A DNA stretch of 64,000 bases, taken from the IMG/VR virus record IMGVR_UViG_3300010885_050060, positions 78,811 through 142,810 of that record. One strand, 5' to 3'. The position numbers and the translations under genes were made by a program. The notes beneath the pieces are model-generated. The model searched no databases. It was not told the DNA's origin and worked only from the letters and a program-made list of their open reading frames with translations. The stretch is from a virus. Positions 1 through 64,000 of the stretch are shown in pieces (the first letter of the stretch is position 1; every line of letters begins with the position of its first letter).

Positions 1-2550
1 TTGTTTCCTGTAGAAAATCCAGATATAAAAGAAAAGGAGTGCTTATATAATTTTCAAATACAAGGACTTAAAAACTATCAAACTCCAGAATATAAATACA
101 CAACAGCAAATCCTATGCTAACCGCATCTCCTTCTATAAGAAGGATATATAATAAAATATTTTCTGGAACTAATCAAAATAAAGGATATGATAAAATATT
201 TTTAGGATTTCAATCTGATACAAAAGAATATACATTTACAACGGATAATGAAAATTTATTTTACTATCCTCCAACCTGTAACAGAGAACCTCTAAGTTCG
301 GTTGGCTTGATAGAAGATGGTGCTATAGCAGGAGAAGTACCATTTACTTCGGATAGAATATCAATATATAGAACAAACTATGAAGAGCAGATACCCGAAG
401 GACCGCAACCAAAAAGTATAACTAAATACGACAATACTTGGTTGTGTTCATGGTTATCCGGAACAAATTTAGGAGATAAAGTATGGTTTGATCGTTATTA
501 TAATTCTGCATACTATACTTTAGATCAAGCGTTAACGGCAAAAACTATGGTATATAACCAATCGCTATCTGCCAATGTTCCGTTTACATTTGATGTTCCT
601 TCTTCTATAATACTGGAACCTGGAGTTTTATATAAATATGACAGAAGTGGAAAACGAAACAGCATAGATTTCATAAAACATTTAGATAGTGATATAAACA
701 ATCCACTAGGAGCAAAAGTTTTAAGTATAACAAGTTGGCTTTCATCGCCACTAATAGATGATTCTAATTATAAAAATAACGGATTGGTATTTTTTAACAC
801 TCCTGAAAACTTTAGAAAAGATTATTGGATATTAAATGGAACAAATCATGCCGTTTTTCCATCAAAAACTTCTTTATTGCAAAAATCTAGATTTACGATT
901 TCAATGTGGTTGAATGTAGATGATTGGAATAATATATATGGAGATCAAATTTTTGGAAATTATTATGAAAGTGGATTTGGACTTATAAATGATGGTGCTT
1001 TAAACGTTCCCTTGTTTACAATTACAAACACGGCATCTGCGGTTGTTTATAATATAAATTATAAATTTACAAAACTTTCTGAAATTCCACTTCCTATTAA
1101 TAACAATAGTTCATACTCATTTATTCAGCGACTTCCAGACTATAGTTATTGGGTTTTTGATTCAAAACAAAAAACAGGTATAAAATACAACCCAATAAAT
1201 AATATCGTTGCTTCTATTTCAAGCTTACCATCGTCCGTAATAAAAAATATAGATCAAATAGAATTAGATTCAAATCAAAATTTTTATTTTTATGACAATA
1301 CTCTTAAATCATATTTAAAAGTAAATCAATTAGGGGAATTCATATCTCAAGGTAGCTTTTCTTTAGATTCTGGTATTAATAGAATAGAAATTGACAATAA
1401 TAATGTACTATTAGGAGTTTATGGAAATGCATCTACGATAGATAATAATAATAATATATGGGAAGTTGTTGGTGGAAATTTATATAAAAATCAACAAATA
1501 TATGCCAATGTAGGAGTAACTCAACAAATAATTTGTGATTCTGAAAATAATTTATGGATTGCACACGAACAAGATAAAATTTCAAAATTAAATATAACTT
1601 CTGGTCTTTTTGAATTTTCTTCTAGATTGGGAAAGAACTCTGGAAAGCCATTAAATCCATGTTTATCCTCTGAAAGATTTCGTTATATAAATTTGTTAAA
1701 AGTTCCTAAAAACACAAAATCTTGTGATCAAAACAGTTCGTATGAAAATAATTTAATAATAGTAGATACTAGAGACAATAGTATTTATACATTAGATTCT
1801 ACTGGGTATCTTCTATCCAAATTAGATTTAATAGCACTATTATCAGATCCTAAAATCTCTTTAAATTTTTATGCAAATGGAGATTTTAGTGGATATCAAT
1901 TTGCAAGAAAATTTGGAGGAATAAATAAGTTGCTTTCTTGGAAATTAAAAATAGCAGAGCCAAATGGGAATAATTACAAGTTAATTTCTCTTTCAAATAA
2001 TGTGAATTCTTTACCGAAAGGATGGCACAATTTTTCTTTAGTTTTTGATTCTTTAAATGGAATAGCCAAGAGTTATATCGATTCTATAGAAGTTAATAGT
2101 GTTTCATTTGAACCAAGAAGATATCAAGTATATTATGATTACAGATCATCTTTACTACTAGGAGCAGCTACAATAAAAAATACAACATTAAATGATATTA
2201 TAGGAATAGATAATAGTAACAAATTTATAGGAAGCGTTGCAGATTTAAGAATGTACTCCAAGGCATTAACACAGGGAGAGGTAGAACAAATTTATTTTGC
2301 TTCAAATTTTGCAGATTCTCGAAAAGATTTGCATTGGAATATAAGAGTTGGTGACCGAAATTTTTTAGAAGAAATTGAATACTTCTATAAAGCTCAACTA
2401 CCGGGAAGTAAAAGCAAGTACTTTAATATTAACATACACAATCTAAATATAGATAATAATATAAAAATGATTTTAGAAGAAGCTATAAAAACCAATATAT
2501 CTAAAATAATACCAGCAGAATCTTCGCTTTATAAAATAAACTGGATGTAA
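1..2550 (+). CDS. Large tail-tip/adhesin-type virion protein, 5' end outside window
   Basis: The frame is open from base 1, so the N-terminus is probably missing; 849 residues are visible. Two lectin-fold (LamG/concanavalin-like) segments can be read: one near residues 255-345 (FTISMWLNV) and one near 640-785, ending in the typical RMYSKALTQGEVEQIY signature. Between them, about residues 360-640, are repeated blades such as NNNIWEV and ENNLWIAH that resemble an NHL-type beta-propeller. This mix of sugar-binding folds and propellers also occurs in the giant proteins at 7251-10841 and 33565-39252, so a virion surface role is inferred. It is followed one base later by the next gene, so it probably heads or belongs to a tail operon. 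The exact role is unknown. Confidence 0.75.
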   Translation: MFPVENPDIKEKECLYNFQIQGLKNYQTPEYKYTTANPMLTASPSIRRIYNKIFSGTNQNKGYDKIFLGFQSDTKEYTFTTDNENLFYYPPTCNREPLSSVGLIEDGAIAGEVPFTSDRISIYRTNYEEQIPEGPQPKSITKYDNTWLCSWLSGTNLGDKVWFDRYYNSAYYTLDQALTAKTMVYNQSLSANVPFTFDVPSSIILEPGVLYKYDRSGKRNSIDFIKHLDSDINNPLGAKVLSITSWLSSPLIDDSNYKNNGLVFFNTPENFRKDYWILNGTNHAVFPSKTSLLQKSRFTISMWLNVDDWNNIYGDQIFGNYYESGFGLINDGALNVPLFTITNTASAVVYNINYKFTKLSEIPLPINNNSSYSFIQRLPDYSYWVFDSKQKTGIKYNPINNIVASISSLPSSVIKNIDQIELDSNQNFYFYDNTLKSYLKVNQLGEFISQGSFSLDSGINRIEIDNNNVLLGVYGNASTIDNNNNIWEVVGGNLYKNQQIYANVGVTQQIICDSENNLWIAHEQDKISKLNITSGLFEFSSRLGKNSGKPLNPCLSSERFRYINLLKVPKNTKSCDQNSSYENNLIIVDTRDNSIYTLDSTGYLLSKLDLIALLSDPKISLNFYANGDFSGYQFARKFGGINKLLSWKLKIAEPNGNNYKLISLSNNVNSLPKGWHNFSLVFDSLNGIAKSYIDSIEVNSVSFEPRRYQVYYDYRSSLLLGAATIKNTTLNDIIGIDNSNKFIGSVADLRMYSKALTQGEVEQIYFASNFADSRKDLHWNIRVGDRNFLEEIEYFYKAQLPGSKSKYFNINIHNLNIDNNIKMILEEAIKTNISKIIPAESSLYKINWM

Positions 2551-2551
2551 A

Positions 2552-3331
2552 ATGATTACTTTTAAAAAAACAACACCAACATGTTCAAATATCTATTTAA
2601 TAGATGAAAATGTTTGTTTATCAAATTCGCTAAACACTTTAAATTATAATTTTTCATCTTTAAATTTTTCTTTAAATTCTTTAGATAGCTATAGAAATTC
2701 TTGGTATAATTTATATACCACAGTAAGTCAAAACAGTTCAAACTGGATAAAAACCGCAACAAATATTAAAGCATATAGTGCAGTATGGATAGATACTTCA
2801 TTAACAGTATCCTCTTTGAGTTCTACTTGGATAAAACCATATACTATATATTATCCAAAAATGTTGAATATAGATTATTGGTATTCTTTATCTACAAATG
2901 ATAAAAATTTAATAATAAAAAATTGGATGAATACAAACTTCATAAATACGAATAAAAACACATCTATAATAGCAGATGTTGTATTGTATTTAATTCAAAA
3001 TCAATCATTTTCCTTTAGGTTTAATAGAAGTTTCAGAGAACCTTGCACACCAAATGGTGGAGGATTATCAATTGGTTGTAGTGGATGTGCAAGACCTAAT
3101 AGAGGCTGCAATCATACTAGCGGAAAGGGTAAAAACAAAAGACATTGGTGTACAAATGCATATGACAGTTGTAGCGTAAGTATACAATCTTCTACAGCAT
3201 CAGTTGCTTGTGTTGGATCTGGAGCAAAAATGTTAAATGTAGGATTGGCTAGAAATTCTACTGATACTAATGTTGCAAGAACATTAACTATAAGAGTTAA
3301 AACTATAAATGGAGATTGGACGGTATTATGA
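2552..3331 (+). CDS. Tail-associated protein, WIKP-module paralogue 1, Cys-rich C-terminus
   Basis: 259 residues, starting one base after the previous stop. Residues 20-110 are Ser/Asn/Trp-rich with repeated SSxW elements (SSNWIKT, SSTWIKPYTIYYP). The same module recurs in the next two proteins, so the three look like paralogues with a shared N-terminal module and different C-terminal domains. The C-terminal half (about 160-215) holds nine or more cysteines with glycines (for example IGCSGCARPNRGCNH), suggesting disulfide bonds or metal binding in an exposed domain. No enzyme motif is visible. The module is inferred to anchor the protein to a tail or baseplate scaffold. Confidence 0.7.
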   Translation: MITFKKTTPTCSNIYLIDENVCLSNSLNTLNYNFSSLNFSLNSLDSYRNSWYNLYTTVSQNSSNWIKTATNIKAYSAVWIDTSLTVSSLSSTWIKPYTIYYPKMLNIDYWYSLSTNDKNLIIKNWMNTNFINTNKNTSIIADVVLYLIQNQSFSFRFNRSFREPCTPNGGGLSIGCSGCARPNRGCNHTSGKGKNKRHWCTNAYDSCSVSIQSSTASVACVGSGAKMLNVGLARNSTDTNVARTLTIRVKTINGDWTVL

Positions 3332-4308
3332 GTAATATTATTTCACTTAAAACCACGGAAAGTATAGGAAATACGCTATCTACTGTTAATAACAATTATT
3401 TTAACTTAGAATTAAATACTTTAAGCATACAGAATGATATTGAACAATATTGGAATTCTGTAATAAACTATTATTTAGATTTTCAAAAATTATTAAAGGA
3501 AACTACAAGCATAGCACAATCATACTCATCAATTTTTATTGGAACATCGACTACAGTAGAAGCCAATTCTTCTTCTTGGATAAAACCGATAACTATCTTT
3601 TTTCCTTCTATATTTCCTACTTTCATAGAATCAAATAGTATAGTAGATACACTATCTAGTTGGATTATTGAATATTTTCCAGAAACGTCATTTTCGGAAT
3701 ATGATGAGATTACAAATTCTTTTAATCAAGTATCAAATTATGTAGAAAACCAAGAATTAATAGTATATGCACATAGATGGAAATACGGATCTTCAATATC
3801 TGAAAATACTCTTCTAACTGATTACACTCTTTGCACAACATCTAGTAAGTCAGTATGTGTGACTTGTACAAATAGATATTCAGGATATGTTCGTTGCGAT
3901 AATGGGGATTTTAATTGCAATGGACAATCAAATTCATGTCAACAGTGTAAAACATTAAATTGTTTTTATGCTAGTCCGCCATATAATACATATGTGCCTC
4001 CACCAATAAGAACATTAAGATCAGTTGATCATTATAGTACTATACCAGAACGAATAGTCACTCCGGTATATAACAAAAAAGGAAAAATTATTAGATATAT
4101 TAAAAAAGTAATTACTAAAGTAATACGTTGGACAACTGATGAATGGGCAGTTACGGCAAATCCGTCTCCGAATGGACAAAATTCATATGGATCTATTAGA
4201 GCAAATGTAGAAATGACGTTTCAAGACAGAAATGAAGAAGAAAATATATTTGCTGTTGTTTTTAAAATAAAAAACTGTTCTTGGAGATTTGATAGATTTT
4301 TACAATAA
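3328..4308 (+). CDS. Tail-associated protein, WIKP-module paralogue 2
   Basis: 326 residues from the ATG that overlaps the previous stop codon (ATGA). I chose this start over an in-frame TTG at 3316 because the overlap implies translational coupling. The N-terminal 100 residues repeat the paralogous module (SSSWIKPITIFFP). A Cys-rich stretch follows at about 170-220 (CVTCTNRYSGYVRCD, CQQCKTLNCFY), then a basic/Tyr-rich segment and a C-terminal beta-rich segment. No known catalytic motif is seen. It is likely a virion protein of the same assembly as its neighbours. Confidence 0.7.
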   Translation: MSNIISLKTTESIGNTLSTVNNNYFNLELNTLSIQNDIEQYWNSVINYYLDFQKLLKETTSIAQSYSSIFIGTSTTVEANSSSWIKPITIFFPSIFPTFIESNSIVDTLSSWIIEYFPETSFSEYDEITNSFNQVSNYVENQELIVYAHRWKYGSSISENTLLTDYTLCTTSSKSVCVTCTNRYSGYVRCDNGDFNCNGQSNSCQQCKTLNCFYASPPYNTYVPPPIRTLRSVDHYSTIPERIVTPVYNKKGKIIRYIKKVITKVIRWTTDEWAVTANPSPNGQNSYGSIRANVEMTFQDRNEEENIFAVVFKIKNCSWRFDRFLQ

Positions 4309-4314
4309 AAAATT

Positions 4315-5898
4315 ATGAGTAGAAAATTAACACAAGAAATTTTTAGAGAAGATTGCGTTGGAGATTCGTCTGGAAAACACAATTATAATCTTTTATCTTT
4401 AGATACGAATATATGTAATATTTCGAGTCAATATTTTATCGTTCCTAATAATATTAATTTAATTTTTAATGATTTCATAGCAAACGTCGAAAGCTTTACA
4501 CAAGCAAATAATTTATTTTTAGATCCAAAACGATTTAATTTAGTAAGTGCATCTGTAAATCTCTTAAGTTCTTATTGGACAAAACATGAATTTTCAGTTC
4601 ATTATCCGTTAAACATATCATTATTGCAAAATATGACAGTTAGTTGTCCCACCGTTAATCAATTGGATGAAAAATTAATATCATTGGCAAAAATATATTT
4701 AAATACAAATTATGCAGCAACAGATTTTGAAGAAAATACAAATGTAAATGTGATATTTTTTCTTTATAATGTTCCAGTAAATCCTGCAAATCCCAATGAT
4801 TTAATTACTTCTAAGACAAGTCCAGAATTTTCTTTTAATGTTAGACATATGTATGCTGAATTTATAAGACAAGATGTTTCTCTTGGAAACGGTAAAATTT
4901 TTAAATTTAAAAATGTAAATAAAACTTGGATATTTAATTCAGTTACCATCGGAGCAACCGATTCTACAAAACAACCAGTATTTGTTCAAACAAATCCTCC
5001 TAGAATTTTAACAAAACAAAATACTATCACTAAAAGATCTGAAATAAATATTATAATATCTTCAAATACTTTTAATTTTGATTTATATTATCAAGCAGTG
5101 AATTCTGGATTTTATTTTTCGGGAATAACTGATATAACACTTACAATAAATTCTGGAATTTATGTAGGAAGCAATTCGACAAACTCTCCTGCTCTTACGA
5201 TTTCGGGATTTAGTGTCGGAGATACTATAAAAATAATAAACAATGGAAATATACTTGGATATGGAGGAAAGGGAGGAGAAGGACAAGATTTGGGAACTAT
5301 TCCATCCGGTGCTAATGATGGAAAAGAAGGAGGAGATGCTATTTTATTGAGATTTCCTGTATTGAGTATTGTTAATAATGGAGTTATTGGTGGTGGTGGT
5401 GGTGGCGGTGCAGGGGGAATTGCTTCGTATTCGGATAATAGATATCTAAAAGATTATTACGACCCCACAATTAGAGCAGAGCAGAACAAGTATGCAAACT
5501 ACTCAAAACCCTCAATAGGCTCTGGTGGCGGTGGCGGTGGTGGTGCAGGATATCTCGGAGGATATAACGGAGAATCGGGGGTTTCTCAAACATCACAACC
5601 AACTTCTACCAAGCAATATTTATGGACATTACAATCTCCAGCACAGAACGGAAGTATAGGAACATTTTTTGCTGGAGGAGTAGGGGGAAGCGGAAATACT
5701 TCTGGAGGAAATGGTGGCTTATTAGGGCAACAAGGAACAAGTACTGGGAAAACCGATTCTAGTGGAATTAAATATCCACCTTTTGGAGGAAGTGCAGGAT
5801 ATGCAATACGAGGAAAAAGTTTTTTATCTTCAATAACAACAACAGTAGCAAATTCTTCTAATTTAAAAGGCGATGTTAGAGGTGCAATAGCTGATTGA
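4315..5898 (+). CDS. Glycine-rich tail adhesin, WIKP-module paralogue 3
   Basis: 527 residues. The first 110 residues match the module of the two upstream proteins only loosely (SSYWTKHEFSVHYP). Residues about 265-520 are a glycine-rich domain with runs of 7-8 glycines (GGGGGGGAGG, GGGGGGGGAGYLGG) set between beta-strand-like segments. Glycine-run domains of this type form the receptor-contacting polyglycine sandwich in T2 gp38-type adhesins, so a receptor-binding role is inferred; direct homology to gp38 is not shown. The gene ends next to a small gene that could be its assembly partner. Confidence 0.7.
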   Translation: MSRKLTQEIFREDCVGDSSGKHNYNLLSLDTNICNISSQYFIVPNNINLIFNDFIANVESFTQANNLFLDPKRFNLVSASVNLLSSYWTKHEFSVHYPLNISLLQNMTVSCPTVNQLDEKLISLAKIYLNTNYAATDFEENTNVNVIFFLYNVPVNPANPNDLITSKTSPEFSFNVRHMYAEFIRQDVSLGNGKIFKFKNVNKTWIFNSVTIGATDSTKQPVFVQTNPPRILTKQNTITKRSEINIIISSNTFNFDLYYQAVNSGFYFSGITDITLTINSGIYVGSNSTNSPALTISGFSVGDTIKIINNGNILGYGGKGGEGQDLGTIPSGANDGKEGGDAILLRFPVLSIVNNGVIGGGGGGGAGGIASYSDNRYLKDYYDPTIRAEQNKYANYSKPSIGSGGGGGGGAGYLGGYNGESGVSQTSQPTSTKQYLWTLQSPAQNGSIGTFFAGGVGGSGNTSGGNGGLLGQQGTSTGKTDSSGIKYPPFGGSAGYAIRGKSFLSSITTTVANSSNLKGDVRGAIAD

Positions 5899-5903
5899 TT
5901 CCT

Positions 5904-6347
5904 ATGTTTGCACTATTTAATAAAGATAAAAAGTTTATAGGATATAGTAATGATATTCCAGATAATTCTTGTATTTTAAAAAAAGAAATACCGCCTGAAA
6001 CTTCTGATATGTTATTATGGAGATGGGAAGGGGATTATGACAATGGAAAAATGATTTCCATCGGAATGGGATATCCCATCGAAGAAATTGAATTAGAGAA
6101 AAAGTTTTTTAATGATATAAACAAAAAATATCCAATAGAAACTCAAATTTTAAATATAATAAAACAGTTAAAAAAAATAGTTCAACATAATCAAGATATG
6201 ATAGATGATGATTTTATAGATATGGCTGATTGCATTATAAATGCGGAAGATAAATACAATAAAAGAATTAATTATTATAGAAATTACGAAAAATTAATAT
6301 TAAAAAATGAATCAGAACAACAATTCAAAAACATCTTTGGAAAATAA
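5904..6347 (+). CDS. Small tail protein, possible fibre-assembly partner
   Basis: About 147 residues, beginning MFALFNKDKKFIGYSND. A TTG at 5895 overlapping the previous stop is an alternative start. The N-terminal half is a compact beta-type domain; the C-terminal half (about 85-147) is a charged, coiled-coil-like helix. Small proteins placed directly after an adhesin gene are often chaperones for fibre assembly, and this layout is the only reason for that suggestion. No family was recognised. Confidence 0.55.
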   Translation: MFALFNKDKKFIGYSNDIPDNSCILKKEIPPETSDMLLWRWEGDYDNGKMISIGMGYPIEEIELEKKFFNDINKKYPIETQILNIIKQLKKIVQHNQDMIDDDFIDMADCIINAEDKYNKRINYYRNYEKLILKNESEQQFKNIFGK

Positions 6348-6789
6348 AAAAGATCCATATCTAAAATTTAGATATTCCCGTGGATTAGGAGATGTTATAG
6401 CTTGTATTTTACATAGTAAATTTTTTGGATGGTTGACAAAATTTATAACCGGAAAATCTAAGCCATGCAGTACTTGTTCAAAAAGAGCAGATGCATTAAA
6501 TTTACTATTTCCCATACCATTTTGGAAATTATTTTTTAAAAATGCAGAATTGATGATTCAAGCACTTGAGACAGACTTAAAAGATTTTGGATATGAAACA
6601 AGTATAACCGAAGATGGTTTGGGGGTATCTTCATTCAAAGCGGATGAGATTGAATTAAAAAATTCGGAAAATATAACTTCTATAGATTATAATGAAAATG
6701 ATTATATAAAAAATTATAGTTTAATTAATAGTGGAGAAAATATTTTAGGAGATTTTTTGATTAAAACAGAAATATACAAAAGAAAATAA
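6307..6789 (+). CDS. Conserved-looking hypothetical protein with CxxC pair
   Basis: 160 residues, overlapping the previous gene by 41 bases in another frame. It contains KPCSTCSKRADALN near residues 52-65, a CxxC pair followed by basic residues, then a hydrophobic segment FPIPFWKLFFKNAELM. The compact motif resembles short phage proteins of unknown function seen next to tail genes, but I cannot name the family. The C-terminus is acidic and Asn-rich. Confidence 0.6.
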   Translation: MNQNNNSKTSLENKKDPYLKFRYSRGLGDVIACILHSKFFGWLTKFITGKSKPCSTCSKRADALNLLFPIPFWKLFFKNAELMIQALETDLKDFGYETSITEDGLGVSSFKADEIELKNSENITSIDYNENDYIKNYSLINSGENILGDFLIKTEIYKRK

Positions 6790-6790
6790 T

Positions 6791-7258
6791 ATGGAAATAA
6801 AAATAATATCTACACAAAACATAACAAACTCTTTAGATTCTACTAGAGAATTTGGAAGTTTTTTACTAAAAGCAAATGCAGTCATTCATATGATACATTG
6901 GTATGTTTTAAACTACAATTTACATAAAATATTAGGAAATTTATACGAAGATTTAGATGAATTGTTTGATAAATTGCAAGAAGAAATAATAGGAACAACA
7001 AGAAATAATAATTTAAATTTTCCTAAAATTAATTTTCAAATTCCTGTTCTAGAATTAGATGATGTTTCTAGATTTGTAGATAATAATGATGAAATATTAA
7101 ATATATATTTTGAGGTATACAAAGAAGTTACCAGTGCAATAACTTCAATAGAATTTAATAATTTTACCACTCAGGTTAAAAGCGGAATACATAATACCGT
7201 AGATGAGATTCTATCTAGATTTAACAAGGCAAATTATCTTCTGTCTTTAGTTAAATAA
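6791..7258 (+). CDS. Helical protein, possible ferritin-like fold
   Basis: 155 residues, almost entirely helical. The segment FLLKANAVIHMIHWYVLNY followed by HKILGNLYEDLDELFDKLQEE has the His/Glu spacing seen in ferritin-like or Dps-like four-helix proteins that T4-related phages carry as uncharacterised genes. Metal binding is only inferred. It is the last gene of the leading plus-strand block, and its 3' end overlaps by 8 bases the 3' end of the converging gene at 7251-10841. Confidence 0.55.
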   Translation: MEIKIISTQNITNSLDSTREFGSFLLKANAVIHMIHWYVLNYNLHKILGNLYEDLDELFDKLQEEIIGTTRNNNLNFPKINFQIPVLELDDVSRFVDNNDEILNIYFEVYKEVTSAITSIEFNNFTTQVKSGIHNTVDEILSRFNKANYLLSLVK

Positions 7259-10200
7259 GTCCTAATCCTTTATATAATTCATAGGACAGTTCGCTATCTA
7301 AAAATCCTTCATCTCCAAACCAGTATTTAGAAGTTGATAAATTTTCATTAATCGTTGTTTGTGGATTTTCCCAATCTATTAAACCTTCTAATTGTTTATA
7401 ATCATAACTAGGAATGAATTCATAAAATTCATAATAAGAAGGCCAATTATAATCAGTTAGTCCTATAAAATTTGCTAAAATACCTACGGTGTATACCTGA
7501 CATCCATTTATTTCTCCTGTTTGTATTGTTTTATATTTGTTTATGGATTTGTCTTTTAATATTACTGGAGTACCTGCTGTTATTTTATAACATAAAGAAG
7601 TAATAAGATCTCCTCTGTTTACAACGTTTTGATTGTTGACTGTTGTATATGAAGTTTCTTGTAAAGATTTTGCTCCTAACAATCTAGATTGATTTATGCT
7701 AGCATAATCAATTACTCGTTGAACATTAGGAGGAAAATTTAATCTGAAGTCTTCAGAATCCATTCCAACTTTTTTAGCCATATCATAAATTTGATTTATA
7801 TTGCAGTAATCAATGTCTGCATTATTTGAAACAAAGTTTGCAATTTTTTCATATATAGAAACACCTAAATCATCATGCTCAAATGGATACTTTCCGTATA
7901 TAGAACCTAAAAAGTTTTCAAACAAATTAGTACTTTCATTCAAAGAAGGCATGAAAGCCATTGATTGCATTTGTTTTGCCATATCAAAATCTTCGTTTAA
8001 TTTAAAAATAGTTGTGTCTTGATGCTCTGTAAAATTCAAATAACGCGATTGTCCTGTTATTGTTTCTTTAAATGTGTCTGTTGTAAAATAAGGAAGATGT
8101 TCTTTTCCGTATTTATTAACCCATTTAAGACCTGTCCAATCTCCGGTTGCTTGTAACGATTTATTCCATATAGAATAATTCATTATGGTTGGACTTGATT
8201 GATCTTCAAGATAAAATGTAAATCCTTGTGGATTTATGTAAAATGTATTTAATATTTGTTTTGTGTTTCTATCTAAAATGTATATTTGATTTTCAATTGA
8301 ATTTATAATATAAACCCTTCCTTTTAAATCACACCCAATACCTTCTAGTGCAGTTTCATCGGTATTTATATTTGGATCAAACCAATCAGGAGCATATGTC
8401 GTTTCAGTTGTTCCTGACAAGTTTATTGTAAAAAGTGTTCCAGTACTATTATCCACAGAACCAACCCAACTATAACTAAAAGTAAACCAAGGGTTTTGAT
8501 CCGTATCGAGAGTCAAATGATTTAAGCCTATTATAGGATAAACAGAACTTAATAGAATTCCATTTGAATTTCTTTTTTCTAAAGAACATTCTCTAGTACT
8601 CCAAATATTGTTTGAAAGAGCAACCCAAACATTATTGTCTTTGTCTACTGCTATTTCTTGTGGGCAAGAACAAACTGGGTATGAATGAGAATATAGTAAG
8701 TTTCCATTAGAATCATATTTGATTAAATATCCACTAGCAAAGTATGAATATGTAACCCATACATTATCTTCAGTGTCAGTGTCTATTCCCGTTGGTTCTA
8801 TGATGCCATTTGCTTCGTTATTGAGCAAATTATAATCATATGGAGAATTTTCGTCATATTCATAATATGATGTTTGTGAATACCAATCACCAATTGCTGG
8901 AGCGGGTGGAAATTTATATTCAATAGCAGATGCAGGAGTTATAGCAAATAAAAAATTTCCATATCTATCAAATTTAAGGGTTGATATTGTATCATAAAGC
9001 GTAACCCATATATCCTGTTTACTATCTAAAACAACAGATGCTGGAGATACTTGATCATAAGACCAAAATCCTAAATTATTATCAGAAACTACTTTATTTA
9101 TGTCTATTGCACATAATATATCTCCTCTTGTTGTAAGTCTATAAAGATTATTTAATTCTGAATCCAATGCCCATGCATGATATGTAGGAGAAGGCATAGC
9201 TGCTACACTGCATATTCCATGAATACCAGAAAGTGCCATAGCATCTTTCGAAAAATCGACTTGATCATCATTAATGATTGGCATTTCAAAAGTTTTAATA
9301 ACAGCAACGTTCATGTTTGGAGTATCCATTGCTGCTGATAATACGGGATTGTATATGTACTGAGCAACAGTCATCAGCCCCGCTTCTGGATTGGATATCC
9401 ATAGCATGGGATTATAATATTGTGTAGAAAGAGCAGGAAATTCTATGTCAACACTTCCGGTAATAACCGAATTTAAAGAAGAAGCAGTAGTGGTAAAAAA
9501 CGTTCCCTTATAATAACCCGGAGTTTTATATCCCGTTTCATCTATCCATTTAAATTCTGTTGGTTGTGGAGTAAAATTTGAATTCAATCCTGTCGTACCT
9601 ACTTTTATAGATAAATTTCCAGAAAGAGGAATGCTATGACAAAATGCATATTCTGGATTTAAAATTTTTATACCATTACTTCCATCGTTCCATTCATAGT
9701 TGTCGGGATATGGAATAATGCTATTCGTATTTATTAATACAGGTTGTTGAGCTTGAGGCCATCTAGGATTTACATAATCTCTAATACCATTTTCAGTTAT
9801 CCTTACATTATCTGGTGGTCTCACCATAAAAATATAAGGACATGAAACAGTTGCTAAACTATTTGAAAATCCCGGCAAGTCTTTGTCTGCATTGGCACTA
9901 TCGTTAAAAGATCTTATTCCACTTGTTCTTAAGGTTGCGATAAGTGTTGTATATGGCTTATCTTCTATGAAAAGATCATAATTGTGTATATCATCAATAC
10001 AATAAAATTCGGCACTTCCAGTCACGCCAGCCACTAAACCGTCTCCATTGTTATTTATTTTTCCTACAGCATTGGAATATATCTTATCTTCTTTTGGAAT
10101 TATTGTTTTTATTATATTTCCATCCAGATCTAAAAATCTCCATTCTGGTCTTAAAAAAGACCACTTATTTCTAGGCTCTTGTGTTTGATATGATCTTGAA

Positions 10201-10841
10201 AATTGTGTCGCTAAATCGATATAATGCGGACCTTCTTTCGAAGATGTGAAATTTATTTTAAATGGATATCTATTATAATGTCCAGCAAATGTAGGGGGTG
10301 GAACAACATCAAAATATATAGACTCGTTTATAATAAGATTTACATTTAAACTAGAAGATAGGGTTACAACACCAGAAGATACATATGCAAATAAAGAAAT
10401 TATATAATTTCCAGGTAACTCATATATATGACTTGGATTTATTTCAGTGCTCATACCCCCATCACCAAAACTCCATAATAAAGAATATGAAGAAAGCGTT
10501 TGTTGACTATTTGTTGTGAATTGATATCTAGTTGCCCTAGCATATCCCACATCTGGAGACACTCCAAAAGTTAAATTAGAATATGCAGCTTCTTTTATTG
10601 AAAATTCTATAATAGAAGAATTTGCTCCCTCTGAATTAGTTAAAGTTACATAAGCATATCGTTTTTCAGCTTTAATCGGAGTTCCTACTAGTTCTCCTGT
10701 GTTTGTTATAGAAATTCCACTCGGAAGACCAACCGCAGACCATGTAAGCGGACTTGTTCCAGAATGAGAAATAAACGCTGAAAAATAACTTCCAACAGTT
10801 AAATTAAAAGATTGTTTAGGAGTTATGTTTGGAGCAGACAT
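7251..10841 (-). CDS. Giant baseplate/tail protein with Ig, PKD and propeller domains
   Basis: 1196 residues. An Ig-like domain of the He_PIG type lies at about 1-85 (LPSGISITNTGELVGTP). A PKD domain follows at about 90-170 (SLLWSFGDGG, HIYELPGNY). NHL/propeller repeats lie at about 535-870 (DNVWVTYSY, NNVWVALSNN). A distinct C-terminal domain of about 260 residues begins MAFMPSLNESTNLFENF. It is transcribed after gp25 and gp6, where T4 relatives carry baseplate wedge genes, so the C-terminal domain may attach to the wedge and the rest may face outward. The start is six bases after the gp6 stop. Confidence 0.7.
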   Translation of the reverse strand: MSAPNITPKQSFNLTVGSYFSAFISHSGTSPLTWSAVGLPSGISITNTGELVGTPIKAEKRYAYVTLTNSEGANSSIIEFSIKEAAYSNLTFGVSPDVGYARATRYQFTTNSQQTLSSYSLLWSFGDGGMSTEINPSHIYELPGNYIISLFAYVSSGVVTLSSSLNVNLIINESIYFDVVPPPTFAGHYNRYPFKINFTSSKEGPHYIDLATQFSRSYQTQEPRNKWSFLRPEWRFLDLDGNIIKTIIPKEDKIYSNAVGKINNNGDGLVAGVTGSAEFYCIDDIHNYDLFIEDKPYTTLIATLRTSGIRSFNDSANADKDLPGFSNSLATVSCPYIFMVRPPDNVRITENGIRDYVNPRWPQAQQPVLINTNSIIPYPDNYEWNDGSNGIKILNPEYAFCHSIPLSGNLSIKVGTTGLNSNFTPQPTEFKWIDETGYKTPGYYKGTFFTTTASSLNSVITGSVDIEFPALSTQYYNPMLWISNPEAGLMTVAQYIYNPVLSAAMDTPNMNVAVIKTFEMPIINDDQVDFSKDAMALSGIHGICSVAAMPSPTYHAWALDSELNNLYRLTTRGDILCAIDINKVVSDNNLGFWSYDQVSPASVVLDSKQDIWVTLYDTISTLKFDRYGNFLFAITPASAIEYKFPPAPAIGDWYSQTSYYEYDENSPYDYNLLNNEANGIIEPTGIDTDTEDNVWVTYSYFASGYLIKYDSNGNLLYSHSYPVCSCPQEIAVDKDNNVWVALSNNIWSTRECSLEKRNSNGILLSSVYPIIGLNHLTLDTDQNPWFTFSYSWVGSVDNSTGTLFTINLSGTTETTYAPDWFDPNINTDETALEGIGCDLKGRVYIINSIENQIYILDRNTKQILNTFYINPQGFTFYLEDQSSPTIMNYSIWNKSLQATGDWTGLKWVNKYGKEHLPYFTTDTFKETITGQSRYLNFTEHQDTTIFKLNEDFDMAKQMQSMAFMPSLNESTNLFENFLGSIYGKYPFEHDDLGVSIYEKIANFVSNNADIDYCNINQIYDMAKKVGMDSEDFRLNFPPNVQRVIDYASINQSRLLGAKSLQETSYTTVNNQNVVNRGDLITSLCYKITAGTPVILKDKSINKYKTIQTGEINGCQVYTVGILANFIGLTDYNWPSYYEFYEFIPSYDYKQLEGLIDWENPQTTINENLSTSKYWFGDEGFLDSELSYELYKGLGLI

Positions 10842-10847
10842 TTTTTT

Positions 10848-12650
10848 TTAAAAATCAACGGCTTTTATATATCCACTTGGTTCAACAACTTCTATTCTAG
10901 AACCAATATTATTAATATTATTAAACACCGCATATTGATAAAATCCTAGCGTAACGTTTTGAGTATAAACCTTCGAATCTTGATTTGGGTATAAATCATT
11001 CCACAACAATATAGAAATTCCGTTTACAGAAGTATTTGTATCATATCTATAGGTATCAACATTTGCTACTCCATCTATATTTAATATATCAGATGTTAAT
11101 TTATATAAATCAATTATTTGTCCTAATTTAGAAACTTTGTGATTAAAATTATTTAAAAATAAAGTTCTAATATCATTAACAATAGCCGAAGAAGCTCTTC
11201 TACTATTTTTATTTTTTGTTATTCTTAACTTAGAATTTGCTAAATCGTTTACACTTGATACACCATTAATAGGTTTTGCGTAAAAATCTAAATTCATATA
11301 AACAGGGTCCATAACAACAATTTTTGATGTTATTGTTTTATTTTCATTCAATCCATTTATAATTAATTCTTTCTGCGGAGGAGCTAAAAAATCTTGTAAT
11401 TCATTTTTTGGAACCGCATATACATATAAATTGTTAAAATTACAACTATTAGCAAATTTTATTTGATTTAATAAAATTTGATTTTCAAGCTGTGGATCGT
11501 TTAATCCTATTTCATATAAATATTTTATATGACCTCTCATGTAATCATCATTGCTTATTACTTTAGAATCACATAAAATATTAAAATAATTTGCTTCTAT
11601 AAAAGATTCATAGTCTCTATCGGTTACTAAACGATACTGAGATCTAAAGTTTTTTGGTGCATTCAATCGAATTGAATCTACATTTTCATAATCAGAATAT
11701 GAATTGGAAGGATATTCATTAGACAGTGAAATAAAACTTAACTGTTGAGTTGAGAGTTTTTCTTCATAATTAAAACTAATATCAGATATAATTTCATTAT
11801 ATCGTACAGTATTGTATTGAACAAATTTTGAACCATTTAATCCATTTGGAGCAACACCAGCAGCATTTGGATTTATTTGTAGATAATAAACAGCAACTTG
11901 ATCACCCTCGTTTAATTTTTTTCCATTGATACCATCTCCAAATTGTATTTCATATCTAAGATTTTCATTAAACCTTGTTGTAAAAACATTTTCAGTTGCA
12001 GTATATAAAAATAAGTCTGAAACATTTGTCCATTCTTGCCATTTAATTGCATTTTTTGGTTTTACATATACAAAAATATTAAAATGGTCAATTTGTATAG
12101 TAGTATCTAATGCCAAATAAAGAACCTCATTGTCTATTCCAGCTGCACTATATAGTGGATATTCTTGAAAAGTTCCTTGATAAAGCAAATAGTTATTATT
12201 AACGTCTTCTATCTGTGAAGCAGCATCTACTAGCTTTGAAAATGCTATATCTTTATTTGTAGAAAATTGAGTTCCGCCTACATTGATATAACTATATCTA
12301 GAGATGAAGTAGTTGCCCCTAGAAAGCCCGTCAGTGGCTCCTAAACCAAAAGGAATGTTCTGCCCTATGCGACCAACAGGTTTATAATTTAAAAGCTTTA
12401 CGATTCTATTCATGTTCTCATAAATTTGAGATTCTGAAAACATACTTTCTGAGGAAGTTTTATTCAAATAATACAAAAGAGTTGTAAATGTATAACTGAT
12501 TATATCAATAAAACCTGATAGGTTAGATCCTTGATAATTTTGATCAGTAAAAACCTTTCCTTGATTTAATCGATTTACTATGATGTCTCTTATACTGACA
12601 CCATCAAAAGCTACGTAGGAATTTTTATTGAAAGGAATTAAGTCACTCAT
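10848..12650 (-). CDS. gp6: Baseplate wedge protein, gp6-like
   Basis: 600 residues, close to T4 gp6 (660). The order gp25 then gp6 with an ATGA overlap is the conserved T4 arrangement. The N-terminus describes a subunit contacting a membrane-less wedge core (FIDIISYTFTTLLYYLNKTS) and the central part has the baseplate-J-like signature YEIQFGDGINGKKLNEGDQV, followed by a conserved LVTDRDYESF segment. It would form the iris-like ring of the baseplate wedge in the virion tail. The assignment rests on recognised motifs and gene order. Confidence 0.85.
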   Translation of the reverse strand: MSDLIPFNKNSYVAFDGVSIRDIIVNRLNQGKVFTDQNYQGSNLSGFIDIISYTFTTLLYYLNKTSSESMFSESQIYENMNRIVKLLNYKPVGRIGQNIPFGLGATDGLSRGNYFISRYSYINVGGTQFSTNKDIAFSKLVDAASQIEDVNNNYLLYQGTFQEYPLYSAAGIDNEVLYLALDTTIQIDHFNIFVYVKPKNAIKWQEWTNVSDLFLYTATENVFTTRFNENLRYEIQFGDGINGKKLNEGDQVAVYYLQINPNAAGVAPNGLNGSKFVQYNTVRYNEIISDISFNYEEKLSTQQLSFISLSNEYPSNSYSDYENVDSIRLNAPKNFRSQYRLVTDRDYESFIEANYFNILCDSKVISNDDYMRGHIKYLYEIGLNDPQLENQILLNQIKFANSCNFNNLYVYAVPKNELQDFLAPPQKELIINGLNENKTITSKIVVMDPVYMNLDFYAKPINGVSSVNDLANSKLRITKNKNSRRASSAIVNDIRTLFLNNFNHKVSKLGQIIDLYKLTSDILNIDGVANVDTYRYDTNTSVNGISILLWNDLYPNQDSKVYTQNVTLGFYQYAVFNNINNIGSRIEVVEPSGYIKAVDF

Positions 12651-13150
12651 AAAATGTTTATATTATTTGCTTGAAAGTTTATTTGAAATCTATCAACCTT
12701 TCCAATATTTAATAGTTTATACACAAATAAAACATAATATTGATTTTCTTCGGGCATTGGCATTACTTGTACATTTTGCACTTCTATTCTAGGTTCTTGT
12801 GCAGCGGATTCTAATATATTATTACCAAGTATTTTTGCTTTGAATTCTGTTATTCCTTCAAACAAATATTGGTCTAAAGATCCACCAAAGTTAGGACTTA
12901 ATAATTTCTGTCCCTTTTTTGTTGTGAATATATTATAAAGAGAATTTCTTATTGCATTTGAATCATAATCAGCAACAATATCGTTACTTTCAACGGTGTT
13001 CAAACCATTTCCAACATTATTATTTATAATTAAGTCCAAGTGCAAATCAGTATATACATATTGATTTTCCTTTGTTTCCTTTGAAGGATAATTAGTAGGA
13101 GAATTTACTTCTCTTGGTTTTATAAGATTATCTATGTAAATAGCAGCCAT
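12647..13150 (-). CDS. gp25: Baseplate wedge protein, gp25-like
   Basis: 167 residues from MAAIYIDNLIKPREV. I prefer this ATG to one at 13180 because a late-promoter box lies at 13157-13166, just upstream. The core reads IRNSLYNIFTTKKGQKLL followed by PNFGGSLDQYLFE, which matches the gp25/lysozyme-like wedge family that nucleates the sheath at the baseplate in T4 and in type VI secretion. Its stop overlaps the gp6 start. Length is near the T4 protein (132) with an N-terminal extension. Confidence 0.85.
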   Translation of the reverse strand: MAAIYIDNLIKPREVNSPTNYPSKETKENQYVYTDLHLDLIINNNVGNGLNTVESNDIVADYDSNAIRNSLYNIFTTKKGQKLLSPNFGGSLDQYLFEGITEFKAKILGNNILESAAQEPRIEVQNVQVMPMPEENQYYVLFVYKLLNIGKVDRFQINFQANNINIL

Positions 13151-13156
13151 GTATGG

Positions 13157-13166
13157 TAAATATTTA
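13157..13166. promoter_or_regulatory. Bidirectional late promoter box
   Basis: TAAATATTTA is a perfect palindrome, so the T4-like late box reads on both strands. On the minus strand it ends 6 nt before the gp25 ATG; on the plus strand the ATG at 13186 is 19 nt away. Confidence 0.6.
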
Positions 13167-13185
13167 TGATAAAAACCCAATATAT

Positions 13186-13809
13186 ATGAGTAAAAAATTT
13201 AATAAATTTGAAACTTTATGCGAAAAGGCATTTACACACCATTCTAATGGTGGATTTCGTACAAATACACCAGTAAAACTTAGACCCGAATTTTTTAATT
13301 CAGATTTCTACAAGACTCGTTACCAAACAGATTCTTTATTTGATACATGGCTGAGAGGATGTATTCAACAAAATCCTAATCTATTCTTTTTTATTCATGA
13401 CATCGCAGCAAACAGCACGAATGCAAGTGCTAAAGATGCAAACGACTTAGCAGGTTCTAATTACACCATCTTAACACTGAAAATGGATCCAAGAACATTG
13501 CAAGCACCTACGGAATATAATGAATTCTCGGTTCCGGGTGATTTTAATCTTATTGAGGTATTAGATTTTGGTATTAATCTTCCTCCTGTACAAGGAGTTC
13601 CTAATAAGTACGAAAACTACGAAGCATATACTCAAAGCAAACCTGTACCCGCAAATCCTGATGATTTTAAAGCATTAGGAAATCAACCAATGGATAATAA
13701 ACTTCCAGTGGCACATACAGCAATTCCTGCTTCTCCTGCTATTGCTAAAAAATATTTTACAGGTCCAACTCGCTCTAAAAAGAACGGCCCTAAGAAATTA
13801 AAAAAATAA
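13186..13809 (+). CDS. Probable structural protein of unknown function
   Basis: 207 residues from MSKKFNKFETLCEKAF; an earlier in-frame ATG at 13153 would place the start upstream of the late-promoter box and is rejected. The middle contains FDTWLRGCIQQNPNLFFFIHD and the C-terminus is Pro-rich, ending in a Lys-rich tail (PTRSKKNGPKKLKK). No enzymatic motif is visible. The gene points away from gp25 and converges on the clamp loader gene. The late-type promoter suggests a virion or assembly role. Confidence 0.65.
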   Translation: MSKKFNKFETLCEKAFTHHSNGGFRTNTPVKLRPEFFNSDFYKTRYQTDSLFDTWLRGCIQQNPNLFFFIHDIAANSTNASAKDANDLAGSNYTILTLKMDPRTLQAPTEYNEFSVPGDFNLIEVLDFGINLPPVQGVPNKYENYEAYTQSKPVPANPDDFKALGNQPMDNKLPVAHTAIPASPAIAKKYFTGPTRSKKNGPKKLKK

Positions 13810-13810
13810 T

Positions 13811-14749
13811 TTAGATAGAAGCTTCGATTGCCAAAATGCAACAGAAGAAATTGATTTCGTGATCTAATACGAAATTATCTCTATACATATATTCTCCAAG
13901 ATTTAAGAGAAACATTTTTTTGCATTTTTCATCAATATCTGTACAATCATATACATAATTAAACATATTGATCATAAGTTTCTGATAATCATTACCAAAT
14001 AACTTTTCAGATTCGATTACAGTTTTTCTAATTTCCAAAGAAGACAATTTTGAAATTGCAAGTCCTTTAATTATAAAACTAAAAAGATCACAGACTTCAT
14101 TTTTTTCTGGAAATATAAGAGTTCCTGTTACAGAAAACTTCTGAAGATCATTAACAATTCTCCTCATATCAGGATATCGTTCGGTTAAAAACTCCGATAG
14201 CTTAACTTTCATTGTATCAGAATCAAATTTAATATTTTCTTTCTGTAAAATTTCTATACAACGCTGTCCACAGGATTTTAAGGTAGGTTGAAGCTTAAAG
14301 AGTACACACCTAGAACGAATGGGTTCGATTATTTTATTTATATAATTAGCAGTCAGAATGAATCGTGTAGTATCAACATATTCTTCCATGACATTACGAA
14401 GCATTCGCAAAGAATCTCCTGTAAGACCGTCTGCCTCCTCTAATATTACTATCTTCCTCTTACTATCAATAGAACGTGTTTGTGCAAAACTAATGACCTT
14501 GTTGCGAATAGTATCAACACCATTTTCATCAGATGCGTTAATATACAAGTACTGGCACTTGAGAAGATCATTTACAATTATCTTTGATAAGGTACTTTTA
14601 CCCGTGCCCGGTGAACCATAAAACAACAAACTAGGAACATCATCCGTAATAGTTTTGAAGTGATCCTTTACTTCAGTATCTAAAAGAATTTCGTCTAATG
14701 TTTTTGGGCGGTATTTTTCAACCCAAAGATTGTTATAGTGATTAGTCAT
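13811..14749 (-). CDS. gp44: Sliding-clamp loader large subunit, gp44-like AAA+ ATPase
   Basis: 312 residues, against 319 for T4 gp44. Walker A is GSPGTGKS at residues 45-52, Walker B is VILEEADG at 101-108 with the EEAD variant, and the arginine-finger SRC motif is at 146-148. The N-terminus WVEKYRPKTLDEI is the standard clamp-loader opening. It loads the DNA polymerase sliding clamp during phage replication. The partner small subunit (gp62-like) is not visible in this window. It lies directly downstream of the dUTPase-like gene with one base between them. Confidence 0.92.
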   Translation of the reverse strand: MTNHYNNLWVEKYRPKTLDEILLDTEVKDHFKTITDDVPSLLFYGSPGTGKSTLSKIIVNDLLKCQYLYINASDENGVDTIRNKVISFAQTRSIDSKRKIVILEEADGLTGDSLRMLRNVMEEYVDTTRFILTANYINKIIEPIRSRCVLFKLQPTLKSCGQRCIEILQKENIKFDSDTMKVKLSEFLTERYPDMRRIVNDLQKFSVTGTLIFPEKNEVCDLFSFIIKGLAISKLSSLEIRKTVIESEKLFGNDYQKLMINMFNYVYDCTDIDEKCKKMFLLNLGEYMYRDNFVLDHEINFFCCILAIEASI

Positions 14750-14750
14750 T

Positions 14751-15134
14751 TTATTTAAATTCTGGTTCTATTGTTAAAAGAGGTAGATAAACAATTTTTG
14801 CTATCTCATCTCCAGAATTCAATAAATAATCTCTGTCGGAAGAATTGTAAAGAAGAATTTTCAACTCGCCCCTAAAAGAATTATCAATGGATTTAAAAAT
14901 TGGCTGTATTCCATATTCTTTTACTAAATTTTCAAGCGGTAGAATCAATCCCCATGCTCCCTTAACAAAGTCTTCAATAATAAGACCAGTATCTATCAAA
15001 ACACTCTTATGCTCTGCTATAATCTTGCAATCGATGGATTTTAAAATATAACCAGAATCGCTTTGATTATTTCGAAATGGAAGAACTGCATCTTCGTCAC
15101 TTTTTGAGAATATTATTTTTGGAACTGTAAACAT
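14751..15134 (-). CDS. dUTPase-fold protein, probably degenerate
   Basis: 127 residues. Motif 3 of trimeric dUTPases is recognisable as SIDNSFRGELKILLYNSS and motif 4 as GDEIAKIVYLPL. Motif 1 reads SDSGYIL instead of AGYDL, the PRSSG motif 2 is not recognisable, and the Gly-rich C-terminal motif 5 that closes the active site is absent. It may therefore be inactive, or a binding or regulatory version of the fold. It is co-transcribed with the clamp loader, which fits a role in nucleotide or replication functions. Confidence 0.6.
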   Translation of the reverse strand: MFTVPKIIFSKSDEDAVLPFRNNQSDSGYILKSIDCKIIAEHKSVLIDTGLIIEDFVKGAWGLILPLENLVKEYGIQPIFKSIDNSFRGELKILLYNSSDRDYLLNSGDEIAKIVYLPLLTIEPEFK

Positions 15135-15169
15135 GATCTTATTATAGTGGAATACTTGGCTTATTCAAC

Positions 15170-15179
15170 TAAATATTTA
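15170..15179 (+). promoter_or_regulatory. Late promoter box
   Basis: Palindromic TAAATATTTA, 13 nt upstream of the ATG at 15193. It could also fire leftward toward the dUTPase-like gene, whose ATG is 35 nt away. Confidence 0.5.
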
Positions 15180-15192
15180 AAATATATATAAC

Positions 15193-15666
15193 ATGGACCC
15201 TACTAATGATATAGATAATATTATCGATCAACTTCGTGTTGATGCTGTTCCAACAGTTTCCAATCCCGTAAAAAGAAACGAAATTCAAAATTTAAATGAT
15301 GAAAATGTAAGTGATTATGTTTACAAAAAAACAGCAGAAATCATAGAGGTTGGATTGGAATCCATATCAAATTTAAAAGATATTATAACTTCTGGACAAG
15401 ATCCAAAGGAAATAACAGCACTAGCCAGTTTAATCAGCGCAACAACCAAAGCTATTGATAACCTAAATAAAATCAATTTACAATCTAAACAACATAAAAA
15501 CAATTTAGAGGTTGCAAAGATAGAAGGAAATACCGCCAAACAACTTGGAATTGGCAGTCAAACAAATAACATTGTTATTGCAACAAGAGATGAAATCTTA
15601 AAAATTCAAGACAAAGAGCCTAAAAGACAAAAAATTGAATTGATTGAAGATAACTCTCAAGAATAA
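15193..15666 (+). CDS. gp16: Probable small terminase subunit, gp16-like
   Basis: 157 residues, helical, with the pattern of T4-type small terminases: a central helix pair (KTAEIIEVGLESISNLKDII, then ALASLISATTKAIDNLNKIN) followed by a charged C-terminal tail. In T4 this ring-forming protein regulates the large terminase during DNA packaging. The placement beside the head gene cluster agrees. The large subunit gp17 is not in the window. The assignment is by helical pattern and context, without a sequence search. Confidence 0.5.
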   Translation: MDPTNDIDNIIDQLRVDAVPTVSNPVKRNEIQNLNDENVSDYVYKKTAEIIEVGLESISNLKDIITSGQDPKEITALASLISATTKAIDNLNKINLQSKQHKNNLEVAKIEGNTAKQLGIGSQTNNIVIATRDEILKIQDKEPKRQKIELIEDNSQE

Positions 15667-15720
15667 TTTTAAAATTTTTTGAAATTTTAAAATACGTAAA
15701 TTAAAAAAGTACAAAAAAAT

Positions 15721-15754
15721 ACCCATCCTCTTTCAAAGATGGGTAGATTTTTTT
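15721..15754. terminator. Bidirectional rho-independent terminator
   Basis: Seven-bp stem ACCCATC/GATGGGT at 15721-15727 and 15738-15744, with a T-run on the right and an A-run on the left. It separates the converging small terminase and major capsid genes. Confidence 0.85.
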
Positions 15755-15767
15755 GTGAGGTTTACTC

Positions 15768-17240
15768 TTAGAGATATCGCGCAGTCTGGTTAGAAGCAAA
15801 GCCTTCTCCGAGACCCTTGACGATGATTACATGGTAGTACAGAGAAGCACCAAAGATGTAATCTACAACTCCGTAGCGAGTCATAAGACCGACGCGAGGT
15901 GAGAAGTCATTTGGGCCGACTGTACGCTGAATCATGACAGGGATATACGGACAATATACGATACCTGTATCGTAGTATTCTGTGCCTTTATAACCAAGCA
16001 ATGCATATTCCAATGCGGTTTGTCTTTGACCTGTTAGATACTGAGCATCTGTACGTGTGTCGCGGTAAACAGTAAATCTTCCACCCAATGTTCCAACTTT
16101 GGCAATGCCTGTTGGTTGTGTGTTGATATTTCCGTTTACTGGCATCCACGTAAACTCAGGGAGCATTTCAAGAATCGCGCAAACGCGAGGTGTAGCAATA
16201 ATAAAATTGGCTGAACCACGGCGGTTACGGATAGCAATGCGGTTAGCTTCGACGATGACCTTGGAGTAGAAATCACGATTTCTTTCTCCGAGCCAACGTG
16301 CGTCAGCTGACTGAGCGTACCAGAATGTGTATCCATTTGGGTTACCAGCATTAAGAGCGATTTGAATCATTCTGATGACCATTTCACGGTCGATCTCAGC
16401 CTGAATTTCATATGACATAGCATTTGTTAATTCAGAGTCGATATCGAGTCCGTTCATGTTCTTCAAGTCTTGCTCAAGTTCAACAGACCAGCGAGCGGCG
16501 AGGCGGCGTGTGCCAGCTTCAACGGCTGTTTTGCTGAATTCAACAGTAACTTGAGGAATGTTTCCAGTAAGTTCGAACTGGCTAAGGATAGCAGCAACAC
16601 CTTGATCAGTAGAAGCAACGCTGAAATCAGCATTGCCTGTGAGTGAGGCGGCACTAGTACCTGTAAAGCGAGTATCGAGATACTGATAGCCAAGTTCATT
16701 CGGACCAGCAACACGGGGAACCGTGTAGTTGGTTGGGTCGTTTGAATCTTTAAATGAACCAGAAGTTGTTGATCCGGTTGCATATCCATCGATTCCATTT
16801 GAACCTAAGCTAGCATTCTCATAGCGGTAACGAAGGGCAAATGCAAGTCCGACTGGACCACTCATAGGCTGAACACCGACGATCTCGTTAGTGATAAGCT
16901 CTGGGAATGTACGTCTGATCATCGGTATAAGAACCTTTGGTAAACGTGCATCACCATTAGCATAACCATCATTCGAGTTAACTGATCCCGGAGGAGCATA
17001 GATACCACCGATAGTACTGCCAGAGCCGAAGGCTCCACCATTACCAGCGAAGTTTCCACCCTCTTCCAAGCACCAACGCTCTTGGTTTTCCATCAGCATA
17101 GCTGTGGTAACGCGAGCATGCTCGTCTTCAATTGGGCGGACTTTATCACTTGTGTAATTAAGTACCGGGGCCCATTTTTCGAGGAGTTGATTGGCACGGG
17201 ATTTGTCGATGTAACCGGGTGCGGGTTTTACATTATTCAT
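15768..17240 (-). CDS. gp23: Major capsid protein, gp23-like
   Basis: 490 residues, against 521 for T4 gp23. The opening LLEKWAPVLNYTSDKV, the MLMENQERWCLEE segment and the later FIIATPRVCAILEMLPEF region match the HK97-fold capsid protein of T4-type phages. In T4 the N-terminus is removed by gp21 during maturation; the next conserved block here begins near residue 60. A Shine-Dalgarno sequence AAAGGAAA lies upstream of the ATG. The codons are visibly richer in C and G at third positions than those of the long tail genes, consistent with strong expression. Confidence 0.95.
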   Translation of the reverse strand: MNNVKPAPGYIDKSRANQLLEKWAPVLNYTSDKVRPIEDEHARVTTAMLMENQERWCLEEGGNFAGNGGAFGSGSTIGGIYAPPGSVNSNDGYANGDARLPKVLIPMIRRTFPELITNEIVGVQPMSGPVGLAFALRYRYENASLGSNGIDGYATGSTTSGSFKDSNDPTNYTVPRVAGPNELGYQYLDTRFTGTSAASLTGNADFSVASTDQGVAAILSQFELTGNIPQVTVEFSKTAVEAGTRRLAARWSVELEQDLKNMNGLDIDSELTNAMSYEIQAEIDREMVIRMIQIALNAGNPNGYTFWYAQSADARWLGERNRDFYSKVIVEANRIAIRNRRGSANFIIATPRVCAILEMLPEFTWMPVNGNINTQPTGIAKVGTLGGRFTVYRDTRTDAQYLTGQRQTALEYALLGYKGTEYYDTGIVYCPYIPVMIQRTVGPNDFSPRVGLMTRYGVVDYIFGASLYYHVIIVKGLGEGFASNQTARYL

Positions 17241-17306
17241 TTGTTTATTTTTTCCTTTATGGATTTTAGCGTTCGAGAATGGCGGATTGCCTTCTCCACC
17301 TTGAAA

Positions 17307-18194
17307 TTATCTTATTTCCTTTAAAGCTGTGAGATATTTGTTAACTGGTGTGTTTTCAACAGTTGTAGACTCAGAGATTACTTTTGAAGCAGGAACTCTA
17401 GCATCTTTAGAAACCGCAGTTTTTTTGGCTTCTTCTACTAAAGTTTTTGACGTTTCGCTTTCTTCTCTTTCAAACATCTCAACAACATATTTAAAGTTCT
17501 CCTCAATGTATGAGGTAGATTTGTCATTCAACAGATTTGAAATATAACCTTTTTTAGAGGCTGACATTCCTTTTGTTTTTTGTTCTAAAATTAATGAAGA
17601 TTTTACAGTTTCAAATTTTTCTTGAAGATCAATATTTTCTTTGAAAGATTCATTCAATTGATTTTCTAATTTAGTAATCTTTGCTCTTCCTTCAGAAACG
17701 ATTCTTTTAACATCGCTATTCAATGATGAAGGATCAAAGGCAATGATGCTTTTGATTTGCTCTAATTGTTTGATTGCTGTTTTATTAGAAACTGCTTCTT
17801 CTAATTGTGATTGTGGAATTGCTTTTGAAAGGTAAGCATCCATGAAGTTGCTGATTTCGTTAACAACTTTTTTGCTAAATTTTTCAGCCTTTTCATTTAA
17901 GGCTTTGCGATAAAACCCAACAAGCTGTTCGAGTTTAATTGTATGGTTTTCGTTAATAGCAGATACAACCTTTTCAAGTTTTGAGGAATGATCAGTATCA
18001 ATCGCTTCTAAAAGTTTTTCTAATTTTAAAGCATGTTCGTCGTCTTGTTTGCTGAGAGCCTTTTCAACTTGCAATTCAAGTTGATCTTCGACCTTTTCAC
18101 TAACAGCTGATTCAAACGCTTCAGCAATTGCGGAAGCAGCTTCTTCATTGAGAACGTTTGTATCAATATTTGAAATGATTGATGAGATATCCAT
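17307..18194 (-). CDS. gp22: Prohead core scaffolding protein, gp22-like
   Basis: 295 residues, highly charged and helical with long heptad-like stretches (EKALSKQDDEHALKLEKLLE). T4 gp22 is 269 residues and forms the internal scaffold on which the capsid assembles, being digested by gp21 afterwards. The position between the prohead protease and the major capsid protein is the conserved T4 order. It starts at the ATG 9 nt after a TAAATAGTA late box. Confidence 0.88.
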   Translation of the reverse strand: MDISSIISNIDTNVLNEEAASAIAEAFESAVSEKVEDQLELQVEKALSKQDDEHALKLEKLLEAIDTDHSSKLEKVVSAINENHTIKLEQLVGFYRKALNEKAEKFSKKVVNEISNFMDAYLSKAIPQSQLEEAVSNKTAIKQLEQIKSIIAFDPSSLNSDVKRIVSEGRAKITKLENQLNESFKENIDLQEKFETVKSSLILEQKTKGMSASKKGYISNLLNDKSTSYIEENFKYVVEMFEREESETSKTLVEEAKKTAVSKDARVPASKVISESTTVENTPVNKYLTALKEIR

Positions 18195-18203
18195 ATTATA
18201 TAT

Positions 18204-18212
18204 TACTATTTA
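18204..18212 (-). promoter_or_regulatory. Late promoter box for gp22
   Basis: TAAATAGTA on the minus strand, ending 9 nt before the gp22 ATG at 18194. Confidence 0.5.
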
Positions 18213-18215
18213 CTC

Positions 18216-18458
18216 TTACTTCTTTCCTTTTTTATTATTTTTTTTCAACTGCTTAAAATCAGCACCTGTGATTTTATTTTTTGGTTTTGCAGCACTTGCA
18301 AGTTTTTTTTGAGCAGGAGATAATTTTTTCTCGGCAATTTTCTTGACGCGAGATTTTACTTTTTCAGTAACCACTTTATCTAAAGTTGTGTTAGCATCAG
18401 AATAATTTTTTTCGCAGATTTGAGCTACCAATTTAGAAATTAAGTTTCGAATATTCAT
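18216..18458 (-). CDS. Small basic prohead core protein, gp67/gp68-type
   Basis: 80 residues from MNIRNLISKLVAQICEKNY. The upstream ATG at 18491 is rejected because the late box TAAATAAT lies between the two. The C-terminal half is very basic (LKKNNKKGKK). A small charged protein encoded between gp21 and gp22 is usual in T4 relatives (gp67, gp68), where it is a scaffold component. The assignment is from size, charge and position. Confidence 0.6.
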   Translation of the reverse strand: MNIRNLISKLVAQICEKNYSDANTTLDKVVTEKVKSRVKKIAEKKLSPAQKKLASAAKPKNKITGADFKQLKKNNKKGKK

Positions 18459-18467
18459 ATTAATATT

Positions 18468-18475
18468 ATTATTTA
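18468..18475 (-). promoter_or_regulatory. Late promoter box
   Basis: TAAATAAT on the minus strand, ending 9 nt before the ATG at 18458. Confidence 0.5.
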
Positions 18476-18492
18476 TCCTAGTGCTATACAAA

Positions 18493-20271
18493 TTAAAGTT
18501 TCTTTAATGAATTAATAAATTTAATTATTTCTTCAGTGAGATATTTATTGCCTTCTTTTGTGGGAATATTTGAAATGGCTTTTTCAAATCTGTCATATGC
18601 AGGAGCAAATTTACCATCTTCATTTAATATCCATTGTTTAGATTCTAGAATACCATTTACAAAAGCAGAAGGAACCGAAGGATCAGCAACAACGTCAACG
18701 GCAACAAGTCTAAAATCAGCAACACGATTAACACCGGATTTACTTTCTTCTAATCTGCCTAATGCACGACTAGAAACACCGAGCTTAACACCATCCATGA
18801 TCAATGAACGAACGATTTGTCCCATGGGAGTAGAAAGAACTTTTGATTTTCCTTCAAAAATATTGCCATTCTGTTTCAATTCTGTAACAACATGACAAAC
18901 TCTTTCAAGGTTTATTTCTGGAGAGTTACCAGTCCAAGAACACTTGCCATTGTCCATGCAATAAAAATTTTCATTTGGAACAGAAACACAATATACTCTG
19001 TCATCAAAATCATTTACTTCTTCTATTTTTAAAAACCTATCATCCAAACAAACATATTCTGTTTTTGCTATATTTAATTGATATAAGGGAACTTTATTTT
19101 CTGCTTTTATTATTCGATCTGCAAATTTATAATCTGCTTCGGTAATAATAGTTGTAATATTTCCACATCCGCCAGATTTAAGGAGAATTTCATTGAAATC
19201 TAACATTAATTGTTTTGATGTAGAAAAGATATTTCTGATTTCATATTCTCCAGCTTCTTGAATAACTGTAGAAAACCTACCATCACCTAAATTAAACCAA
19301 TATATCATTTCCTCTAAAAGAGGAGCAGAAATATTTTTAAATTGCTTTGGAATTTTTTTATTGTAACAATTAGTTCCAAAATTTTCTTTTAAAAATTGAG
19401 AAAGTCTTAAATCTCTTAAAATAAATGTGGATGTTCCACTAGAAGATATATTTTCAGACCATTTCATTTCTTCTGGAAACTTGGAAAGAAGTTCTCTTAT
19501 TTGAATTTTTATTTCTTCTTTTCTTTGTGTAATTCCAATCGTTGTTTCTCTGTGGGTTACGGTATAACCTTCTGCCAACCATATACCCAAAAATTGAACA
19601 AATGTTTTATAATCAATTTTAGAATCAATTTCTGGATTTATTAAATACTTTCCTTTTTTTAAAGTATTTTTAACTCCTTTTAAAATAAAAAAATCAGGAG
19701 TTTCAGCAAACCAGTTTCCTGTTTTTGGAATTCTGTGTTTATTGTATTTTGTTCTATTATTAAAAATTTCTTCGATTGTAACAAAAACAGGATTGTTATA
19801 TCTATCAATTAAAAGAAGTCTGTGAGTAGGAGTAATAAGAGTGTTTATGTTTCTTCCATTTACTCTATACATTTTTCCTTTATATTCTTGATCTATTTTT
19901 TTTGTTATTTGATTGAGTTCTATTTCTCTGGTTTTAGGATTTAAAGTATAAACCTTTTCAGTTTCAGATATTTCGGTTATATTCTTCCAACCATCTTCGC
20001 AAAGTATTGATGCTGATGATGTTATACAGGAAGGGTGATTCAATTCCCCGGTGGCTCTTTTTGTTACAATCATTTCGTCATTATAACGATTAACTTCTTT
20101 AACCATTTCTTCTAGTGGATAAACTCTTTTATTTTTATTGGCTTCATTAGCCATTAAAAATGGTCCTTGGATATGAAGGATTGAAGGAGTATTTCTATTA
20201 CGTTCCTCGATGAGGTACTGAACATCATAGGTTGGTTGTTCTACTAAAAGACTATAAGCATTTTTTGACAT
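18493..20271 (-). CDS. gp21: Prohead maturation protease, gp21-like, interrupted by an intein
   Basis: 592 residues as translated. Removal of the intein (residues 82-449) leaves 224, close to T4 gp21 (212). The exteins carry the catalytic His in GELNHP (His79) and the Ser in GVSSRALG, the signature of herpes/T4-type prohead proteases. The spliced junction would read GELNHPS-SPEINLERV, as expected for an uninterrupted family member. The enzyme cleaves scaffold and capsid proteins after L/I-x-E sites during head maturation. Because the intein sits two residues from the catalytic His, the precursor should be inactive until splicing. Confidence 0.92.
   Translation of the reverse strand: MSKNAYSLLVEQPTYDVQYLIEERNRNTPSILHIQGPFLMANEANKNKRVYPLEEMVKEVNRYNDEMIVTKRATGELNHPSCITSSASILCEDGWKNITEISETEKVYTLNPKTREIELNQITKKIDQEYKGKMYRVNGRNINTLITPTHRLLLIDRYNNPVFVTIEEIFNNRTKYNKHRIPKTGNWFAETPDFFILKGVKNTLKKGKYLINPEIDSKIDYKTFVQFLGIWLAEGYTVTHRETTIGITQRKEEIKIQIRELLSKFPEEMKWSENISSSGTSTFILRDLRLSQFLKENFGTNCYNKKIPKQFKNISAPLLEEMIYWFNLGDGRFSTVIQEAGEYEIRNIFSTSKQLMLDFNEILLKSGGCGNITTIITEADYKFADRIIKAENKVPLYQLNIAKTEYVCLDDRFLKIEEVNDFDDRVYCVSVPNENFYCMDNGKCSWTGNSPEINLERVCHVVTELKQNGNIFEGKSKVLSTPMGQIVRSLIMDGVKLGVSSRALGRLEESKSGVNRVADFRLVAVDVVADPSVPSAFVNGILESKQWILNEDGKFAPAYDRFEKAISNIPTKEGNKYLTEEIIKFINSLKKL
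18925..20028 (-). mobile_element. Intein with LAGLIDADG homing endonuclease in gp21
   Basis: 368 residues. It starts at Cys82 (CITSSASILCEDGW), has the splicing block B motif TPTHRLLL near residue 148 and ends ...CSWTGN before a Ser +1. Two LAGLIDADG-type motifs, LGIWLAEGY at 228-236 and MIYWFNLGDG at 322-331, show a full homing endonuclease domain. The penultimate residue is Gly rather than the usual His, a variation known in some inteins. The reading frame is intact, so both splicing and homing may be active. It targets the active-site region of the protease gene, a typical conserved insertion site. Confidence 0.92.
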
Positions 20272-20285
20272 ATGTATTCTTTTTA

Positions 20286-20323
20286 TATATTTATCGATAT
20301 TGCTATCAACTTTGTTATTTATA
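20286..20323 (-). promoter_or_regulatory. Two late promoter boxes upstream of gp21
   Basis: On the minus strand, TATAAATA at 20316-20323 and TAAATATA at 20286-20293. The nearer one ends 14 nt before the gp21 ATG. Confidence 0.5.
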
Positions 20324-20344
20324 TTTACACTGGAAGATCACTAT

Positions 20345-20809
20345 TCAAGCATTTATATGCTTTTCAGTTAAAATTAAAAACTGATATCCTTTATTTTTAG
20401 CATATTGTTCTGCTGCTTTCCATTTGGCTTGATTTACAGCCCATTGTGTATTTTCATAAATCATTGTTTTAACTTTTTTATTCTTAGTAGCCTCTGGTTT
20501 CATGGTTTGCTTGTGAGGTTTTATTTCTATTAATAATTTTTTTATTTCACCAGATCTGTCTTTAAGAGCAGCAACAAGATCCACGAAGTATCTATGAAGT
20601 TTTCCATCTAAGGGAGATTGATATGGAACAACAACACTTTCCGATCCCCATGTAATAACATTTAAATTATTATCAAACCAACGAAAAACCTTTAATTCTA
20701 AAGAAGAACGATATATACAAGGAAGAGAACCTTTATACTTTTCTGGATTTAATATACTATAAATTCCTTGTATATAGTTGGAATTTTTTTTACCAATTTT
20801 AGGTTTCAT
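20345..20809 (-). CDS. gp4: Head completion protein, gp4-like nuclease fold
   Basis: 154 residues, against 150 for T4 gp4. The core reads RSSLELKVFRWFD, WGSESVVVPY, HRYFVDLVAAL and LLIEIKPH, giving the E...D...ExK set of a TnsA-like PD-(D/E)XK nuclease. In T4, gp4 is needed to finish filled heads before tail joining, perhaps by trimming packaged DNA. It starts two bases after the stop of the gp13-type gene. Confidence 0.75.
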   Translation of the reverse strand: MKPKIGKKNSNYIQGIYSILNPEKYKGSLPCIYRSSLELKVFRWFDNNLNVITWGSESVVVPYQSPLDGKLHRYFVDLVAALKDRSGEIKKLLIEIKPHKQTMKPEATKNKKVKTMIYENTQWAVNQAKWKAAEQYAKNKGYQFLILTEKHINA

Positions 20810-20811
20810 TT

Positions 20812-21699
20812 TTAACCGACAAAGAAGCGGATAGGATCTCTGTCAATAGTATCTTTGGTTATTTCTTCTTCTAAAGCAGCCTTTTCCTGAGTTCCTTGTG
20901 ACATCAAATCACTATAGTTTAATGTTTGTCCTCCGAATAAGTTGGTTCCAGCAAATTTTCCTCTTGTATGACCAACGGCTATTTTTGTTAAAGCCAAAGT
21001 ATATCTATAAACCCACAGTTGACCTACCAAGTATTTTAAAGGCTTTAGTATTTTACAACCCAGTAATCCAAAGTATGGGGTGCTGCTTTGTTGGGATGGT
21101 TCTGGAATAATTTTTAAAATTTGAGAATCAGGATCAAATCTAAGATAAGGCGTCAGTGCCAATAACTTATCTCTTGTATCTAACCATGTTTTAAGTGCTT
21201 GCCAAGTAACTAAATCATAACCAACATTTCCAAGCAATTGACCGAAGTATGCTTGTTGAGCAATTGTATTTTCAATAGTAAAAAGGGTATTAACTCCTGT
21301 ATTATTTCCTTCTGCAAATGAGAATACGTCTACAACTCTTCTATAATCATCTAAGTCATAATCATAACAAGCACTTAACGAAGGATTGGATGTATTTGAA
21401 TTATACATGTCTGGAGTAATGTTCATCAACTTTCCAATCTCAAGACCAACTCCAGATTTATATAGATCGGATCTAAAAATTAAATATTCTTCTTCCAAAC
21501 CTGCAAATTTCGTGAAATATTCGATTGCAATATCAATCATTTCATAGATTTGCTCACTACTAATTTCTATTTGAATTAAAGGTTCGCCCAAGCTTCTACG
21601 AACTCTTTGTGCCAAAAGATCATAGCTTTTAATTTGAGTATTAAAAGTTGTACCGCCATGAAAAGAATTAGGTAAAACTGGTTGTGATGGATAAGGCAT
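20812..21699 (-). CDS. gp13: Neck protein, gp13-like
   Basis: 295 residues, against 309 for T4 gp13. The N-terminal half contains LAQRVRRSLGEPLIQIEISS followed by EQIYEMIDIAIEYFTKFAG, a pattern I associate with the neck proteins that complete the head and accept the tail. The C-terminal half holds AKIAVGHTRGKFAG-like residues and ends in an acidic tail. It is immediately upstream of the gp4-type gene, making a head-completion pair. A gp14-type neck protein cannot be excluded. Confidence 0.65.
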   Translation of the reverse strand: MPYPSQPVLPNSFHGGTTFNTQIKSYDLLAQRVRRSLGEPLIQIEISSEQIYEMIDIAIEYFTKFAGLEEEYLIFRSDLYKSGVGLEIGKLMNITPDMYNSNTSNPSLSACYDYDLDDYRRVVDVFSFAEGNNTGVNTLFTIENTIAQQAYFGQLLGNVGYDLVTWQALKTWLDTRDKLLALTPYLRFDPDSQILKIIPEPSQQSSTPYFGLLGCKILKPLKYLVGQLWVYRYTLALTKIAVGHTRGKFAGTNLFGGQTLNYSDLMSQGTQEKAALEEEITKDTIDRDPIRFFVG

Positions 21700-21713
21700 A
21701 TATAATATACTTA

Positions 21714-22481
21714 TTACAATGCTGTCGTAATTAACTGTCCTGAATTATCTACGGTAATTCTCCATCTATTGTTATTCGGTGATCTTAATATCACGCCTTT
21801 GTTAAAGTCCGTTACTTCTATGTCTTCTGTTATACTAGCATTACCCACAACATTTAAAGCTTCTGTAGGACTGTCTGTATTGATTCCAACCTTGTTTGAT
21901 CCTACATATAAAGAAATTGTTTCTTGATTGTTATTAATTTCTAAATTATTGGTTACATATAAACTTCCCGTAGAACTTAAATTATTTACATATGTAAAAT
22001 TTTCCGCATGACTTGTTAGATTAGAACCTAAAGTAAAAACATTTTCGTGTTGAATTAAATTATTTGTACCCGCAGCATTAAAAGAATTGTTAGAATCTAA
22101 TAAAATTTTATTATTATATCCTGCACCTATAAATGAAAAATTACTTTGAATTTCATTCTCTTCTCCATTTGTTATTGTAGATGCCGCACCGGAAACTTTA
22201 TTATTTATGCCATTAAAAACTGATGAAAATATTTCATCAGCTATATTATTTCCATATTGAAATGAATATGAACTTAGATTCTGATTAAATGTAAATAAAT
22301 TATGCTCAGAATTTAAAAAAGAAATTAGAGACTCGTTTTCATCATTAATTTTTTTAAAAAATATCTTACCATCAGCAAGATTCAGTGCCAATTCACCCAA
22401 TTCTAATGCAGATAAATCAGGTGTTCTATTGGAAATTGTTGATCTTTTAAATTTTATGATACTTTCGCCTAGAGATGGCAT
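21714..22481 (-). CDS. Fibre-like virion protein with attachment-type N-terminus
   Basis: 255 residues. The N-terminus IIKFKRSTISNRTPDLS followed by LELGELALNLADGKIFFK is the short adaptor seen at the start of many tail-fibre proteins, and resembles those at 22523-22690 and 23715-26114. The middle is Asn/Ser-rich beta repeat sequence, and a segment VGINTDSPTEALNVVGN is shared with the neighbouring fibre protein (VGINTEAPTEALEVVGN). A fibre or spike role is inferred. Confidence 0.65.
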   Translation of the reverse strand: MPSLGESIIKFKRSTISNRTPDLSALELGELALNLADGKIFFKKINDENESLISFLNSEHNLFTFNQNLSSYSFQYGNNIADEIFSSVFNGINNKVSGAASTITNGEENEIQSNFSFIGAGYNNKILLDSNNSFNAAGTNNLIQHENVFTLGSNLTSHAENFTYVNNLSSTGSLYVTNNLEINNNQETISLYVGSNKVGINTDSPTEALNVVGNASITEDIEVTDFNKGVILRSPNNNRWRITVDNSGQLITTAL

Positions 22482-22490
22482 AATATATCA

Positions 22491-22498
22491 CATATTTA
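22491..22498 (-). promoter_or_regulatory. Late promoter box
   Basis: TAAATATG on the minus strand, 9 nt before the ATG at 22481. Confidence 0.4.
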
Positions 22499-22522
22499 GT
22501 AAAAAAATTGATTTTTTCAATG

Positions 22523-22690
22523 CTAAAATTCTTCTGCGGCTGAAAGACTTGGAATATTTGATCCGATATATAGAGTTTTATTGGTTTCGTTAAATGCCAA
22601 TTCACCTTTATTAAGCATTGGTGGTGGTCCTGCTTCTCCACTAACTCTTCTTTTAATTAAAATTGTGCTGTATATTCTTTGTTCTTCCAT
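22523..22690 (-). CDS. Short fibre-adaptor peptide
   Basis: 55 residues, starting MEEQRIYSTILIKRRVSGEAG, then KGELAFNETNKTLYIGS. This is the same adaptor found at the N-terminus of the large coiled fibre protein at 23715-26114 (LIKRRTTGEAG, GGELAFNEVNSVLYYGS), here as a stand-alone small gene. It could be a remnant of a longer fibre gene, or a small subunit that occupies fibre attachment sites. A strong terminator lies upstream. Confidence 0.6.
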   Translation of the reverse strand: MEEQRIYSTILIKRRVSGEAGPPPMLNKGELAFNETNKTLYIGSNIPSLSAAEEF

Positions 22691-22709
22691 GACTATACTT
22701 ATACAAAAA

Positions 22710-22743
22710 AATAAGGAGTATGCGATTAAACATACTCCTTATT
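22710..22743 (-). terminator. Rho-independent terminator
   Basis: Perfect 13-bp stem AATAAGGAGTATG/CATACTCCTTATT (22710-22722, 22731-22743), followed on the minus strand by a run of T. It ends the transcript of the small basic gene at 22766-22861. Confidence 0.85.
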
Positions 22744-22765
22744 TTATATATTTTTTTAAAAAAAA

Positions 22766-22861
22766 TTATTTCTTTTTGTTCGCCCCTTTTTTGGAAGATT
22801 TAGAACCTTCTTTTTTTGGCTTTTTAACTTCTTTTTTGTGAGCGTTATTTCCTTTGGCCAT
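22766..22861 (-). CDS. Very small Lys-rich protein
   Basis: 31 residues, starting MAKGNNAHKKEVKKPKKEG and ending GANKKK; about half are Lys. Short peptides with the MAKGNN opening are common in T4-type phages and have no assigned function. The basic charge would allow nucleic-acid binding. It is flanked by two terminators, so it is transcribed on its own. Confidence 0.65.
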   Translation of the reverse strand: MAKGNNAHKKEVKKPKKEGSKSSKKGANKKK

Positions 22862-22886
22862 GATTTTTTCTTTCTATTTTTAAAAT

Positions 22887-22915
22887 CCCTGCACTGGGTT
22901 AGGACCAATGCAGGG
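22887..22915 (-). terminator. Rho-independent terminator, copy 1
   Basis: CCCTGCA...TGCAGGG stem with an inner TGG/CCA pairing, followed on the minus strand by an AT-rich T-tract. It ends the lectin-fold gene at 22935. Nearly identical to the one at 23659-23689. Confidence 0.75.
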
Positions 22916-22934
22916 TCTTATTTAATCGTTTATA

Positions 22935-23612
22935 TTATCCAACAAATTTAACTTTGCCGTAGAATTTAGCTTTACCTTGGATCTTGGTAAGTGTGTTTAA
23001 AGTAGGTGTTGTACCTAATTCCAGCCCAGTTCCATTGTTGTAGAGTTCGGCGACTTCTGCATCGCTCAATGCTCTGTTCCAGATACCAACTGCGTCGATT
23101 TGACCGTTGAAGTAATTAATATTGCTTCCGCTACCAATAAAAAATTGGTCAACAGTTGCTAAAGTAGATTGAGAAGTTTGAATCAAAGAACCATTAATAT
23201 AAAGGCTCATGTTTGCACCTTCAGTTTTAAAGCAAACGTGATACCAATTATTTGTAGAAACAACCCCTTCGTTGCTTGACATTTGTGGGTAAGTGTAGTC
23301 ATTCAACCAAACTTGTCCGTTAGGTTGAATTGCTAAATTTACAGTAGGTGTTGGATAGTTACGAATTCCGAAGAGAGTAGATTCTCCGTCTATAGAATTT
23401 GAATTAAACCAGAGCGAAACTGTAGCGGAATTAGAAAAAGGAATTTGGAAATTCCCATCCATTTCATTTGTTCCATCAAACACAGCAGCATTTCCAATTT
23501 TGCCAGAAGCAAACGAGACGTTGCCGTTGTTGGTGAGGGTGCGGTTGTTGCCGGAGGAGTCGTTTGTATTGTCTAGCTTATAAAAAGCCAATAAGTTGTT
23601 TGTAAGTGCCAT
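22935..23612 (-). CDS. LamG/concanavalin-like lectin-fold protein
   Basis: 225 residues forming one LamG-like jelly roll. It starts LLAFYKLDNTNDSSGNN, has the strand ATVSLWFNSN and ends with the family signature AVGIWNRALSDAEVAELYNN at about residues 175-195. The last 30 residues form a short beta tail. In phages such single-domain proteins decorate fibres or capsids and bind carbohydrate. It lies between two matching terminators and so is a single-gene transcript. Confidence 0.75.
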   Translation of the reverse strand: MALTNNLLAFYKLDNTNDSSGNNRTLTNNGNVSFASGKIGNAAVFDGTNEMDGNFQIPFSNSATVSLWFNSNSIDGESTLFGIRNYPTPTVNLAIQPNGQVWLNDYTYPQMSSNEGVVSTNNWYHVCFKTEGANMSLYINGSLIQTSQSTLATVDQFFIGSGSNINYFNGQIDAVGIWNRALSDAEVAELYNNGTGLELGTTPTLNTLTKIQGKAKFYGKVKFVG

Positions 23613-23658
23613 AATATTTTGTTTTTTTCTATTTGTTTTTTAATTGTTTTTTTTAAAA

Positions 23659-23689
23659 CCCCTGCACTGGGTTAGAACCAATGCAGGGG
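23659..23689 (-). terminator. Rho-independent terminator, copy 2
   Basis: CCCCTGCA...TGCAGGGG stem with loop sequence almost the same as copy 1, followed on the minus strand by T-rich sequence. It ends the fibre gene at 23715. Confidence 0.75.
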
Positions 23690-23714
23690 CTTAAGTTTGA
23701 TTTATTCTAATTTT

Positions 23715-26114
23715 TTAGAATGATCCACCGTCAAGAACAGAAATCATGTAATCTACATAATTTTTTGTTGTTGCGTCAGTACCTTCTACTGGTTCACCTA
23801 CGGATTTCAATGTGCGATTTCCGATAGCAAGTTTGCCTGTCTCACCCCAACTTAAAACTAAACCTTCGCCGTTAGTTCTATATATTGCACTTTCTTCAAG
23901 ACTGAGCGTATTAGCCCAAGCATTTGATGAAATCATACCAGATGAAACTGTAATATCTTCTCCGTTGTTATTTACTTCAAGTCTTGATCCTGAAATTTTA
24001 ATATTTCCAACTACTTCGAGTGCTTCGGTAGGAGCTTCGGTATTAATACCTACAACACCATCACCAACAAACAATGAGGTTGATGCACCGCCACCAGAGA
24101 TTTCTAAACCACCAGTAGCAGAGATAGTACCTTCAACTGTAACGTCACCAACAACTGTACCACCAGTGCGTTTGTCGAGGTAGTTACCTTCGATGTCGCT
24201 AACGCGAGTATCAAGAGCACCTTCGGCAGCTGTTGCGCGACTTGCTTCAGACGCAAGATCAACAGTAAGAACGCCTTCAGCAGCTGTTGCGCGACTTACT
24301 TCAGATGCAAGATCAGCAGTAAGAACGCCTTCAGCGGCAGTAGCGCGAGCAACTTCGTCAGCTAATGCAGAAGAAGCGGCATTTGCTAATGAGGTAATAG
24401 CACCATTAATATCATTATCAGCATTTTGGAAAGCTGAAACGATTTCTGTTAAGGAATCAAGCGCAGCAGGGTCAACATTACTGAGAACGTTGTCAATTTG
24501 TGATTGAAGACCACTAACTTGTGAATCAACTGATGATGACAAGCTTGCGATTGTTGTATTAAGAGTACCAACTTCTGAGGTGATTCTTGAATCAAGAATA
24601 CCATCAGCTTCAATTAAAGCATCTATGTTGCCGTTTACATATGCTGTAATATCAGCTGAAACGGAAGCAACGGTTGAGTTTAATGTAGCAACTTCTGAAG
24701 CAATTGAGCTTTCGAGAGCAGCAACTTCTGAATCAATTTTAGAATCAAGAGTAGCTGAAACGGAAGCAACAGTTGAGTTCAATGTTGAAACTTCTGATGC
24801 AATTGCTGTCTCAAGGTCTGAAACTTCTGAAGCAATTGATGCTTCAAGAGTAGCAACTTCTGAGTCGATTTTAGAATCAAGTGTTGAAGAAACAGATTGA
24901 ACAGTTGTATTCAATGTTGAAACTTCTGATGCAATTGAGCTTTCAAGTGTTGAAACCTCTGAGTTAATTTTAGAATCAAGAGCGGCTGAAACAGAAGCTA
25001 ATTGTGTTGAAGCACTGTTTGCAAGGCTTGTGATTGTATTATTGAGATCACCATCAGCAGCTTGGAAAGCACTTACAATTTCAGTAAGCGAGTCAAGGGC
25101 AGCAGGATCGACATTACTAAGAACATTGTCAACACGGGTGTTAACAGCGGCTAAGTCTGAAGCAAGAATTGAAGAAACAGATTGAACAGTTGTATTCAAT
25201 GTTGAAACTTCTGAAGCAATTGCGCTTTCAAGATCAGCAACTTCTGAGTCAATTTTAGAATCAAGAGTAGCAGAAGCAGATGCCATTGCTGTGCTTAAAG
25301 CACCTTCAGCGGCAGTTGCACGGCTAACTTCAGCAGCTAGATCAGAAGTAAGAACTCCTTCAGCAGCAGTAGCACGACTAACTTCAGCAGCTAAGTCTGA
25401 AGAAAGAGCGGCTGAAACTGAAGCAACTGTTGAATTTAAAGTTGAAACTTCTGAAGCAATTGCGCTTTCAAGACCAGCAACTTCTGAGTCAATTTTTGAA
25501 TCAAGAGTTGAAGAAACTGAAGCAACAGTTGTGTTTAAAGTTGAAACAGAGCTATCAATTTTTGAATCAAGAGCGGCTTCAACGGCCATAGCACGGCTAA
25601 CCTCATCAGAGAGGGCTTGTGCAGAATCTGCTTCGAAGGCGTCTAACTCTGATTGCAAAGAACCAGAAATTGATGACATTGTTGAGTTAACATTGTTAAG
25701 AGTATTAACAAGGTTTGATGCAAAGTTTTCGTCATCACCTAAAGCAGCAGCCAACTCGTTAAGAGTATTGAGTGCTTCTGGAGCCATGTCGATGACAGCA
25801 GCGATTTGTGAATCGATTTTGGCATCAAGAGTGCTTGAGACTGAAGCAACAGTGCTATTTAAAGCAGCAACTTCACTATCAACTTTAGCGTCTAAAGTTC
25901 CGATTTGTGAACTAAGGTCAGATGAGATAGAACCAACAAGAGTGTTAGTAGCAAATTCACCAGTACCCCCGATAGGTATTACACCATTTTCTGAACCATA
26001 GTATAATACTGAGTTTACTTCGTTGAATGCCAATTCACCACCAGAAAGAGATGCAGGAGCACCCGCTTCACCAGTAGTACGGCGTTTAATAAGGATTGTG
26101 TTAATGTTTGACAT
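23715..26114 (-). CDS. Long coiled-coil tail fibre-like protein
   Basis: About 799 residues from MSNINTILIKRRTTGEAG; an upstream in-frame ATG at 26150 lies within a terminator hairpin and is rejected. After the fibre adaptor it has about 600 residues of low-complexity repeats such as LDSKIDSEVA, STLNSTVASVS and EVSRATAAEGVL, predicted to form a trimeric coiled coil. Near the C-terminus come a VGINTEAPTEALEVVGN beta segment and a short tip. T4-like phages use such rods as long fibres or whiskers. Confidence 0.75.
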   Translation of the reverse strand: MSNINTILIKRRTTGEAGAPASLSGGELAFNEVNSVLYYGSENGVIPIGGTGEFATNTLVGSISSDLSSQIGTLDAKVDSEVAALNSTVASVSSTLDAKIDSQIAAVIDMAPEALNTLNELAAALGDDENFASNLVNTLNNVNSTMSSISGSLQSELDAFEADSAQALSDEVSRAMAVEAALDSKIDSSVSTLNTTVASVSSTLDSKIDSEVAGLESAIASEVSTLNSTVASVSAALSSDLAAEVSRATAAEGVLTSDLAAEVSRATAAEGALSTAMASASATLDSKIDSEVADLESAIASEVSTLNTTVQSVSSILASDLAAVNTRVDNVLSNVDPAALDSLTEIVSAFQAADGDLNNTITSLANSASTQLASVSAALDSKINSEVSTLESSIASEVSTLNTTVQSVSSTLDSKIDSEVATLEASIASEVSDLETAIASEVSTLNSTVASVSATLDSKIDSEVAALESSIASEVATLNSTVASVSADITAYVNGNIDALIEADGILDSRITSEVGTLNTTIASLSSSVDSQVSGLQSQIDNVLSNVDPAALDSLTEIVSAFQNADNDINGAITSLANAASSALADEVARATAAEGVLTADLASEVSRATAAEGVLTVDLASEASRATAAEGALDTRVSDIEGNYLDKRTGGTVVGDVTVEGTISATGGLEISGGGASTSLFVGDGVVGINTEAPTEALEVVGNIKISGSRLEVNNNGEDITVSSGMISSNAWANTLSLEESAIYRTNGEGLVLSWGETGKLAIGNRTLKSVGEPVEGTDATTKNYVDYMISVLDGGSF

Positions 26115-26136
26115 ATTTTTTTTTTTGTATAAAAGA

Positions 26137-26147
26137 CCGCAAAGCGG
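26137..26147 (-). terminator. Short terminator hairpin
   Basis: CCGC-ttt-GCGG stem on the minus strand followed by TCTTTTAT. It probably ends the gene at 26193. Confidence 0.5.
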
Positions 26148-26192
26148 CATTAATACTTATCCTAATCGATATGCCAATATTTTATTTTTTTT

Positions 26193-26522
26193 TTAAAAAG
26201 TTCCACCATCAACAATCGGAGTCATATTTTCATATGCTTTTTCCCAATTTGCTGAAAGTCTATCCTGTACGGTATTAACCTCATGAAACGTTTCTTGCCA
26301 ATTTGCAGTCAATAATCCAACATGACTTAACATTTCTTTGTGTTCTGGATTTAAATACATCGCAGAATTTGATATAATATTAGTAGAAGCAACATCAAAT
26401 TTTTCGTAATTATTTTGAATAGAATTTAATAATTTATAATAATGTAAAATATTAGGACTGCTATTGTCTATTATAACAGTAACATTATTTGATGTTTGTT
26501 CTATTGTTAATTTTTCACTCAT
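26193..26522 (-). CDS. Small tail-associated protein
   Basis: 109 residues from MSEKLTIEQTSNN, overlapping the upstream stop (ATGA). The C-terminal half (LLTANWQETF, RLSANWEKAYENMTP) repeats a SANWE element, loosely like the SSxW module of the proteins at 2552-5898. It ends DGGTF, the same last residues style as the fibre protein (DGGSF), which may mark a shared assembly tail. Function unknown. Confidence 0.55.
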   Translation of the reverse strand: MSEKLTIEQTSNNVTVIIDNSSPNILHYYKLLNSIQNNYEKFDVASTNIISNSAMYLNPEHKEMLSHVGLLTANWQETFHEVNTVQDRLSANWEKAYENMTPIVDGGTF

Positions 26523-26872
26523 CTTGTAGTTGTTGCAAGAATTTCCCATTCTCCCTTTAGATATGTTTTTATATATGCATTTGGTAAAATCGGAAATGTA
26601 ACTTGTAAATCATAATTATATCTTCCGACAGGTATATCTACTGTTCTTGGAGGTATAGATATAATTCCACTTAAAGGTTCTATAATTACTATAGTATCAT
26701 CTATAGTTGAAAATTCTATAAATGCAGGAGAAGCAACACTATTTACAGATCGAACCTGAAGAGCTATATTACAATCTGTTAAATCTATGGGCAATCCTTG
26801 AGATAAAATAGTTATTGAAGAAACACCGTCCCAAGTGTCTCCGCTTATATGAGATGGAAAATCGTATGTCAT
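26519..26872 (-). CDS. BppU-like immunoglobulin-type baseplate protein
   Basis: 117 residues with the pattern of the BppU N-terminal domain family: GLPIDLTDCNIALQVRS, then SGIISIPPRTVD, then VGRYNYDLQVTFP and a C-terminal YLKGEWEI. In Lactococcus phages that fold attaches receptor-binding proteins to the baseplate. Here it sits between the portal gene and a small tail gene. The assignment is from remembered family patterns. Confidence 0.6.
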   Translation of the reverse strand: MTYDFPSHISGDTWDGVSSITILSQGLPIDLTDCNIALQVRSVNSVASPAFIEFSTIDDTIVIIEPLSGIISIPPRTVDIPVGRYNYDLQVTFPILPNAYIKTYLKGEWEILATTTR

Positions 26873-26878
26873 AATTTA

Positions 26879-28762
26879 TTATGCAGGTGTAGGAGCTTCT
26901 GTTGGAGCAGCACTAGCAGCAGGAGCAGGAGCAGGAGCAGCACCTGCTTCTCCAGCGGCAGCTTCAGGAGTAGCTTCTGGACCACCTCCACCACCGCCTC
27001 CACCACCAAATTCAGGAATAGAAGAGGATGATACACCACCACCACCTCCAAATCCTCCACCACCGCCTCCTTCAACTCCGCTAGCGGCATTTTCAGCAGC
27101 TTCGATATGTTCTCTCCAATTTGGACCATTACCTTCGATTTGAGAAAGTTCCCATTTAAGAGCAGCTTCCTTTTTCTTCCATTCCATATTTTCTCCAATT
27201 TTTTCATCGGAAAATCCAAGATAATGTCTTTGAGCAAAAATATTTGAAATTCCCTCATTTTGACTCATATCAGAGAAATTTTTTAATTTCAATTCAAGAA
27301 GTTGTTGCTGTCTGATTGCAAAAAAGTTTGAAGGAGGAGTAAAACTTAAACTAAACTGAGATTCGTGCAATTTGTATTCTTTCCACCATCCCCTGAGTTT
27401 TAAATGAGTTATAAAAGCATCTTTAAGACCCGCTGAAATTTGATTTTGCAGTCTAACTATCATTTTTGCAAATTTTAATTCCTCTTTTAATATTTCAGAT
27501 CCATCTCTAAATGGTTCATTTGGATTTAAACGAGATACAGGAACACCAAGGCTCTTATATAATTTGTTAACAAAGTACATAAGATCATCGAGTTGGCCTA
27601 AATTTGCACCACCCTGCATTAATTCAACATCGGAACCAACTTCTCCGTTTCTTTTTGCAAACCAATAGGCATCTAGCATGGATTGTGGATTGTAGATATT
27701 TCCAGCACCGGGTGAGCTAGTATTGGAGTTATACGTCTGTTTGCTCCAATGTTGTTGCATCAATTGTTTTAAATATCCTTCTGCTTTTGCAGGAGGCATA
27801 TTACCCACGTCAATCTTAAATTTAAGACGTTCGGGTGCTCTTACCATTCGATAAATAATAATAGAATCTTCTAGAAGAGAAAGTTGTTTATACGATCTTC
27901 GACAATTTTCTATATATGGAATACGAATAGACTGGTCTTCATTCCATGATCCTGAATGAATATAGGTAATCTGATTTCCCTGTAGTGTGACTATTTGTTG
28001 TTGTAAAGCATTTATGGAACTAGTATTGCTTTGAATTTGAGAAAGTGGAGCAGATGGATCATTGGTTAGACTAATTGGTTTTTGGAAAACAAAGTTTTCT
28101 ATGACATTATTTTGAATATTGTCATAGATGGGATTTATCAACTCTCCGGGAATACTAAGAACCCCAATAATTCCCTTGTCTCTATTTTCTTCGTGAATTA
28201 CATTTTCAAAGAACAATTCACCTTCGACTAACAATCTGCGAGCATACATCCATCCCTTATGCTCCAAGTCATAAATATTAATAAATTTTGTAAATTCTTT
28301 TAATAATTCATTCTTTTCTTCTTGTCCTAAGTTCGAGTATGAAGAAAAGTCTAAATGAGTTATTTTTCCATTTTCATCCTTTACAATAACTTCATCACAG
28401 ATTTCATTCAAAGCATCGGAGATTTCAGCATATGCCGCCATTCTACGATATTCTGCCAATCTACGAATTTTATCAGCATCAACATTTGCATAGATGTATT
28501 TGTGATAAGCATGATCAGAAACAAATGAACCGGGATTGTAGTAGTCTCCAAATTCATTACGCATAAACGGTCCAGTAAGAACCGATTGTTGCATTATTTT
28601 TAATTCTTGTCTCTTTGACAAACGATCAAATAATTGATATTTAGGATTTCCAACATCAGCAGTAACAGCAGTAGCTACATATGGTAGTCTCTGCAATAAT
28701 TGAGAAACAAAATTTCTACTGGTGTCTGGTATTCTATTAGAATTTGATGTGATATCTGCCAT
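26879..28762 (-). CDS. gp20: Portal vertex protein, gp20-like, with Gly/Ala/Pro tail
   Basis: 627 residues, against 524 for T4 gp20. Recognisable blocks include EYRRMAAYAEISDALNEIC, YARRLLVEGELFFENVI, ENCRRSYKQLSLLEDSIIIY and RMVRAPERLKFKIDVGNMPP. The dodecameric portal forms the DNA channel at the head vertex. The last 70 residues are unusual: glycine runs (GGGGGGFGGGGG, GGGGGGGGG) and then an Ala/Pro tail (APAPAPAASAAPTEAP) absent from T4 gp20. It is probably disordered and exposed. The ATG follows a TATAAATA late box by 17 nt. Confidence 0.93.
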   Translation of the reverse strand: MADITSNSNRIPDTSRNFVSQLLQRLPYVATAVTADVGNPKYQLFDRLSKRQELKIMQQSVLTGPFMRNEFGDYYNPGSFVSDHAYHKYIYANVDADKIRRLAEYRRMAAYAEISDALNEICDEVIVKDENGKITHLDFSSYSNLGQEEKNELLKEFTKFINIYDLEHKGWMYARRLLVEGELFFENVIHEENRDKGIIGVLSIPGELINPIYDNIQNNVIENFVFQKPISLTNDPSAPLSQIQSNTSSINALQQQIVTLQGNQITYIHSGSWNEDQSIRIPYIENCRRSYKQLSLLEDSIIIYRMVRAPERLKFKIDVGNMPPAKAEGYLKQLMQQHWSKQTYNSNTSSPGAGNIYNPQSMLDAYWFAKRNGEVGSDVELMQGGANLGQLDDLMYFVNKLYKSLGVPVSRLNPNEPFRDGSEILKEELKFAKMIVRLQNQISAGLKDAFITHLKLRGWWKEYKLHESQFSLSFTPPSNFFAIRQQQLLELKLKNFSDMSQNEGISNIFAQRHYLGFSDEKIGENMEWKKKEAALKWELSQIEGNGPNWREHIEAAENAASGVEGGGGGGFGGGGGVSSSSIPEFGGGGGGGGGPEATPEAAAGEAGAAPAPAPAASAAPTEAPTPA

Positions 28763-28779
28763 AATAACGTATTATATTC

Positions 28780-28787
28780 TATTTATA
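28780..28787 (-). promoter_or_regulatory. Late promoter box for portal gene
   Basis: Exact T4 late consensus TATAAATA on the minus strand, 17 nt before the gp20 ATG. Confidence 0.6.
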
Positions 28788-28811
28788 GTAAAAAGTCTAG
28801 TAATCAAATTA

Positions 28812-29609
28812 TTAAACACCATCATATCCCAAAAATTCGCTCAATTCTGTTAGAATATAATAATAGTCTTCGGTTATGATACCATTTAATAATTGTGTAG
28901 GAAGATCTTTTAAAGAAATTATTTCACAATTTTCAGCATCAATTATAGCATATGGTAAAAATCCATCAACTTGGTTTATATACGGTTCATCAGTATTAAA
29001 AACATTAACACTTATAATTCCTAATGTATTTGTTTCGTTTCTTACTATAAATGAAACATTAAATGTTTTTGTATCTGGATTATATGTTATTTTAGGATTT
29101 TCTATTGTTAATACTTCTGGATTCCAATTTTCAGATGAAAGAAATTTTATTATAACATTATCAATCAATAATGTTTTTATCAATCCTGTAGAACAATCAA
29201 AAACTTTAAATAGAAAAACAAAACTAAATGAATTTAAAGGAATTGTAGGATCAAGGAAATAATATAAATCAGTAAAAAATACTTTATTTTTCTTTTCATC
29301 AAACCAATAATCAACAGTTGTTGTTTTTCTTATATTGAAAAGATTTATTTGATTAAATGGTTTTATCGTATCATTGTTTATATAAAATTTTTCAAAAATA
29401 CAACCATTTAAGGTTTCAACAAAAATTGTATCATAAAATACGTCAAACCTATTTATTTTATTTGCTGTTAATTCATTAAAAAATGAAGAATTTATTTCTT
29501 GATATTTAAAATATATAGAAGATAAAACATTATAAGAAGGCTCTACGCTGTTTTTTAAATCTCTAAGCCAAAGCTCGCCTGAAGTTTGTTTGTTATAATA
29601 TATACTCAT
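28812..29609 (-). CDS. Virion-associated protein of unknown function
   Basis: 265 residues, mostly beta, rich in Asn, Phe and Tyr. The start overlaps the upstream stop (ATGA), so it is translationally coupled to the PKD protein. A central segment KTFNVSFIVRNETNTLG has Ig-like character. No family is recognised; the neighbourhood suggests a tail or fibre component. Confidence 0.55.
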   Translation of the reverse strand: MSIYYNKQTSGELWLRDLKNSVEPSYNVLSSIYFKYQEINSSFFNELTANKINRFDVFYDTIFVETLNGCIFEKFYINNDTIKPFNQINLFNIRKTTTVDYWFDEKKNKVFFTDLYYFLDPTIPLNSFSFVFLFKVFDCSTGLIKTLLIDNVIIKFLSSENWNPEVLTIENPKITYNPDTKTFNVSFIVRNETNTLGIISVNVFNTDEPYINQVDGFLPYAIIDAENCEIISLKDLPTQLLNGIITEDYYYILTELSEFLGYDGV

Positions 29610-30283
29610 TGGTACTCTCCTTCATATACAGTCATATCAGGACTTCCATCGTCAGGATTTGGACTAGCAGCAACTGGATTAATAAGGATAATATCCGTTC
29701 CGGTTTCTGCACTATTTACTAATTCATTTTCAAAAGGAGCAAGTAGTTTATAAGGACGATAATGATCTTTTATAGGAACAAACATAATTGGTTCTGGAGG
29801 TCTTGGTTTCCAGTTTACAGAAACGGGTATAAGATAATTCGGAGTTATACTTTCAAAAATATATAAAATATCATTATTAGGACCAAACATTCTAGATCCG
29901 ACCAAATGAAGTTCGCTAAAATAGTTAGAACACAATGTTTGAGATAACGTATCAATTCCTTCTAATTTTGGAACACTCAAATCTAGAGAAAAACTATAAG
30001 AATCATATGAAGAAGTTCCTAATTTATATATGTATGTTTTTACATTAAATGCTTTAGTAAATTCTCCCGTAAGATAATAAACATTTGTGCTAATATTTTT
30101 TAGAGGATTATTATCGGGTGATAATAAATCATGTATAATATTACCATCACCAAAATCATAGGTTATTTTATAAACCTTTGAACTTACTGAAATGCCAGAA
30201 GGAATCAGCGTTAATGTATATGGAGACGTTCCTGTAATTAAAGGACTAAAACTATTAAGATATACCTTCTGACTATTATTCAT
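29606..30283 (-). CDS. PKD-domain structural protein
   Basis: 225 residues. Residues about 35-100 form a PKD-like domain (YKITYDFGDGNIIHD, then YLTGEFTKAFNVKTY). The remainder is unassigned and ends EGEYQ. PKD domains also occur in the giant protein at 7251-10841, so the phage reuses this fold on its surface. A late-promoter box lies 3 nt before the ATG. Confidence 0.6.
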   Translation of the reverse strand: MNNSQKVYLNSFSPLITGTSPYTLTLIPSGISVSSKVYKITYDFGDGNIIHDLLSPDNNPLKNISTNVYYLTGEFTKAFNVKTYIYKLGTSSYDSYSFSLDLSVPKLEGIDTLSQTLCSNYFSELHLVGSRMFGPNNDILYIFESITPNYLIPVSVNWKPRPPEPIMFVPIKDHYRPYKLLAPFENELVNSAETGTDIILINPVAASPNPDDGSPDMTVYEGEYQ

Positions 30284-30286
30284 TAA

Positions 30287-30295
30287 TAATATTTA
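30287..30295 (-). promoter_or_regulatory. Late promoter box
   Basis: TAAATATTA on the minus strand, ending 3 nt before the ATG at 30283, implying a leaderless transcript. Confidence 0.5.
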
Positions 30296-30320
30296 ATGAA
30301 AAGTGTTAAAATTCCAACTA

Positions 30321-33300
30321 TTATAATAATTTTCTAGCAATTATATAACTACCTGCTAGAGGAACACAGGATATACCACCACCCGCAGTACCTAAAGCAA
30401 ATTGCCAATTTAAAGTACCACCAACCGTTCCCGACCTTATATGCATTCTTCTTCTAACAAACCATGTGTTAGCAGTGTTACTACTTGGAGTTGTTAAATT
30501 TGTTGGAGTACTAGTATTATCAGCACCAACTCCTGCATATGTAATAGCAGTAGGAGTTCCGGTAGCAGTGAACCATGCATCATCTATCATAAAATAGTTA
30601 AATTTTAAACTTCCGTCACCAGTAAATTGATATTTAACACCCCCTAATCCTGTAGTTGTTAATATAGCAATAGCAACAACTTCATAATTTGTATTAGCAT
30701 CTAAGGACACTCCATTTACTATATTTGCTAAAGTTATAGTTGCATTTGAACCTCCCAATGTGCTTCCTTTTATTAAATTTCCATATCTAGTATCGCCTAA
30801 ACCTCCAGTAATTACAGAACTATCACCAAGATATGTTTGATTAGGAGCAGTTACACTTGGACTGTTTACTACTGTTACATTAGAAGCTGTATTATTACCG
30901 ATTGTCGTTGTTACTGCACCAGTACCAGTATTGATGTTGGTTGTACGAGCAGTTGTTGAGTTAATGTCAACCTGACCAGTTGTTGTCAAACCATATGTGC
31001 TTGCAGCAGCAGTTACTACTCCTGTACTGTTTCCGATAGTTAGAGTATTAGCAGCAGTATTTGCTATTGTAGTATTTCCTGCTATTGTTGTTGTACCATT
31101 GATTGCAACTGTTCCTGCTGCATTTCCAATAGTAGTTGTTACAGCACCAGTACCCGTATTAATATTGGTCGCTGCTGCCGTTCCATTATTAATATTGAGT
31201 GCTCTTCCTGTAGTTGTATTAATGCCTATAGTACTTGCAGTTGTAATTGTTAAAGTACTTGCTTCTAAATCTGCTGTGCCAGTTTGATTTCCAACCACAA
31301 GAGTATTTCCTGCGGTATCTGCTATTGTCGTGTTTCCTGCTATTGTTGTTGTTCCGTTTATAGCAACTGTTCCTGCATTTCCAATCGTAGTTGTTACAGC
31401 ACCAGTACCAGTATTAATATTTGTAGTTCTTCCTGTAGTTCCATTTATTGTAAATGTACTTGCAGTTGTAATTGATCCGGTATTTCCATTTAATGTAAGA
31501 GTTCCTGAAGAATTTCCGATACTAACCGTTCCAGTAGTTGTTCCTGTTCCGATATTAGTGTTGGTTGTGGTTCCTGAATCGTTGTTAATTCCAATAGGAG
31601 CACCTTTTGCATTAATTACTGCGGAGTTATTACCAATTCTTACTGTTCCGGTAGATCCATTGATATTTATTTCAGTATCTTTAAATGATGCTGTGGTATT
31701 TCCATCATTTATTTTAACATAACCTGCAACATTTACATTGGTTCCATTGGCATTGGAATTTCCAATATTAACATTTGTTAATGTTGTATTATTTGAATTG
31801 ATGTATGTGCTTCCACTTCCATCATAATTAATTCTAGTATCTCCACCTGCTATAATCGCACCAAATGCAGATCCATAGGCAGACAATGCTGTTGTTCCAT
31901 TACTATCACCAAAAATTGCTAGTTTAGCGGTTGGTGTAGCATGATTTATGCCCACATTACCATTTGATAATATGGTAACTTTTTGGGTATTGTTAGTAAC
32001 AATATCAAATGGAACAGAATTTTCTGTGCCTATATATGGATTAGAAGCATTTGTACCAAAAGTACCAATTGTAATTTTATTTGTTGTTCCATCATATATT
32101 CTAACTTGTGGTTGACCATTAGCTTCACTTGCTGTATTAGCTTTAACAATATTAAAGGGAGCAGTAGGCGTATTAACTCCAACACCAACCCAACCATTAG
32201 TAGCACCATCAACAATTAATGACGCTTTAGAATGAGGAACATCAATGTCTTGATCAAAACATTGTAATATAGGATATGCTCCAGTTTGTATAATTGTAGT
32301 AGCAGCATCAGTTCCTTTGTTGTTTACTACAAGAGAACTAGTTATTTGAACTTTAGTATCAAGATAAGAAAATGTTCCTAGTGCTGAAAGATCTCCTGTT
32401 ATAGTTGTGTTTCCATCGATTCTAACATCTCCATTAACATCAAGAACTACTTGTGATGCTTGTTGAGGATAATATGGCTGTGGTACTTTATAAATTCCTA
32501 CTCTACTATTGAATACGTTTATTCCACCACCACCAGTAGAAAGAGAAATCATCGGACTATGAAAGGATGCCCCTACATTTCCCCCTTCGGCTTTAATACC
32601 TGTTAATGCACCATAGGCAGATAATGCAACATTATTAGAATATGCACCAACACCCATTGTATTTCCATATGAATTAACACCCCAATTGGAAGAATAAGCA
32701 TCCAATCCAATGTTTTTACCATAAGCACTTAATGCTCTAAATGGGCTATAAAATTCTCCACCGACAAATCCACCGAATGCTGATATGCCTCTTGAGGACG
32801 AATAAACATCTAAACCAATCTGTCCACCATAAGCAGACAATGCTCTTATGGGACTATAAAATTCTCCACCAATTCTTCCGCCAAAAGCAGATATGGCCCT
32901 TGTAGGAGAATAAACATCCAATCCTATTTCTCCACCCCAAGCACTTAATGCTCTTACAGGACTATAAAATTCTCCACTAATAAATCCACCATAAGAAGAT
33001 ATGCCTCTCGAAGAAGAATACACATCTAAACCAATTTGTCCACCATAAGCAGACAATGCTCTTATGGGACTATAAAATTCTCCAGCGATTCTTCCACCAA
33101 ATGCTGATATTGCTCTTGTAGGAGAATAAACATCCAATCCTATCTGTCCACCCCAAGCAGATATGGCTCTCATAGGGGAAAGGGCTTCTATTGCAATTTT
33201 AGGAGCATTTGCAGAAATACCAATTGATTTTGTACTGATAACCTCAAGACCTAAATATCCTTCACTATGTATATATGCTCCGCGAGTTCCTGCATATGCA

Positions 33301-33503
33301 CACAAAGCTGTATTATCAGTATATAAAAATGCTGCAAATGAACTTAAAGGACAAGTAGCACTTAAAGCACCTTTTAAAACAAATTCCCCAAGAAAGGGTT
33401 GTTGTTGGCTGGCTATTGGATCATGCGATGCATCAGGATTTGTGTCATTACCATATGTATGGTGATTACGTCTATGCCATTTTGAATGAAAACGATTACT
33501 CAT
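30321..33503 (-). CDS. Repetitive tail-fibre-like protein
   Basis: 1060 residues. After about 60 residues comes a block of roughly 15-residue repeats alternating units such as LSAYGGQIGLDVYSS and ISAFGGRIAGEFYSP (residues about 100-290). A second block has repeats like NTTIAGNTTIANTAANTL and RTTNINTGTGAVTTTIGN (about 540-880). Both resemble the beta-helical repeats of trimeric fibres. The C-terminal 150 residues are a different, likely tip, domain. Internal repeats make it prone to length change by recombination. Confidence 0.7.
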   Translation of the reverse strand: MSNRFHSKWHRRNHHTYGNDTNPDASHDPIASQQQPFLGEFVLKGALSATCPLSSFAAFLYTDNTALCAYAGTRGAYIHSEGYLGLEVISTKSIGISANAPKIAIEALSPMRAISAWGGQIGLDVYSPTRAISAFGGRIAGEFYSPIRALSAYGGQIGLDVYSSSRGISSYGGFISGEFYSPVRALSAWGGEIGLDVYSPTRAISAFGGRIGGEFYSPIRALSAYGGQIGLDVYSSSRGISAFGGFVGGEFYSPFRALSAYGKNIGLDAYSSNWGVNSYGNTMGVGAYSNNVALSAYGALTGIKAEGGNVGASFHSPMISLSTGGGGINVFNSRVGIYKVPQPYYPQQASQVVLDVNGDVRIDGNTTITGDLSALGTFSYLDTKVQITSSLVVNNKGTDAATTIIQTGAYPILQCFDQDIDVPHSKASLIVDGATNGWVGVGVNTPTAPFNIVKANTASEANGQPQVRIYDGTTNKITIGTFGTNASNPYIGTENSVPFDIVTNNTQKVTILSNGNVGINHATPTAKLAIFGDSNGTTALSAYGSAFGAIIAGGDTRINYDGSGSTYINSNNTTLTNVNIGNSNANGTNVNVAGYVKINDGNTTASFKDTEININGSTGTVRIGNNSAVINAKGAPIGINNDSGTTTNTNIGTGTTTGTVSIGNSSGTLTLNGNTGSITTASTFTINGTTGRTTNINTGTGAVTTTIGNAGTVAINGTTTIAGNTTIADTAGNTLVVGNQTGTADLEASTLTITTASTIGINTTTGRALNINNGTAAATNINTGTGAVTTTIGNAAGTVAINGTTTIAGNTTIANTAANTLTIGNSTGVVTAAASTYGLTTTGQVDINSTTARTTNINTGTGAVTTTIGNNTASNVTVVNSPSVTAPNQTYLGDSSVITGGLGDTRYGNLIKGSTLGGSNATITLANIVNGVSLDANTNYEVVAIAILTTTGLGGVKYQFTGDGSLKFNYFMIDDAWFTATGTPTAITYAGVGADNTSTPTNLTTPSSNTANTWFVRRRMHIRSGTVGGTLNWQFALGTAGGGISCVPLAGSYIIARKLL

Positions 33504-33564
33504 ATTTTTTAGTCTCTGTTGTTAGCAGGAACCGTTCATTTCTGAAGGTTACTATTATCAATAT

Positions 33565-36500
33565 TTATACTGGAGGAATAACTTTATTACAACATTCTGA
33601 AGTAGCAGATCCCCATGTTTTACTCGGAGCATAGGATATTGGGAAACTATTTTCAAGCTCTGCATATGTTATAGGATTTATGTTACATATACGTATTGCA
33701 GGAAAGGTTAATTTATAACAAGACATTGCCTTCCAAGACCAACAGAATACATCATTACATCCATTACTGGAATTATTTGATTGCACGTTATAATCAACTA
33801 TATTTAAAAACAAGTTTAAATCATTTAAAGCACTGCACAATTTAGACAATTCTCTATTCATTACTTGTGGTGTATGTAATTCATTTACACCAACACCTAA
33901 TGTTTCACACTCTATTGTTCCATCAAAATAAGGCAAGTCATTTACATCAACAGGAACAGATGCAAAATATTTTACTATATTCGTAGAAGTTTGTTCGGTG
34001 GCTAATACTAATTTGTAATTTAATGAACTTCTAAGGGTTTTAATATTTTGAGCCATTCGTATTAAACATCTATTATAATTGGTATCTGATGCTAATTCAT
34101 CCCTATCTATTAATAATTGATCCCTAGACCAATACTGACTAGGCAATCCTTCTCCAACTTTATATACTTCTAAAACGTCTTGAAGTTTTATTATACATTT
34201 CTCGGTCAATAATAATATAGAACGATTTTTATCCTTTTTAGCACCAACAAAAACAAGATTTGCTGGAAGATCAAGTTGTGATATAAAGTAACCGGAAGCA
34301 GAATATTTGTAAACATCTGTCGAAGTAACTGCATATATAAAATCGCCTACTTCATCAAATATAATTTTAATAATATTTGAAGTAATATTATTTATTTTAA
34401 ATTTTGAAACATAAGAAGAACTAAATGAATCAAATATGTATATAGTTTTTGTTTCTGTTAATACATATAATAATTCAAATTCTGGATGAACTGCTATGCT
34501 TATCGGTCTTTCATCAAAAAACTCATCGGCTTCATATGTATAAACCCAATTTAAATCGGTGTTATATCTTTTAACACAGCGATTGTTAAAATCCAATACA
34601 TACAGATTTTGTCTTTCATATGCCAATTCGGATGGAGAATTAAATTTATTAGTGTCTTTTTTAGAACCTAATCCCCCAACATTTAATGTATAATTTAATG
34701 TAGATTGCGTATTGAATTCTAAATCAAATCTATAAACTCTATTTTTTGGAGGGTCTGCTATATATGCTATGGTTCCGGTTTCATCTACCTCTAATGAAAT
34801 TGGATTTAAGAAAATAGTATTTAATGAATCTGCTCCATCTAATTGTATTTCAGAAGAAATATTATCGGAAGATAAACATCTGAATAAGTTTCCATCCAAT
34901 ACATAAATGCGATTATTAACTTCTATAGCATCTTTTATTTTTGTAAAATAAGAAATTCCAGAAGAAACTGCTAATTCCGGATTATAATAAAATTCGGTTC
35001 CAAAATCTCTTGTATACCATCTTATTCCACTACTTAAATTAAAGGGATTACTACCCAACCAACCAAAAAATATTGTTGGTGAATTAGTATTTATTGTTTG
35101 TAAATTTGATGCCAAATAATCCAAATTATCTTGTATTCTACCTATTGAGGTATTGAATATATCAGAATCTCCCCATTCATTTGGTTGAATGAAAACTCCT
35201 TCGTTTGTATAGGGAAGTGTTAAAACAGCTTCTTCTACAAATCTTAATGAGTTTGGATCATATGTTTGCCAATTATTTTTTACAAAAATTGGATTTGGAT
35301 GTTCATACATTTTTAATGATCCATCATTATATAATGCACTATAAGAAATATAATATGTACCAGAATTTTTATATGAATAAAATAAAGAAGAATCGAATGC
35401 GGTAATTCTATCAGAATCGTACTCACCAAAATTTACCATATATGCAATTATAGATATATTACCTGTAGAATCCGGTGTATCAAATTGTAGGAATAAATCT
35501 TGTCCAGTAAGAACATATGCAGTTGATATAAAAATTTCTGGACTTGCAGCACTGCTGCTTGATATTAACGTTTTAGTTGGTGAAATAGAAGTTGTTATTT
35601 GAGTAACAGTACTCCATAAATCTCTAGAACCTGTATAAGCATTATCTGGATAGTTATTAAAGGTTGATGAAAATATTTTTTTATCTATATTTGAAGAAGC
35701 ATGTAAAAAAAGAGTATTCTTCTTGGTTCCCGATACTGTGAGTTCATTGGCAGGATCTCCTATTACTAATTCAAATACATCAAAACTTCCTGTTGTTGCT
35801 GGAATTTCTCTATTAACCGACCAAAAATATGTTGAAAGGGTATATGTTATTGTTCCATTGACTATTTCTACGGGAGAATTTGGAATGCTTGTGCTTATAC
35901 TTTGATATACTGATATAACACGATCATTATCAATATCTATAGCAGTTGTATCTACCATATATGTTGTTGTTATATCCGTGTAAGGAATCAATTTTAAATT
36001 TTTTTGCAATCTATTTGCACTATTATTATCAGATTTTGCGGTTATATTAAATGTATATGTATTTAAATTTAAACCACTTGGCATTTTATAATATATTCCA
36101 TTATTTTCTGGAAATAATTCATCATTAAATGCTGTTAATGTTATAGGCAATCCAGATGATGAATACATTTCAGTTGCATATGGAATATTTGTTAATGTAT
36201 AATAAGAAGAAAATTTTTCTAATTTTGTATTAAGATTTTCTCCGGTATAATATCTAAAATCATTCAGATATGATTTATTTGCAGATAGATAATATCCTTG
36301 GCTATTTGATTTTTTATTTCCATATGCAGTATTAGATGGTATTTGTGTATAGTTATTTTGATCAGAAAGCGTTAGATACTTTCCATTTTTCCAAAAGAAT
36401 TCTGGAATTGTTAAAAACTGTAATGATTTATTAAATTCGGATGAATCTAAAATATTCACTACAGTATTTGCCTGAACATTATGTGCGCTTGTCCAGCCGG

Positions 36501-39252
36501 GCACAATGGCATTTAAAGCACTTAAGCTTATTATGGTTTTAGAAACATTTGATATATTAACATTTATAGGATTGTTTCCATATGTTAATGTATTAACATT
36601 ATTATTACTAGATACATTCCAAACAATTGTAGAATTTATATATGTTGGAATAACATCACCCAAAGAAGAAAATGTATAACTATTTGTTGCATTATTTGGT
36701 CTAGTAATTATATATTTTTTATCTCTTGTATTTGAAATTTCAGATGAAAGTTTTTGAAATGCTGTATAATATCCTAAGAAATTAGTATTAAAAATAGAAG
36801 GAGCAGGAAAATCATCAACATCAAATATATAACTTCCTTCTATCAATCCAGATTGAGTATCTATAGAAGCAACAATTCTAACGGTATTTATATTTGGAGT
36901 TTTAGTATTATATGGAGGAGTTACTTCTACTTTTATACTACTTAAAATAGTAGTTCCTAAGTCATATCCATATGAATATGTATTTAAAGATGGATATAAA
37001 TAAGCATTTATAGGAATTGTTTCATAATCAATATCATTATTATATGACCAAATCCAATTCAATTGAGTATCTGATGGTAGATTATACTGTCTTCCTTTAT
37101 ATGGAACTGCACATGTTAAATAAACACTTCTAGTTTCATTTAAATTGTTTATACCATAGGGTGCTCCAACTAATAATCTTTCTTCCGCAAAATAATTAAA
37201 AAGTGCAGAATTTGAACTAAGGTTAGTAACTTCGTTATATTTCTGAGAAGATAAATTTATTACTGTTGTTTGCGGACCATATCCAGAAACAACTACAGAC
37301 CAAGTATTAAAACCAAAAGGAACAGCACTAAATGCAGGTATATTTTGAATAAAATTGCCGTCTATGTCTACTGAATTTATAGTAACAGAATTATTTTCTG
37401 GAGTAAAAAACCAAGATATATAAGAATCTCTAAGATCTCTTGTAGGCCAAGAACTTGTTGATATTAAAAAAGATCCATCAACTTCCATATAATCTTCGGT
37501 TTCATATATCTTAGAAAGAAATATTGGCTGACCGCCATTATATGGTAATTCACCTATTGCCAAACGTATTCTGGTTGCTTCGTATGCATCAATATATCCA
37601 GCAATCGTACATAAAGATGGTCTCAAACTGAAATCTAATTCTCCATGAGTTGTTATTGGATATGTAATTAAAAATGAATTTGCAGAAGAAGCAGGAATCC
37701 AACCAGAATCTACCAATGAATATGGAATGTCTAAATTATTTCCATAAAAACAATAAAGAGAAGATAGAAATACGCTATTAGAAGGAACCAATGGAGAAAA
37801 TTTAATATAATCCGAACTTGATCCATACCACAAATCATAGCTAATAAAATTAAAATCCGAGGCTATGAATGAAGAAACAGTTACAGATGATGTATAATTT
37901 TTACCAGATGTATATTTTTCAGAAACCGAAGAACATTTTAAATAAAATGTTAAATTCGCAGTTTCCATCAAACCAGTAATATTAGGTTCTGCGGAACCAG
38001 TTAAAGATGCTTTGTAGGAATAATAATGAGGAGGATATTTTGTAGTCCAATCTATACTCTGAGAATTGGTTGTCGCAAGAGGAACTCCTAATTGTGCTCC
38101 TGTTGTGGAAATAAAAGTATCTTGCCAAAACTCATTGCTAAATTTCATCGCAGGACAATCTGCTATGTAGCTAACCGAAATAGAAGTATCGGGAATTCCG
38201 GTTACAAGATTTATTATAGAAGTCGAGGTATTTAAAGATCCGTTATTAAAATATGAAAAATTACTATTATATAAATCAAAGACACCACTCAACACACAAT
38301 ATCTAACATCTCCAAGATCTATGTCCGCAGTATCATTTTTAATCTGTACCAATTGAAATGCTTGTTTATTGGCTGGTGTTTGTGGAGTAATTATACAAGA
38401 GGATTTTAACGTAGGAGATAGTCCTAAATTTTCATCTGGTCTTTGTTGTCCAAGGGAATACAGAGAAACGTTTCCTTGTGCATCAGATTCATAATATTTT
38501 ACATTATAAGTTATGTATGTTGTATCGGGCCTTATTCTAGAAGTTGATGTAGAATTTACAGGCGAAGGTTCTAATACTGTAGAATAAAATGTAGGATTGT
38601 ATGAATCGGTAAAAGTTATAAGCGGAAGACCTACTCTAGTACGAGAAGCACAAAGATTATAAACAATTGAATAGTTTGCATCTGATATAAGAGAAGTGGT
38701 TACTGGAGTTTTTTTTAAAAAATTTATATTTCCACTTGCAGCATCTAAATCGGTAGTAGATCCTAAATAATACGTTGCAGCTGTACTTAATAAAACAGTT
38801 TGAGTGTTTAATCTCCAATTATTTCCATCTTTTATGGGTTTGGCAGTAGGTTTTAAAAAAAGTCTTTTTGGGTATAATAAATATGAGTAATATCTTTCAC
38901 CAATTTGCTTTCCCGGAGCAATGTCTATACTCAATGAATTTAAAGTATTTCCAATATCAAATGCTCTTCTTTCAGCAGAAACATTCCAAACTAAAAGCGT
39001 ATTACTTGTAGTATCTAATTCCAACAATCCCTGACTATAAAAGGTTGGAACAGAATTCAAATAATCATATTTTCCATAATTAGAAGGTAATCCATTCAAA
39101 GGAACCGTTTGATTATTCACAAATCTAAATGAATTATCAGCGGGTATAGAAGCTAATGCTGGATTTATTAACTGTCCTGCAATAGATATTTTATACACTT
39201 CATTCGGCCAAGTACCGGATTCGGTTATGTAATATGCCTGATTTGATGCCAT
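33565..39252 (-). CDS. Giant virion protein with NHL-type propeller
   Basis: 1895 residues, the largest gene in the window. Most of it is Ser/Thr/Asn/Tyr-rich beta sequence that looks like stacked Ig-type domains. A propeller lies at about 1510-1650 (AYIADPPKNRVYRFD, NLYVLDFNNRCVKRYN, LLYVLTETKTIYIFD). The last 120 residues contain a Cys-rich domain (NGCNDVFCWSWKAMSCYKL). It shares a propeller plan with the proteins at 1-2550 and 7251-10841. A late-promoter box ends 6 nt before the ATG. Location is inferred to be the tail surface. Confidence 0.7.
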   Translation of the reverse strand: MASNQAYYITESGTWPNEVYKISIAGQLINPALASIPADNSFRFVNNQTVPLNGLPSNYGKYDYLNSVPTFYSQGLLELDTTSNTLLVWNVSAERRAFDIGNTLNSLSIDIAPGKQIGERYYSYLLYPKRLFLKPTAKPIKDGNNWRLNTQTVLLSTAATYYLGSTTDLDAASGNINFLKKTPVTTSLISDANYSIVYNLCASRTRVGLPLITFTDSYNPTFYSTVLEPSPVNSTSTSRIRPDTTYITYNVKYYESDAQGNVSLYSLGQQRPDENLGLSPTLKSSCIITPQTPANKQAFQLVQIKNDTADIDLGDVRYCVLSGVFDLYNSNFSYFNNGSLNTSTSIINLVTGIPDTSISVSYIADCPAMKFSNEFWQDTFISTTGAQLGVPLATTNSQSIDWTTKYPPHYYSYKASLTGSAEPNITGLMETANLTFYLKCSSVSEKYTSGKNYTSSVTVSSFIASDFNFISYDLWYGSSSDYIKFSPLVPSNSVFLSSLYCFYGNNLDIPYSLVDSGWIPASSANSFLITYPITTHGELDFSLRPSLCTIAGYIDAYEATRIRLAIGELPYNGGQPIFLSKIYETEDYMEVDGSFLISTSSWPTRDLRDSYISWFFTPENNSVTINSVDIDGNFIQNIPAFSAVPFGFNTWSVVVSGYGPQTTVINLSSQKYNEVTNLSSNSALFNYFAEERLLVGAPYGINNLNETRSVYLTCAVPYKGRQYNLPSDTQLNWIWSYNNDIDYETIPINAYLYPSLNTYSYGYDLGTTILSSIKVEVTPPYNTKTPNINTVRIVASIDTQSGLIEGSYIFDVDDFPAPSIFNTNFLGYYTAFQKLSSEISNTRDKKYIITRPNNATNSYTFSSLGDVIPTYINSTIVWNVSSNNNVNTLTYGNNPINVNISNVSKTIISLSALNAIVPGWTSAHNVQANTVVNILDSSEFNKSLQFLTIPEFFWKNGKYLTLSDQNNYTQIPSNTAYGNKKSNSQGYYLSANKSYLNDFRYYTGENLNTKLEKFSSYYTLTNIPYATEMYSSSGLPITLTAFNDELFPENNGIYYKMPSGLNLNTYTFNITAKSDNNSANRLQKNLKLIPYTDITTTYMVDTTAIDIDNDRVISVYQSISTSIPNSPVEIVNGTITYTLSTYFWSVNREIPATTGSFDVFELVIGDPANELTVSGTKKNTLFLHASSNIDKKIFSSTFNNYPDNAYTGSRDLWSTVTQITTSISPTKTLISSSSAASPEIFISTAYVLTGQDLFLQFDTPDSTGNISIIAYMVNFGEYDSDRITAFDSSLFYSYKNSGTYYISYSALYNDGSLKMYEHPNPIFVKNNWQTYDPNSLRFVEEAVLTLPYTNEGVFIQPNEWGDSDIFNTSIGRIQDNLDYLASNLQTINTNSPTIFFGWLGSNPFNLSSGIRWYTRDFGTEFYYNPELAVSSGISYFTKIKDAIEVNNRIYVLDGNLFRCLSSDNISSEIQLDGADSLNTIFLNPISLEVDETGTIAYIADPPKNRVYRFDLEFNTQSTLNYTLNVGGLGSKKDTNKFNSPSELAYERQNLYVLDFNNRCVKRYNTDLNWVYTYEADEFFDERPISIAVHPEFELLYVLTETKTIYIFDSFSSSYVSKFKINNITSNIIKIIFDEVGDFIYAVTSTDVYKYSASGYFISQLDLPANLVFVGAKKDKNRSILLLTEKCIIKLQDVLEVYKVGEGLPSQYWSRDQLLIDRDELASDTNYNRCLIRMAQNIKTLRSSLNYKLVLATEQTSTNIVKYFASVPVDVNDLPYFDGTIECETLGVGVNELHTPQVMNRELSKLCSALNDLNLFLNIVDYNVQSNNSSNGCNDVFCWSWKAMSCYKLTFPAIRICNINPITYAELENSFPISYAPSKTWGSATSECCNKVIPPV

Positions 39253-39258
39253 GTTATC

Positions 39259-39267
39259 TAATATTTA
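39259..39267 (-). promoter_or_regulatory. Late promoter box
   Basis: TAAATATTA on the minus strand, ending 6 nt before the ATG at 39252. Confidence 0.55.
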
Positions 39268-39304
39268 GACAGAACATCTAAAAATAAAGTTTTTAAACAT
39301 CATC

Positions 39305-39481
39305 TTATTCCTCATTTGGAATAAGACCAGTTGCATATTTTTCTGATATAAATTCGTTTTGTGGTGTTGTCGTTTTTGTAGTTACTAAACAATCATTAGG
39401 ATCATCGGTAGAAACTAAAAAACTTCCTCTAATAACGGATCTTCCCTTAGTATATGAATTAAGTTTTATTATATTTGACAT
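39305..39481 (-). CDS. Small hypothetical protein
   Basis: 58 residues from MSNIIKLNSYTKGRSVIRG. I chose this ATG because the late-type sequence TAAATATAATAAA precedes it directly; a longer start at 39502 would overlap the promoter and the upstream gene. It has a beta-strand-rich N-terminus and a polar tail ending LIPNEE. Function unknown, probably a small virion or assembly protein. Confidence 0.55.
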   Translation of the reverse strand: MSNIIKLNSYTKGRSVIRGSFLVSTDDPNDCLVTTKTTTPQNEFISEKYATGLIPNEE

Positions 39482-39491
39482 TTTATTATAT

Positions 39492-40403
39492 TTATGAAAC
39501 AATAAGATAATCTTTTAAATCTATAGAATATGATATAGAAGGATTCAATGGCTTAGTATTTAAATCAGAACTATATATTTTTAAAACTCCATTTATATAG
39601 TCTACCCAATTATAGATATATTTATTGGTTCCTGTTGTGCCACACAAATCAAATGATGGTGTAAATGTTATTAATGAGCTTGAGACACTTCCATTTACAT
39701 CTATTTCTATGTGATTATTGTTAGGATCAAAATAATTTTGATAAGAATCATATCCAACAGCTATACTATCAGGAATTCCATCGTATGCCAGTCCACCACC
39801 ATAACCACCCGCAATGTTGGAATAACTTTGTAAAATAAATGTGATGCCATCAGCCCTGCTGCCTCCACCCATTGAAAATACATAGTAACAAGACCAATTT
39901 AATAAATTTGAATTGCTATCTATAAAATATAAAGGATTTTTATAAAAAATATTTCCGGTTTGGTTTCCTCCTGCTTCTGTAAATCTAATAGAATTTCCTA
40001 TTTTTGTTGCATTGTTTAAATAATTAGAGGTATTTAAAACATCTGAATGACTTAAAGAATTTAAGGAAGAATTCCATGTTACATTGTGTAGCCAATGCTC
40101 ATTAGTTGAAGCTCCAGTAGATCCACCAAATCCCATATAAAAAGAATTTTTGCCTATTATTGGAGGATTAATTGTATTAATACATTTAATCGGTGGAAGC
40201 GGAACGTCTAAAGAAGGATTTGGAGGACGATTTCCAACAATACCATCTATGCTTGTAGAATAAGTCGAAGGGCTGCTGGAAACTATATATGGATTTCCAT
40301 GACCTAAATCACAACCACAATCTGATGTAGTAGTGACTGGTTCATTTTGAGTTTTTGAAACTGTTATATCATATGATTTTCCAAATCCAATGTAATTTAC
40401 CAT
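39492..40403 (-). CDS. L-type lectin-domain virion protein
   Basis: 303 residues. Residues about 105-300 match the legume (L-type) lectin fold: a strand RADGITFILQS containing the carbohydrate-contacting Asp, a glycine loop AGGYGGGLAYDGIPDSIAVG, and the metal-binding-like DSYQNYFDPNNNHIEID. The first 100 residues are Pro/Asn-rich. The fold ends right at the C-terminus, as if a last strand is missing. Sugar binding during adsorption is inferred. A late box ends 6 nt before the ATG. Confidence 0.7.
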   Translation of the reverse strand: MVNYIGFGKSYDITVSKTQNEPVTTTSDCGCDLGHGNPYIVSSSPSTYSTSIDGIVGNRPPNPSLDVPLPPIKCINTINPPIIGKNSFYMGFGGSTGASTNEHWLHNVTWNSSLNSLSHSDVLNTSNYLNNATKIGNSIRFTEAGGNQTGNIFYKNPLYFIDSNSNLLNWSCYYVFSMGGGSRADGITFILQSYSNIAGGYGGGLAYDGIPDSIAVGYDSYQNYFDPNNNHIEIDVNGSVSSSLITFTPSFDLCGTTGTNKYIYNWVDYINGVLKIYSSDLNTKPLNPSISYSIDLKDYLIVS

Positions 40404-40409
40404 ACTATG

Positions 40410-40418
40410 TAATATTTA
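40410..40418 (-). promoter_or_regulatory. Late promoter box
   Basis: TAAATATTA on the minus strand, ending 6 nt before the lectin gene ATG. Confidence 0.55.
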
Positions 40419-40469
40419 TAGTTACATGCTTAGTAAATTTGTATTTATTTTAAAGTTTGACCCTGCCAA

Positions 40470-40640
40470 CATATTTCGTATATTATATTCAGTATATTAC
40501 ATTTACTATATTATATTTAAATATTATCTTTCCTATATTATATTGATGCATATTATATTTGGTATTTTATATTTGTATATTATATTTCGTATATTATATT
40601 TACTATATTATGTTTACTATATTAAAACAGCTTTATGTTA
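40470..40640. repeat. AT-rich imperfect tandem repeat
   Basis: Repeated units close to GTATATTATATTT, with irregular spacing of 10-25 bp, fill this stretch. It is non-coding and separates the lectin gene from the group I intron. Confidence 0.6.
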
Positions 40641-40641
40641 T

Positions 40642-40915
40642 CACGATAGTTCTTTATCTATCGTTTCTAACTATTCCTAGTTAGATCAGACTATATCTTC
40701 ACTCTATTTTTTTTATAAAAGAGTGTCAGGCGTTCTTGGGAAGAATTACTGTCCGTTTTGGACTCGCTTCCTAGTCGTTGCACCTTCAAATGCATTCCTG
40801 CATATGCTTGGTTCAGGATTGTCCGTTCTGGAGTTTCCCTGAGTTAACCTGATATGGGCCTATTTTTATGTCAAAGAGCTATTTCCATTAAAGGAATTGT
40901 TTATACTTATTTATT
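40642..40915 (-). ncRNA. Group I intron core, free-standing between genes
   Basis: On the minus strand the conserved core elements appear in order: AATCCTGAACCAAGC (Q, 40806-40820), GTGCAACGACTAGG (R, 40770-40783) and AAGATATAGTCTG (S, 40687-40699). GACTA of R pairs with TAGTC of S to form P7. P9-like hairpins AACTA/TAGTT (40669-40682) and CGATAG/CTATCG (40644-40663) follow. The 3' end is near 40642 after a G; the 5' boundary is not resolved. The preceding gene ends with a stop codon before it, and no coding exon follows. No endonuclease ORF lies inside. Confidence 0.75.
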
Positions 40916-40926
40916 ATATACAATTT

Positions 40927-43900
40927 TTAATTGCAACCGTAAATATTATATTTAGTATCACTTGAATACCAACCAGCAGGAGTCAATAAATTACCAGAAT
41001 TATCATACGTTCCTCTTTTTCTCCATCCAAAAAATTCAAATGCAAATGTATATATTCCAACAATTAATGAAATTAAATTATTTGTTTGAAGAATTTCTAC
41101 TAAATTTAAATTATTTGTGGAATTTCCGGATTGGCTTTGATTTATTATATTTCCAAATTGATCAATTTCTATCGTAACTGTTATGAAACATGCTTTATGC
41201 CTGCTAAAACCTTCTTCGGGTGTAGATTCTAAAGAATCATAACTATAAATTAACGTTCCATTATTTGTGCAATTATCTGTTGATGGAGGAGTCGGTGGAT
41301 CGGTTGCTAATGGTGCGGTTGCCGTTAGCTTTGAATAAGGATCTTTAAACAAACCATAATCATTTCCATATATATCATTCTTCCAATCGGTCATTGTTCC
41401 TTTGTTTACAAGAAGTTCTTTTATTCTATTTTCATAAGAAGATGCTAAAACTTCTCTTCTTAATGTTATTGGATATTTTTCCGCGTAATCCCATGTAGAT
41501 GGTAAAGGAAATTTCCAAAAATCAAAATCATCATTTTGTCTACAAAGACCTAAATTATTTCTTTTAATTATTTCGTATTTAGATTGATAAGGAGTAAATT
41601 TTTGATTGTTTAATGTATCTGTTATTCTACCAGCAGCATCCGAAGAACTATAAGATTCCATCATCCAGCGATTATCAATGTCAGTAATCATGGAAGGAGA
41701 GTATTGATCTTTTTTTGTCAACCCTCTCTGTCTTCCGCTAAATTTATTTGTATTTAGAAACAATCTTTCTGCACTTATACTGTCTATAAATGTAAGAGTA
41801 TCCTTACTAACTTCCATGGAATATCCTCTTCCTCTCCAATATGAAACTCCTAGATTTTCAGGAAGCATATATTCTCCTAATTGCTTTTCTGATTTAGCTA
41901 AAGATGGTAATGAAATAGTGGCTACTGTAGGATAGAACACATTATTCATGTTTGCATACGGATGAAAAGCTTCTACAGCAACCGCAGTATTAAAAACCGC
42001 AAAGGTATTTAAACACTTGTTTCTTAGATAAAAATCTTGTGTGTATGTAAAAGCATTACGAGCATAATAGTTATACTTGGTTGGTATAAACGAAGAATAG
42101 CTTTCTAGTATAATATCACTTGGTTCCTCTGAACTATAGGCAATTAAATCTAAAGTATTACCGTTTCTAAAAATGTCTTGTAAATTTGAAAAATCTTTAT
42201 AAAATACTATTTTATTCCATTGATAAGAAGATAGCAAAACATTTAAAGTTAAAGGTTGTGTCCATAATAAATTTGTAATCCCTCTTCTTTGATATGTCAT
42301 GAAACTTCCATTGGATAGTGTCATATAAGATATTTCTGGTTGATGAACAGGTAGATATCCATCTATAAATCTTACTTGACCACCGAAGTACATTAATTGT
42401 TTTTCAAAGTGTTGATCTAAATTTTCTTCTGGTTTTGTATATGATTTAGCCCAAAATGGTTTTCCCCCATATCCTAAACCAACTCCAGTAAGTTGAAACG
42501 AATTTGTAGAATAGTCCCATCCATTCAATTTCATATTTATTGTAAATGATATTGAAGGAGTAGTAAAAGAAGTATTATTTGATCCTTCATAGGAAACTTC
42601 TGATCTGTGTATGTAAGTCAAATAATCACCAGAACGCAATACCATATCAGAAATATCGTTTGTTGCAATCCATTCTCCAAAAGTATTTCTAATTGCTTTA
42701 TACCAAGTCGGTACAATCGATAGTTTAGAATAACTAAACAATGAAGCCAGATATTGAATAAAATTATTTAAATTTCCTTCTCCATCATACAAATATTTTT
42801 GTAAATTAAAGTACCCATTTCTACTAGCAATTTGTTGCATATTTTCATTGAAATATGTATTAGGACCAATATCTACCGCATATATTTGTGTTCCTTTGTT
42901 TTTTAATTCAAGAGAATATGGAACGGCACTTCCAACATTTATTGTTTCATAACCATCGCTCAATATGATTATATTCTTTATAGCATTACTTCTTGGTACG
43001 TTTCTATTTGTTTTAAATTCTGCCTTTTTCTGAATAATTGCATTTAAAGAATTACAAATTTCAAAAAGACTGTCTGGTTCATTATTATCATATATTGTAG
43101 TATTTAAAATATAATCTGAAAGATACAGTGCATTGTATATGTCAGTCTGAGCAGTGTCTTTTATTGATTGTGATAAAATATCCTGAATAGCAAAATTAAT
43201 TACATTCAAATCATTAGTTAAATAAGTGGCAACTAAAGCATTTTCATTGAAAGAAATTATTGAAATCTGTACATTTACATTTCCATTGATTAAGCTAGAA
43301 GCAAATTCTTTAACTATTTCTATTGTTTTTTGTATGTCTTTGTTTTGTGAATAGCTTTTATCTATGACTATTGATATGTCAAAAACATTATCAGAAGTAT
43401 TTGTGGTTATTCCTCTAATGTTTTTATATGGATAATTTACTATTAAATAAGGAGATGCATTATTTTCTTGCTCTGTTGTGCTTGCTACTAAATCACTTCT
43501 GAAAGATGTTCTATAATATGTATATCTTCTTCCAGTTTTTAAAACCATTCTAGAACCATTTCCTGTTTTCCAAATACCACTACCCCAACCAACTTGTTTA
43601 TCTCCAAATATTTCATCTAATTTATAATAAGAAAATTGAGGACTTTGTAAAGGATTTAAACCTCTTGTATCCAACCAAGTATTAAAAGCAAAATCGGCTC
43701 CTAACCCCTGTGGATCAGCAAATAAATAATCTGCCATTCCGTTATAATCAGTTACCACTTCTCCTGAATGTCCTATTGGAGAATATTTTGTAGATTTACA
43801 TCTACACTTTGTCCATGCAGGTTTAGCATCAAATGGATCCGGATTTTGATAGTTTTGATTTGTATAATAATTATGAGGAGAACGTTTTACATACGGACAA

Positions 43901-45846
43901 TCCGCAGAGTGTTCCCTATAAAAGAAAACATCATCCGCTATAGTATCCTCATCCATCCAAACAAACGAAACTTTTTGCTTTGGATTTATTTTAGCACATA
44001 ATCCTCCCTGAACGACACCATCTATATGAGAAGCACAGTATATAGCATTGGTATCATATATAGAAATAGGATTCCCTCCATCTCTATTTAATAATTGAAT
44101 AGACCCTGCTCCTAGCCATGCGGCTTCAATCGGATCTTCTGTTTTTGTATTTAATTTATATATTAAATCCGCATTATTAAAAGAATTTCCTGCAACAGCA
44201 CCCGTCATTATTTTCGTAGCATCTACTTCAGAAAGATTAATCGGTAAGCAAGTATCATCTAAAACAGTAATTGGAAGATTTTCATTTAAGGCATCATATT
44301 TTAAAATAGGCCATGCAATATCATTGGTTCCCTCTGATATAGGAAGGTCTGTCTTTTCAAATTTATATAAATATGCTTGTTCTGTTTCACCAGAAAGAGC
44401 ATCGCTATATGTAGGATTTATTCCAGATCCAAAAGATCTTTTTGTCAACGTATCGGCTTCATCTGAAAATTTTTCTGAAAATGCATTGCTATAAACTAAA
44501 TTCGAATCATTTATGTATATAGGAGAGGCAGCAGAGTTTGGAAGAGTATTTGTATAATATTGAGTTAGAATTTCTTTCTTTTGCTCATCCAATAGCTTTA
44601 AGTATAAAAAATAATCATCATCGTTTAAACTATATCCATCCCAAAGACTTCCTTTTGATGTCAATTTAAATCCAGGATACGGATATATAAATTCTCTCGA
44701 TGTTTGTGCATTAATCGTAAACTGCATTTTATCTTCTGCTTTTATTATATTCGGACCTTTAAGCCATGCACCCTCAAGATTTCCTGATTTGTCTGTAAAA
44801 AATAAATCAGAATTAGTATAATCATCACCACCCGCTGCACCAGATTTTACAAACGAGGAATCATTAATAAGAATTGGATTGTATACATTATTAAAAACCG
44901 TTTCATCAACAATTCTGTCACCAGAAGGCCAGTAGAACCAATTATTTCCTTGCTCTAAATCTATATTCATAGTGAAATCTGGTTGATTTATTTCACTTGC
45001 CCTAATTGCCGTTAACCCATATACAGTTTCACCTAAATATTGTTGTGTTGCAATAATTTCATTATATATTAAATTGCTTGCATTGGCAGACAATGCAGCA
45101 GTTGAAAGAGTAGGAATTTCTAAAAGATATTGATTAAATAATCTAGACAATGGAGTATCCGCAACTCTTGAAAGATATCTAGTCGAAAGCAATTCCAACA
45201 CTTCGTTTTCTTCTAAACCTTGAAATGGTATTTCATTAACAACCTGTTCTAAATCAACATACTGATTTATTGAAATAGAAGGATCAGAGTCATGATAATT
45301 CTGAGAATCGTGCAATTCTTCTAATTCTACGAAAAAATTTCCACTAACTGATGAAAGATCAGGAAAATAATTTGATAAAGAAGATATAGGAACCTGTGTA
45401 ATATAATTCTCGTCTTTAGTAAATCCTTTTAAAATATATTCATACATCAATGCTTCTAGTCCCATGTTAGAACCTGCCAGATTATAACGAAGCTTTGCAT
45501 TTTTTACAGACTCTCTTTTATATGATAATACTTTGCAAACTTCCTTTAGCTTTTTAACGAAATATGGAATTGCAAATATTAATTCTTCATCATTTTTATA
45601 ATCCAAATCTGCTAGAAATAAATCTTTTTCTTGCGTACCAAAAAGAAAATTTAAATCTTTTAATAATTGTATGTAATTTTCTTTAATAGCATTGCTATTA
45701 TTAGAAGTTAATAAAGTATTACTCCTATACCATTCGCGTAAATATTCTGAATAATATTCCTGTGCGGTATCTGGTTTTAAATTTTTCTGATACTTCAACC
45801 AAGTAGGATAAGTTAAAGGAGATACTGTATTTAATGGTGCTGACAT
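40927..45846 (-). CDS. Giant virion protein with a von Willebrand A domain
   Basis: 1639 residues. The N-terminal 240 residues (PTWLKYQKNLKPDTAQEYY, FLADLDYKNDEELIFAIPYF) look like a helical attachment domain of tail or baseplate proteins. At about 815-1055 is a VWA domain with a metal-ion (MIDAS) motif: VIDKSYS gives DxSxS and IIILSDGYE gives the second Asp. A C-terminal part of about 550 residues is beta-rich. VWA domains bind protein partners through a metal ion, so host-surface or virion contacts are inferred. The box before its ATG leaves only 3 nt. Confidence 0.75.
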   Translation of the reverse strand: MSAPLNTVSPLTYPTWLKYQKNLKPDTAQEYYSEYLREWYRSNTLLTSNNSNAIKENYIQLLKDLNFLFGTQEKDLFLADLDYKNDEELIFAIPYFVKKLKEVCKVLSYKRESVKNAKLRYNLAGSNMGLEALMYEYILKGFTKDENYITQVPISSLSNYFPDLSSVSGNFFVELEELHDSQNYHDSDPSISINQYVDLEQVVNEIPFQGLEENEVLELLSTRYLSRVADTPLSRLFNQYLLEIPTLSTAALSANASNLIYNEIIATQQYLGETVYGLTAIRASEINQPDFTMNIDLEQGNNWFYWPSGDRIVDETVFNNVYNPILINDSSFVKSGAAGGDDYTNSDLFFTDKSGNLEGAWLKGPNIIKAEDKMQFTINAQTSREFIYPYPGFKLTSKGSLWDGYSLNDDDYFLYLKLLDEQKKEILTQYYTNTLPNSAASPIYINDSNLVYSNAFSEKFSDEADTLTKRSFGSGINPTYSDALSGETEQAYLYKFEKTDLPISEGTNDIAWPILKYDALNENLPITVLDDTCLPINLSEVDATKIMTGAVAGNSFNNADLIYKLNTKTEDPIEAAWLGAGSIQLLNRDGGNPISIYDTNAIYCASHIDGVVQGGLCAKINPKQKVSFVWMDEDTIADDVFFYREHSADCPYVKRSPHNYYTNQNYQNPDPFDAKPAWTKCRCKSTKYSPIGHSGEVVTDYNGMADYLFADPQGLGADFAFNTWLDTRGLNPLQSPQFSYYKLDEIFGDKQVGWGSGIWKTGNGSRMVLKTGRRYTYYRTSFRSDLVASTTEQENNASPYLIVNYPYKNIRGITTNTSDNVFDISIVIDKSYSQNKDIQKTIEIVKEFASSLINGNVNVQISIISFNENALVATYLTNDLNVINFAIQDILSQSIKDTAQTDIYNALYLSDYILNTTIYDNNEPDSLFEICNSLNAIIQKKAEFKTNRNVPRSNAIKNIIILSDGYETINVGSAVPYSLELKNKGTQIYAVDIGPNTYFNENMQQIASRNGYFNLQKYLYDGEGNLNNFIQYLASLFSYSKLSIVPTWYKAIRNTFGEWIATNDISDMVLRSGDYLTYIHRSEVSYEGSNNTSFTTPSISFTINMKLNGWDYSTNSFQLTGVGLGYGGKPFWAKSYTKPEENLDQHFEKQLMYFGGQVRFIDGYLPVHQPEISYMTLSNGSFMTYQRRGITNLLWTQPLTLNVLLSSYQWNKIVFYKDFSNLQDIFRNGNTLDLIAYSSEEPSDIILESYSSFIPTKYNYYARNAFTYTQDFYLRNKCLNTFAVFNTAVAVEAFHPYANMNNVFYPTVATISLPSLAKSEKQLGEYMLPENLGVSYWRGRGYSMEVSKDTLTFIDSISAERLFLNTNKFSGRQRGLTKKDQYSPSMITDIDNRWMMESYSSSDAAGRITDTLNNQKFTPYQSKYEIIKRNNLGLCRQNDDFDFWKFPLPSTWDYAEKYPITLRREVLASSYENRIKELLVNKGTMTDWKNDIYGNDYGLFKDPYSKLTATAPLATDPPTPPSTDNCTNNGTLIYSYDSLESTPEEGFSRHKACFITVTIEIDQFGNIINQSQSGNSTNNLNLVEILQTNNLISLIVGIYTFAFEFFGWRKRGTYDNSGNLLTPAGWYSSDTKYNIYGCN

Positions 45847-45849
45847 TTA

Positions 45850-45858
45850 TAATATTTA
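45850..45858 (-). promoter_or_regulatory. Late promoter box
   Basis: TAAATATTA on the minus strand, 3 nt before the ATG at 45846. Confidence 0.5.
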
Positions 45859-45900
45859 GATTGAAAGATAATAATTTCAGCGAATAAGTACAAATATAAC

Positions 45901-46092
45901 ATGGACACATTCACTTCAGACTATTCTTCTAATATTCCAACTGGAATAACTTCTAATCTTGTTAAAAGCGTTTCAAGAACCGTTAAAAAACCTATTAAGG
46001 TTTTAGAATATTCTTCCAAACATAAACAGGAAATAAAAAATATACAAAATATTTTATTAAAACTTGCGGAAATGTTATCAAAAGTAGATTGA
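45901..46092 (+). CDS. Small hypothetical protein
   Basis: 63 residues, starting MDTFTSDYSSNIPTGITSN. The second half is a charged helix (SSKHKQEIKNIQNILLKLAE) that could form a coiled coil. It diverges from the giant VWA gene. Its 3' end overlaps the early promoter of the next gene. Function unknown. Confidence 0.55.
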   Translation: MDTFTSDYSSNIPTGITSNLVKSVSRTVKKPIKVLEYSSKHKQEIKNIQNILLKLAEMLSKVD

Positions 46093-46116
46093 CATTTATA
46101 TTTTTTGCTGTATCTT
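46089..46116 (+). promoter_or_regulatory. Early-type promoter, leaderless
   Basis: TTGACA (46089-46094), 16-bp spacer, TATCTT (46111-46116). The ATG at 46123 is 6 nt after the -10. Confidence 0.6.
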
Positions 46117-46122
46117 TGAGGG

Positions 46123-46869
46123 ATGGGTAAAGTAATAGAGTTTATAGCAAACACAAAAGAAATGTTGGAGGTTATTGAAAAACCATATCCAGCAATAACA
46201 AAACTTCCTGATTGGATTAGTAATACTCCTTCGTATATCAATTGTAAAAAATCTGTGGATGAATTTGGTGATCCTACCAGCACCATTAAAAAATGTCTAC
46301 CCGTAGTAGATGCTATGACTGCGGGATATCATATTCCACTTCATTGCGATGTTTGGGTAGAAAATGCAGGACCAAGTGATATTAATATAAAATGGTCTTG
46401 GGATACCCTACAAGTAATTGATATGCAGAAGCAAGAACAAATGCAAACATATCCCGTTCCAGAAGGATTTTATCCTACATCATTTAAATTTATAAATCCT
46501 TGGATTGTAAAGACTCCTGCGGGGTGGTCTTGTTTGTTTACACATCCACTCCACTATGATGATCTTCCATATAAATGCCTTCCAGCAATTGTAGATACCG
46601 ATAAGCATCCAATTCCTGTTAATTTTTTATTCTTTTTAAATAAAAATTTTTCCGGATTGATAGAAAAGGGAACACCGATGATACAAGTCATTCCATTTAA
46701 ACGAGAAGATTTTAAATCTCAATTTTCATTTGATACAGGAAGCTTTAAGCAAAAATGGGAAAAGGCTCATCAAGTATTTTTTGATAGATATAAAAGATTT
46801 TTCAGATCTCCCAAGAAATATGAACAAGGGGATATTAAAAATTGTCCGTTTGCATTTTTACATAAATAA
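46123..46869 (+). CDS. Conserved phage protein of unknown function
   Basis: 248 residues. Recognisable blocks are LPDWISNTPSY, KKCLPVVDAMTAGYHIPL, and FINPWIVKTPAGWSCLFTHPLHY followed by a TPMIQVIPFKRE segment. The pattern resembles a family of phage and bacterial proteins of unknown function that I recall as DUF6065-like; this could not be checked. It has no signal peptide and is likely cytoplasmic. The promoter upstream is of the early type, so it may act early in infection. Confidence 0.65.
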   Translation: MGKVIEFIANTKEMLEVIEKPYPAITKLPDWISNTPSYINCKKSVDEFGDPTSTIKKCLPVVDAMTAGYHIPLHCDVWVENAGPSDINIKWSWDTLQVIDMQKQEQMQTYPVPEGFYPTSFKFINPWIVKTPAGWSCLFTHPLHYDDLPYKCLPAIVDTDKHPIPVNFLFFLNKNFSGLIEKGTPMIQVIPFKREDFKSQFSFDTGSFKQKWEKAHQVFFDRYKRFFRSPKKYEQGDIKNCPFAFLHK

Positions 46870-46870
46870 C

Positions 46871-46879
46871 TAAATATTA
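46871..46879 (+). promoter_or_regulatory. Late promoter box
   Basis: TAAATATTA ending 2 nt before the ATG at 46882. Confidence 0.5.
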
Positions 46880-46881
46880 AT

Positions 46882-47076
46882 ATGAACCTAACATTAACAC
46901 ATAAAACTGAGTTTAAACCCAATTCAAGCTTCATGGAGCGTGAATCTTTGATCAATACCGAAACTCTTAAGATAATGGATACTCTTAGACAAAAAGGGTT
47001 CTATCCACTGGAACATACAGTTACAAACAAAAACGATAAGACAGCAACGATCACAGTTGCTTATAGAGCACAATAA
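46882..47076 (+). CDS. Small hypothetical protein
   Basis: 64 residues, MNLTLTHKTEFKPNS at the start and TATITVAYRAQ at the end. It reads as a small alpha/beta domain (a helix SLINTETLKIMDTLRQKG between strands). A late-type box lies 2 nt before the ATG. Function unknown. Confidence 0.6.
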   Translation: MNLTLTHKTEFKPNSSFMERESLINTETLKIMDTLRQKGFYPLEHTVTNKNDKTATITVAYRAQ

Positions 47077-47208
47077 ATGAGTGCAGGAAAGGGAGATAAA
47101 CCTAGAAGTTGCTTTTCAAAGCAGTTTAAAGATAACTATGATTCTATAAAATGGAAGAGCAAAGAATCAGAACATAATCAAAATAATAAAACCAGCAAGA
47201 AAAAATAA
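47077..47208 (+). CDS. Small basic protein MSAGKGDKPR-type
   Basis: 43 residues, starting MSAGKGDKPRSCFSKQFKDN and ending in a Lys tail. It starts directly after the previous stop. Peptides with the MSAGKGDKPR opening are frequent in T4-related phages without known function. Charge suggests nucleic-acid or protein contacts. Confidence 0.6.
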   Translation: MSAGKGDKPRSCFSKQFKDNYDSIKWKSKESEHNQNNKTSKKK

Positions 47209-47214
47209 TTTTCA

Positions 47215-47358
47215 ATGTTAAAAGATTTTATTTATACTATAAAGTTTTTCTTTTGGTATGTTTTTTTTATAATAAAGAAACTTCCGACATTGACATACCT
47301 GTTCTTGTATAAAGAATATCTTTATATTAGAGTAATGTTTTTAGAAATTTTTAAATAA
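47215..47358 (+). CDS. Small membrane peptide
   Basis: 47 residues, starting MLKDFIYTIKFFFWYVFFI. The first 30 residues are strongly hydrophobic and aromatic, consistent with one membrane helix, followed by a short charged tail. Start is 6 nt after the previous stop. No family recognised; an inner-membrane role is inferred. Confidence 0.45.
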   Translation: MLKDFIYTIKFFFWYVFFIIKKLPTLTYLFLYKEYLYIRVMFLEIFK

Positions 47359-47360
47359 TC

Positions 47361-47540
47361 ATGTACAAAATTAAATATAAAATCGCAGAGTTTATTGTTA
47401 ATATTCAATTGTTTTTCAGTAAGAAATATTCTTATCAATATTATCAGAATTTGTATCTTTTGGAAGACATAGTGAAAGAAGGATATATAGAAAAAATTTC
47501 TAAACAAACAAAAACCGATTGGACTAATTTTTACAATTAG
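47361..47540 (+). CDS. Small hypothetical protein
   Basis: 59 residues, starting MYKIKYKIAEFIVNIQLFF, Tyr- and Lys-rich, ending KTDWTNFYN. It begins two bases after the preceding small membrane gene, so they form a pair. The stop is TAG, showing that TAG is not obviously recoded. Function unknown. Confidence 0.5.
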   Translation: MYKIKYKIAEFIVNIQLFFSKKYSYQYYQNLYLLEDIVKEGYIEKISKQTKTDWTNFYN

Positions 47541-47728
47541 GTAAAAACAGGTACAAAGTTGATCTAAAAAGTACTTTAAAATAGGAAAAAAGTTCCTAAA
47601 ACTGGCATAAAACTTGCTATAGGTACATATTTTTTTCAATTTTTTAAAACCACTTTTGTTTATAATCAGGGACTTATATAATTTAATATAAAATTGAATT
47701 AAAATAAGAGACTTTTCTTTGTTTTAAA

Positions 47729-47736
47729 TATAAATA
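47729..47736 (+). promoter_or_regulatory. Late promoter, exact TATAAATA
   Basis: TATAAATA ends 5 nt before the ATG at 47742, predicting a leaderless late transcript. Confidence 0.65.
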
Positions 47737-47741
47737 GATAT

Positions 47742-48020
47742 ATGAAATTTGATTTACTTGTAGAAAGTTTGCTAAACGAAGCCGCTCGTTGTAAGGGTCC
47801 AACTAAAAAAACCCAATCTGACCGAAAGGGTAAGAAATACATGCAGTGTGTAAAAAATCCAAAAGGCAAGGGATATAAAAGAGTTCATTTTGGACAAGCA
47901 GGAGTAAAGGTAACAGGAAAGTCTGGAAACACAAAACGAAAAAAATCATTTCGTGCAAGACACAAATGCTCCACTGCAAAACCGGGCACGGCCAAATATT
48001 TAAGTTGTAAAAATTGGTAG
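47742..48020 (+). CDS. Small basic Cys/Lys-rich protein with CTS-like N-terminus
   Basis: 92 residues. The first 14, MKFDLLVESLLNEA, form a short amphipathic helix ending in L-N-E, a site that gp21-type proteases cleave in T4. The rest is very basic with conserved-looking Cys (KSFRARHKCSTAKPGTAKYL, then SCKNW), a pattern I recognise from small proteins of T4-type cyanophages. The late promoter fits a packaged internal protein that is trimmed in the head. DNA binding is inferred from charge. Confidence 0.6.
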   Translation: MKFDLLVESLLNEAARCKGPTKKTQSDRKGKKYMQCVKNPKGKGYKRVHFGQAGVKVTGKSGNTKRKKSFRARHKCSTAKPGTAKYLSCKNW

Positions 48021-48031
48021 GTTAAAAATGA

Positions 48032-48733
48032 ATGAAAACAAAAAGGCTTATAAAAGAAGAAATTCTTCATATAAAAAACCGTTTAAATGCTATAAGCCTG
48101 AAATGTGAGAGTTCAAGCGATATATGTAGTTTTTTTGATTATGAAATAAGCCCTAAATTGAAAAAAGCATGTAATTCCGACTCTAGTTTTTTAGATTATT
48201 ATGCTACTTCCAAATCACTTTTAGAAATTTTTGGCCAGCTTGCAGTCCTTCGACCAGAAAAATCATATGTTTTAGATGTAATGCAAAATGTTGAAAAAAG
48301 ATTAGATGATATTATAGAAAATAATGTAGAAAGAAATTATCTTATGAATTATTCTTTATTTTTTAATTATATTTTATCTCGTAGAATTTTGTATAGTCTA
48401 GATACATTAATGAATAGTGATAAATTTAAAGAAACTTTTTTAAATATAGAAAAAATAGAAAAAATGATTACTCCAAGAAATTTTGACAGTTTTAAAACAA
48501 TTATGTGGTATAATTTGTTGATATTATTTGGTATTTATGATGATAAAGATCCTGCTGGTTCTTTCAAAAAATCTGTTGAAAACTTTTTAACTTGTTTAGA
48601 ATCTTTCGGTCCTTCTATTCAAAATAATACAAGGGATTATTATAAAATGCTCAGAAATGAAGAGGAATACCACATACCACCTGATAAAAAAGAATTGTAT
48701 AAAAGACATGATGGTAATGATGATATGTTTTAA
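48032..48733 (+). CDS. Helical protein of unknown function
   Basis: 233 residues, all helical, starting MKTKRLIKEEILHIKN. It contains several Leu/Ile heptad-like stretches and few glycines. It is 11 nt after the previous gene and shares its late transcript. The acidic C-terminus reads RHDGNDDMF. No known domain; it could be another internal virion protein. Confidence 0.55.
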   Translation: MKTKRLIKEEILHIKNRLNAISLKCESSSDICSFFDYEISPKLKKACNSDSSFLDYYATSKSLLEIFGQLAVLRPEKSYVLDVMQNVEKRLDDIIENNVERNYLMNYSLFFNYILSRRILYSLDTLMNSDKFKETFLNIEKIEKMITPRNFDSFKTIMWYNLLILFGIYDDKDPAGSFKKSVENFLTCLESFGPSIQNNTRDYYKMLRNEEEYHIPPDKKELYKRHDGNDDMF

Positions 48734-48743
48734 AATTTTTTAA

Positions 48744-48771
48744 TTGACATACTACGTTTTTATTATATCAT
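48744..48771 (+). promoter_or_regulatory. Early-type promoter, leaderless
   Basis: TTGACA (48744-48749), 16-bp spacer, TATCAT (48766-48771); ATG at 48778 is 6 nt further. Confidence 0.65.
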
Positions 48772-48777
48772 ATTGTT

Positions 48778-49653
48778 ATGAGCAAAGTATTAATTTTAGG
48801 AAAAGGTTTCGTTGGTAACTATTTAAACAAACGACTGTCGGTTAAAAATAAACTTCACATCTCTAAAAAAGATGTGGACTACTCTGATTATAATACATTT
48901 TTTAATTTCTTAAAAAAGCATAAATATCCAGCACCAGAAGAACAAAGAATTGAGCATGTTATAAACTGTTCTGGATATACGGGATCTCCAAACGTAGATG
49001 CCTGTGAAGATAACAAAGAATCTTGTTATCACTACAATGTAACAATTCCATTATACATCACAGAAGCATGTAATCGTTTAAGCATTCCAATAACACATAT
49101 CGGAAGTGGATGTATATATGATGGGTATGAAAAATTTTATAGCGAAGAAGACATTCCGAACTTTGGAGCAGATTGTCATTATTCTTCGTTTTACTCAAAG
49201 ACAAAAGATGCCTTTGAAAAACTTTCTGCTCGCTTTGATAGGTCTGTGTTGAGAATTAGGATGCCATTCTGCGAAGAAGTTAATCCTAAAAATTATATAA
49301 ACAAACTCCTCAATTATGATACTTTGATATCTAAACCAAATTCATTAACATCTTTATATGATTTGAGTTTATTTGTTAATAAGTTTATATCAAGCGGATT
49401 AAGTGGAGTTTATAATATTGTAAATGATGGATCCATCGACTCCATAGAAATTACAAGAATTCTTAAGACACATGGAGTTGATAATCCTAATTGGAAATTC
49501 GTTTCAATTAAAGATTTATCAACTAAAACACAAAGAAGTAACTGTATTCTCTCTACAGAAAAAATTGAAAAGAATTTTGGAAAGCTTCCAAATGTCACAG
49601 AAAGCCTAGAATGGGCAGTAAAATATTTTGCGGAAAATTTAAAAAAACAATGA
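48778..49653 (+). CDS. Nucleotide-sugar reductase/epimerase (NRS/ER, RmlD-like)
   Basis: 291 residues with a Rossmann fold. The NAD(P) motif is LGKGFVGNYL at the N-terminus. NCSGYTGSPNVDACE at about residues 62-76 matches the signature of the bifunctional UDP-4-keto-6-deoxyglucose epimerase/reductase family (NRS/ER) of plants and giant viruses. The catalytic YxxxK is YSKTK (within FYSKTKDAF). It would make a 6-deoxy-sugar such as rhamnose, for host surface or virion glycosylation. No partner 4,6-dehydratase is in the window. Confidence 0.75.
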   Translation: MSKVLILGKGFVGNYLNKRLSVKNKLHISKKDVDYSDYNTFFNFLKKHKYPAPEEQRIEHVINCSGYTGSPNVDACEDNKESCYHYNVTIPLYITEACNRLSIPITHIGSGCIYDGYEKFYSEEDIPNFGADCHYSSFYSKTKDAFEKLSARFDRSVLRIRMPFCEEVNPKNYINKLLNYDTLISKPNSLTSLYDLSLFVNKFISSGLSGVYNIVNDGSIDSIEITRILKTHGVDNPNWKFVSIKDLSTKTQRSNCILSTEKIEKNFGKLPNVTESLEWAVKYFAENLKKQ

Positions 49654-49979
49654 AATTTAACAATCTTTTTAAAAAATATCTGAAAGAAACTCAATTAGAA
49701 TTTGATTTCAAATATCCCTCGAAAGAAGAAAAATCAGAAGAGAAGAAAAAACTTCCAGAACCTTCCTTGAAGGATAAGTCTTTGTCAGATTCAAAATTAA
49801 GAACCTTCACCGTATTTTGGGATAGAAATACATATGAAACAACTGCCATTTCAAGGCAAGAAGCAATTTCTCATATTGCTGCTAGATTGTCAAAAGGGTC
49901 AACCAAACCTATCGGAGTTCTAAAAAATGAAATGGCAAATTCATTAGTAAGAGACGAAAAGTGGAATGTAAAATATTAA
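49650..49979 (+). CDS. Small protein with CTS-like N-terminus
   Basis: 109 residues from MKFNNLFKKYLKETQLEF; the ATG overlaps the previous stop (ATGA). The opening ends in a YLKE site resembling the gp21 cleavage consensus L-x-E, as in the CTS-like family of this phage. The C-terminal part RTFTVFWDRNTYETTAISRQ, then EAISHIAARLSK, is a small alpha/beta domain. It is coupled to the reductase gene. Function unknown. Confidence 0.55.
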   Translation: MKFNNLFKKYLKETQLEFDFKYPSKEEKSEEKKKLPEPSLKDKSLSDSKLRTFTVFWDRNTYETTAISRQEAISHIAARLSKGSTKPIGVLKNEMANSLVRDEKWNVKY

Positions 49980-49989
49980 AAGATTTTTC

Positions 49990-50018
49990 TTGATATTTCC
50001 AGAAATATCTCATACAGT
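49990..50018 (+). promoter_or_regulatory. Early-type promoter, leaderless, with operator-like spacer
   Basis: TTGATA (49990-49995), 17-bp spacer containing CCAGAAATATC, TACAGT (50013-50018). The ATG at 50025 is 6 nt downstream. Confidence 0.6.
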
Positions 50019-50024
50019 AAATCC

Positions 50025-50171
50025 ATGTTCACATTCATGGTAATTGCCACTTCAGAAGAAGAAGAACCGTTTCTAGTAGAAGCAAACACTCAAGAAGAAG
50101 CACAGACAAAAGCATTAGAACTCTTGGGCTGGCACGTAATCAAAACAGAAGATGATTCAGAATCTGAATAA
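50025..50171 (+). CDS. Small acidic protein
   Basis: 48 residues, starting MFTFMVIATSEEEEPFLVEA and ending in an acidic tail. The pattern of two strands and a helix (NTQEEAQTKALELLGWHV) is a compact mini-domain. It would be translated from a leaderless transcript. Function unknown. Confidence 0.55.
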   Translation: MFTFMVIATSEEEEPFLVEANTQEEAQTKALELLGWHVIKTEDDSESE

Positions 50172-50179
50172 GATTTTTA

Positions 50180-50208
50180 TTGACAGTAACAAAACCTTTT
50201 AATACTAT
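50180..50208 (+). promoter_or_regulatory. Early-type promoter, leaderless
   Basis: TTGACA (50180-50185), 17-bp spacer, TACTAT (50203-50208); ATG at 50215, 6 nt further. Confidence 0.7.
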
Positions 50209-50214
50209 ATAAAA

Positions 50215-50574
50215 ATGCCAAGAGGTAGACCAAGAAAAAACATTTCTACAAAGAATCTAATTGATAAAAGTATTGTGGGTGTACGCAAGAAACGTACCAA
50301 GTCTATTGTTCCAAGTATTGTGAAAAGACCAGTGGAAGAATTGACTACTAAAGAACGCGAAGAAAGAGAAAAATGGTTGGATAGCTTCTTGCCCAAGATT
50401 GATCTCAATAAGAAAACTGTTGTCCTTGATTTGAATAAGAATGTAGAAGCATGTAAAGAACATACCAAAGGTGCTTGCGTTCGCCCTGACATATATCTAG
50501 ACTATGGATGTAATCACTGCTCGCTATTTGAGAATTGTGCATGTCGCCTAAAAAAAGTTAAAAAAAATTATTGA
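50215..50574 (+). CDS. AT-hook protein with Cys cluster
   Basis: 119 residues. The N-terminus PRGRPRKN is a textbook AT-hook for the minor groove of AT-rich DNA. The C-terminal 45 residues have seven Cys/His candidates (CKEHTKGACVRPD, CNHCSLFENCAC) that could bind zinc. It has its own early-type promoter and lies upstream of the RNA region. A DNA-binding regulator acting early in infection is inferred; no exact family is known to me. Confidence 0.65.
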   Translation: MPRGRPRKNISTKNLIDKSIVGVRKKRTKSIVPSIVKRPVEELTTKEREEREKWLDSFLPKIDLNKKTVVLDLNKNVEACKEHTKGACVRPDIYLDYGCNHCSLFENCACRLKKVKKNY

Positions 50575-50599
50575 CTTTACCGGAAATTTGAAATATAGT
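50571..50599 (+). promoter_or_regulatory. Early-type promoter for the RNA region
   Basis: TTGACT (50571-50576), 17-bp spacer carrying ACCGGAAATTTG, TATAGT (50594-50599). It overlaps the stop of the AT-hook gene. The start ATG of the 32-residue ORF is 7 nt after the -10. Confidence 0.7.
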
Positions 50600-50606
50600 C
50601 CTATAC

Positions 50607-50705
50607 ATGATTTCGAATGACAAAGCTTGGTTGGTAAATAATAAGAGTTTCTGTGGTGGTTACTCTTATTATTTCGGAAGTCCTACCTTCTGTGGTGGTA
50701 GGTAG
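50607..50705 (+). CDS. 32-residue ORF with repeated FCGG motif
   Basis: Leaderless ORF of 32 codons after the 50571 promoter. It starts MISNDKAWLVNN and contains SFCGGYSYYF and PTFCGGR, the FCGG motif occurring twice. The two FCGG codon sets are exactly the loops of two perfect hairpins at 50637-50712, so the sequence may be constrained by RNA, by protein, or by both. No known peptide family is recognised. Confidence 0.4.
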   Translation: MISNDKAWLVNNKSFCGGYSYYFGSPTFCGGR

Positions 50706-50712
50706 GACTTCC
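50637..50712 (+). other. Twin perfect hairpins with identical loops
   Basis: Hairpin 1 pairs 50637-50648 with 50662-50673 (12 bp), hairpin 2 pairs 50676-50688 with 50700-50712 (13 bp). Stem sequences differ, but both loops carry TTCTGTGGTGGT. Neither is followed by a T-run, so they are not ordinary terminators. Confidence 0.75.
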
Positions 50713-50789
50713 TTAAATTTGTGAGTTGGTTCCCGATGAGCCAATGGGACTGGGAATACTCGGTCGAAACCAAAATCGGAAATTGATAT

Positions 50790-51118
50790 TTGACATTTTA
50801 ATTTTTTGGTAGATAGAGTAGTAATACCTATCCCTGTGGACTCGAAAGAGGAGTGATATCTGAAAAGAAGCGTTTCGAGAGTATTCGCACTCACTTACCA
50901 AATAATATTTTAAACCCGCCATGCCTCTGCTTGCAAGAGTAGTTTCTGAAGGCCAAGGCAACTAAGCAAGTCATGCATAATTTGGCGGGTGTTTTTATCA
51001 AGCGCAGATGCTATTTAAAAAGCTCTACCGCGACAGATGACAATGCAATGTTTCCGGAAACAACATTTAATCTGTAGGGAACTTCTCCTTAATAATCAAA
51101 AAAGAATGAGAAGTCTTG
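50790..51118 (+). ncRNA. Structured non-coding stretch upstream of tRNA-Tyr
   Basis: No ORF of convincing quality lies here. A promoter-like TTGACA (50790) with TAGAGT (50814) could start an RNA near 50826. Visible pairings include GAGTG with CACTC (about 50850/50888), the closing stem described at 50914-50996, CAGAT with ATCTG around an AATGTT/AACaaCATT hairpin (51033-51074), and ACTTCTC with GAGAAGT (about 51081-51113). TTTAAAAAGCTC at 51014-51025 is repeated in the block after tRNA-Tyr. It may form the 5' half of a large ornate RNA. Confidence 0.4.
50914..50996 (+). terminator. Closed multi-helix element followed by a T-run
   Basis: ACCCGCCA (50914-50921) pairs perfectly with TGGCGGGT (50983-50990), followed by GTTTTT. 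Inside, CTTGC (50930) pairs with GCAAG (50966). It could be an unusual terminator or a domain of the structured RNA. Confidence 0.45.
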
Positions 51119-51133
51119 GTAATAAATTTAAAT

Positions 51134-51220
51134 GGGTTACTATACCGTTAAAGAGGCGGTCCAGACTGTAAATCTGGCGTGTTCTGCACTCACTAGGAGC
51201 ATTACCTAGGTAGCCCACCA
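51134..51220 (+). tRNA. tRNA-Tyr (anticodon GTA), unusual T-loop
   Basis: Acceptor GGGTTAC pairs with GTAGCCC, and CCA is encoded. Anticodon stem CCAGA/TCTGG has loop CTGTAAA with anticodon GTA. A class II variable arm (about 15 nt) follows, as expected for bacterial tRNA-Tyr. The T-stem CTAGG/CCTAG is perfect, but the T-loop is AGCATTA instead of the TTCRANN consensus. A D-stem CCG/CGG is present. Confidence 0.85.
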
Positions 51221-51225
51221 TTTTA

Positions 51226-51612
51226 ATATAGAAAGAATAGATAGTGTTAGTAATAAATTTTGACTGGGATGTTGGTCTAGAAAATCATCATCTAAGGAGT
51301 GGAACTGGACGTGGAGAACTGGTAATTAGTAGGGACACAATTCATATAAGCCCTACATCCTATTTATAGGTACGGAGATGACCGTGAATTGCGTTTCACA
51401 GGATAGAGAAATCTATAACCCCTTTAGCTTTAAAAAGCACACCAGTTTATTTTTGATAAGTCGGACGGGGAATGTGTGCTGTGCATTCTTAAAAAGCTCA
51501 CCGTTGCAGACGTATCACCAGACCCGATTAGGCAGGGGGTAACAAGTAACCTTCGTCCAACGTGTTAAAAACACGGTAGCCAATGAAGAGCTTTCTGGAA
51601 TTGATATTTAAA
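51226..51612 (+). ncRNA. Structured non-coding stretch between tRNA-Tyr and tRNA-Met
   Basis: 387 nt with no convincing ORF and many pairings: GTAGGG/CCCTAC (51329/51351), GTGAA/TTCAC, ATAGA-gaaa-TCTAT, GCACAC/GTGTGC (51437/51474), AAAGCTC/GAGCTTT (51493/51588). The motif TTTAAAAAGC occurs at 51429 and, as CTTAAAAAGCTC followed by ACCG, at 51488; a matching copy lies at 51014. Size, repeats and a setting among phage tRNAs recall the GOLLD and ROOL large RNAs, but identity is not proven. It could be the 3' half of one RNA with the block before tRNA-Tyr. Confidence 0.45.
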
Positions 51613-51634
51613 ATTATATTGTAAATAGTTTATA

Positions 51635-51707
51635 TGCGGGTTACAGTTCTGGCGAACTGAGGGGTTTCATAAGCCTCTTTAGGTGGATTCGATTTCCACA
51701 CCCGCAA
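51635..51707 (+). tRNA. tRNA with CAT anticodon (Met or Ile2), copy 1
   Basis: Acceptor TGCGGGT/ACCCGCA, D-stem CAGT/ACTG, anticodon stem GGGGT/GCCTC with loop TTCATAA, T-arm GTGGA-TTCGATT-TCCAC. Anticodon CAT. Whether it is Met or lysidine-modified Ile cannot be told. CCA is not encoded. Confidence 0.85.
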
Positions 51708-51715
51708 TTTTTAAT

Positions 51716-51848
51716 TCCTCATTAGACGAATTGGTAAAGTCACGGGACTGTGGGAGAAGCAGGTTAGCGTAATATGAGTTCGATTCTCATAACTCCAAGT
51801 CTAATCCCGCGCAGCAATGCATTCTTCGTTCAAGTCGAAGATGAGGAG
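51716..51848 (+). tRNA. tRNA-Ser (anticodon GCT) interrupted by a 50-nt insertion
   Basis: Without bases 51751-51800 every part of a class II tRNA-Ser is present: acceptor TCCTCAT/ATGAGGA (7 perfect pairs), D-stem GAC/GTC with GG in the loop, anticodon stem CGGGA/TCCCG, loop CTG+CTAA giving GCT, variable arm GCA-gcaa-TGC, T-arm CTTCG-TTCAAGT-CGAAG and discriminator G73, as tRNA-Ser requires. The loop CTGCTAA is the usual one for tRNA-Ser(GCU). The insertion splits the anticodon between bases 34 and 35. CCA is not encoded. Confidence 0.75.
51751..51800 (+). other. 50-nt insertion within the tRNA-Ser anticodon
   Basis: Exactly 50 nt between G34 and C35. It forms a hairpin TATGAG-ttcgatt-CTCATA whose loop copies a tRNA T-loop, with an outer GGAG/CTCC pairing. 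It is far too short for a group I or II ribozyme, and bacteria lack the tRNA splicing endonuclease. It also supplies the ATG of the overlapping ORF at 51774. Confidence 0.65.
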
Positions 51849-51950
51849 CATTTTAGAATAGATAAAAAGGTTCTCGATGATCCAGATAAAAAAAATCGAA
51901 AATACTTCTTGACCTTTTCAGAAAAAATTGTTAGAGTATTTGAAGATTAG
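51774..51950 (+). CDS. 58-residue ORF overlapping tRNA-Ser
   Basis: Starts MSSILITPSLIPRSNAFFVQ inside the tRNA-Ser insertion, continues through the tRNA 3' half and ends KYFLTFSEKIVRVFED. The second half, beyond the tRNA, looks protein-like, with an amphipathic mix of charged and hydrophobic residues. A weak AGG lies about 10 nt before the ATG. Either a small gene has come to overlap a tRNA, or the N-terminal half is an accident and the true start is elsewhere. Confidence 0.4.
   Translation: MSSILITPSLIPRSNAFFVQVEDEEHFRIDKKVLDDPDKKNRKYFLTFSEKIVRVFED
51909..51937 (+). promoter_or_regulatory. Early-type promoter upstream of tRNA-Leu
   Basis: TTGACC (51909-51914), 17-bp spacer with TTTTCAGAAAAAATTG, TAGAGT (51932-51937). 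It overlaps the end of the 58-residue ORF and would transcribe the downstream tRNA genes. Confidence 0.5.
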
Positions 51951-52012
51951 TAAAGGTTATCTGAACCTTGTAAAAAAATCAGAAAAGATTTTTGATAGAA
52001 TAGAATTTATAT

Positions 52013-52355
52013 GGTCGAGTGGTGGAATGGCAGACACAACGGACTTAGAGAAATTTGAGCTTTGATTGGGAAACCTTTCAAATGTAACTTGTCAAATTCG
52101 GTGAAGGGTTTAAACTCCTAATACCGAGCCAAGCATCGAAAGATGAAGGTGTAGAGACTTGACGGCAAGAACCTAAAGCGAAAGCAATGGTTAAGGTAAA
52201 GTCCAGACTACAAACAGATTGAGAAAAGTAAATCCCGAAAGGATTGAACAGAGCGGTAAATACGCTGACTGACGAATCTGGTAACGAAAGTTATAGTAGT
52301 AAGAAAATCCGTTGCCAGTAATGGCGTGAGGATTCGAGTTCCTCCTCGACTACCA
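52013..52355 (+). tRNA. tRNA-Leu (anticodon TAA) with group I intron
   Basis: Exons are 52013-52046 and 52304-52355. Joined, they give acceptor GGTCGAG/CTCGACT, D-stem GTG/CAC, anticodon stem ACGGA/TCCGT with loop CTTAAAA, variable arm GCC/GGC, T-arm GAGGA-TTCGAGT-TCCTC, discriminator A and an encoded CCA. The anticodon TAA is split after U34 by the 257-nt intron. Confidence 0.92.
52047..52303 (+). ncRNA. Group I intron (IC3-like) in tRNA-Leu
   Basis: 257 nt, no ORF. Core elements: CCGAGCCAAGC (Q) near 52125, GTGTAGAGACTTGACGG (R) near 52160, GTAAAGTCCAGACTAC (S) near 52197. GACTT pairs with AAGTC as P7. The 5' exon ends in U, which can pair with G in the GAG at 52056 (P1), and the intron ends in G (52303). 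Sequence and insertion site between U34 and A35 match the cyanobacterial and plastid tRNA-Leu(UAA) introns. Confidence 0.92.
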
Positions 52356-52363
52356 ATTTAAAA

Positions 52364-52457
52364 GCAAGGTTAGTGTAACTGGAAGCACCGACAGACTTAT
52401 AATCTGTGTATCCTAGATTTGGATCGAGCGTGGGTTCAATTCCCACACCTTGCACCA
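52364..52457 (+). tRNA. tRNA with TAT anticodon (Ile) and long variable arm
   Basis: Acceptor GCAAGGT/ACCTTGC with encoded CCA, D-stem GTG/CAC, anticodon stem ACAGA/TCTGT with loop CTTATAA, T-arm GTGGG-TTCAATT-CCCAC. Anticodon TAT reads AUA (Ile). The variable region is 22 nt with a hairpin ATCC-tagattt-GGAT, typical of Leu, Ser and Tyr tRNAs but not of Ile. Confidence 0.8.
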
Positions 52458-52480
52458 TTTTGTAAGTAGTTGATTTAGAT

Positions 52481-52552
52481 AGGGGTGAAGCATATTGGTC
52501 ATGCGCTCTGCTCATAACGGAAGGAAAGTGGGTTCGATCCCCATCGCCCCTA
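52481..52552 (+). tRNA. tRNA with CAT anticodon (Met or Ile2), copy 2
   Basis: Acceptor AGGGGTG/CGCCCCT, D-stem GCAT/ATGC, anticodon stem TCTG/CGGA (4 pairs, one G-T) with loop CTCATAA, T-arm GTGGG-TTCGATC-CCCAT. Anticodon CAT. No encoded CCA. Confidence 0.8.
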
Positions 52553-52564
52553 CATTTTTCATAA

Positions 52565-52649
52565 GCACTTGTAACTCAACGCTCTTCTAAAGCGTCCTTT
52601 AACGAGTAATTGGATATAAGGTCTGTTGGTTCGAATCCAACCAAGTGCG
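52565..52649 (+). tRNA. tRNA-Arg (anticodon TCT) with displaced D-arm
   Basis: Acceptor GCACTTG/CAAGTGC, anticodon stem ACGCT/AGCGT with loop CTTCTAA and T-arm GTTGG-TTCGAAT-CCAAC are all perfect. However only TAACTCA lies between acceptor and anticodon arm. The matching D-stem strand GAGT and the classic D-loop AATTGGATA lie after the anticodon arm, at 52604-52616, within a 29-nt variable region. A tRNA fold would need ACTC (52574-52577) to pair with GAGT around the anticodon arm. Confidence 0.7.
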
Positions 52650-52690
52650 CTTAATAAACAAAATACAGGTTCAAATCTCATTTCAATACA

Positions 52691-52807
52691 ATGCCCCACA
52701 AAAAACCCAAACCCTCCCACAAAGAAATTCTAAAATATCTGGAATTTCTTTCCTCAATCAAAAAAGTAAAGCCTTCTAAAACTCTCTTGACACCCAAGAA
52801 AAACTAA
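52691..52807 (+). CDS. Small basic ORF
   Basis: 38 residues, starting MPHKKPKPSHKEILKYLEFL, Lys/Pro-rich. It lies between the last tRNA and the next early promoter, which overlaps its 3' end in the style of other genes here. There is no recognisable Shine-Dalgarno sequence. It may be real but is too short to be sure. Confidence 0.35.
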   Translation: MPHKKPKPSHKEILKYLEFLSSIKKVKPSKTLLTPKKN

Positions 52808-52815
52808 CATACCAT
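52787..52815 (+). promoter_or_regulatory. Early-type promoter, near-leaderless
   Basis: TTGACA (52787-52792), 17-bp spacer, TACCAT (52810-52815); ATG at 52824 is 8 nt further. Confidence 0.6.
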
Positions 52816-52823
52816 CTAACATC

Positions 52824-53132
52824 ATGGATATACTAAGAATCCTCCCAAAGGGAGAAAACATTGAAAACATAATAGAATCATTTAGAAGTACTTTAATCAA
52901 TTCTAAATGTGAACATTCTGCCAAGGTGTCGGTTTTCGTAGTAACAAAAGAAAAGTTTGAAAGGTCATGGAATTTAATATATCCAAACAATGAAGATGCC
53001 TTGTTGGAATCCTTGAAGAAAGAATATTTGGAATTGATTAACCAGAGACGAGTAACCGTAACAGTGGCAGAGGAAGAGAATTATTTTTTAAAAAACATTA
53101 AAAAAAATATTGACGAGAACGATATTTTTTAA
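52824..53132 (+). CDS. Small hypothetical protein
   Basis: 102 residues: a compact alpha/beta first half (MDILRILPKGENIENIIESF, AKVSVFVVTKEKFERSW) and a charged helical tail (ESLKKEYLELINQRR). No motif is recognised. It heads a set of six small co-oriented genes, several coupled by ATGA overlaps. Confidence 0.6.
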   Translation: MDILRILPKGENIENIIESFRSTLINSKCEHSAKVSVFVVTKEKFERSWNLIYPNNEDALLESLKKEYLELINQRRVTVTVAEEENYFLKNIKKNIDENDIF

Positions 53133-53138
53133 TACATT
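53110..53138 (+). promoter_or_regulatory. Early-type promoter, leaderless
   Basis: TTGACG (53110-53115), 17-bp spacer, TACATT (53133-53138); ATG at 53145 is 6 nt further. Overlaps the end of the preceding gene. Confidence 0.55.
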
Positions 53139-53144
53139 CAAATT

Positions 53145-53309
53145 ATGGAAGAAAACTACATCAAACTAATAAGCAAATACGGAAATCAAAAAGTGGAATT
53201 CACAATTGATCCCGACATTGACATGACAGTAATGGTATCAACTCTGGAATGCTTCTTGAAAGCTATTGGATACCAATTCAATACACTGGAGGAATGGATT
53301 AACGAATAA
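53145..53309 (+). CDS. Small acidic protein
   Basis: 54 residues, starting MEENYIKLISKYGNQKVEF and ending FNTLEEWINE. It has a strand-strand-helix pattern, with TVMVSTLECFLKAIGYQF as the helix. Too short for the long-ORF list but well placed behind a leaderless promoter and one base before the next gene. Function unknown. Confidence 0.55.
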   Translation: MEENYIKLISKYGNQKVEFTIDPDIDMTVMVSTLECFLKAIGYQFNTLEEWINE

Positions 53310-53310
53310 T

Positions 53311-53478
53311 ATGAAACTAAAAGACATTGAAATACCAGATGGGCCAGTACTGGCAATTTTAGGATTTGGCTGCATATATTTTGGTGCTTGTTTGTTGGGC
53401 CTGACAATGACAATCGTCAAAGCAATTGCACTATACTTCTTTAACTATACTATTACAATCGGAGGAATACCACTATGA
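53311..53478 (+). CDS. Small membrane protein A
   Basis: 55 residues from MKLKDIEIPDGPVLAILGF. Residues about 13-50 are one long or two short membrane helices (LAILGFGCIYFGACLLGLTM).  A GGAGG-type Shine-Dalgarno sequence (ctggaggaatgg) lies upstream in the preceding gene. Its stop overlaps the next start (ATGA), pairing it with another membrane protein. Confidence 0.6.
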   Translation: MKLKDIEIPDGPVLAILGFGCIYFGACLLGLTMTIVKAIALYFFNYTITIGGIPL

Positions 53479-53669
53479 AAAGTAATGATATGCTTTTTAC
53501 CGGATTCGGATTAATTCTATTTGGAATCGGACTTCTTCTTATCAGTCCCTTCCTCTTGATATGGTCGGTGAATGGATTGTTTGGATTGACAATTCCTTTC
53601 ACATGGACAAATTGGTTCTATGCCTTCATCATTATTATGTTGCTCCGAGGAAGTATTAGTAGCAAGTGA
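53475..53669 (+). CDS. Small membrane protein B
   Basis: 64 residues with two predicted membrane helices: FTGFGLILFGIGLLLISPFL and WFYAFIIIMLLRG. It is coupled to the preceding membrane gene by overlap. Such pairs in phages can be holin-like or modify host membranes, but nothing specific is seen. Confidence 0.6.
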   Translation: MKSNDMLFTGFGLILFGIGLLLISPFLLIWSVNGLFGLTIPFTWTNWFYAFIIIMLLRGSISSK

Positions 53670-53671
53670 TT

Positions 53672-53959
53672 ATGAATTACGATAAAGTTGATACTAAAAA
53701 GGCAAATGGAACTTCCTTTCAGGGAAAGATTAAAACAAACTTCTATAGGTTGGAAGAAGTATTCGGAGAACCCTTGTATCCAAATAGCGGAGACGGAAAG
53801 GTTATCTGTGAATGGGTATTGGAATTTGAAGACGAAACAATTGCAACGATCTATTGTTGGAAAGTTTCATCAATTCCTGTAGAAGAATATGATTGGCACA
53901 TTGGCGGACATTCACAAAAAGCAGTTGAATATATTAAAACCTGTTTGAAAGAAAATTAA
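53672..53959 (+). CDS. Small cytoplasmic protein of unknown function
   Basis: 95 residues from MNYDKVDTKKANGTSFQGK; a GTG at 53666 overlapping the previous stop is an alternative start. The pattern YRLEEVFGEPLYPNSGDGK, then ICEWVLEFEDETIATIYCWK, then a C-terminal helix, resembles a family of uncharacterised phage proteins with alternating strands. No active site is evident. Confidence 0.6.
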   Translation: MNYDKVDTKKANGTSFQGKIKTNFYRLEEVFGEPLYPNSGDGKVICEWVLEFEDETIATIYCWKVSSIPVEEYDWHIGGHSQKAVEYIKTCLKEN

Positions 53960-53961
53960 TA

Positions 53962-54201
53962 ATGAATACAAAACAATATAGAATCAGTCTGGATAACCAA
54001 AAGAACTTCATTCTCAATACCTGCCCGATTGATGAACTAACAGAAGGATTCATCAGGGATGTTGTCATTGCATATAGGCTCCGACATATTAACCTGTTGA
54101 AGGCTCTGGAACATTTCTCAAAGAAAGATATAGAACAGGTTCTAGAAGCAATGGCGAATCTTAATCATACTATTGAAGAATTTATCAAAGAAGAAGATTA
54201 A
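53962..54201 (+). CDS. Small helical protein
   Basis: 79 residues, starting MNTKQYRISLDNQKNFILNT. A helical pair follows (GFIRDVVIAYRLRHINLLKA, DIEQVLEAMANLNHTIEEF). It begins two bases after the previous stop. Function unknown. Confidence 0.55.
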   Translation: MNTKQYRISLDNQKNFILNTCPIDELTEGFIRDVVIAYRLRHINLLKALEHFSKKDIEQVLEAMANLNHTIEEFIKEED

Positions 54202-54207
54202 AGAAGT

Positions 54208-54215
54208 ATAAGTAA
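54208..54215 (+). promoter_or_regulatory. Late-like promoter box
   Basis: TATAAGTA, one mismatch from TATAAATA, 14 nt before the ATG at 54230. Confidence 0.35.
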
Positions 54216-54229
54216 TTTACAATTCAAAT

Positions 54230-54928
54230 ATGAAAACCAAAGATCAAATATTATTAGAAGATTTATATATATCTATATATAACGAAAACAATCAACAGGA
54301 TGCATTAGCAAAACTTTCTCCGCACTTACAACAAATTGCTAATGATCTTTTATCATATCTTTCAAAGGGAGCAAGAAAGGCTAGTTTTTATTACCGATCT
54401 AAAATAAGCGGAAGAGAAGGAAAATATTACGTGGATCTTGGAGTTGATTATGGAACTGCAAAAAGAGAAAGCCATGAAACCATAAGAAACTATATCGACA
54501 TGCTAAAGGAAAGCGATCCGGAAAATCCGGATATAGCAGTTGGAGAAAAAATTTTAAATCCATCAGAATCCACAAGAAAACCTTCGGTAGATAGAAAAAT
54601 AAATCTTGGACATGGAATATCAATTCAAGATACTGTAAAAGAACCAGAAGTATATCGCCTATATATCTATGCATATGCTCAAAATGACATAGAAAAGGAT
54701 GAAGAGGGAAAGGCCATAAAAAACTTTGAAGGCAATTATGTTCGATCTTCTGCGGGAAAGGTAGATGAAGTTATTCCTGCATCAAAACCAAAATCTTTCA
54801 GCAGTGCAGAACAACTTAATTATAAATTAAAAACAAAACTTTCTAGATTTCGAAGATTCATTCTCGATCCGGAAAACATTTCAGGAATTACATACAAAGG
54901 CGGAATAATAGAATTCCAAAATCAATAA
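54230..54928 (+). CDS. CTS-family protein 1 (candidate internal head protein)
   Basis: 232 residues. The N-terminus MKTKDQILLEDLYISIYNEN belongs to a set of five proteins here that share MKTKDxILLExxY. That peptide resembles the T4 capsid-targeting sequence, which directs internal proteins into the prohead and is cut after an L/I-x-E site. The remainder is hydrophilic, with a YRLYIYAYAQNDIEKDEEGK segment and a C-terminal KSFSSAEQLNYKLKTKLSRF. No enzyme family recognised. Confidence 0.6.
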   Translation: MKTKDQILLEDLYISIYNENNQQDALAKLSPHLQQIANDLLSYLSKGARKASFYYRSKISGREGKYYVDLGVDYGTAKRESHETIRNYIDMLKESDPENPDIAVGEKILNPSESTRKPSVDRKINLGHGISIQDTVKEPEVYRLYIYAYAQNDIEKDEEGKAIKNFEGNYVRSSAGKVDEVIPASKPKSFSSAEQLNYKLKTKLSRFRRFILDPENISGITYKGGIIEFQNQ

Positions 54929-54978
54929 TAAAAAGAAATTTTAAATAAAGTTTTTTTTTATATTTTGGCATACCGTGA

Positions 54979-54986
54979 TATAAATA
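54979..54986 (+). promoter_or_regulatory. Late promoter, exact TATAAATA
   Basis: TATAAATA ending 8 nt before the ATG at 54995. Confidence 0.65.
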
Positions 54987-54994
54987 TTATTATT

Positions 54995-55339
54995 ATGAAA
55001 ACAAAAGATACAATACTATTAGAGAAAGCCTATAAAAAAGTTTTGAAGGAAGCCGAAGTAGGATCTTATGGAGAACGTATGAATGCACAGGGAACACTTT
55101 CTAATGCTAATCCTGCGGAAGTTTATGCAAAATTTGAAGAACTTACAGATAACTTTTACGCCAGTTTAAAAAAGGTAAAAACCCTTTTAGATAGTGAGGT
55201 TTGGAAAAAATTAGCGAACAATGGAGGGTTTAATGATATTTTGGATCATGAAGAGGGTGACGATTATGGTTCAGGTTCACATCCATTCGATTTTGACGAC
55301 TGGGTAAGCCAAGTTGACGTTAAAGGTTATTATTTCTAA
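54995..55339 (+). CDS. CTS-family protein 2 (candidate internal head protein)
   Basis: 114 residues from MKTKDTILLEKAYKKVLKEA. An upstream in-frame start at 54965 is rejected because the late box lies between. The CTS-like first ten residues end in ILLE. The body is acidic (NDILDHEEGDDYGSG) and ends DVKGYYF. A strong terminator follows the stop. Function unknown; co-packaging is inferred. Confidence 0.6.
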   Translation: MKTKDTILLEKAYKKVLKEAEVGSYGERMNAQGTLSNANPAEVYAKFEELTDNFYASLKKVKTLLDSEVWKKLANNGGFNDILDHEEGDDYGSGSHPFDFDDWVSQVDVKGYYF

Positions 55340-55363
55340 GTTGTAAATATTTTATTTTAAATT

Positions 55364-55402
55364 AATACCACACCTTGTAAAAATACAACAGGGTGTGGTA
55401 TT
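55364..55402. terminator. Bidirectional terminator
   Basis: AATACCACACC (55364-55374) pairs with GGTGTGGTATT (55392-55402); inside, TTGTA pairs with TACAA. It separates the converging genes at 54995 and 55410. Confidence 0.75.
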
Positions 55403-55409
55403 ATAGCAT

Positions 55410-56162
55410 TTAAATAAAAGTAAAATATTCTTTAAATTTAATACTACTAATTCCCTCTTCGTATTTGTGTAGAGGTTCTTTCATAAGTTCTTTATCCTCT
55501 TGTTCCTCTTTTAATTTATAAGTCAAATTCAAAAGTTCTTTGCTACTTTTAATCCTTCCAAATTCTTGCGGAGATATTATTTCAATGTTTGGATTTAATT
55601 GCTTTAAGGTTTTAATTATATTAACATACTTCTGACTATTACTCGGCGGGGGCGTACCCCTTCCAATCCATTCTTGATTGGTTGTCTTGGGAACACTGGC
55701 AAAGACAACCTCGGCAGTATTAAAATCCATAATACCTTCATCATAATGAAGAGATTCATCATATCCATTGAAGTCTTTATCAATGCCATGCAATCTTTCG
55801 TCCTTCAATCGCGGACTTGTTGCAATTCGAGAACCATCTGGAAGTTGCTTGGTATATGCATCAAAGTCATATAATTCTTTTATTTTACCAAATCCAACTA
55901 TTATTATACTATTGTTTTCGTCTCTATATACCGAATTGCTTCTTATGGTTGAAACACAGATTTCAGCCTTTTTTCCGATTTGTTTCAAATTAACCAAATC
56001 ATTTGCATTCTCTTCTGTCCAATAAAAGGAATGGATGAATATTCCATGATACAGACGATTATATTCCTCTGCCTTTTTTTGGCCTACTTTCATCATGTTT
56101 GAATTCGGTTGAATGTTTTCTTTATAAAGATTTTCTAAAAATACTTGATCTTTTCCGCGCAT
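55410..56162 (-). CDS. CTS-family protein 3 (candidate internal head protein)
   Basis: 250 residues, starting MRGKDQVFLENLYKENI, a variant of the CTS-like peptide ending in FLE. The body contains LYHGIFIHSFYWTEENANDL, NSIIIVGFGKIKELYDFDAY and TAEVVFASVPKTTNQEWIGR, suggesting an alpha/beta enzyme-like domain that I cannot name. An exact TATAAATA lies 6 nt before the ATG, so it is late. A delivered effector is possible. Confidence 0.6.
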   Translation of the reverse strand: MRGKDQVFLENLYKENIQPNSNMMKVGQKKAEEYNRLYHGIFIHSFYWTEENANDLVNLKQIGKKAEICVSTIRSNSVYRDENNSIIIVGFGKIKELYDFDAYTKQLPDGSRIATSPRLKDERLHGIDKDFNGYDESLHYDEGIMDFNTAEVVFASVPKTTNQEWIGRGTPPPSNSQKYVNIIKTLKQLNPNIEIISPQEFGRIKSSKELLNLTYKLKEEQEDKELMKEPLHKYEEGISSIKFKEYFTFI

Positions 56163-56168
56163 ATGATA

Positions 56169-56176
56169 TATTTATA
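56169..56176 (-). promoter_or_regulatory. Late promoter, exact TATAAATA
   Basis: TATAAATA on the minus strand, 6 nt before the ATG at 56162. Confidence 0.65.
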
Positions 56177-56186
56177 AAAAAAAGTT

Positions 56187-57062
56187 ATGGAACAATTAGA
56201 TTTTTTTGTAAAGTTGGAAGAGAAGAAACCAATTTGTCGTGTTTGTGGTAATGATTTTGAAAAAACTAGAAGATGGCAAAAATATTGTTCTAAAAGTTGT
56301 AAACACAGAAAGTTGAGAATTAAAAAAAAACTATCTAATTTTGTAAAATTAGAAGAAAATAAACCAATTTGTTCTATTTGTGGGAATAGTTTTGAAAAAA
56401 CTAAACATAATAAAATATACTGTTCTAAAAGTTGTAAACATAGACAGGGGTGGATTAAAAACAAAAAAACAAAATCTATATCTAATAAAAAATATCGTTT
56501 AATTAATAAGAAAAAAATAAAAGAAAGAAGAATAGAAACATCTAAAATATATAGAGAGAAAAATAAAGAAGAAATAAAAAAAAAGCAATTAGAATTTTAT
56601 AAAAAAAATAAAAAACGTCTGTGTGAGATTCAAAAAGAATATCGTAAAAATAACAAAAATTCTATATCAGAAACTAAAAAATTATATAGAAAAAATAATA
56701 GAACAAAAATAAATCAAAATTTAAAGGAAAAATATTGTACTGATTTTTCCTTTAAACTTTCACAAATTTTAAGAAAAAGATTAAGAAACGGATTACGAGC
56801 ACAAAAAACAACAAAAACAAATAAAACAGTTGATTTAATAGGATGCTCCTTTGATTTTGTTAAAATTCATTTAGAAAAACAATTCAAAGAAGGAATGACA
56901 TGGGAGAATCATGGTTTATATGGATGGCACATTGATCATATTATACCTTGTGCATCTTTTGATCTAACAGACCCTGAACAACAAAAGAAATGCTTTCACT
57001 ACACAAACCTTCAACCCCTATGGGCAGCAGAGAATATGTCCAAAGGAGCAAAGATATTATAA
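56187..57062 (+). CDS. HNH homing-type endonuclease with two zinc fingers
   Basis: 291 residues. Two N-terminal zinc-finger-like repeats occur (CRVCGNDFEKT...YCSKSCKHRK and CSICGNSFEKT...YCSKSCKHRQ). A long Lys/Asn-rich helical linker follows. The C-terminus is an HNH domain: YGWHIDHIIPCASFDLTDPE, then HYTNLQPLWAAENMSKGA, giving the His-x-x-His/Asn-His metal site. Such enzymes nick or cut DNA and spread as free-standing homing genes. It lies between CTS-family genes on the opposite strand, consistent with invasion of this cluster. No intron flanks it. Confidence 0.85.
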   Translation: MEQLDFFVKLEEKKPICRVCGNDFEKTRRWQKYCSKSCKHRKLRIKKKLSNFVKLEENKPICSICGNSFEKTKHNKIYCSKSCKHRQGWIKNKKTKSISNKKYRLINKKKIKERRIETSKIYREKNKEEIKKKQLEFYKKNKKRLCEIQKEYRKNNKNSISETKKLYRKNNRTKINQNLKEKYCTDFSFKLSQILRKRLRNGLRAQKTTKTNKTVDLIGCSFDFVKIHLEKQFKEGMTWENHGLYGWHIDHIIPCASFDLTDPEQQKKCFHYTNLQPLWAAENMSKGAKIL

Positions 57063-57437
57063 ACCAAATGATCGGTAGTTTGTTTCTATGAAATTAATAA
57101 AATTTTGAATATTTGTATTATCAAAATCTTTTATATTCTCGACATTTTGTAGCATACTCATCAAATTATTAAGAGTCTGCTTTAATTCATTATTATTATT
57201 AAAACTTTCAAATCTTCCACTATTAGCCATGTCCTGTAAAATTCTAAAAAAGTGATTAAATAAATCCCCTTCTCTAGAACTCCCTAAGTTTTTTGATTTG
57301 ATTTCATTTAATATGGGTTCTAAAACATCCATAAGTTCCATAAACAATCTTTGAAGATCTTGAATACCACTTCCATAAAAATTTTCAAAAACTTTTTCGT
57401 AGGCTTGTTCTAATAATATAGTATCGTTTGTTTTCAT
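57057..57437 (-). CDS. CTS-family protein 4 (candidate internal head protein)
   Basis: 126 residues, starting MKTNDTILLEQAYEKVFENF, with the CTS-like ILLE site. The body is helical and Asn-rich (LNEIKSKNLGSSREGD, LMSMLQNVENIKDFDN). Its promoter region is a near copy of that of the next gene, so the two are probably duplicates. The 3' end overlaps the HNH gene end by 6 bases. Confidence 0.6.
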   Translation of the reverse strand: MKTNDTILLEQAYEKVFENFYGSGIQDLQRLFMELMDVLEPILNEIKSKNLGSSREGDLFNHFFRILQDMANSGRFESFNNNNELKQTLNNLMSMLQNVENIKDFDNTNIQNFINFIETNYRSFGL

Positions 57438-57482
57438 ATTTTATATATTTATATTAAAAATAACCAAATTCCTCTTATTCTT
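57435..57482 (-). repeat. 48-bp direct repeat carrying a late promoter (other copy 58039-58086)
   Basis: The sequence from the start codon through ACCAAATTCCTCTTATTCTT is identical at 57435-57482 and 58039-58086. It covers promoter and start region of two paralogues, indicating tandem duplication. Confidence 0.85.
57446..57453 (-). promoter_or_regulatory. Late promoter, exact TATAAATA
   Basis: TATAAATA on the minus strand, 8 nt before the ATG at 57437; sits in a 48-bp repeat. Confidence 0.65.
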
Positions 57483-57486
57483 TATA

Positions 57487-58041
57487 TTAATCTAAAGGAG
57501 CATTCGGTTTATCTTTAAAATAAGAAGCCATGCCCTTACTTCTATTTGCCAACATATCAATGTATCTTTCAACATTGTATATTGTTTCCTCATCCTCAAT
57601 CGGCCCTGTAATAATATCATTAGGACGAATATCCAAACCACCCCTATAAGAACCCTCTTCCCCTTCTGAATTATAAATTTTATACTTAATTCCGGTTCTG
57701 GTATCAACATCATTAGTAGCAGGTGCTATTTCCTTCTGACCCATATCCCTTTGCTCATCCTCTACAAATATTTTACCCGCAGATAAGTCTGCAATTTTAT
57801 ATAACCTTGGATTATATCCATCTTGTTTAGAATGAATATACCAAGAACCTTCTTTTAAATTTTCATTCTCAATAGCATCATAAAAATTTTGCTTCGGTAA
57901 GGAAGATACATTATCTCCCAATGCTTTTTTCAAAGGAGAACTAAAATCTGCACCCTTAAAGAATTCTTCAGAAGTTGAATTATCTTTCCCAAGAACCTTT
58001 TCATAGGCTTGCTCTAATAGTATTGTATCTTTTGTTCTCAT
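57487..58041 (-). CDS. CTS-family protein 5 (candidate internal head protein)
   Basis: 184 residues, starting MRTKDTILLEQAYEKVLGKD, again the CTS-like peptide with ILLE. The body contains SWYIHSKQDGYNPRLYKIAD followed by LSAGKIFVEDEQRDMG, and reads like a small beta-barrel or SH3-like domain. The late promoter 8 nt upstream is shared with the neighbouring paralogue by duplication. Function unknown. Confidence 0.6.
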   Translation of the reverse strand: MRTKDTILLEQAYEKVLGKDNSTSEEFFKGADFSSPLKKALGDNVSSLPKQNFYDAIENENLKEGSWYIHSKQDGYNPRLYKIADLSAGKIFVEDEQRDMGQKEIAPATNDVDTRTGIKYKIYNSEGEEGSYRGGLDIRPNDIITGPIEDEETIYNVERYIDMLANRSKGMASYFKDKPNAPLD

Positions 58042-58049
58042 ATTTTATA

Positions 58050-58057
58050 TATTTATA
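58050..58057 (-). promoter_or_regulatory. Late promoter, exact TATAAATA
   Basis: TATAAATA on the minus strand, 8 nt before the ATG at 58041. Confidence 0.65.
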
Positions 58058-58117
58058 TTAAAAATAACCAAATTCCTCTTATTCTTCATATAAGATATAA
58101 GAAGTATTGGGGAAAGC

Positions 58118-58231
58118 TTTTGAAGATTAAGAAAATTTTTGAAGACTTTTTTATATTAAGAAAACTTTTGAAGATTACGGAGAATTTTGAAGATTAAGAA
58201 AACTTTTGAAGATTAGGGAGAATTTTGAAGA
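58118..58231. repeat. Iteron-like array, 19-bp period
   Basis: TTTTGAAGA occurs at 58118, 58137, 58166, 58185, 58204 and 58223: steps 19, 29, 19, 19, 19. Non-coding and AT-rich. Confidence 0.8.
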
Positions 58232-58630
58232 CTTTTTTATATTACACTCGGTTTTTTTTAAAAATTTTGCAAAAAAAATTTTACCAGAAATTTTTAAAAA
58301 TGTCAAGAATAATCTTCAAAATCTTTAACTCTTTAATATCCAAAATTTTACACAATATTCCCAATACTCCCAAGCCTTCCCAAGTATCCCCCAAGGGGTA
58401 TAGGGGGTATAAGATTCTTAATATTATATCAAATAGGGTATAGTGTTTTTATATCAACCTCTGTTTTAATAGAACATGGTGTAGCATTACAGCAGGATTT
58501 AAAATGACATTAGGTGTTGATGCAGGTTTCTAGCATTTGTAATATTAAGCATATTAGTATAAATTTCCTCTAGGGGGAAAATTACTAATTGATATATAAT
58601 ATTAAGAATACTTCCCAATGCTTTTTAATA

Positions 58631-58917
58631 TTACCGGAAATTTCTCCTAGGGGGAAAATTGAATATTACTGGAAATTTCTCCTAGGGGATTTTTAATATT
58701 ACTGGAAATAATATTATGAAGAATTTTTAATATTACTGGGAATATTATTATGGGAAATTTTTAATATTACTGGGAATAATATTACGAAGAATTTTTAATA
58801 TTACTGGAAATTTCTCCTAGGGGGATTTTTAATATTACTGGAAATTTCTTCTAGGGAATTATTGATAATATTAGGAAGGGTATTGGGGGAGGGATGATTG
58901 AGTATTACTGGGAATTT
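58631..58917. repeat. Iteron-like array, 34-bp period
   Basis: TTAC(C/T)GG(A/G)AAT elements start at 58631, 58666, 58699, 58733, 58767, 58801, 58835 and 58904, plus a degenerate one near 58870. The period is 33-35 bp. Several carry CTCCTAGGGGG. The element resembles the spacer motif of the early promoters. The rest of 58042-59256 has no convincing gene. Confidence 0.85.
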
Positions 58918-59034
58918 TTGAGGATTTTTGATATTATTTTTATTGGGAAAATTTTTTTTGGTGTGAGTATGATTGTGCATATATTTATGCGTATATGATG
59001 GGGGAGGGGAGGGGTAGGCAGATTTTGCCTATCA

Positions 59035-59166
59035 AAAGTTTTTGGAGGTGTCGAAAAATAAAAATTTGACACCTCCAAAACTTTGAAATTTTTGATGCGG
59101 AAATTTTTGCCTATCAAAAGTTTTTGGAGGTGTCGAAAAATAAAAATTTGACACCTCCAAAACTTT
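59035..59166. repeat. Two copies of a long hairpin repeat (third copy 62409-62455)
   Basis: Each copy has stem GGAGGTGTC/GACACCTCC extended by TTTT/AAAA and AAAG/CTTT, around a loop GAAAAATAAAAATTT. Copies: 59035-59084, 59117-59166 and 62409-62455. The latter two lie upstream of the promoters of rIIA and the LysM gene. Confidence 0.85.
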
Positions 59167-59218
59167 CCATGCTGTGGTTGCTCTCCCAAACTTTTTTTCA
59201 TGTTTCCAAAAATAGTTC

Positions 59219-59247
59219 TTGCTTTTACCAGAAATAAAAACTATTCT
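59219..59247 (+). promoter_or_regulatory. Early promoter for rIIA
   Basis: TTGCTT (59219-59224), 17-bp spacer with TTACCAGAAATAA, TATTCT (59242-59247). The ATG at 59257 is 9 nt further; no leader longer than a few bases. Confidence 0.65.
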
Positions 59248-59256
59248 ATTTGCCTT

Positions 59257-61224
59257 ATGAAATTGCAAACCGCCACAACAACAATCGAACAAATCGGAAA
59301 CATATCACAAGAGGCTCAATTCACGATGAAGACATCGAGAAAAGCCTTTCAGATTCTTTCTGACTTGTATAGTGATAAACCCCTCGCAATCGTTCGTGAA
59401 CTTGGAGCAAATGCCAAGGACGCAATGGTTGCTGCTGGTAAAGGAGATCAACCATTCCATGTTAAACTTCCCAATGCTCTGGAGCCTTGGATTGTTATTG
59501 AAGATATGGGAACTGGTATTTCCCATGAAGACATATACAATGTCTATACGAAATACTTTGAATCTACCAAGTCAGAATCAAATGATTTTGTGGGATGCCT
59601 CGGCTTGGGCAGCAAAAGCCCTTTCTGCTACTCGGATAACTTTTTGATCACTTCTACCCACCAAGGAGTCAAACGCATCTACAATGCCTTTTTCAGCCAA
59701 ACTGGAACTCCTGCCATTTCTTTGATGTCCACAGAGAATACAGATCAAGGCAATGGATTGGCAATTCAAATTCCTGTTAAGCTCGCAGATGTTGTCACCT
59801 TCTGCAATGCGGTTGCAAAAGCCTTTCGCTTCTTCAAGATCAAGCCTTCTATTAGTGGTGGGACTATTGATTGGAAGATCAACAAGATTATGTTTGAGGG
59901 TGAAGGATGGGAAGCTCACGAAGGTTTCACCTATGGGGAATGCTATGCAATCATGGGTGGCGTTACCTATCCTGTGGATCGTTACAAACTTTCACATGAG
60001 GCTCAAAACTTTTGTGCCAAGGGTGGAGTTGTCATGTATTTTGAGATCGGAGAATTGGATGTAACTCCTTCCCGCGAATCTCTTTCTTATGACGATGCAA
60101 CAATCAAATCACTTGAAAGCAAATTTGCCTTTATCAAGAAAGATTTTGAGGAAAAGCTGACCAATACTATCGAAGGCAAATCAAACCTTCTGGATGCACT
60201 TCGTTCACATTGGAATCTTTCTCACACCTTTGCTCATCTTACTACCAATTTTGACAATGTGAAATGGAGGGGCATTGAGCTTTCAAATCCTGCTCAACTC
60301 ATTTCAAAAATATCAAAGGGTGATGTTATGACTCATTCCTTTACAAAGTATTCTCGTTCCAAGTATCGGGAATCGGTTTTTGTTTCGATTGATACAAAAG
60401 CCAAGTGGTATGTCGATGACCTTGCAAAAGGAACAACAGCAAGGGTTAAACAACACCTTCGCAGCAACAACGACGATATGCTTTGCGTATTCAGCAAAGA
60501 AACATTCGATACTCTTGTCAATCATAAGGATGTAAACTATCGCTTCGATGCTTCGATGTTCATTCCAACTTCTACCCTGCCCAAGGTTGTCAATACTCCC
60601 AAGGGTGGAACGAGGACTCCCAAGGTTGGTTTCAATGTTTATACCTTTGGAACATCTTGGCACTCCCGATGGGATTCTGAAACCTTCAACCCTGCCAATG
60701 CTCCCAAATACTATATCGTAAAAGAGGGAAGCACATGGGATATTTCAATCAAAACAAACTTTGGAAAAATCAGCGGAAAGTCTGACTTGCGTTCTTTGCT
60801 TGGATATTTGAATCTCAAGGAATCTGATATTGTCATGGTATCCCCTCAAAACGAAAAGCATCTTGCCCCATTCTCAAAGAATATCAAAGATGCTGCCAAT
60901 GATATTAAAATTGACTTGGATGAAGATACGATTGCAACCGCACAGCATTATGCTAATGATACTTATCAAGATATTAAAAAGCATCCCACATTCAAGAAAC
61001 TGAAACAAGATTCTGATTTTGTGGTGTTTGTGAACAAAGTCTGTGCGGCTCATAATAGTGTGAAGAAATATAAAAACCTTTTGGGAATGTTTACTATGTC
61101 AAAGGGAAAGCCAGCAGTCCTTGATTCCCAATGCCCTATCACAAATCTTGTGTCAAAGCGTATGGGAAGATATGGATGGGAAGCAGAAGACATTCTAACC
61201 ATCCTCGAAAATTTCCAAAAATAA
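59257..61224 (+). CDS. rIIA: RIIA-like protein, GHKL ATPase fold
   Basis: 655 residues, against 725 for T4 rIIA. I chose MKLQTATTTIEQIG because the promoter overlaps the longer frame from 59200. The N-terminal GHKL ATP-binding fold shows ELGANAKDAMVAAG (N box), IEDMGTGISHEDI (G1) and CLGLGSKSPF (G2), all matching T4 rIIA. RIIA and RIIB act at the membrane in lysis inhibition and in exclusion by lambda Rex. The codon choice is less AT-rich than in the tail genes. rIIB follows 42 nt downstream with its own promoter. Confidence 0.93.
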   Translation: MKLQTATTTIEQIGNISQEAQFTMKTSRKAFQILSDLYSDKPLAIVRELGANAKDAMVAAGKGDQPFHVKLPNALEPWIVIEDMGTGISHEDIYNVYTKYFESTKSESNDFVGCLGLGSKSPFCYSDNFLITSTHQGVKRIYNAFFSQTGTPAISLMSTENTDQGNGLAIQIPVKLADVVTFCNAVAKAFRFFKIKPSISGGTIDWKINKIMFEGEGWEAHEGFTYGECYAIMGGVTYPVDRYKLSHEAQNFCAKGGVVMYFEIGELDVTPSRESLSYDDATIKSLESKFAFIKKDFEEKLTNTIEGKSNLLDALRSHWNLSHTFAHLTTNFDNVKWRGIELSNPAQLISKISKGDVMTHSFTKYSRSKYRESVFVSIDTKAKWYVDDLAKGTTARVKQHLRSNNDDMLCVFSKETFDTLVNHKDVNYRFDASMFIPTSTLPKVVNTPKGGTRTPKVGFNVYTFGTSWHSRWDSETFNPANAPKYYIVKEGSTWDISIKTNFGKISGKSDLRSLLGYLNLKESDIVMVSPQNEKHLAPFSKNIKDAANDIKIDLDEDTIATAQHYANDTYQDIKKHPTFKKLKQDSDFVVFVNKVCAAHNSVKKYKNLLGMFTMSKGKPAVLDSQCPITNLVSKRMGRYGWEAEDILTILENFQK

Positions 61225-61227
61225 ATC

Positions 61228-61256
61228 TTGCAATTACCAGAAATAATCTCTACTAT
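61228..61256 (+). promoter_or_regulatory. Early promoter for rIIB
   Basis: TTGCAA (61228-61233), 17-bp spacer with TTACCAGAAATAA, TACTAT (61251-61256); ATG 61267, 10 nt further. Shares GCCTTATGA at the start codon with rIIA. Confidence 0.65.
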
Positions 61257-61266
61257 TATCAGCCTT

Positions 61267-62313
61267 ATGAACACTACAAACAATGCAGTCACAATCACAG
61301 GAACAGGAAAAATCGCAGCGGTCGTCAATGGCAGACCATACTCGATTGCTTCTGATCATCCAAACTACAATCAAATCATTGGGGCTATCAAATCCCAAGA
61401 CTGGACTTCGTTCGTAACTCTTGCCGATGTTACAAGCCAAGTGAAACAATACACGACAACCGATGGAGTTGAGATCGTGGATGGAGCAGTCATCTATAAG
61501 GGTGAAGCAATTCACAATACTCTCACCAATCGAATCGTGAAGTTCATGGGTGAAGGTCTGCCCTTCCAACCCCTCGTAAGGTTCTTGGAAAATCTGATGA
61601 ACAATCCAAGCAAGCGAGCAGTGGATGAACTCTACACATTCTTGGAAGTCGGGGAACTTCCAATCACAGAGGATGGATGCTTTCTGGCATACAAGAATGT
61701 TCGTGCGGATTACATGGACATTCATTCGGGAACATTCAGCAACAAGATTGGTGATGTTTGCGAAATGCCTCGCAATCGGGTTTGCGATGATAGCGAACGC
61801 ACTTGCTCTGCGGGTCTTCACTTCTGTTCAATCGCATACCTTCCCCACTTCTCCGATAGTGATGGAGGACATACAATGATTGTGAAGATCAATCCTGCGG
61901 ATGTTGTTTCAATTCCAAAGGATTACAACAATACTAAAGGTCGGGCTTGCAAGTATGAAGTCATTGCAGAATACACCGAGGATTGGCGTTCCAAGCTCAA
62001 CAAAGGTGAAAGCGGATGGGATGCAGGTCTTTACACTTCTGATGGTGAAGACTATGAGCTTGATGAACTCGATGAGCTTGACGAAAATGAAAACGAAAAC
62101 GATTGCACCTACTCTCATCCAGATTGCGATGATTACCATTGCTTCTGCGAGGACAAGGATTATGGTTACAAACCCAATGGTCACAAGTTCCACAATGTTC
62201 GTGGAGCCGATGGAAAGTTTGTAAAGAAAGAAGAAGAAGGTTTAGGTAAGGTGGTTGGTGGATTGGTGAAGGCATTCAGCGATGCTCTCAACAAAGCAGG
62301 ATATATTCACTAA
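61267..62313 (+). CDS. rIIB: RIIB-like protein
   Basis: 348 residues from MNTTNNAVTITGTGKIAAV, against 312 for T4 rIIB. Matching blocks are PLVRFLENLMNNPSKRAVDE followed by LYTFLEVG, ITEDGCFLAYKNVR, MPRNRVCDDSERTCSAGLHF and DVVSIPKDYNNTKGRACKYE. The N-terminal helix-turn-helix of T4 rIIB is missing. The C-terminal extension is acidic and then His/Cys-rich (HPDCDDYHCFCEDKDYG). It is expected to work with RIIA. Confidence 0.93.
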   Translation: MNTTNNAVTITGTGKIAAVVNGRPYSIASDHPNYNQIIGAIKSQDWTSFVTLADVTSQVKQYTTTDGVEIVDGAVIYKGEAIHNTLTNRIVKFMGEGLPFQPLVRFLENLMNNPSKRAVDELYTFLEVGELPITEDGCFLAYKNVRADYMDIHSGTFSNKIGDVCEMPRNRVCDDSERTCSAGLHFCSIAYLPHFSDSDGGHTMIVKINPADVVSIPKDYNNTKGRACKYEVIAEYTEDWRSKLNKGESGWDAGLYTSDGEDYELDELDELDENENENDCTYSHPDCDDYHCFCEDKDYGYKPNGHKFHNVRGADGKFVKKEEEGLGKVVGGLVKAFSDALNKAGYIH

Positions 62314-62330
62314 TCGTTTCATAGGGAAAA

Positions 62331-62363
62331 ATCCCCACTCTCAAAAGGAGTGGGGATTTTTTT
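62331..62363 (+). terminator. Rho-independent terminator after rIIB
   Basis: ATCCCCACTC pairs with GAGTGGGGAT (62331-62340, 62348-62357), followed by TTTTTTT. Confidence 0.9.
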
Positions 62364-62507
62364 GTGCCTTGAAAAGTTTACCATTTCAAAAAACCCTTCC
62401 CGTAAAACTTTTTTGGAGGTGTCGAAAAATAAAAATTTGACACCTCCAAAACTTTCCGCACTGGATGAGTGCTGCGGTTGCGTTTTTCAAACCATCGAAA
62501 AAAGTTC

Positions 62508-62536
62508 TTGACCTTACCAGAAATTTCTGAGAGAAT
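62508..62536 (+). promoter_or_regulatory. Early promoter with full operator-like palindrome
   Basis: TTGACC (62508-62513), spacer TTACCAGAAATTTCTGA containing the palindrome CAGAAATTTCTG, GAGAAT (62531-62536); ATG 62545, 8 nt further. Confidence 0.6.
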
Positions 62537-62544
62537 TATTGTCT

Positions 62545-63099
62545 ATGAAATCTTATATGCAACAAATCAGCGACTTTGGTAGAGTAGTATCAGAGTATGA
62601 TGAGAATAAGCATATCCTTTCAAAAACAAAATCAATAAACGAAAAGGTAGATGCTCTGTGCAAAGCCATTGAGTATCTTAAACAAAGAGAAGAAGAAGAA
62701 TACGAAGAAGACGAAGAAGACGAAGAAGACGAAGAAGACGAAGAAGAAACACCATCAATAACATCAAGAATAATCAAATCTATGAAAATGCCTGTAATAA
62801 TAGTAGTAGCCGCACATCTGGCAGTGATCGGAGGAATAATGATTACTTCATCAAATTCCGCAAAAGCCAAGCAAATTTCTTCTGATAAAAAAGCATTGGA
62901 AGAATCATATAGTTATGCGAGTGTCGAAGACAAAGGAGAAAACGATTGGCCTAAACCAAAATTCCATGTAGTAACTTCCAAGGATACTTTTTATGGATTG
63001 GTAAAAAAGTATAAAGTCGATGCCAATAAATTCAAAGAAATAAACAAAATCAAAGACATCAATGTTCTGATTGATGGTAAAAAGCTAATCATACCATGA
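62545..63099 (+). CDS. Membrane-anchored LysM protein with acidic stalk
   Basis: 184 residues from MKSYMQQISDFGRVV; an earlier TTG at 62539 would fall at the promoter. Order: a coiled N-terminus, an acidic repeat tract (YEEDEEDEEDEEDEE) near 52-70, one membrane helix (MPVIIVVAAHLAVIGGIMI) near 84-103, and a C-terminal LysM domain (FHVVTSKDTFYGLVKKYKV) near 138-184. With the N-terminus in the cytoplasm the LysM would bind cell-wall peptidoglycan. Beside rIIA/B this suggests a role in lysis timing or superinfection. Confidence 0.75.
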   Translation: MKSYMQQISDFGRVVSEYDENKHILSKTKSINEKVDALCKAIEYLKQREEEEYEEDEEDEEDEEDEEETPSITSRIIKSMKMPVIIVVAAHLAVIGGIMITSSNSAKAKQISSDKKALEESYSYASVEDKGENDWPKPKFHVVTSKDTFYGLVKKYKVDANKFKEINKIKDINVLIDGKKLIIP

Positions 63100-63224
63100 C
63101 ACTCCAAGAAGTTCGCCAACGCAAGAAAGAGAGTAAGAAGACTTTAAGACATTTCTGGACAGCAGTATGCTTGGGAAATATTATATTACTCACAATGCTT
63201 GCGATTATTTCCTATAATCTTTGA
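63096..63224 (+). CDS. Small membrane protein coupled to the LysM gene
   Basis: 42 residues from MTLQEVRQRKKESKKTLRHF, with one C-terminal membrane helix (AVCLGNIILLTMLAIISYNL). The start overlaps the LysM stop (ATGA), so the two are coupled and may form a complex. A basic N-terminus would stay in the cytoplasm. Confidence 0.6.
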   Translation: MTLQEVRQRKKESKKTLRHFWTAVCLGNIILLTMLAIISYNL

Positions 63225-63234
63225 AAAATAGTTC

Positions 63235-63263
63235 TTGACTTTACCAGAAATTTCTGGAATAAT
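63235..63263 (+). promoter_or_regulatory. Early promoter with full operator-like palindrome, leadered
   Basis: TTGACT (63235-63240), spacer containing ACCAGAAATTTCTGG, AATAAT (63258-63263). Here the first good ATG is 76 nt downstream, unlike most others. Confidence 0.65.
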
Positions 63264-63339
63264 ATCGCCTCAATCAAACCACAACGAGCAAAGGAACGGA
63301 TGTTCTATCTTGCAAACTATCAACCCTAAAACAAATCAA

Positions 63340-63642
63340 ATGAAATATAAAACCTTCCCATTCACCATCACTATTGACGATGGTTTCAACGAACCTAAAA
63401 ATTTCAAAATGGAATTTGATGGTAGTGTTAGTATGCTCGATCTCATCAAAACCTTGGAAGAAAAATTCCAAGCTAAACCATCCATCGAGGAACTTCTTTC
63501 AGAAGCTATGGAACTGGCGAGCAAATCAATCACGCTTGCGGAGGATTATAGTGAATCCGAAAAGGTGAAATGCCTCGCAAAGAAGTTTGAAGAACTGGAA
63601 TGCAAAGTATGGGATATGGAAGAATCTATCTCCCAAAAATAG
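63340..63642 (+). CDS. Small protein of unknown function
   Basis: 100 residues from MKYKTFPFTITIDDGFNEPK. The first half is beta-rich and the second half is a charged helix (LLSEAMELASKSITLAEDYS). The frame extends upstream to 63235, but that region contains the promoter. It has a leader of about 70 nt, with no strong Shine-Dalgarno sequence. Function unknown. Confidence 0.55.
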   Translation: MKYKTFPFTITIDDGFNEPKNFKMEFDGSVSMLDLIKTLEEKFQAKPSIEELLSEAMELASKSITLAEDYSESEKVKCLAKKFEELECKVWDMEESISQK

Positions 63643-63679
63643 TAAAATCAACCAACAAAAAAAACAAACCAAAAACCAA

Positions 63680-64000
63680 ATGAAAACTAATATGTCATTC
63701 ACAGGAGATTTAGGACACAATCCTAAAATCATTGAAAAGTATAATCGAATTGCAAAAAGATTCGATGTAACCGAACTTCCAATCCTTTTAGAATCTTGGA
63801 TGGACGAAACCGATATGCACGATTTCGCAACTCATCTGGAAAATAGATACTATGCTAATTTCAATGAGTATGTGATCGAATACAACATTCGTTCTCTCTG
63901 TGGAACGAAAGCATATTCAGCAGTCATCATCGACAAGAAAGAGTTTGGATCAGATTTCGAGGATATGGTTTCTTACCACATAGCCCATGAGGTGAAAGAA
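63680..64000 (+). CDS. Hypothetical protein, 3' end outside window
   Basis: 107 residues visible from MKTNMSFTGDLGHNPKIIEK to the window edge. The sequence reads FDVTELPILLESWMDETDMH, then a mixed alpha/beta region. No family recognised. It follows the previous gene after 37 nt and probably shares its promoter. Confidence 0.6.
   Translation, partial: MKTNMSFTGDLGHNPKIIEKYNRIAKRFDVTELPILLESWMDETDMHDFATHLENRYYANFNEYVIEYNIRSLCGTKAYSAVIIDKKEFGSDFEDMVSYHIAHEVKE

Follow-up and report, generated by a model that had tools for sequence, protein, structure and literature searches.

Phage tRNA clusters are known to contain tRNA pseudogenes and chimeras. In other settings tRNA genes are interrupted by introns: a group I intron occurs inside the anticodon of bacterial tRNA-Leu(UAA), and archaeal and eukaryal tRNAs carry short bulge-helix-bulge introns in the anticodon loop, in archaea also at non-canonical sites. 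The canonical position of the archaeal and eukaryal introns is one nucleotide 3' of the anticodon (a passage of PMC4090602). Breaks in the anticodon loop can also be rejoined in phage-infected cells, where T4-type RNA ligases repair tRNA-Lys cut by PrrC, as described in part of PMC10264068. Here we describe a tRNA-Asn gene of a T4-like phage in which 50 nt stand inside the anticodon. This anatomy is real and uncommon.

The gene lies in a 64,000-nt stretch (the window) that is part of a 142,810-base virus record, IMGVR_UViG_3300010885_050060. Matches to rIIA and rIIB and a Gp38-like adhesin identify the source as a T4-like phage. The same phage is represented by a 202,880-base record, IMGVR_UViG_3300009185_000001 (G001), which agrees with positions 49197-64000 of the window (14.8 kb, tRNA-Asn locus included) without a mismatch and with a single gap opening; the two assemblies may or may not rest on independent reads. 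The locus is known from metagenome contigs only, as would suit an assembly artefact, but two assemblies are concordant without mismatch across those 14.8 kb. Moreover, the 23-nt core of the insert occurs, within viral_contigs, only in this phage's contig and at one place there, so that the insert is not a stray copy of some other part of that contig. We regard an artefact as extremely improbable. The features of the locus and its immediate neighbours are:

51716..51751, + strand: 5' exon of tRNA-Asn(GUU), with the acceptor 5' strand, D-arm, anticodon stem 5' strand and C32 U33 G34 U35 (alignment to the intact genes of L160, L162 and L164)
51752..51801, + strand: 50-nt insert between anticodon nucleotides 35 and 36, a tRNA-Ile(UAU)-like relic without anticodon arm (absent from the homologues; similarity to tRNA-Ile(UAU))
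51761..51773, + strand: insert block resembling the 5' part of tRNA-Ile(UAU), 12/13 nt against L162/L163 (alignment)
51774..51796, + strand: insert block resembling the T-arm and acceptor 3' strand of tRNA-Ile(UAU), 20/23 nt (alignment)
51774-51790, + strand: canonical T-arm of the insert (T-arm pattern)
51802..51848, + strand: 3' exon of tRNA-Asn, with U36 A37 A38, anticodon stem 3' strand, long variable arm, T-arm, acceptor 3' strand and G73 (cloverleaf and homologue comparison)
52013..52355, + strand: tRNA-Leu(UAA) with encoded CCA and a group I intron at about 52047-52303 after U34 (RF00028 match; tRNA and intron ends by eye)
52364..52457, + strand: the window's own tRNA-Ile(UAU), which has a long variable arm and resembles the insert less closely than the L162/L163 copies do (ARAGORN, relaxed Rfam search, alignment)

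In three related viral contigs (L160, L162 and L164) this position is occupied by an uninterrupted homologue. It is a tRNA-Asn(GUU) whose variable arm is long; ARAGORN names it tRNA-Asn in each of them, and it precedes the same downstream element (AGGTTCTCGATGA...) and tRNA-Leu. A different, ordinary tRNA-Asn is found at the corresponding place in L157 and L163. The anticodon is GUU in 3/3 homologues (loop CTGTTAA in L162 and L164, TTGTTAA in L160). Relative to them, the window gene has 50 nt between nucleotides 35 and 36 and no contiguous anticodon, and since the insert has different bases at its two ends, its boundary has no room to shift. Without 51752-51801 the gene has the loop CTGTTAA, G73 and 23/23 pairs; the exon junction U35|U36, if joined, would read ...CGGGACUGU|UAAUCCCG.... 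Comparison with the homologues makes it very probable that the gene is an interrupted tRNA-Asn(GUU).

A preliminary description of this DNA had claimed that removal of 50 nt leaves a complete tRNA and that the split lies inside the anticodon. Both points hold, with a full cloverleaf at 51716-51848 ending in G73. It had also placed the insertion at 51751-51800 and read a tRNA-Ser(GCU) with the loop CTGCTAA. The homologues put the insert one base rightward, and the serine reading, the product of a cut one base too far left, was rejected since GUU and not GCU is present in all three. ARAGORN with introns allowed proposed a tRNA-Arg(tct) at 51716-51849, which was rejected on the same three homologues. 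With this third reading (serine when read by eye, arginine according to ARAGORN and asparagine from the comparison), the anticodon identity is shown not to be fixed by the window sequence alone. The split tRNA is absent from the three tRNAs that ARAGORN reported in the window and from the two found by Rfam at the gathering score.

The relatives were reached by several routes. An rIIA query yielded two loci. One is the phage itself; the other belongs to a relative in which the contig stops next to rIIA and ARAGORN finds no tRNA. The neighbouring sugar-nucleotide gene gave 13 loci, 12 of which were scanned (L140 being the phage itself); ARAGORN tRNAs were found only in L144, where a tRNA cluster lies downstream of the gene's copy, and in L145. 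L157, L160, L162, L163 and L164 were obtained with two short cluster patterns and one 3'-exon pattern. Among the seven stretches matching the first cluster pattern, L153, L154 and L156 had no homologue of this tRNA-Asn according to ARAGORN, and L155, L158 and L159 were further pieces of contigs already in the set; among the six matching the second, L161 was dropped as coding sequence without a tRNA. The exact 3' exon matched four stretches of viral_contigs, a scan that covers interrupted tRNA-Asn genes of these letters only, and 0 in genome_contigs. BLASTN of the L162 tRNA-Asn and the L162 tRNA-Ile against 50,697 phage records gave no match. For interrupted tRNA-Ser genes elsewhere, the pattern GACTG...GTTCGANYC...CTAATC, designed for the serine reading and a 34/35 site, hit 117 stretches of viral_contigs, and no second case was kept; an anticodon-stem check of 138 locus records returned 16 rows, 10 of them the phage's own records and six that, on inspection by eye, were not tRNAs of this sort. 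The 735-kb phage LR756501 was rejected as a comparison, a tRNA-Leu match being all that it shares.

Between 51600 and 51900, RF00028 gave no match at E up to 10, and the neighbouring tRNA-Leu gene does match this model. The earlier statement that the insertion is not a group I intron thus stands. Pairing of GACT in exon 1 with AGTC at the end of the insert was also considered as a bulge-helix-bulge-like helix; by eye the bulges on either side do not seem to fit.

The insert itself contains a canonical T-arm, a feature present in 57 of 2,000,000 shuffled inserts, in agreement with the T-arm-like hairpin reported in the preliminary description. In a plain local alignment the best foreign match was the tRNA-Ile(UAU) of L162/L163 with a score of 34, which is within the shuffle range (200 shuffled inserts; 95% point 31, maximum 36). 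When one long deletion was allowed, this tRNA-Ile(UAU) was the best of 70 tRNAs with a score of 48, the next other tRNAs reaching 31 and the window's own tRNA-Ile(UAU) 30; the alignment consists of two colinear blocks (12/13 and 20/23 bases), between which the insert lacks 50 inner bases of the tRNA. Against the three Ile copies, 100 full shuffles reached at most 31, and shuffles in which the T-arm was kept and the rest randomized had a 95% point of 43 and a maximum of 49, with 1 to 4 of 100 reaching 48. Taken together, the T-arm shuffles and the long-deletion alignment with its nulls make the tRNA origin of the insert firm, as judged from sequence, and its derivation from tRNA-Ile(UAU) likely.

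Read from the sequences, the insert starts with GGG, which are nucleotides 1-3 of the L162/L163 tRNA-Ile, and by the T-arm ruler its last base, 11 nt past the T-stem, is nucleotide 76. Both edges coincide with mature tRNA ends, a match seen post hoc. There is a 6-nt addition between nucleotides 3 and 4, only four consecutive acceptor pairs form, and the 3' end is AGTC, not CCA; a cut after nucleotide 73 would leave three extra bases.

The exons are well preserved. In the joined cloverleaf all pairs of the acceptor (7/7), D (3/3), anticodon (5/5), variable (3/3) and T (5/5) stems form, with G73, and the 23/23 exon pairs are intact in all four sequences (window, L160, L162 and L164), with no stem decay. 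The preliminary description had envisaged related phages with a tRNA-Ser elsewhere and this locus in decay. As worded this does not apply, the intact gene sitting here in three relatives, and for the stems it is contradicted, no exon pair being broken in the window.

Compared with its nearest relative, L164, the window gene differs at 7/83 positions, which make up three compensated pairs (6:77, 12:24 and 62:72 in gene numbering) and one variable-loop base; each of these pair states is unique to the window among the four sequences. In simulations, seven random substitutions kept every pair in 1.4% of trials, and kept all pairs while creating three compensated pairs in 1 of 400,000. The right flanks of the window and L164 are 94.4% identical (5.6% different) over 161 nt. 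By comparison, L164 differs from L160 at 2/83 gene positions with a flank difference of 24%, and from L162 at 4/83 with 15%. On these sequence differences, the window gene thus appears to have diverged faster than the copies of its relatives, with its structure kept. Three compensated pairs and no broken one imply that either the insertion is recent and all exon changes predate it, or the exons stayed under selection afterwards. On its left side the window gene has a flank unlike that of L164, and the excess change could be explained equally by recombinational gain of the gene from a more distant phage or by selection after insertion.

The tRNA cluster is unstable. The group I intron of the window's tRNA-Leu(UAA) was found in a relaxed search (RF00028, 50.5 bits at 52037-52223; gathering score 50) and is unlisted in the gathering-score run; the tRNA-Leu genes of L157, L160, L162, L163 and L164 are 82 to 86 nt long and have no intron. 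Genes for HNH or homing endonucleases neighbour tRNAs or separate them in L163 (phrog_10822, 6e-33), L162 (phrog_559, 3e-9) and, more weakly, L157, and one lies beside tRNA-Val in G001 (phrog_16726, 1e-23); an L164 ORF at the same place as the relatives' endonuclease genes has no clear family.

Several other features of these clusters were noted. In L160 the next gene, a different tRNA, contains a group I intron at 23-249 (82.9 bits), and L157 has nearly the same letters at about 8750-9050, a likeness only, with no RF00028 match listed. A hairpin-forming repeat (GGTTCYCGATGATCCAGAT...) occurs near tRNAs in the window (51869-51887) and L157 (7893-7911 and 8470-8488) and is kept in several relatives; a less similar copy lies at about 50731-50790 of the window, and at 50620-50720 two adjacent hairpins share, by eye, the loop motif CTGTGGTGGT. 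In three phages (window 52364-52457, L162 3205-3298 and L163 2060-2153) the variable arm of tRNA-Ile(UAU) is long and class II-like, and enlarged variable regions are also seen in the window tRNA-Asn, the L154 tRNA-Pro and the tRNA-Thr and tRNA-Trp of L144. The window's tRNA-Arg(UCU) at 52565-52649 lacks a D-arm at the normal place and carries a D-loop-like AATTGGATA within its long variable region, an arrangement suggestive of a segment swap; in L157, L162, L163 and L164 this tRNA is of ordinary length (ARAGORN). A tRNA-Ser(UGA) with the T-loop ATCGATA at 11414-11497 of L019 (G001) was missed by ARAGORN.

Some tRNAs with perfect stems have T-loops of an xGC type (AGCATTA, GGCGGTA, AGCATAA, AGCGTTA and GGCAGCA) instead of TTCRANY. 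They account for 5/42 cloverleaf hits in 16 loci scanned on both strands, where shuffled controls gave 0 hits of any kind, and several of these tRNAs were missed by ARAGORN:

Window 51134-51217: tRNA with an xGC T-loop (cloverleaf scan)
L144 14387-14457, 14977-15047 and 16542-16613: tRNAs with xGC T-loops (cloverleaf scan)
L019 (G001) 11259-11331: tRNA with an xGC T-loop (cloverleaf scan)
L144 14565-14636 and 14822-14892: further tRNAs with xGC T-loops (by eye)

The usual GG is absent, by eye, from the D-loop in four of the five. The pattern suggests that the two sides of the D-loop/T-loop elbow have changed in concert.

A transcript of the DNA in its present form would lack a contiguous anticodon, and we infer that the gene is most likely broken and non-decoding. 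A recently broken tRNA-Asn is the explanation that we prefer, with moderate confidence. Judged by alignment, the piece that splits its anticodon is degenerate and derived from a tRNA, probably tRNA-Ile(UAU). The relic would have entered the tRNA-Asn when tRNA genes of the cluster recombined illegitimately or when a break was repaired between them, template switching being an alternative to break repair at this step, and the result would be a tRNA-Asn that no longer decodes. The instability of the cluster, with its introns and endonuclease genes, favours break repair or template switching as the origin. Of the marks of a tRNA pseudogene, a disabling change is present (the interrupted anticodon) and stem decay is absent (0/23 pairs broken). 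The 23/23 exon pairs without a lesion and the three window-only compensated changes speak against a broken gene, as do insert edges that equal mature tRNA ends, which is odd for random debris. The preliminary description had offered removal of the insert from the RNA, a broken or decoy tRNA, and escape from a nuclease. Among these the broken tRNA is favoured for its interrupted anticodon, albeit with no exon pair broken; removal from the RNA and nuclease escape find no support in these sequences. No other tRNA-Asn was found in G001, whose completeness is not established, among six matches to the Rfam tRNA model at E up to 1, and ARAGORN found no tRNA in bases 1-79000 of G000; both tools miss unusual tRNAs of the kind seen in this phage group. 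A search of the PMC literature, mostly of titles and abstract openings and hence no proof of absence, found no tRNA relic inside a phage tRNA.

Alternatively, the relic could be excised as a tRNA-derived intron. RNase P would cut 5' of G51752, a 3' tRNA nuclease would cut at or near 51801, and T4-type RNA ligases would join U35 to U36, giving tRNA-Asn(GUU). Cleavage by RNase P and RNase Z produces 3'-OH and 5'-P ends, the kind sealed by T4-type ligases, and tRNA end processing needs a T-arm and part of the acceptor. The insert retains both and, starting with GGG and ending at nucleotide 76, has edges like those of a mature tRNA-Ile, and the exons are intact with compensated changes. However, the insert has only its four consecutive acceptor pairs, and AGTC in place of CCA would leave the three extra bases after a cut at nucleotide 73. 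The outer cloverleaf together with the inner fold is predicted at -34.5 kcal/mol, close to the minimum of -35.5, but the required fold is rare in the predicted precursor ensemble, with mean pair probabilities of 0.06 for the anticodon stem, 0.09 for the D-stem and 0.06 for the inner acceptor. With 200 shuffled inserts the means were 0.39 (anticodon stem) and 0.46 (D-stem), and 64% of the shuffles were equal or better on the anticodon stem. The predicted precursor fold therefore does not favour excision.

Both T4-type RNA ligase types are encoded in G001, an Rnl1-like ligase (RNA_lig_T4_1, 1.2e-13; phrog_562, 2e-40) and a second ligase (RNA_ligase, 6.5e-18; phrog_968, 7e-57). They are weak evidence for excision, since coliphages with tRNA-Lys also carry rnl1 and rnl2 (according to part of PMC10264068), and the whole Rnl1-like ORF gave no Pfam family at E 0.001, contrary to its RNA_lig_T4_1 and phrog_562 matches. 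An abstract-level search of the PMC literature found no comparable case. Excision of the insert and ligation of the exons is, in our estimate, unlikely. A history in which a tRNA-Ile landed in the tRNA-Asn anticodon, shrank to its processing signals and is now excised by RNase P and a 3' nuclease, with phage ligases joining the exons, seems quite unlikely.

The unspliced RNA might also be used as such. It could, for example, act as a decoy that draws a tRNA-cleaving defence, or as a tRNA-like hybrid in which the outer D-arm is combined with the insert T-arm. A relaxed Rfam tRNA match at 51722-51791, which joins outer positions from nucleotide 7 to the insert T-arm, would suit the hybrid, as would the pairing probability of 0.86-0.99 predicted for that T-arm in the precursor, but the match, at 20.6 bits, is below the gathering score of 29 and omits the acceptor. 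As to the decoy, part of PMC10264068 proposes that phage tRNAs with altered anticodon loops escape host tRNases (the words insertion and intron are absent from its main text), but no nuclease or target is known here. We consider such a use of the unspliced RNA improbable.

If the tRNA-Asn gene is dead, as we favour, it shows the breaking and rebuilding of tRNA clusters in T4-like phages, and also that reading a split tRNA without relatives can lead to a wrong isotype. Removal of the insert, if it occurs, would represent an enzyme-driven route of tRNA splicing in bacteria without a self-splicing intron, phage RNA ligases would have a use beyond damage repair, and there would be a possible way for tRNAs to give rise to tRNA introns.

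Our findings show both likenesses to and differences from the described systems. The group I intron of bacterial tRNA-Leu(UAA), as in the neighbouring gene, likewise interrupts the tRNA inside the anticodon, but there it is about 257 nt long and has a catalytic core (RF00028), whereas the Asn insert has 50 nt and no such match. Archaeal and eukaryal bulge-helix-bulge introns are also short inserts in the anticodon loop. Their canonical site is 37/38, in contrast to 35/36 in this T4-like phage, a difference that is not decisive by itself, given the non-canonical sites known in archaea. In the PrrC/tRNA-Lys system (PMC10264068, in part) phage ligases likewise rejoin a break in the anticodon loop, but they repair damage, and removal of an encoded insert by such ligases is hypothetical here. 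Pseudogenes and chimeras of phage tRNA clusters share with this locus rearranged tRNA pieces beside endonuclease genes. Unlike the usual examples, the tRNA-Asn has its relic inside the anticodon, with edges at tRNA ends and no stem lesion.
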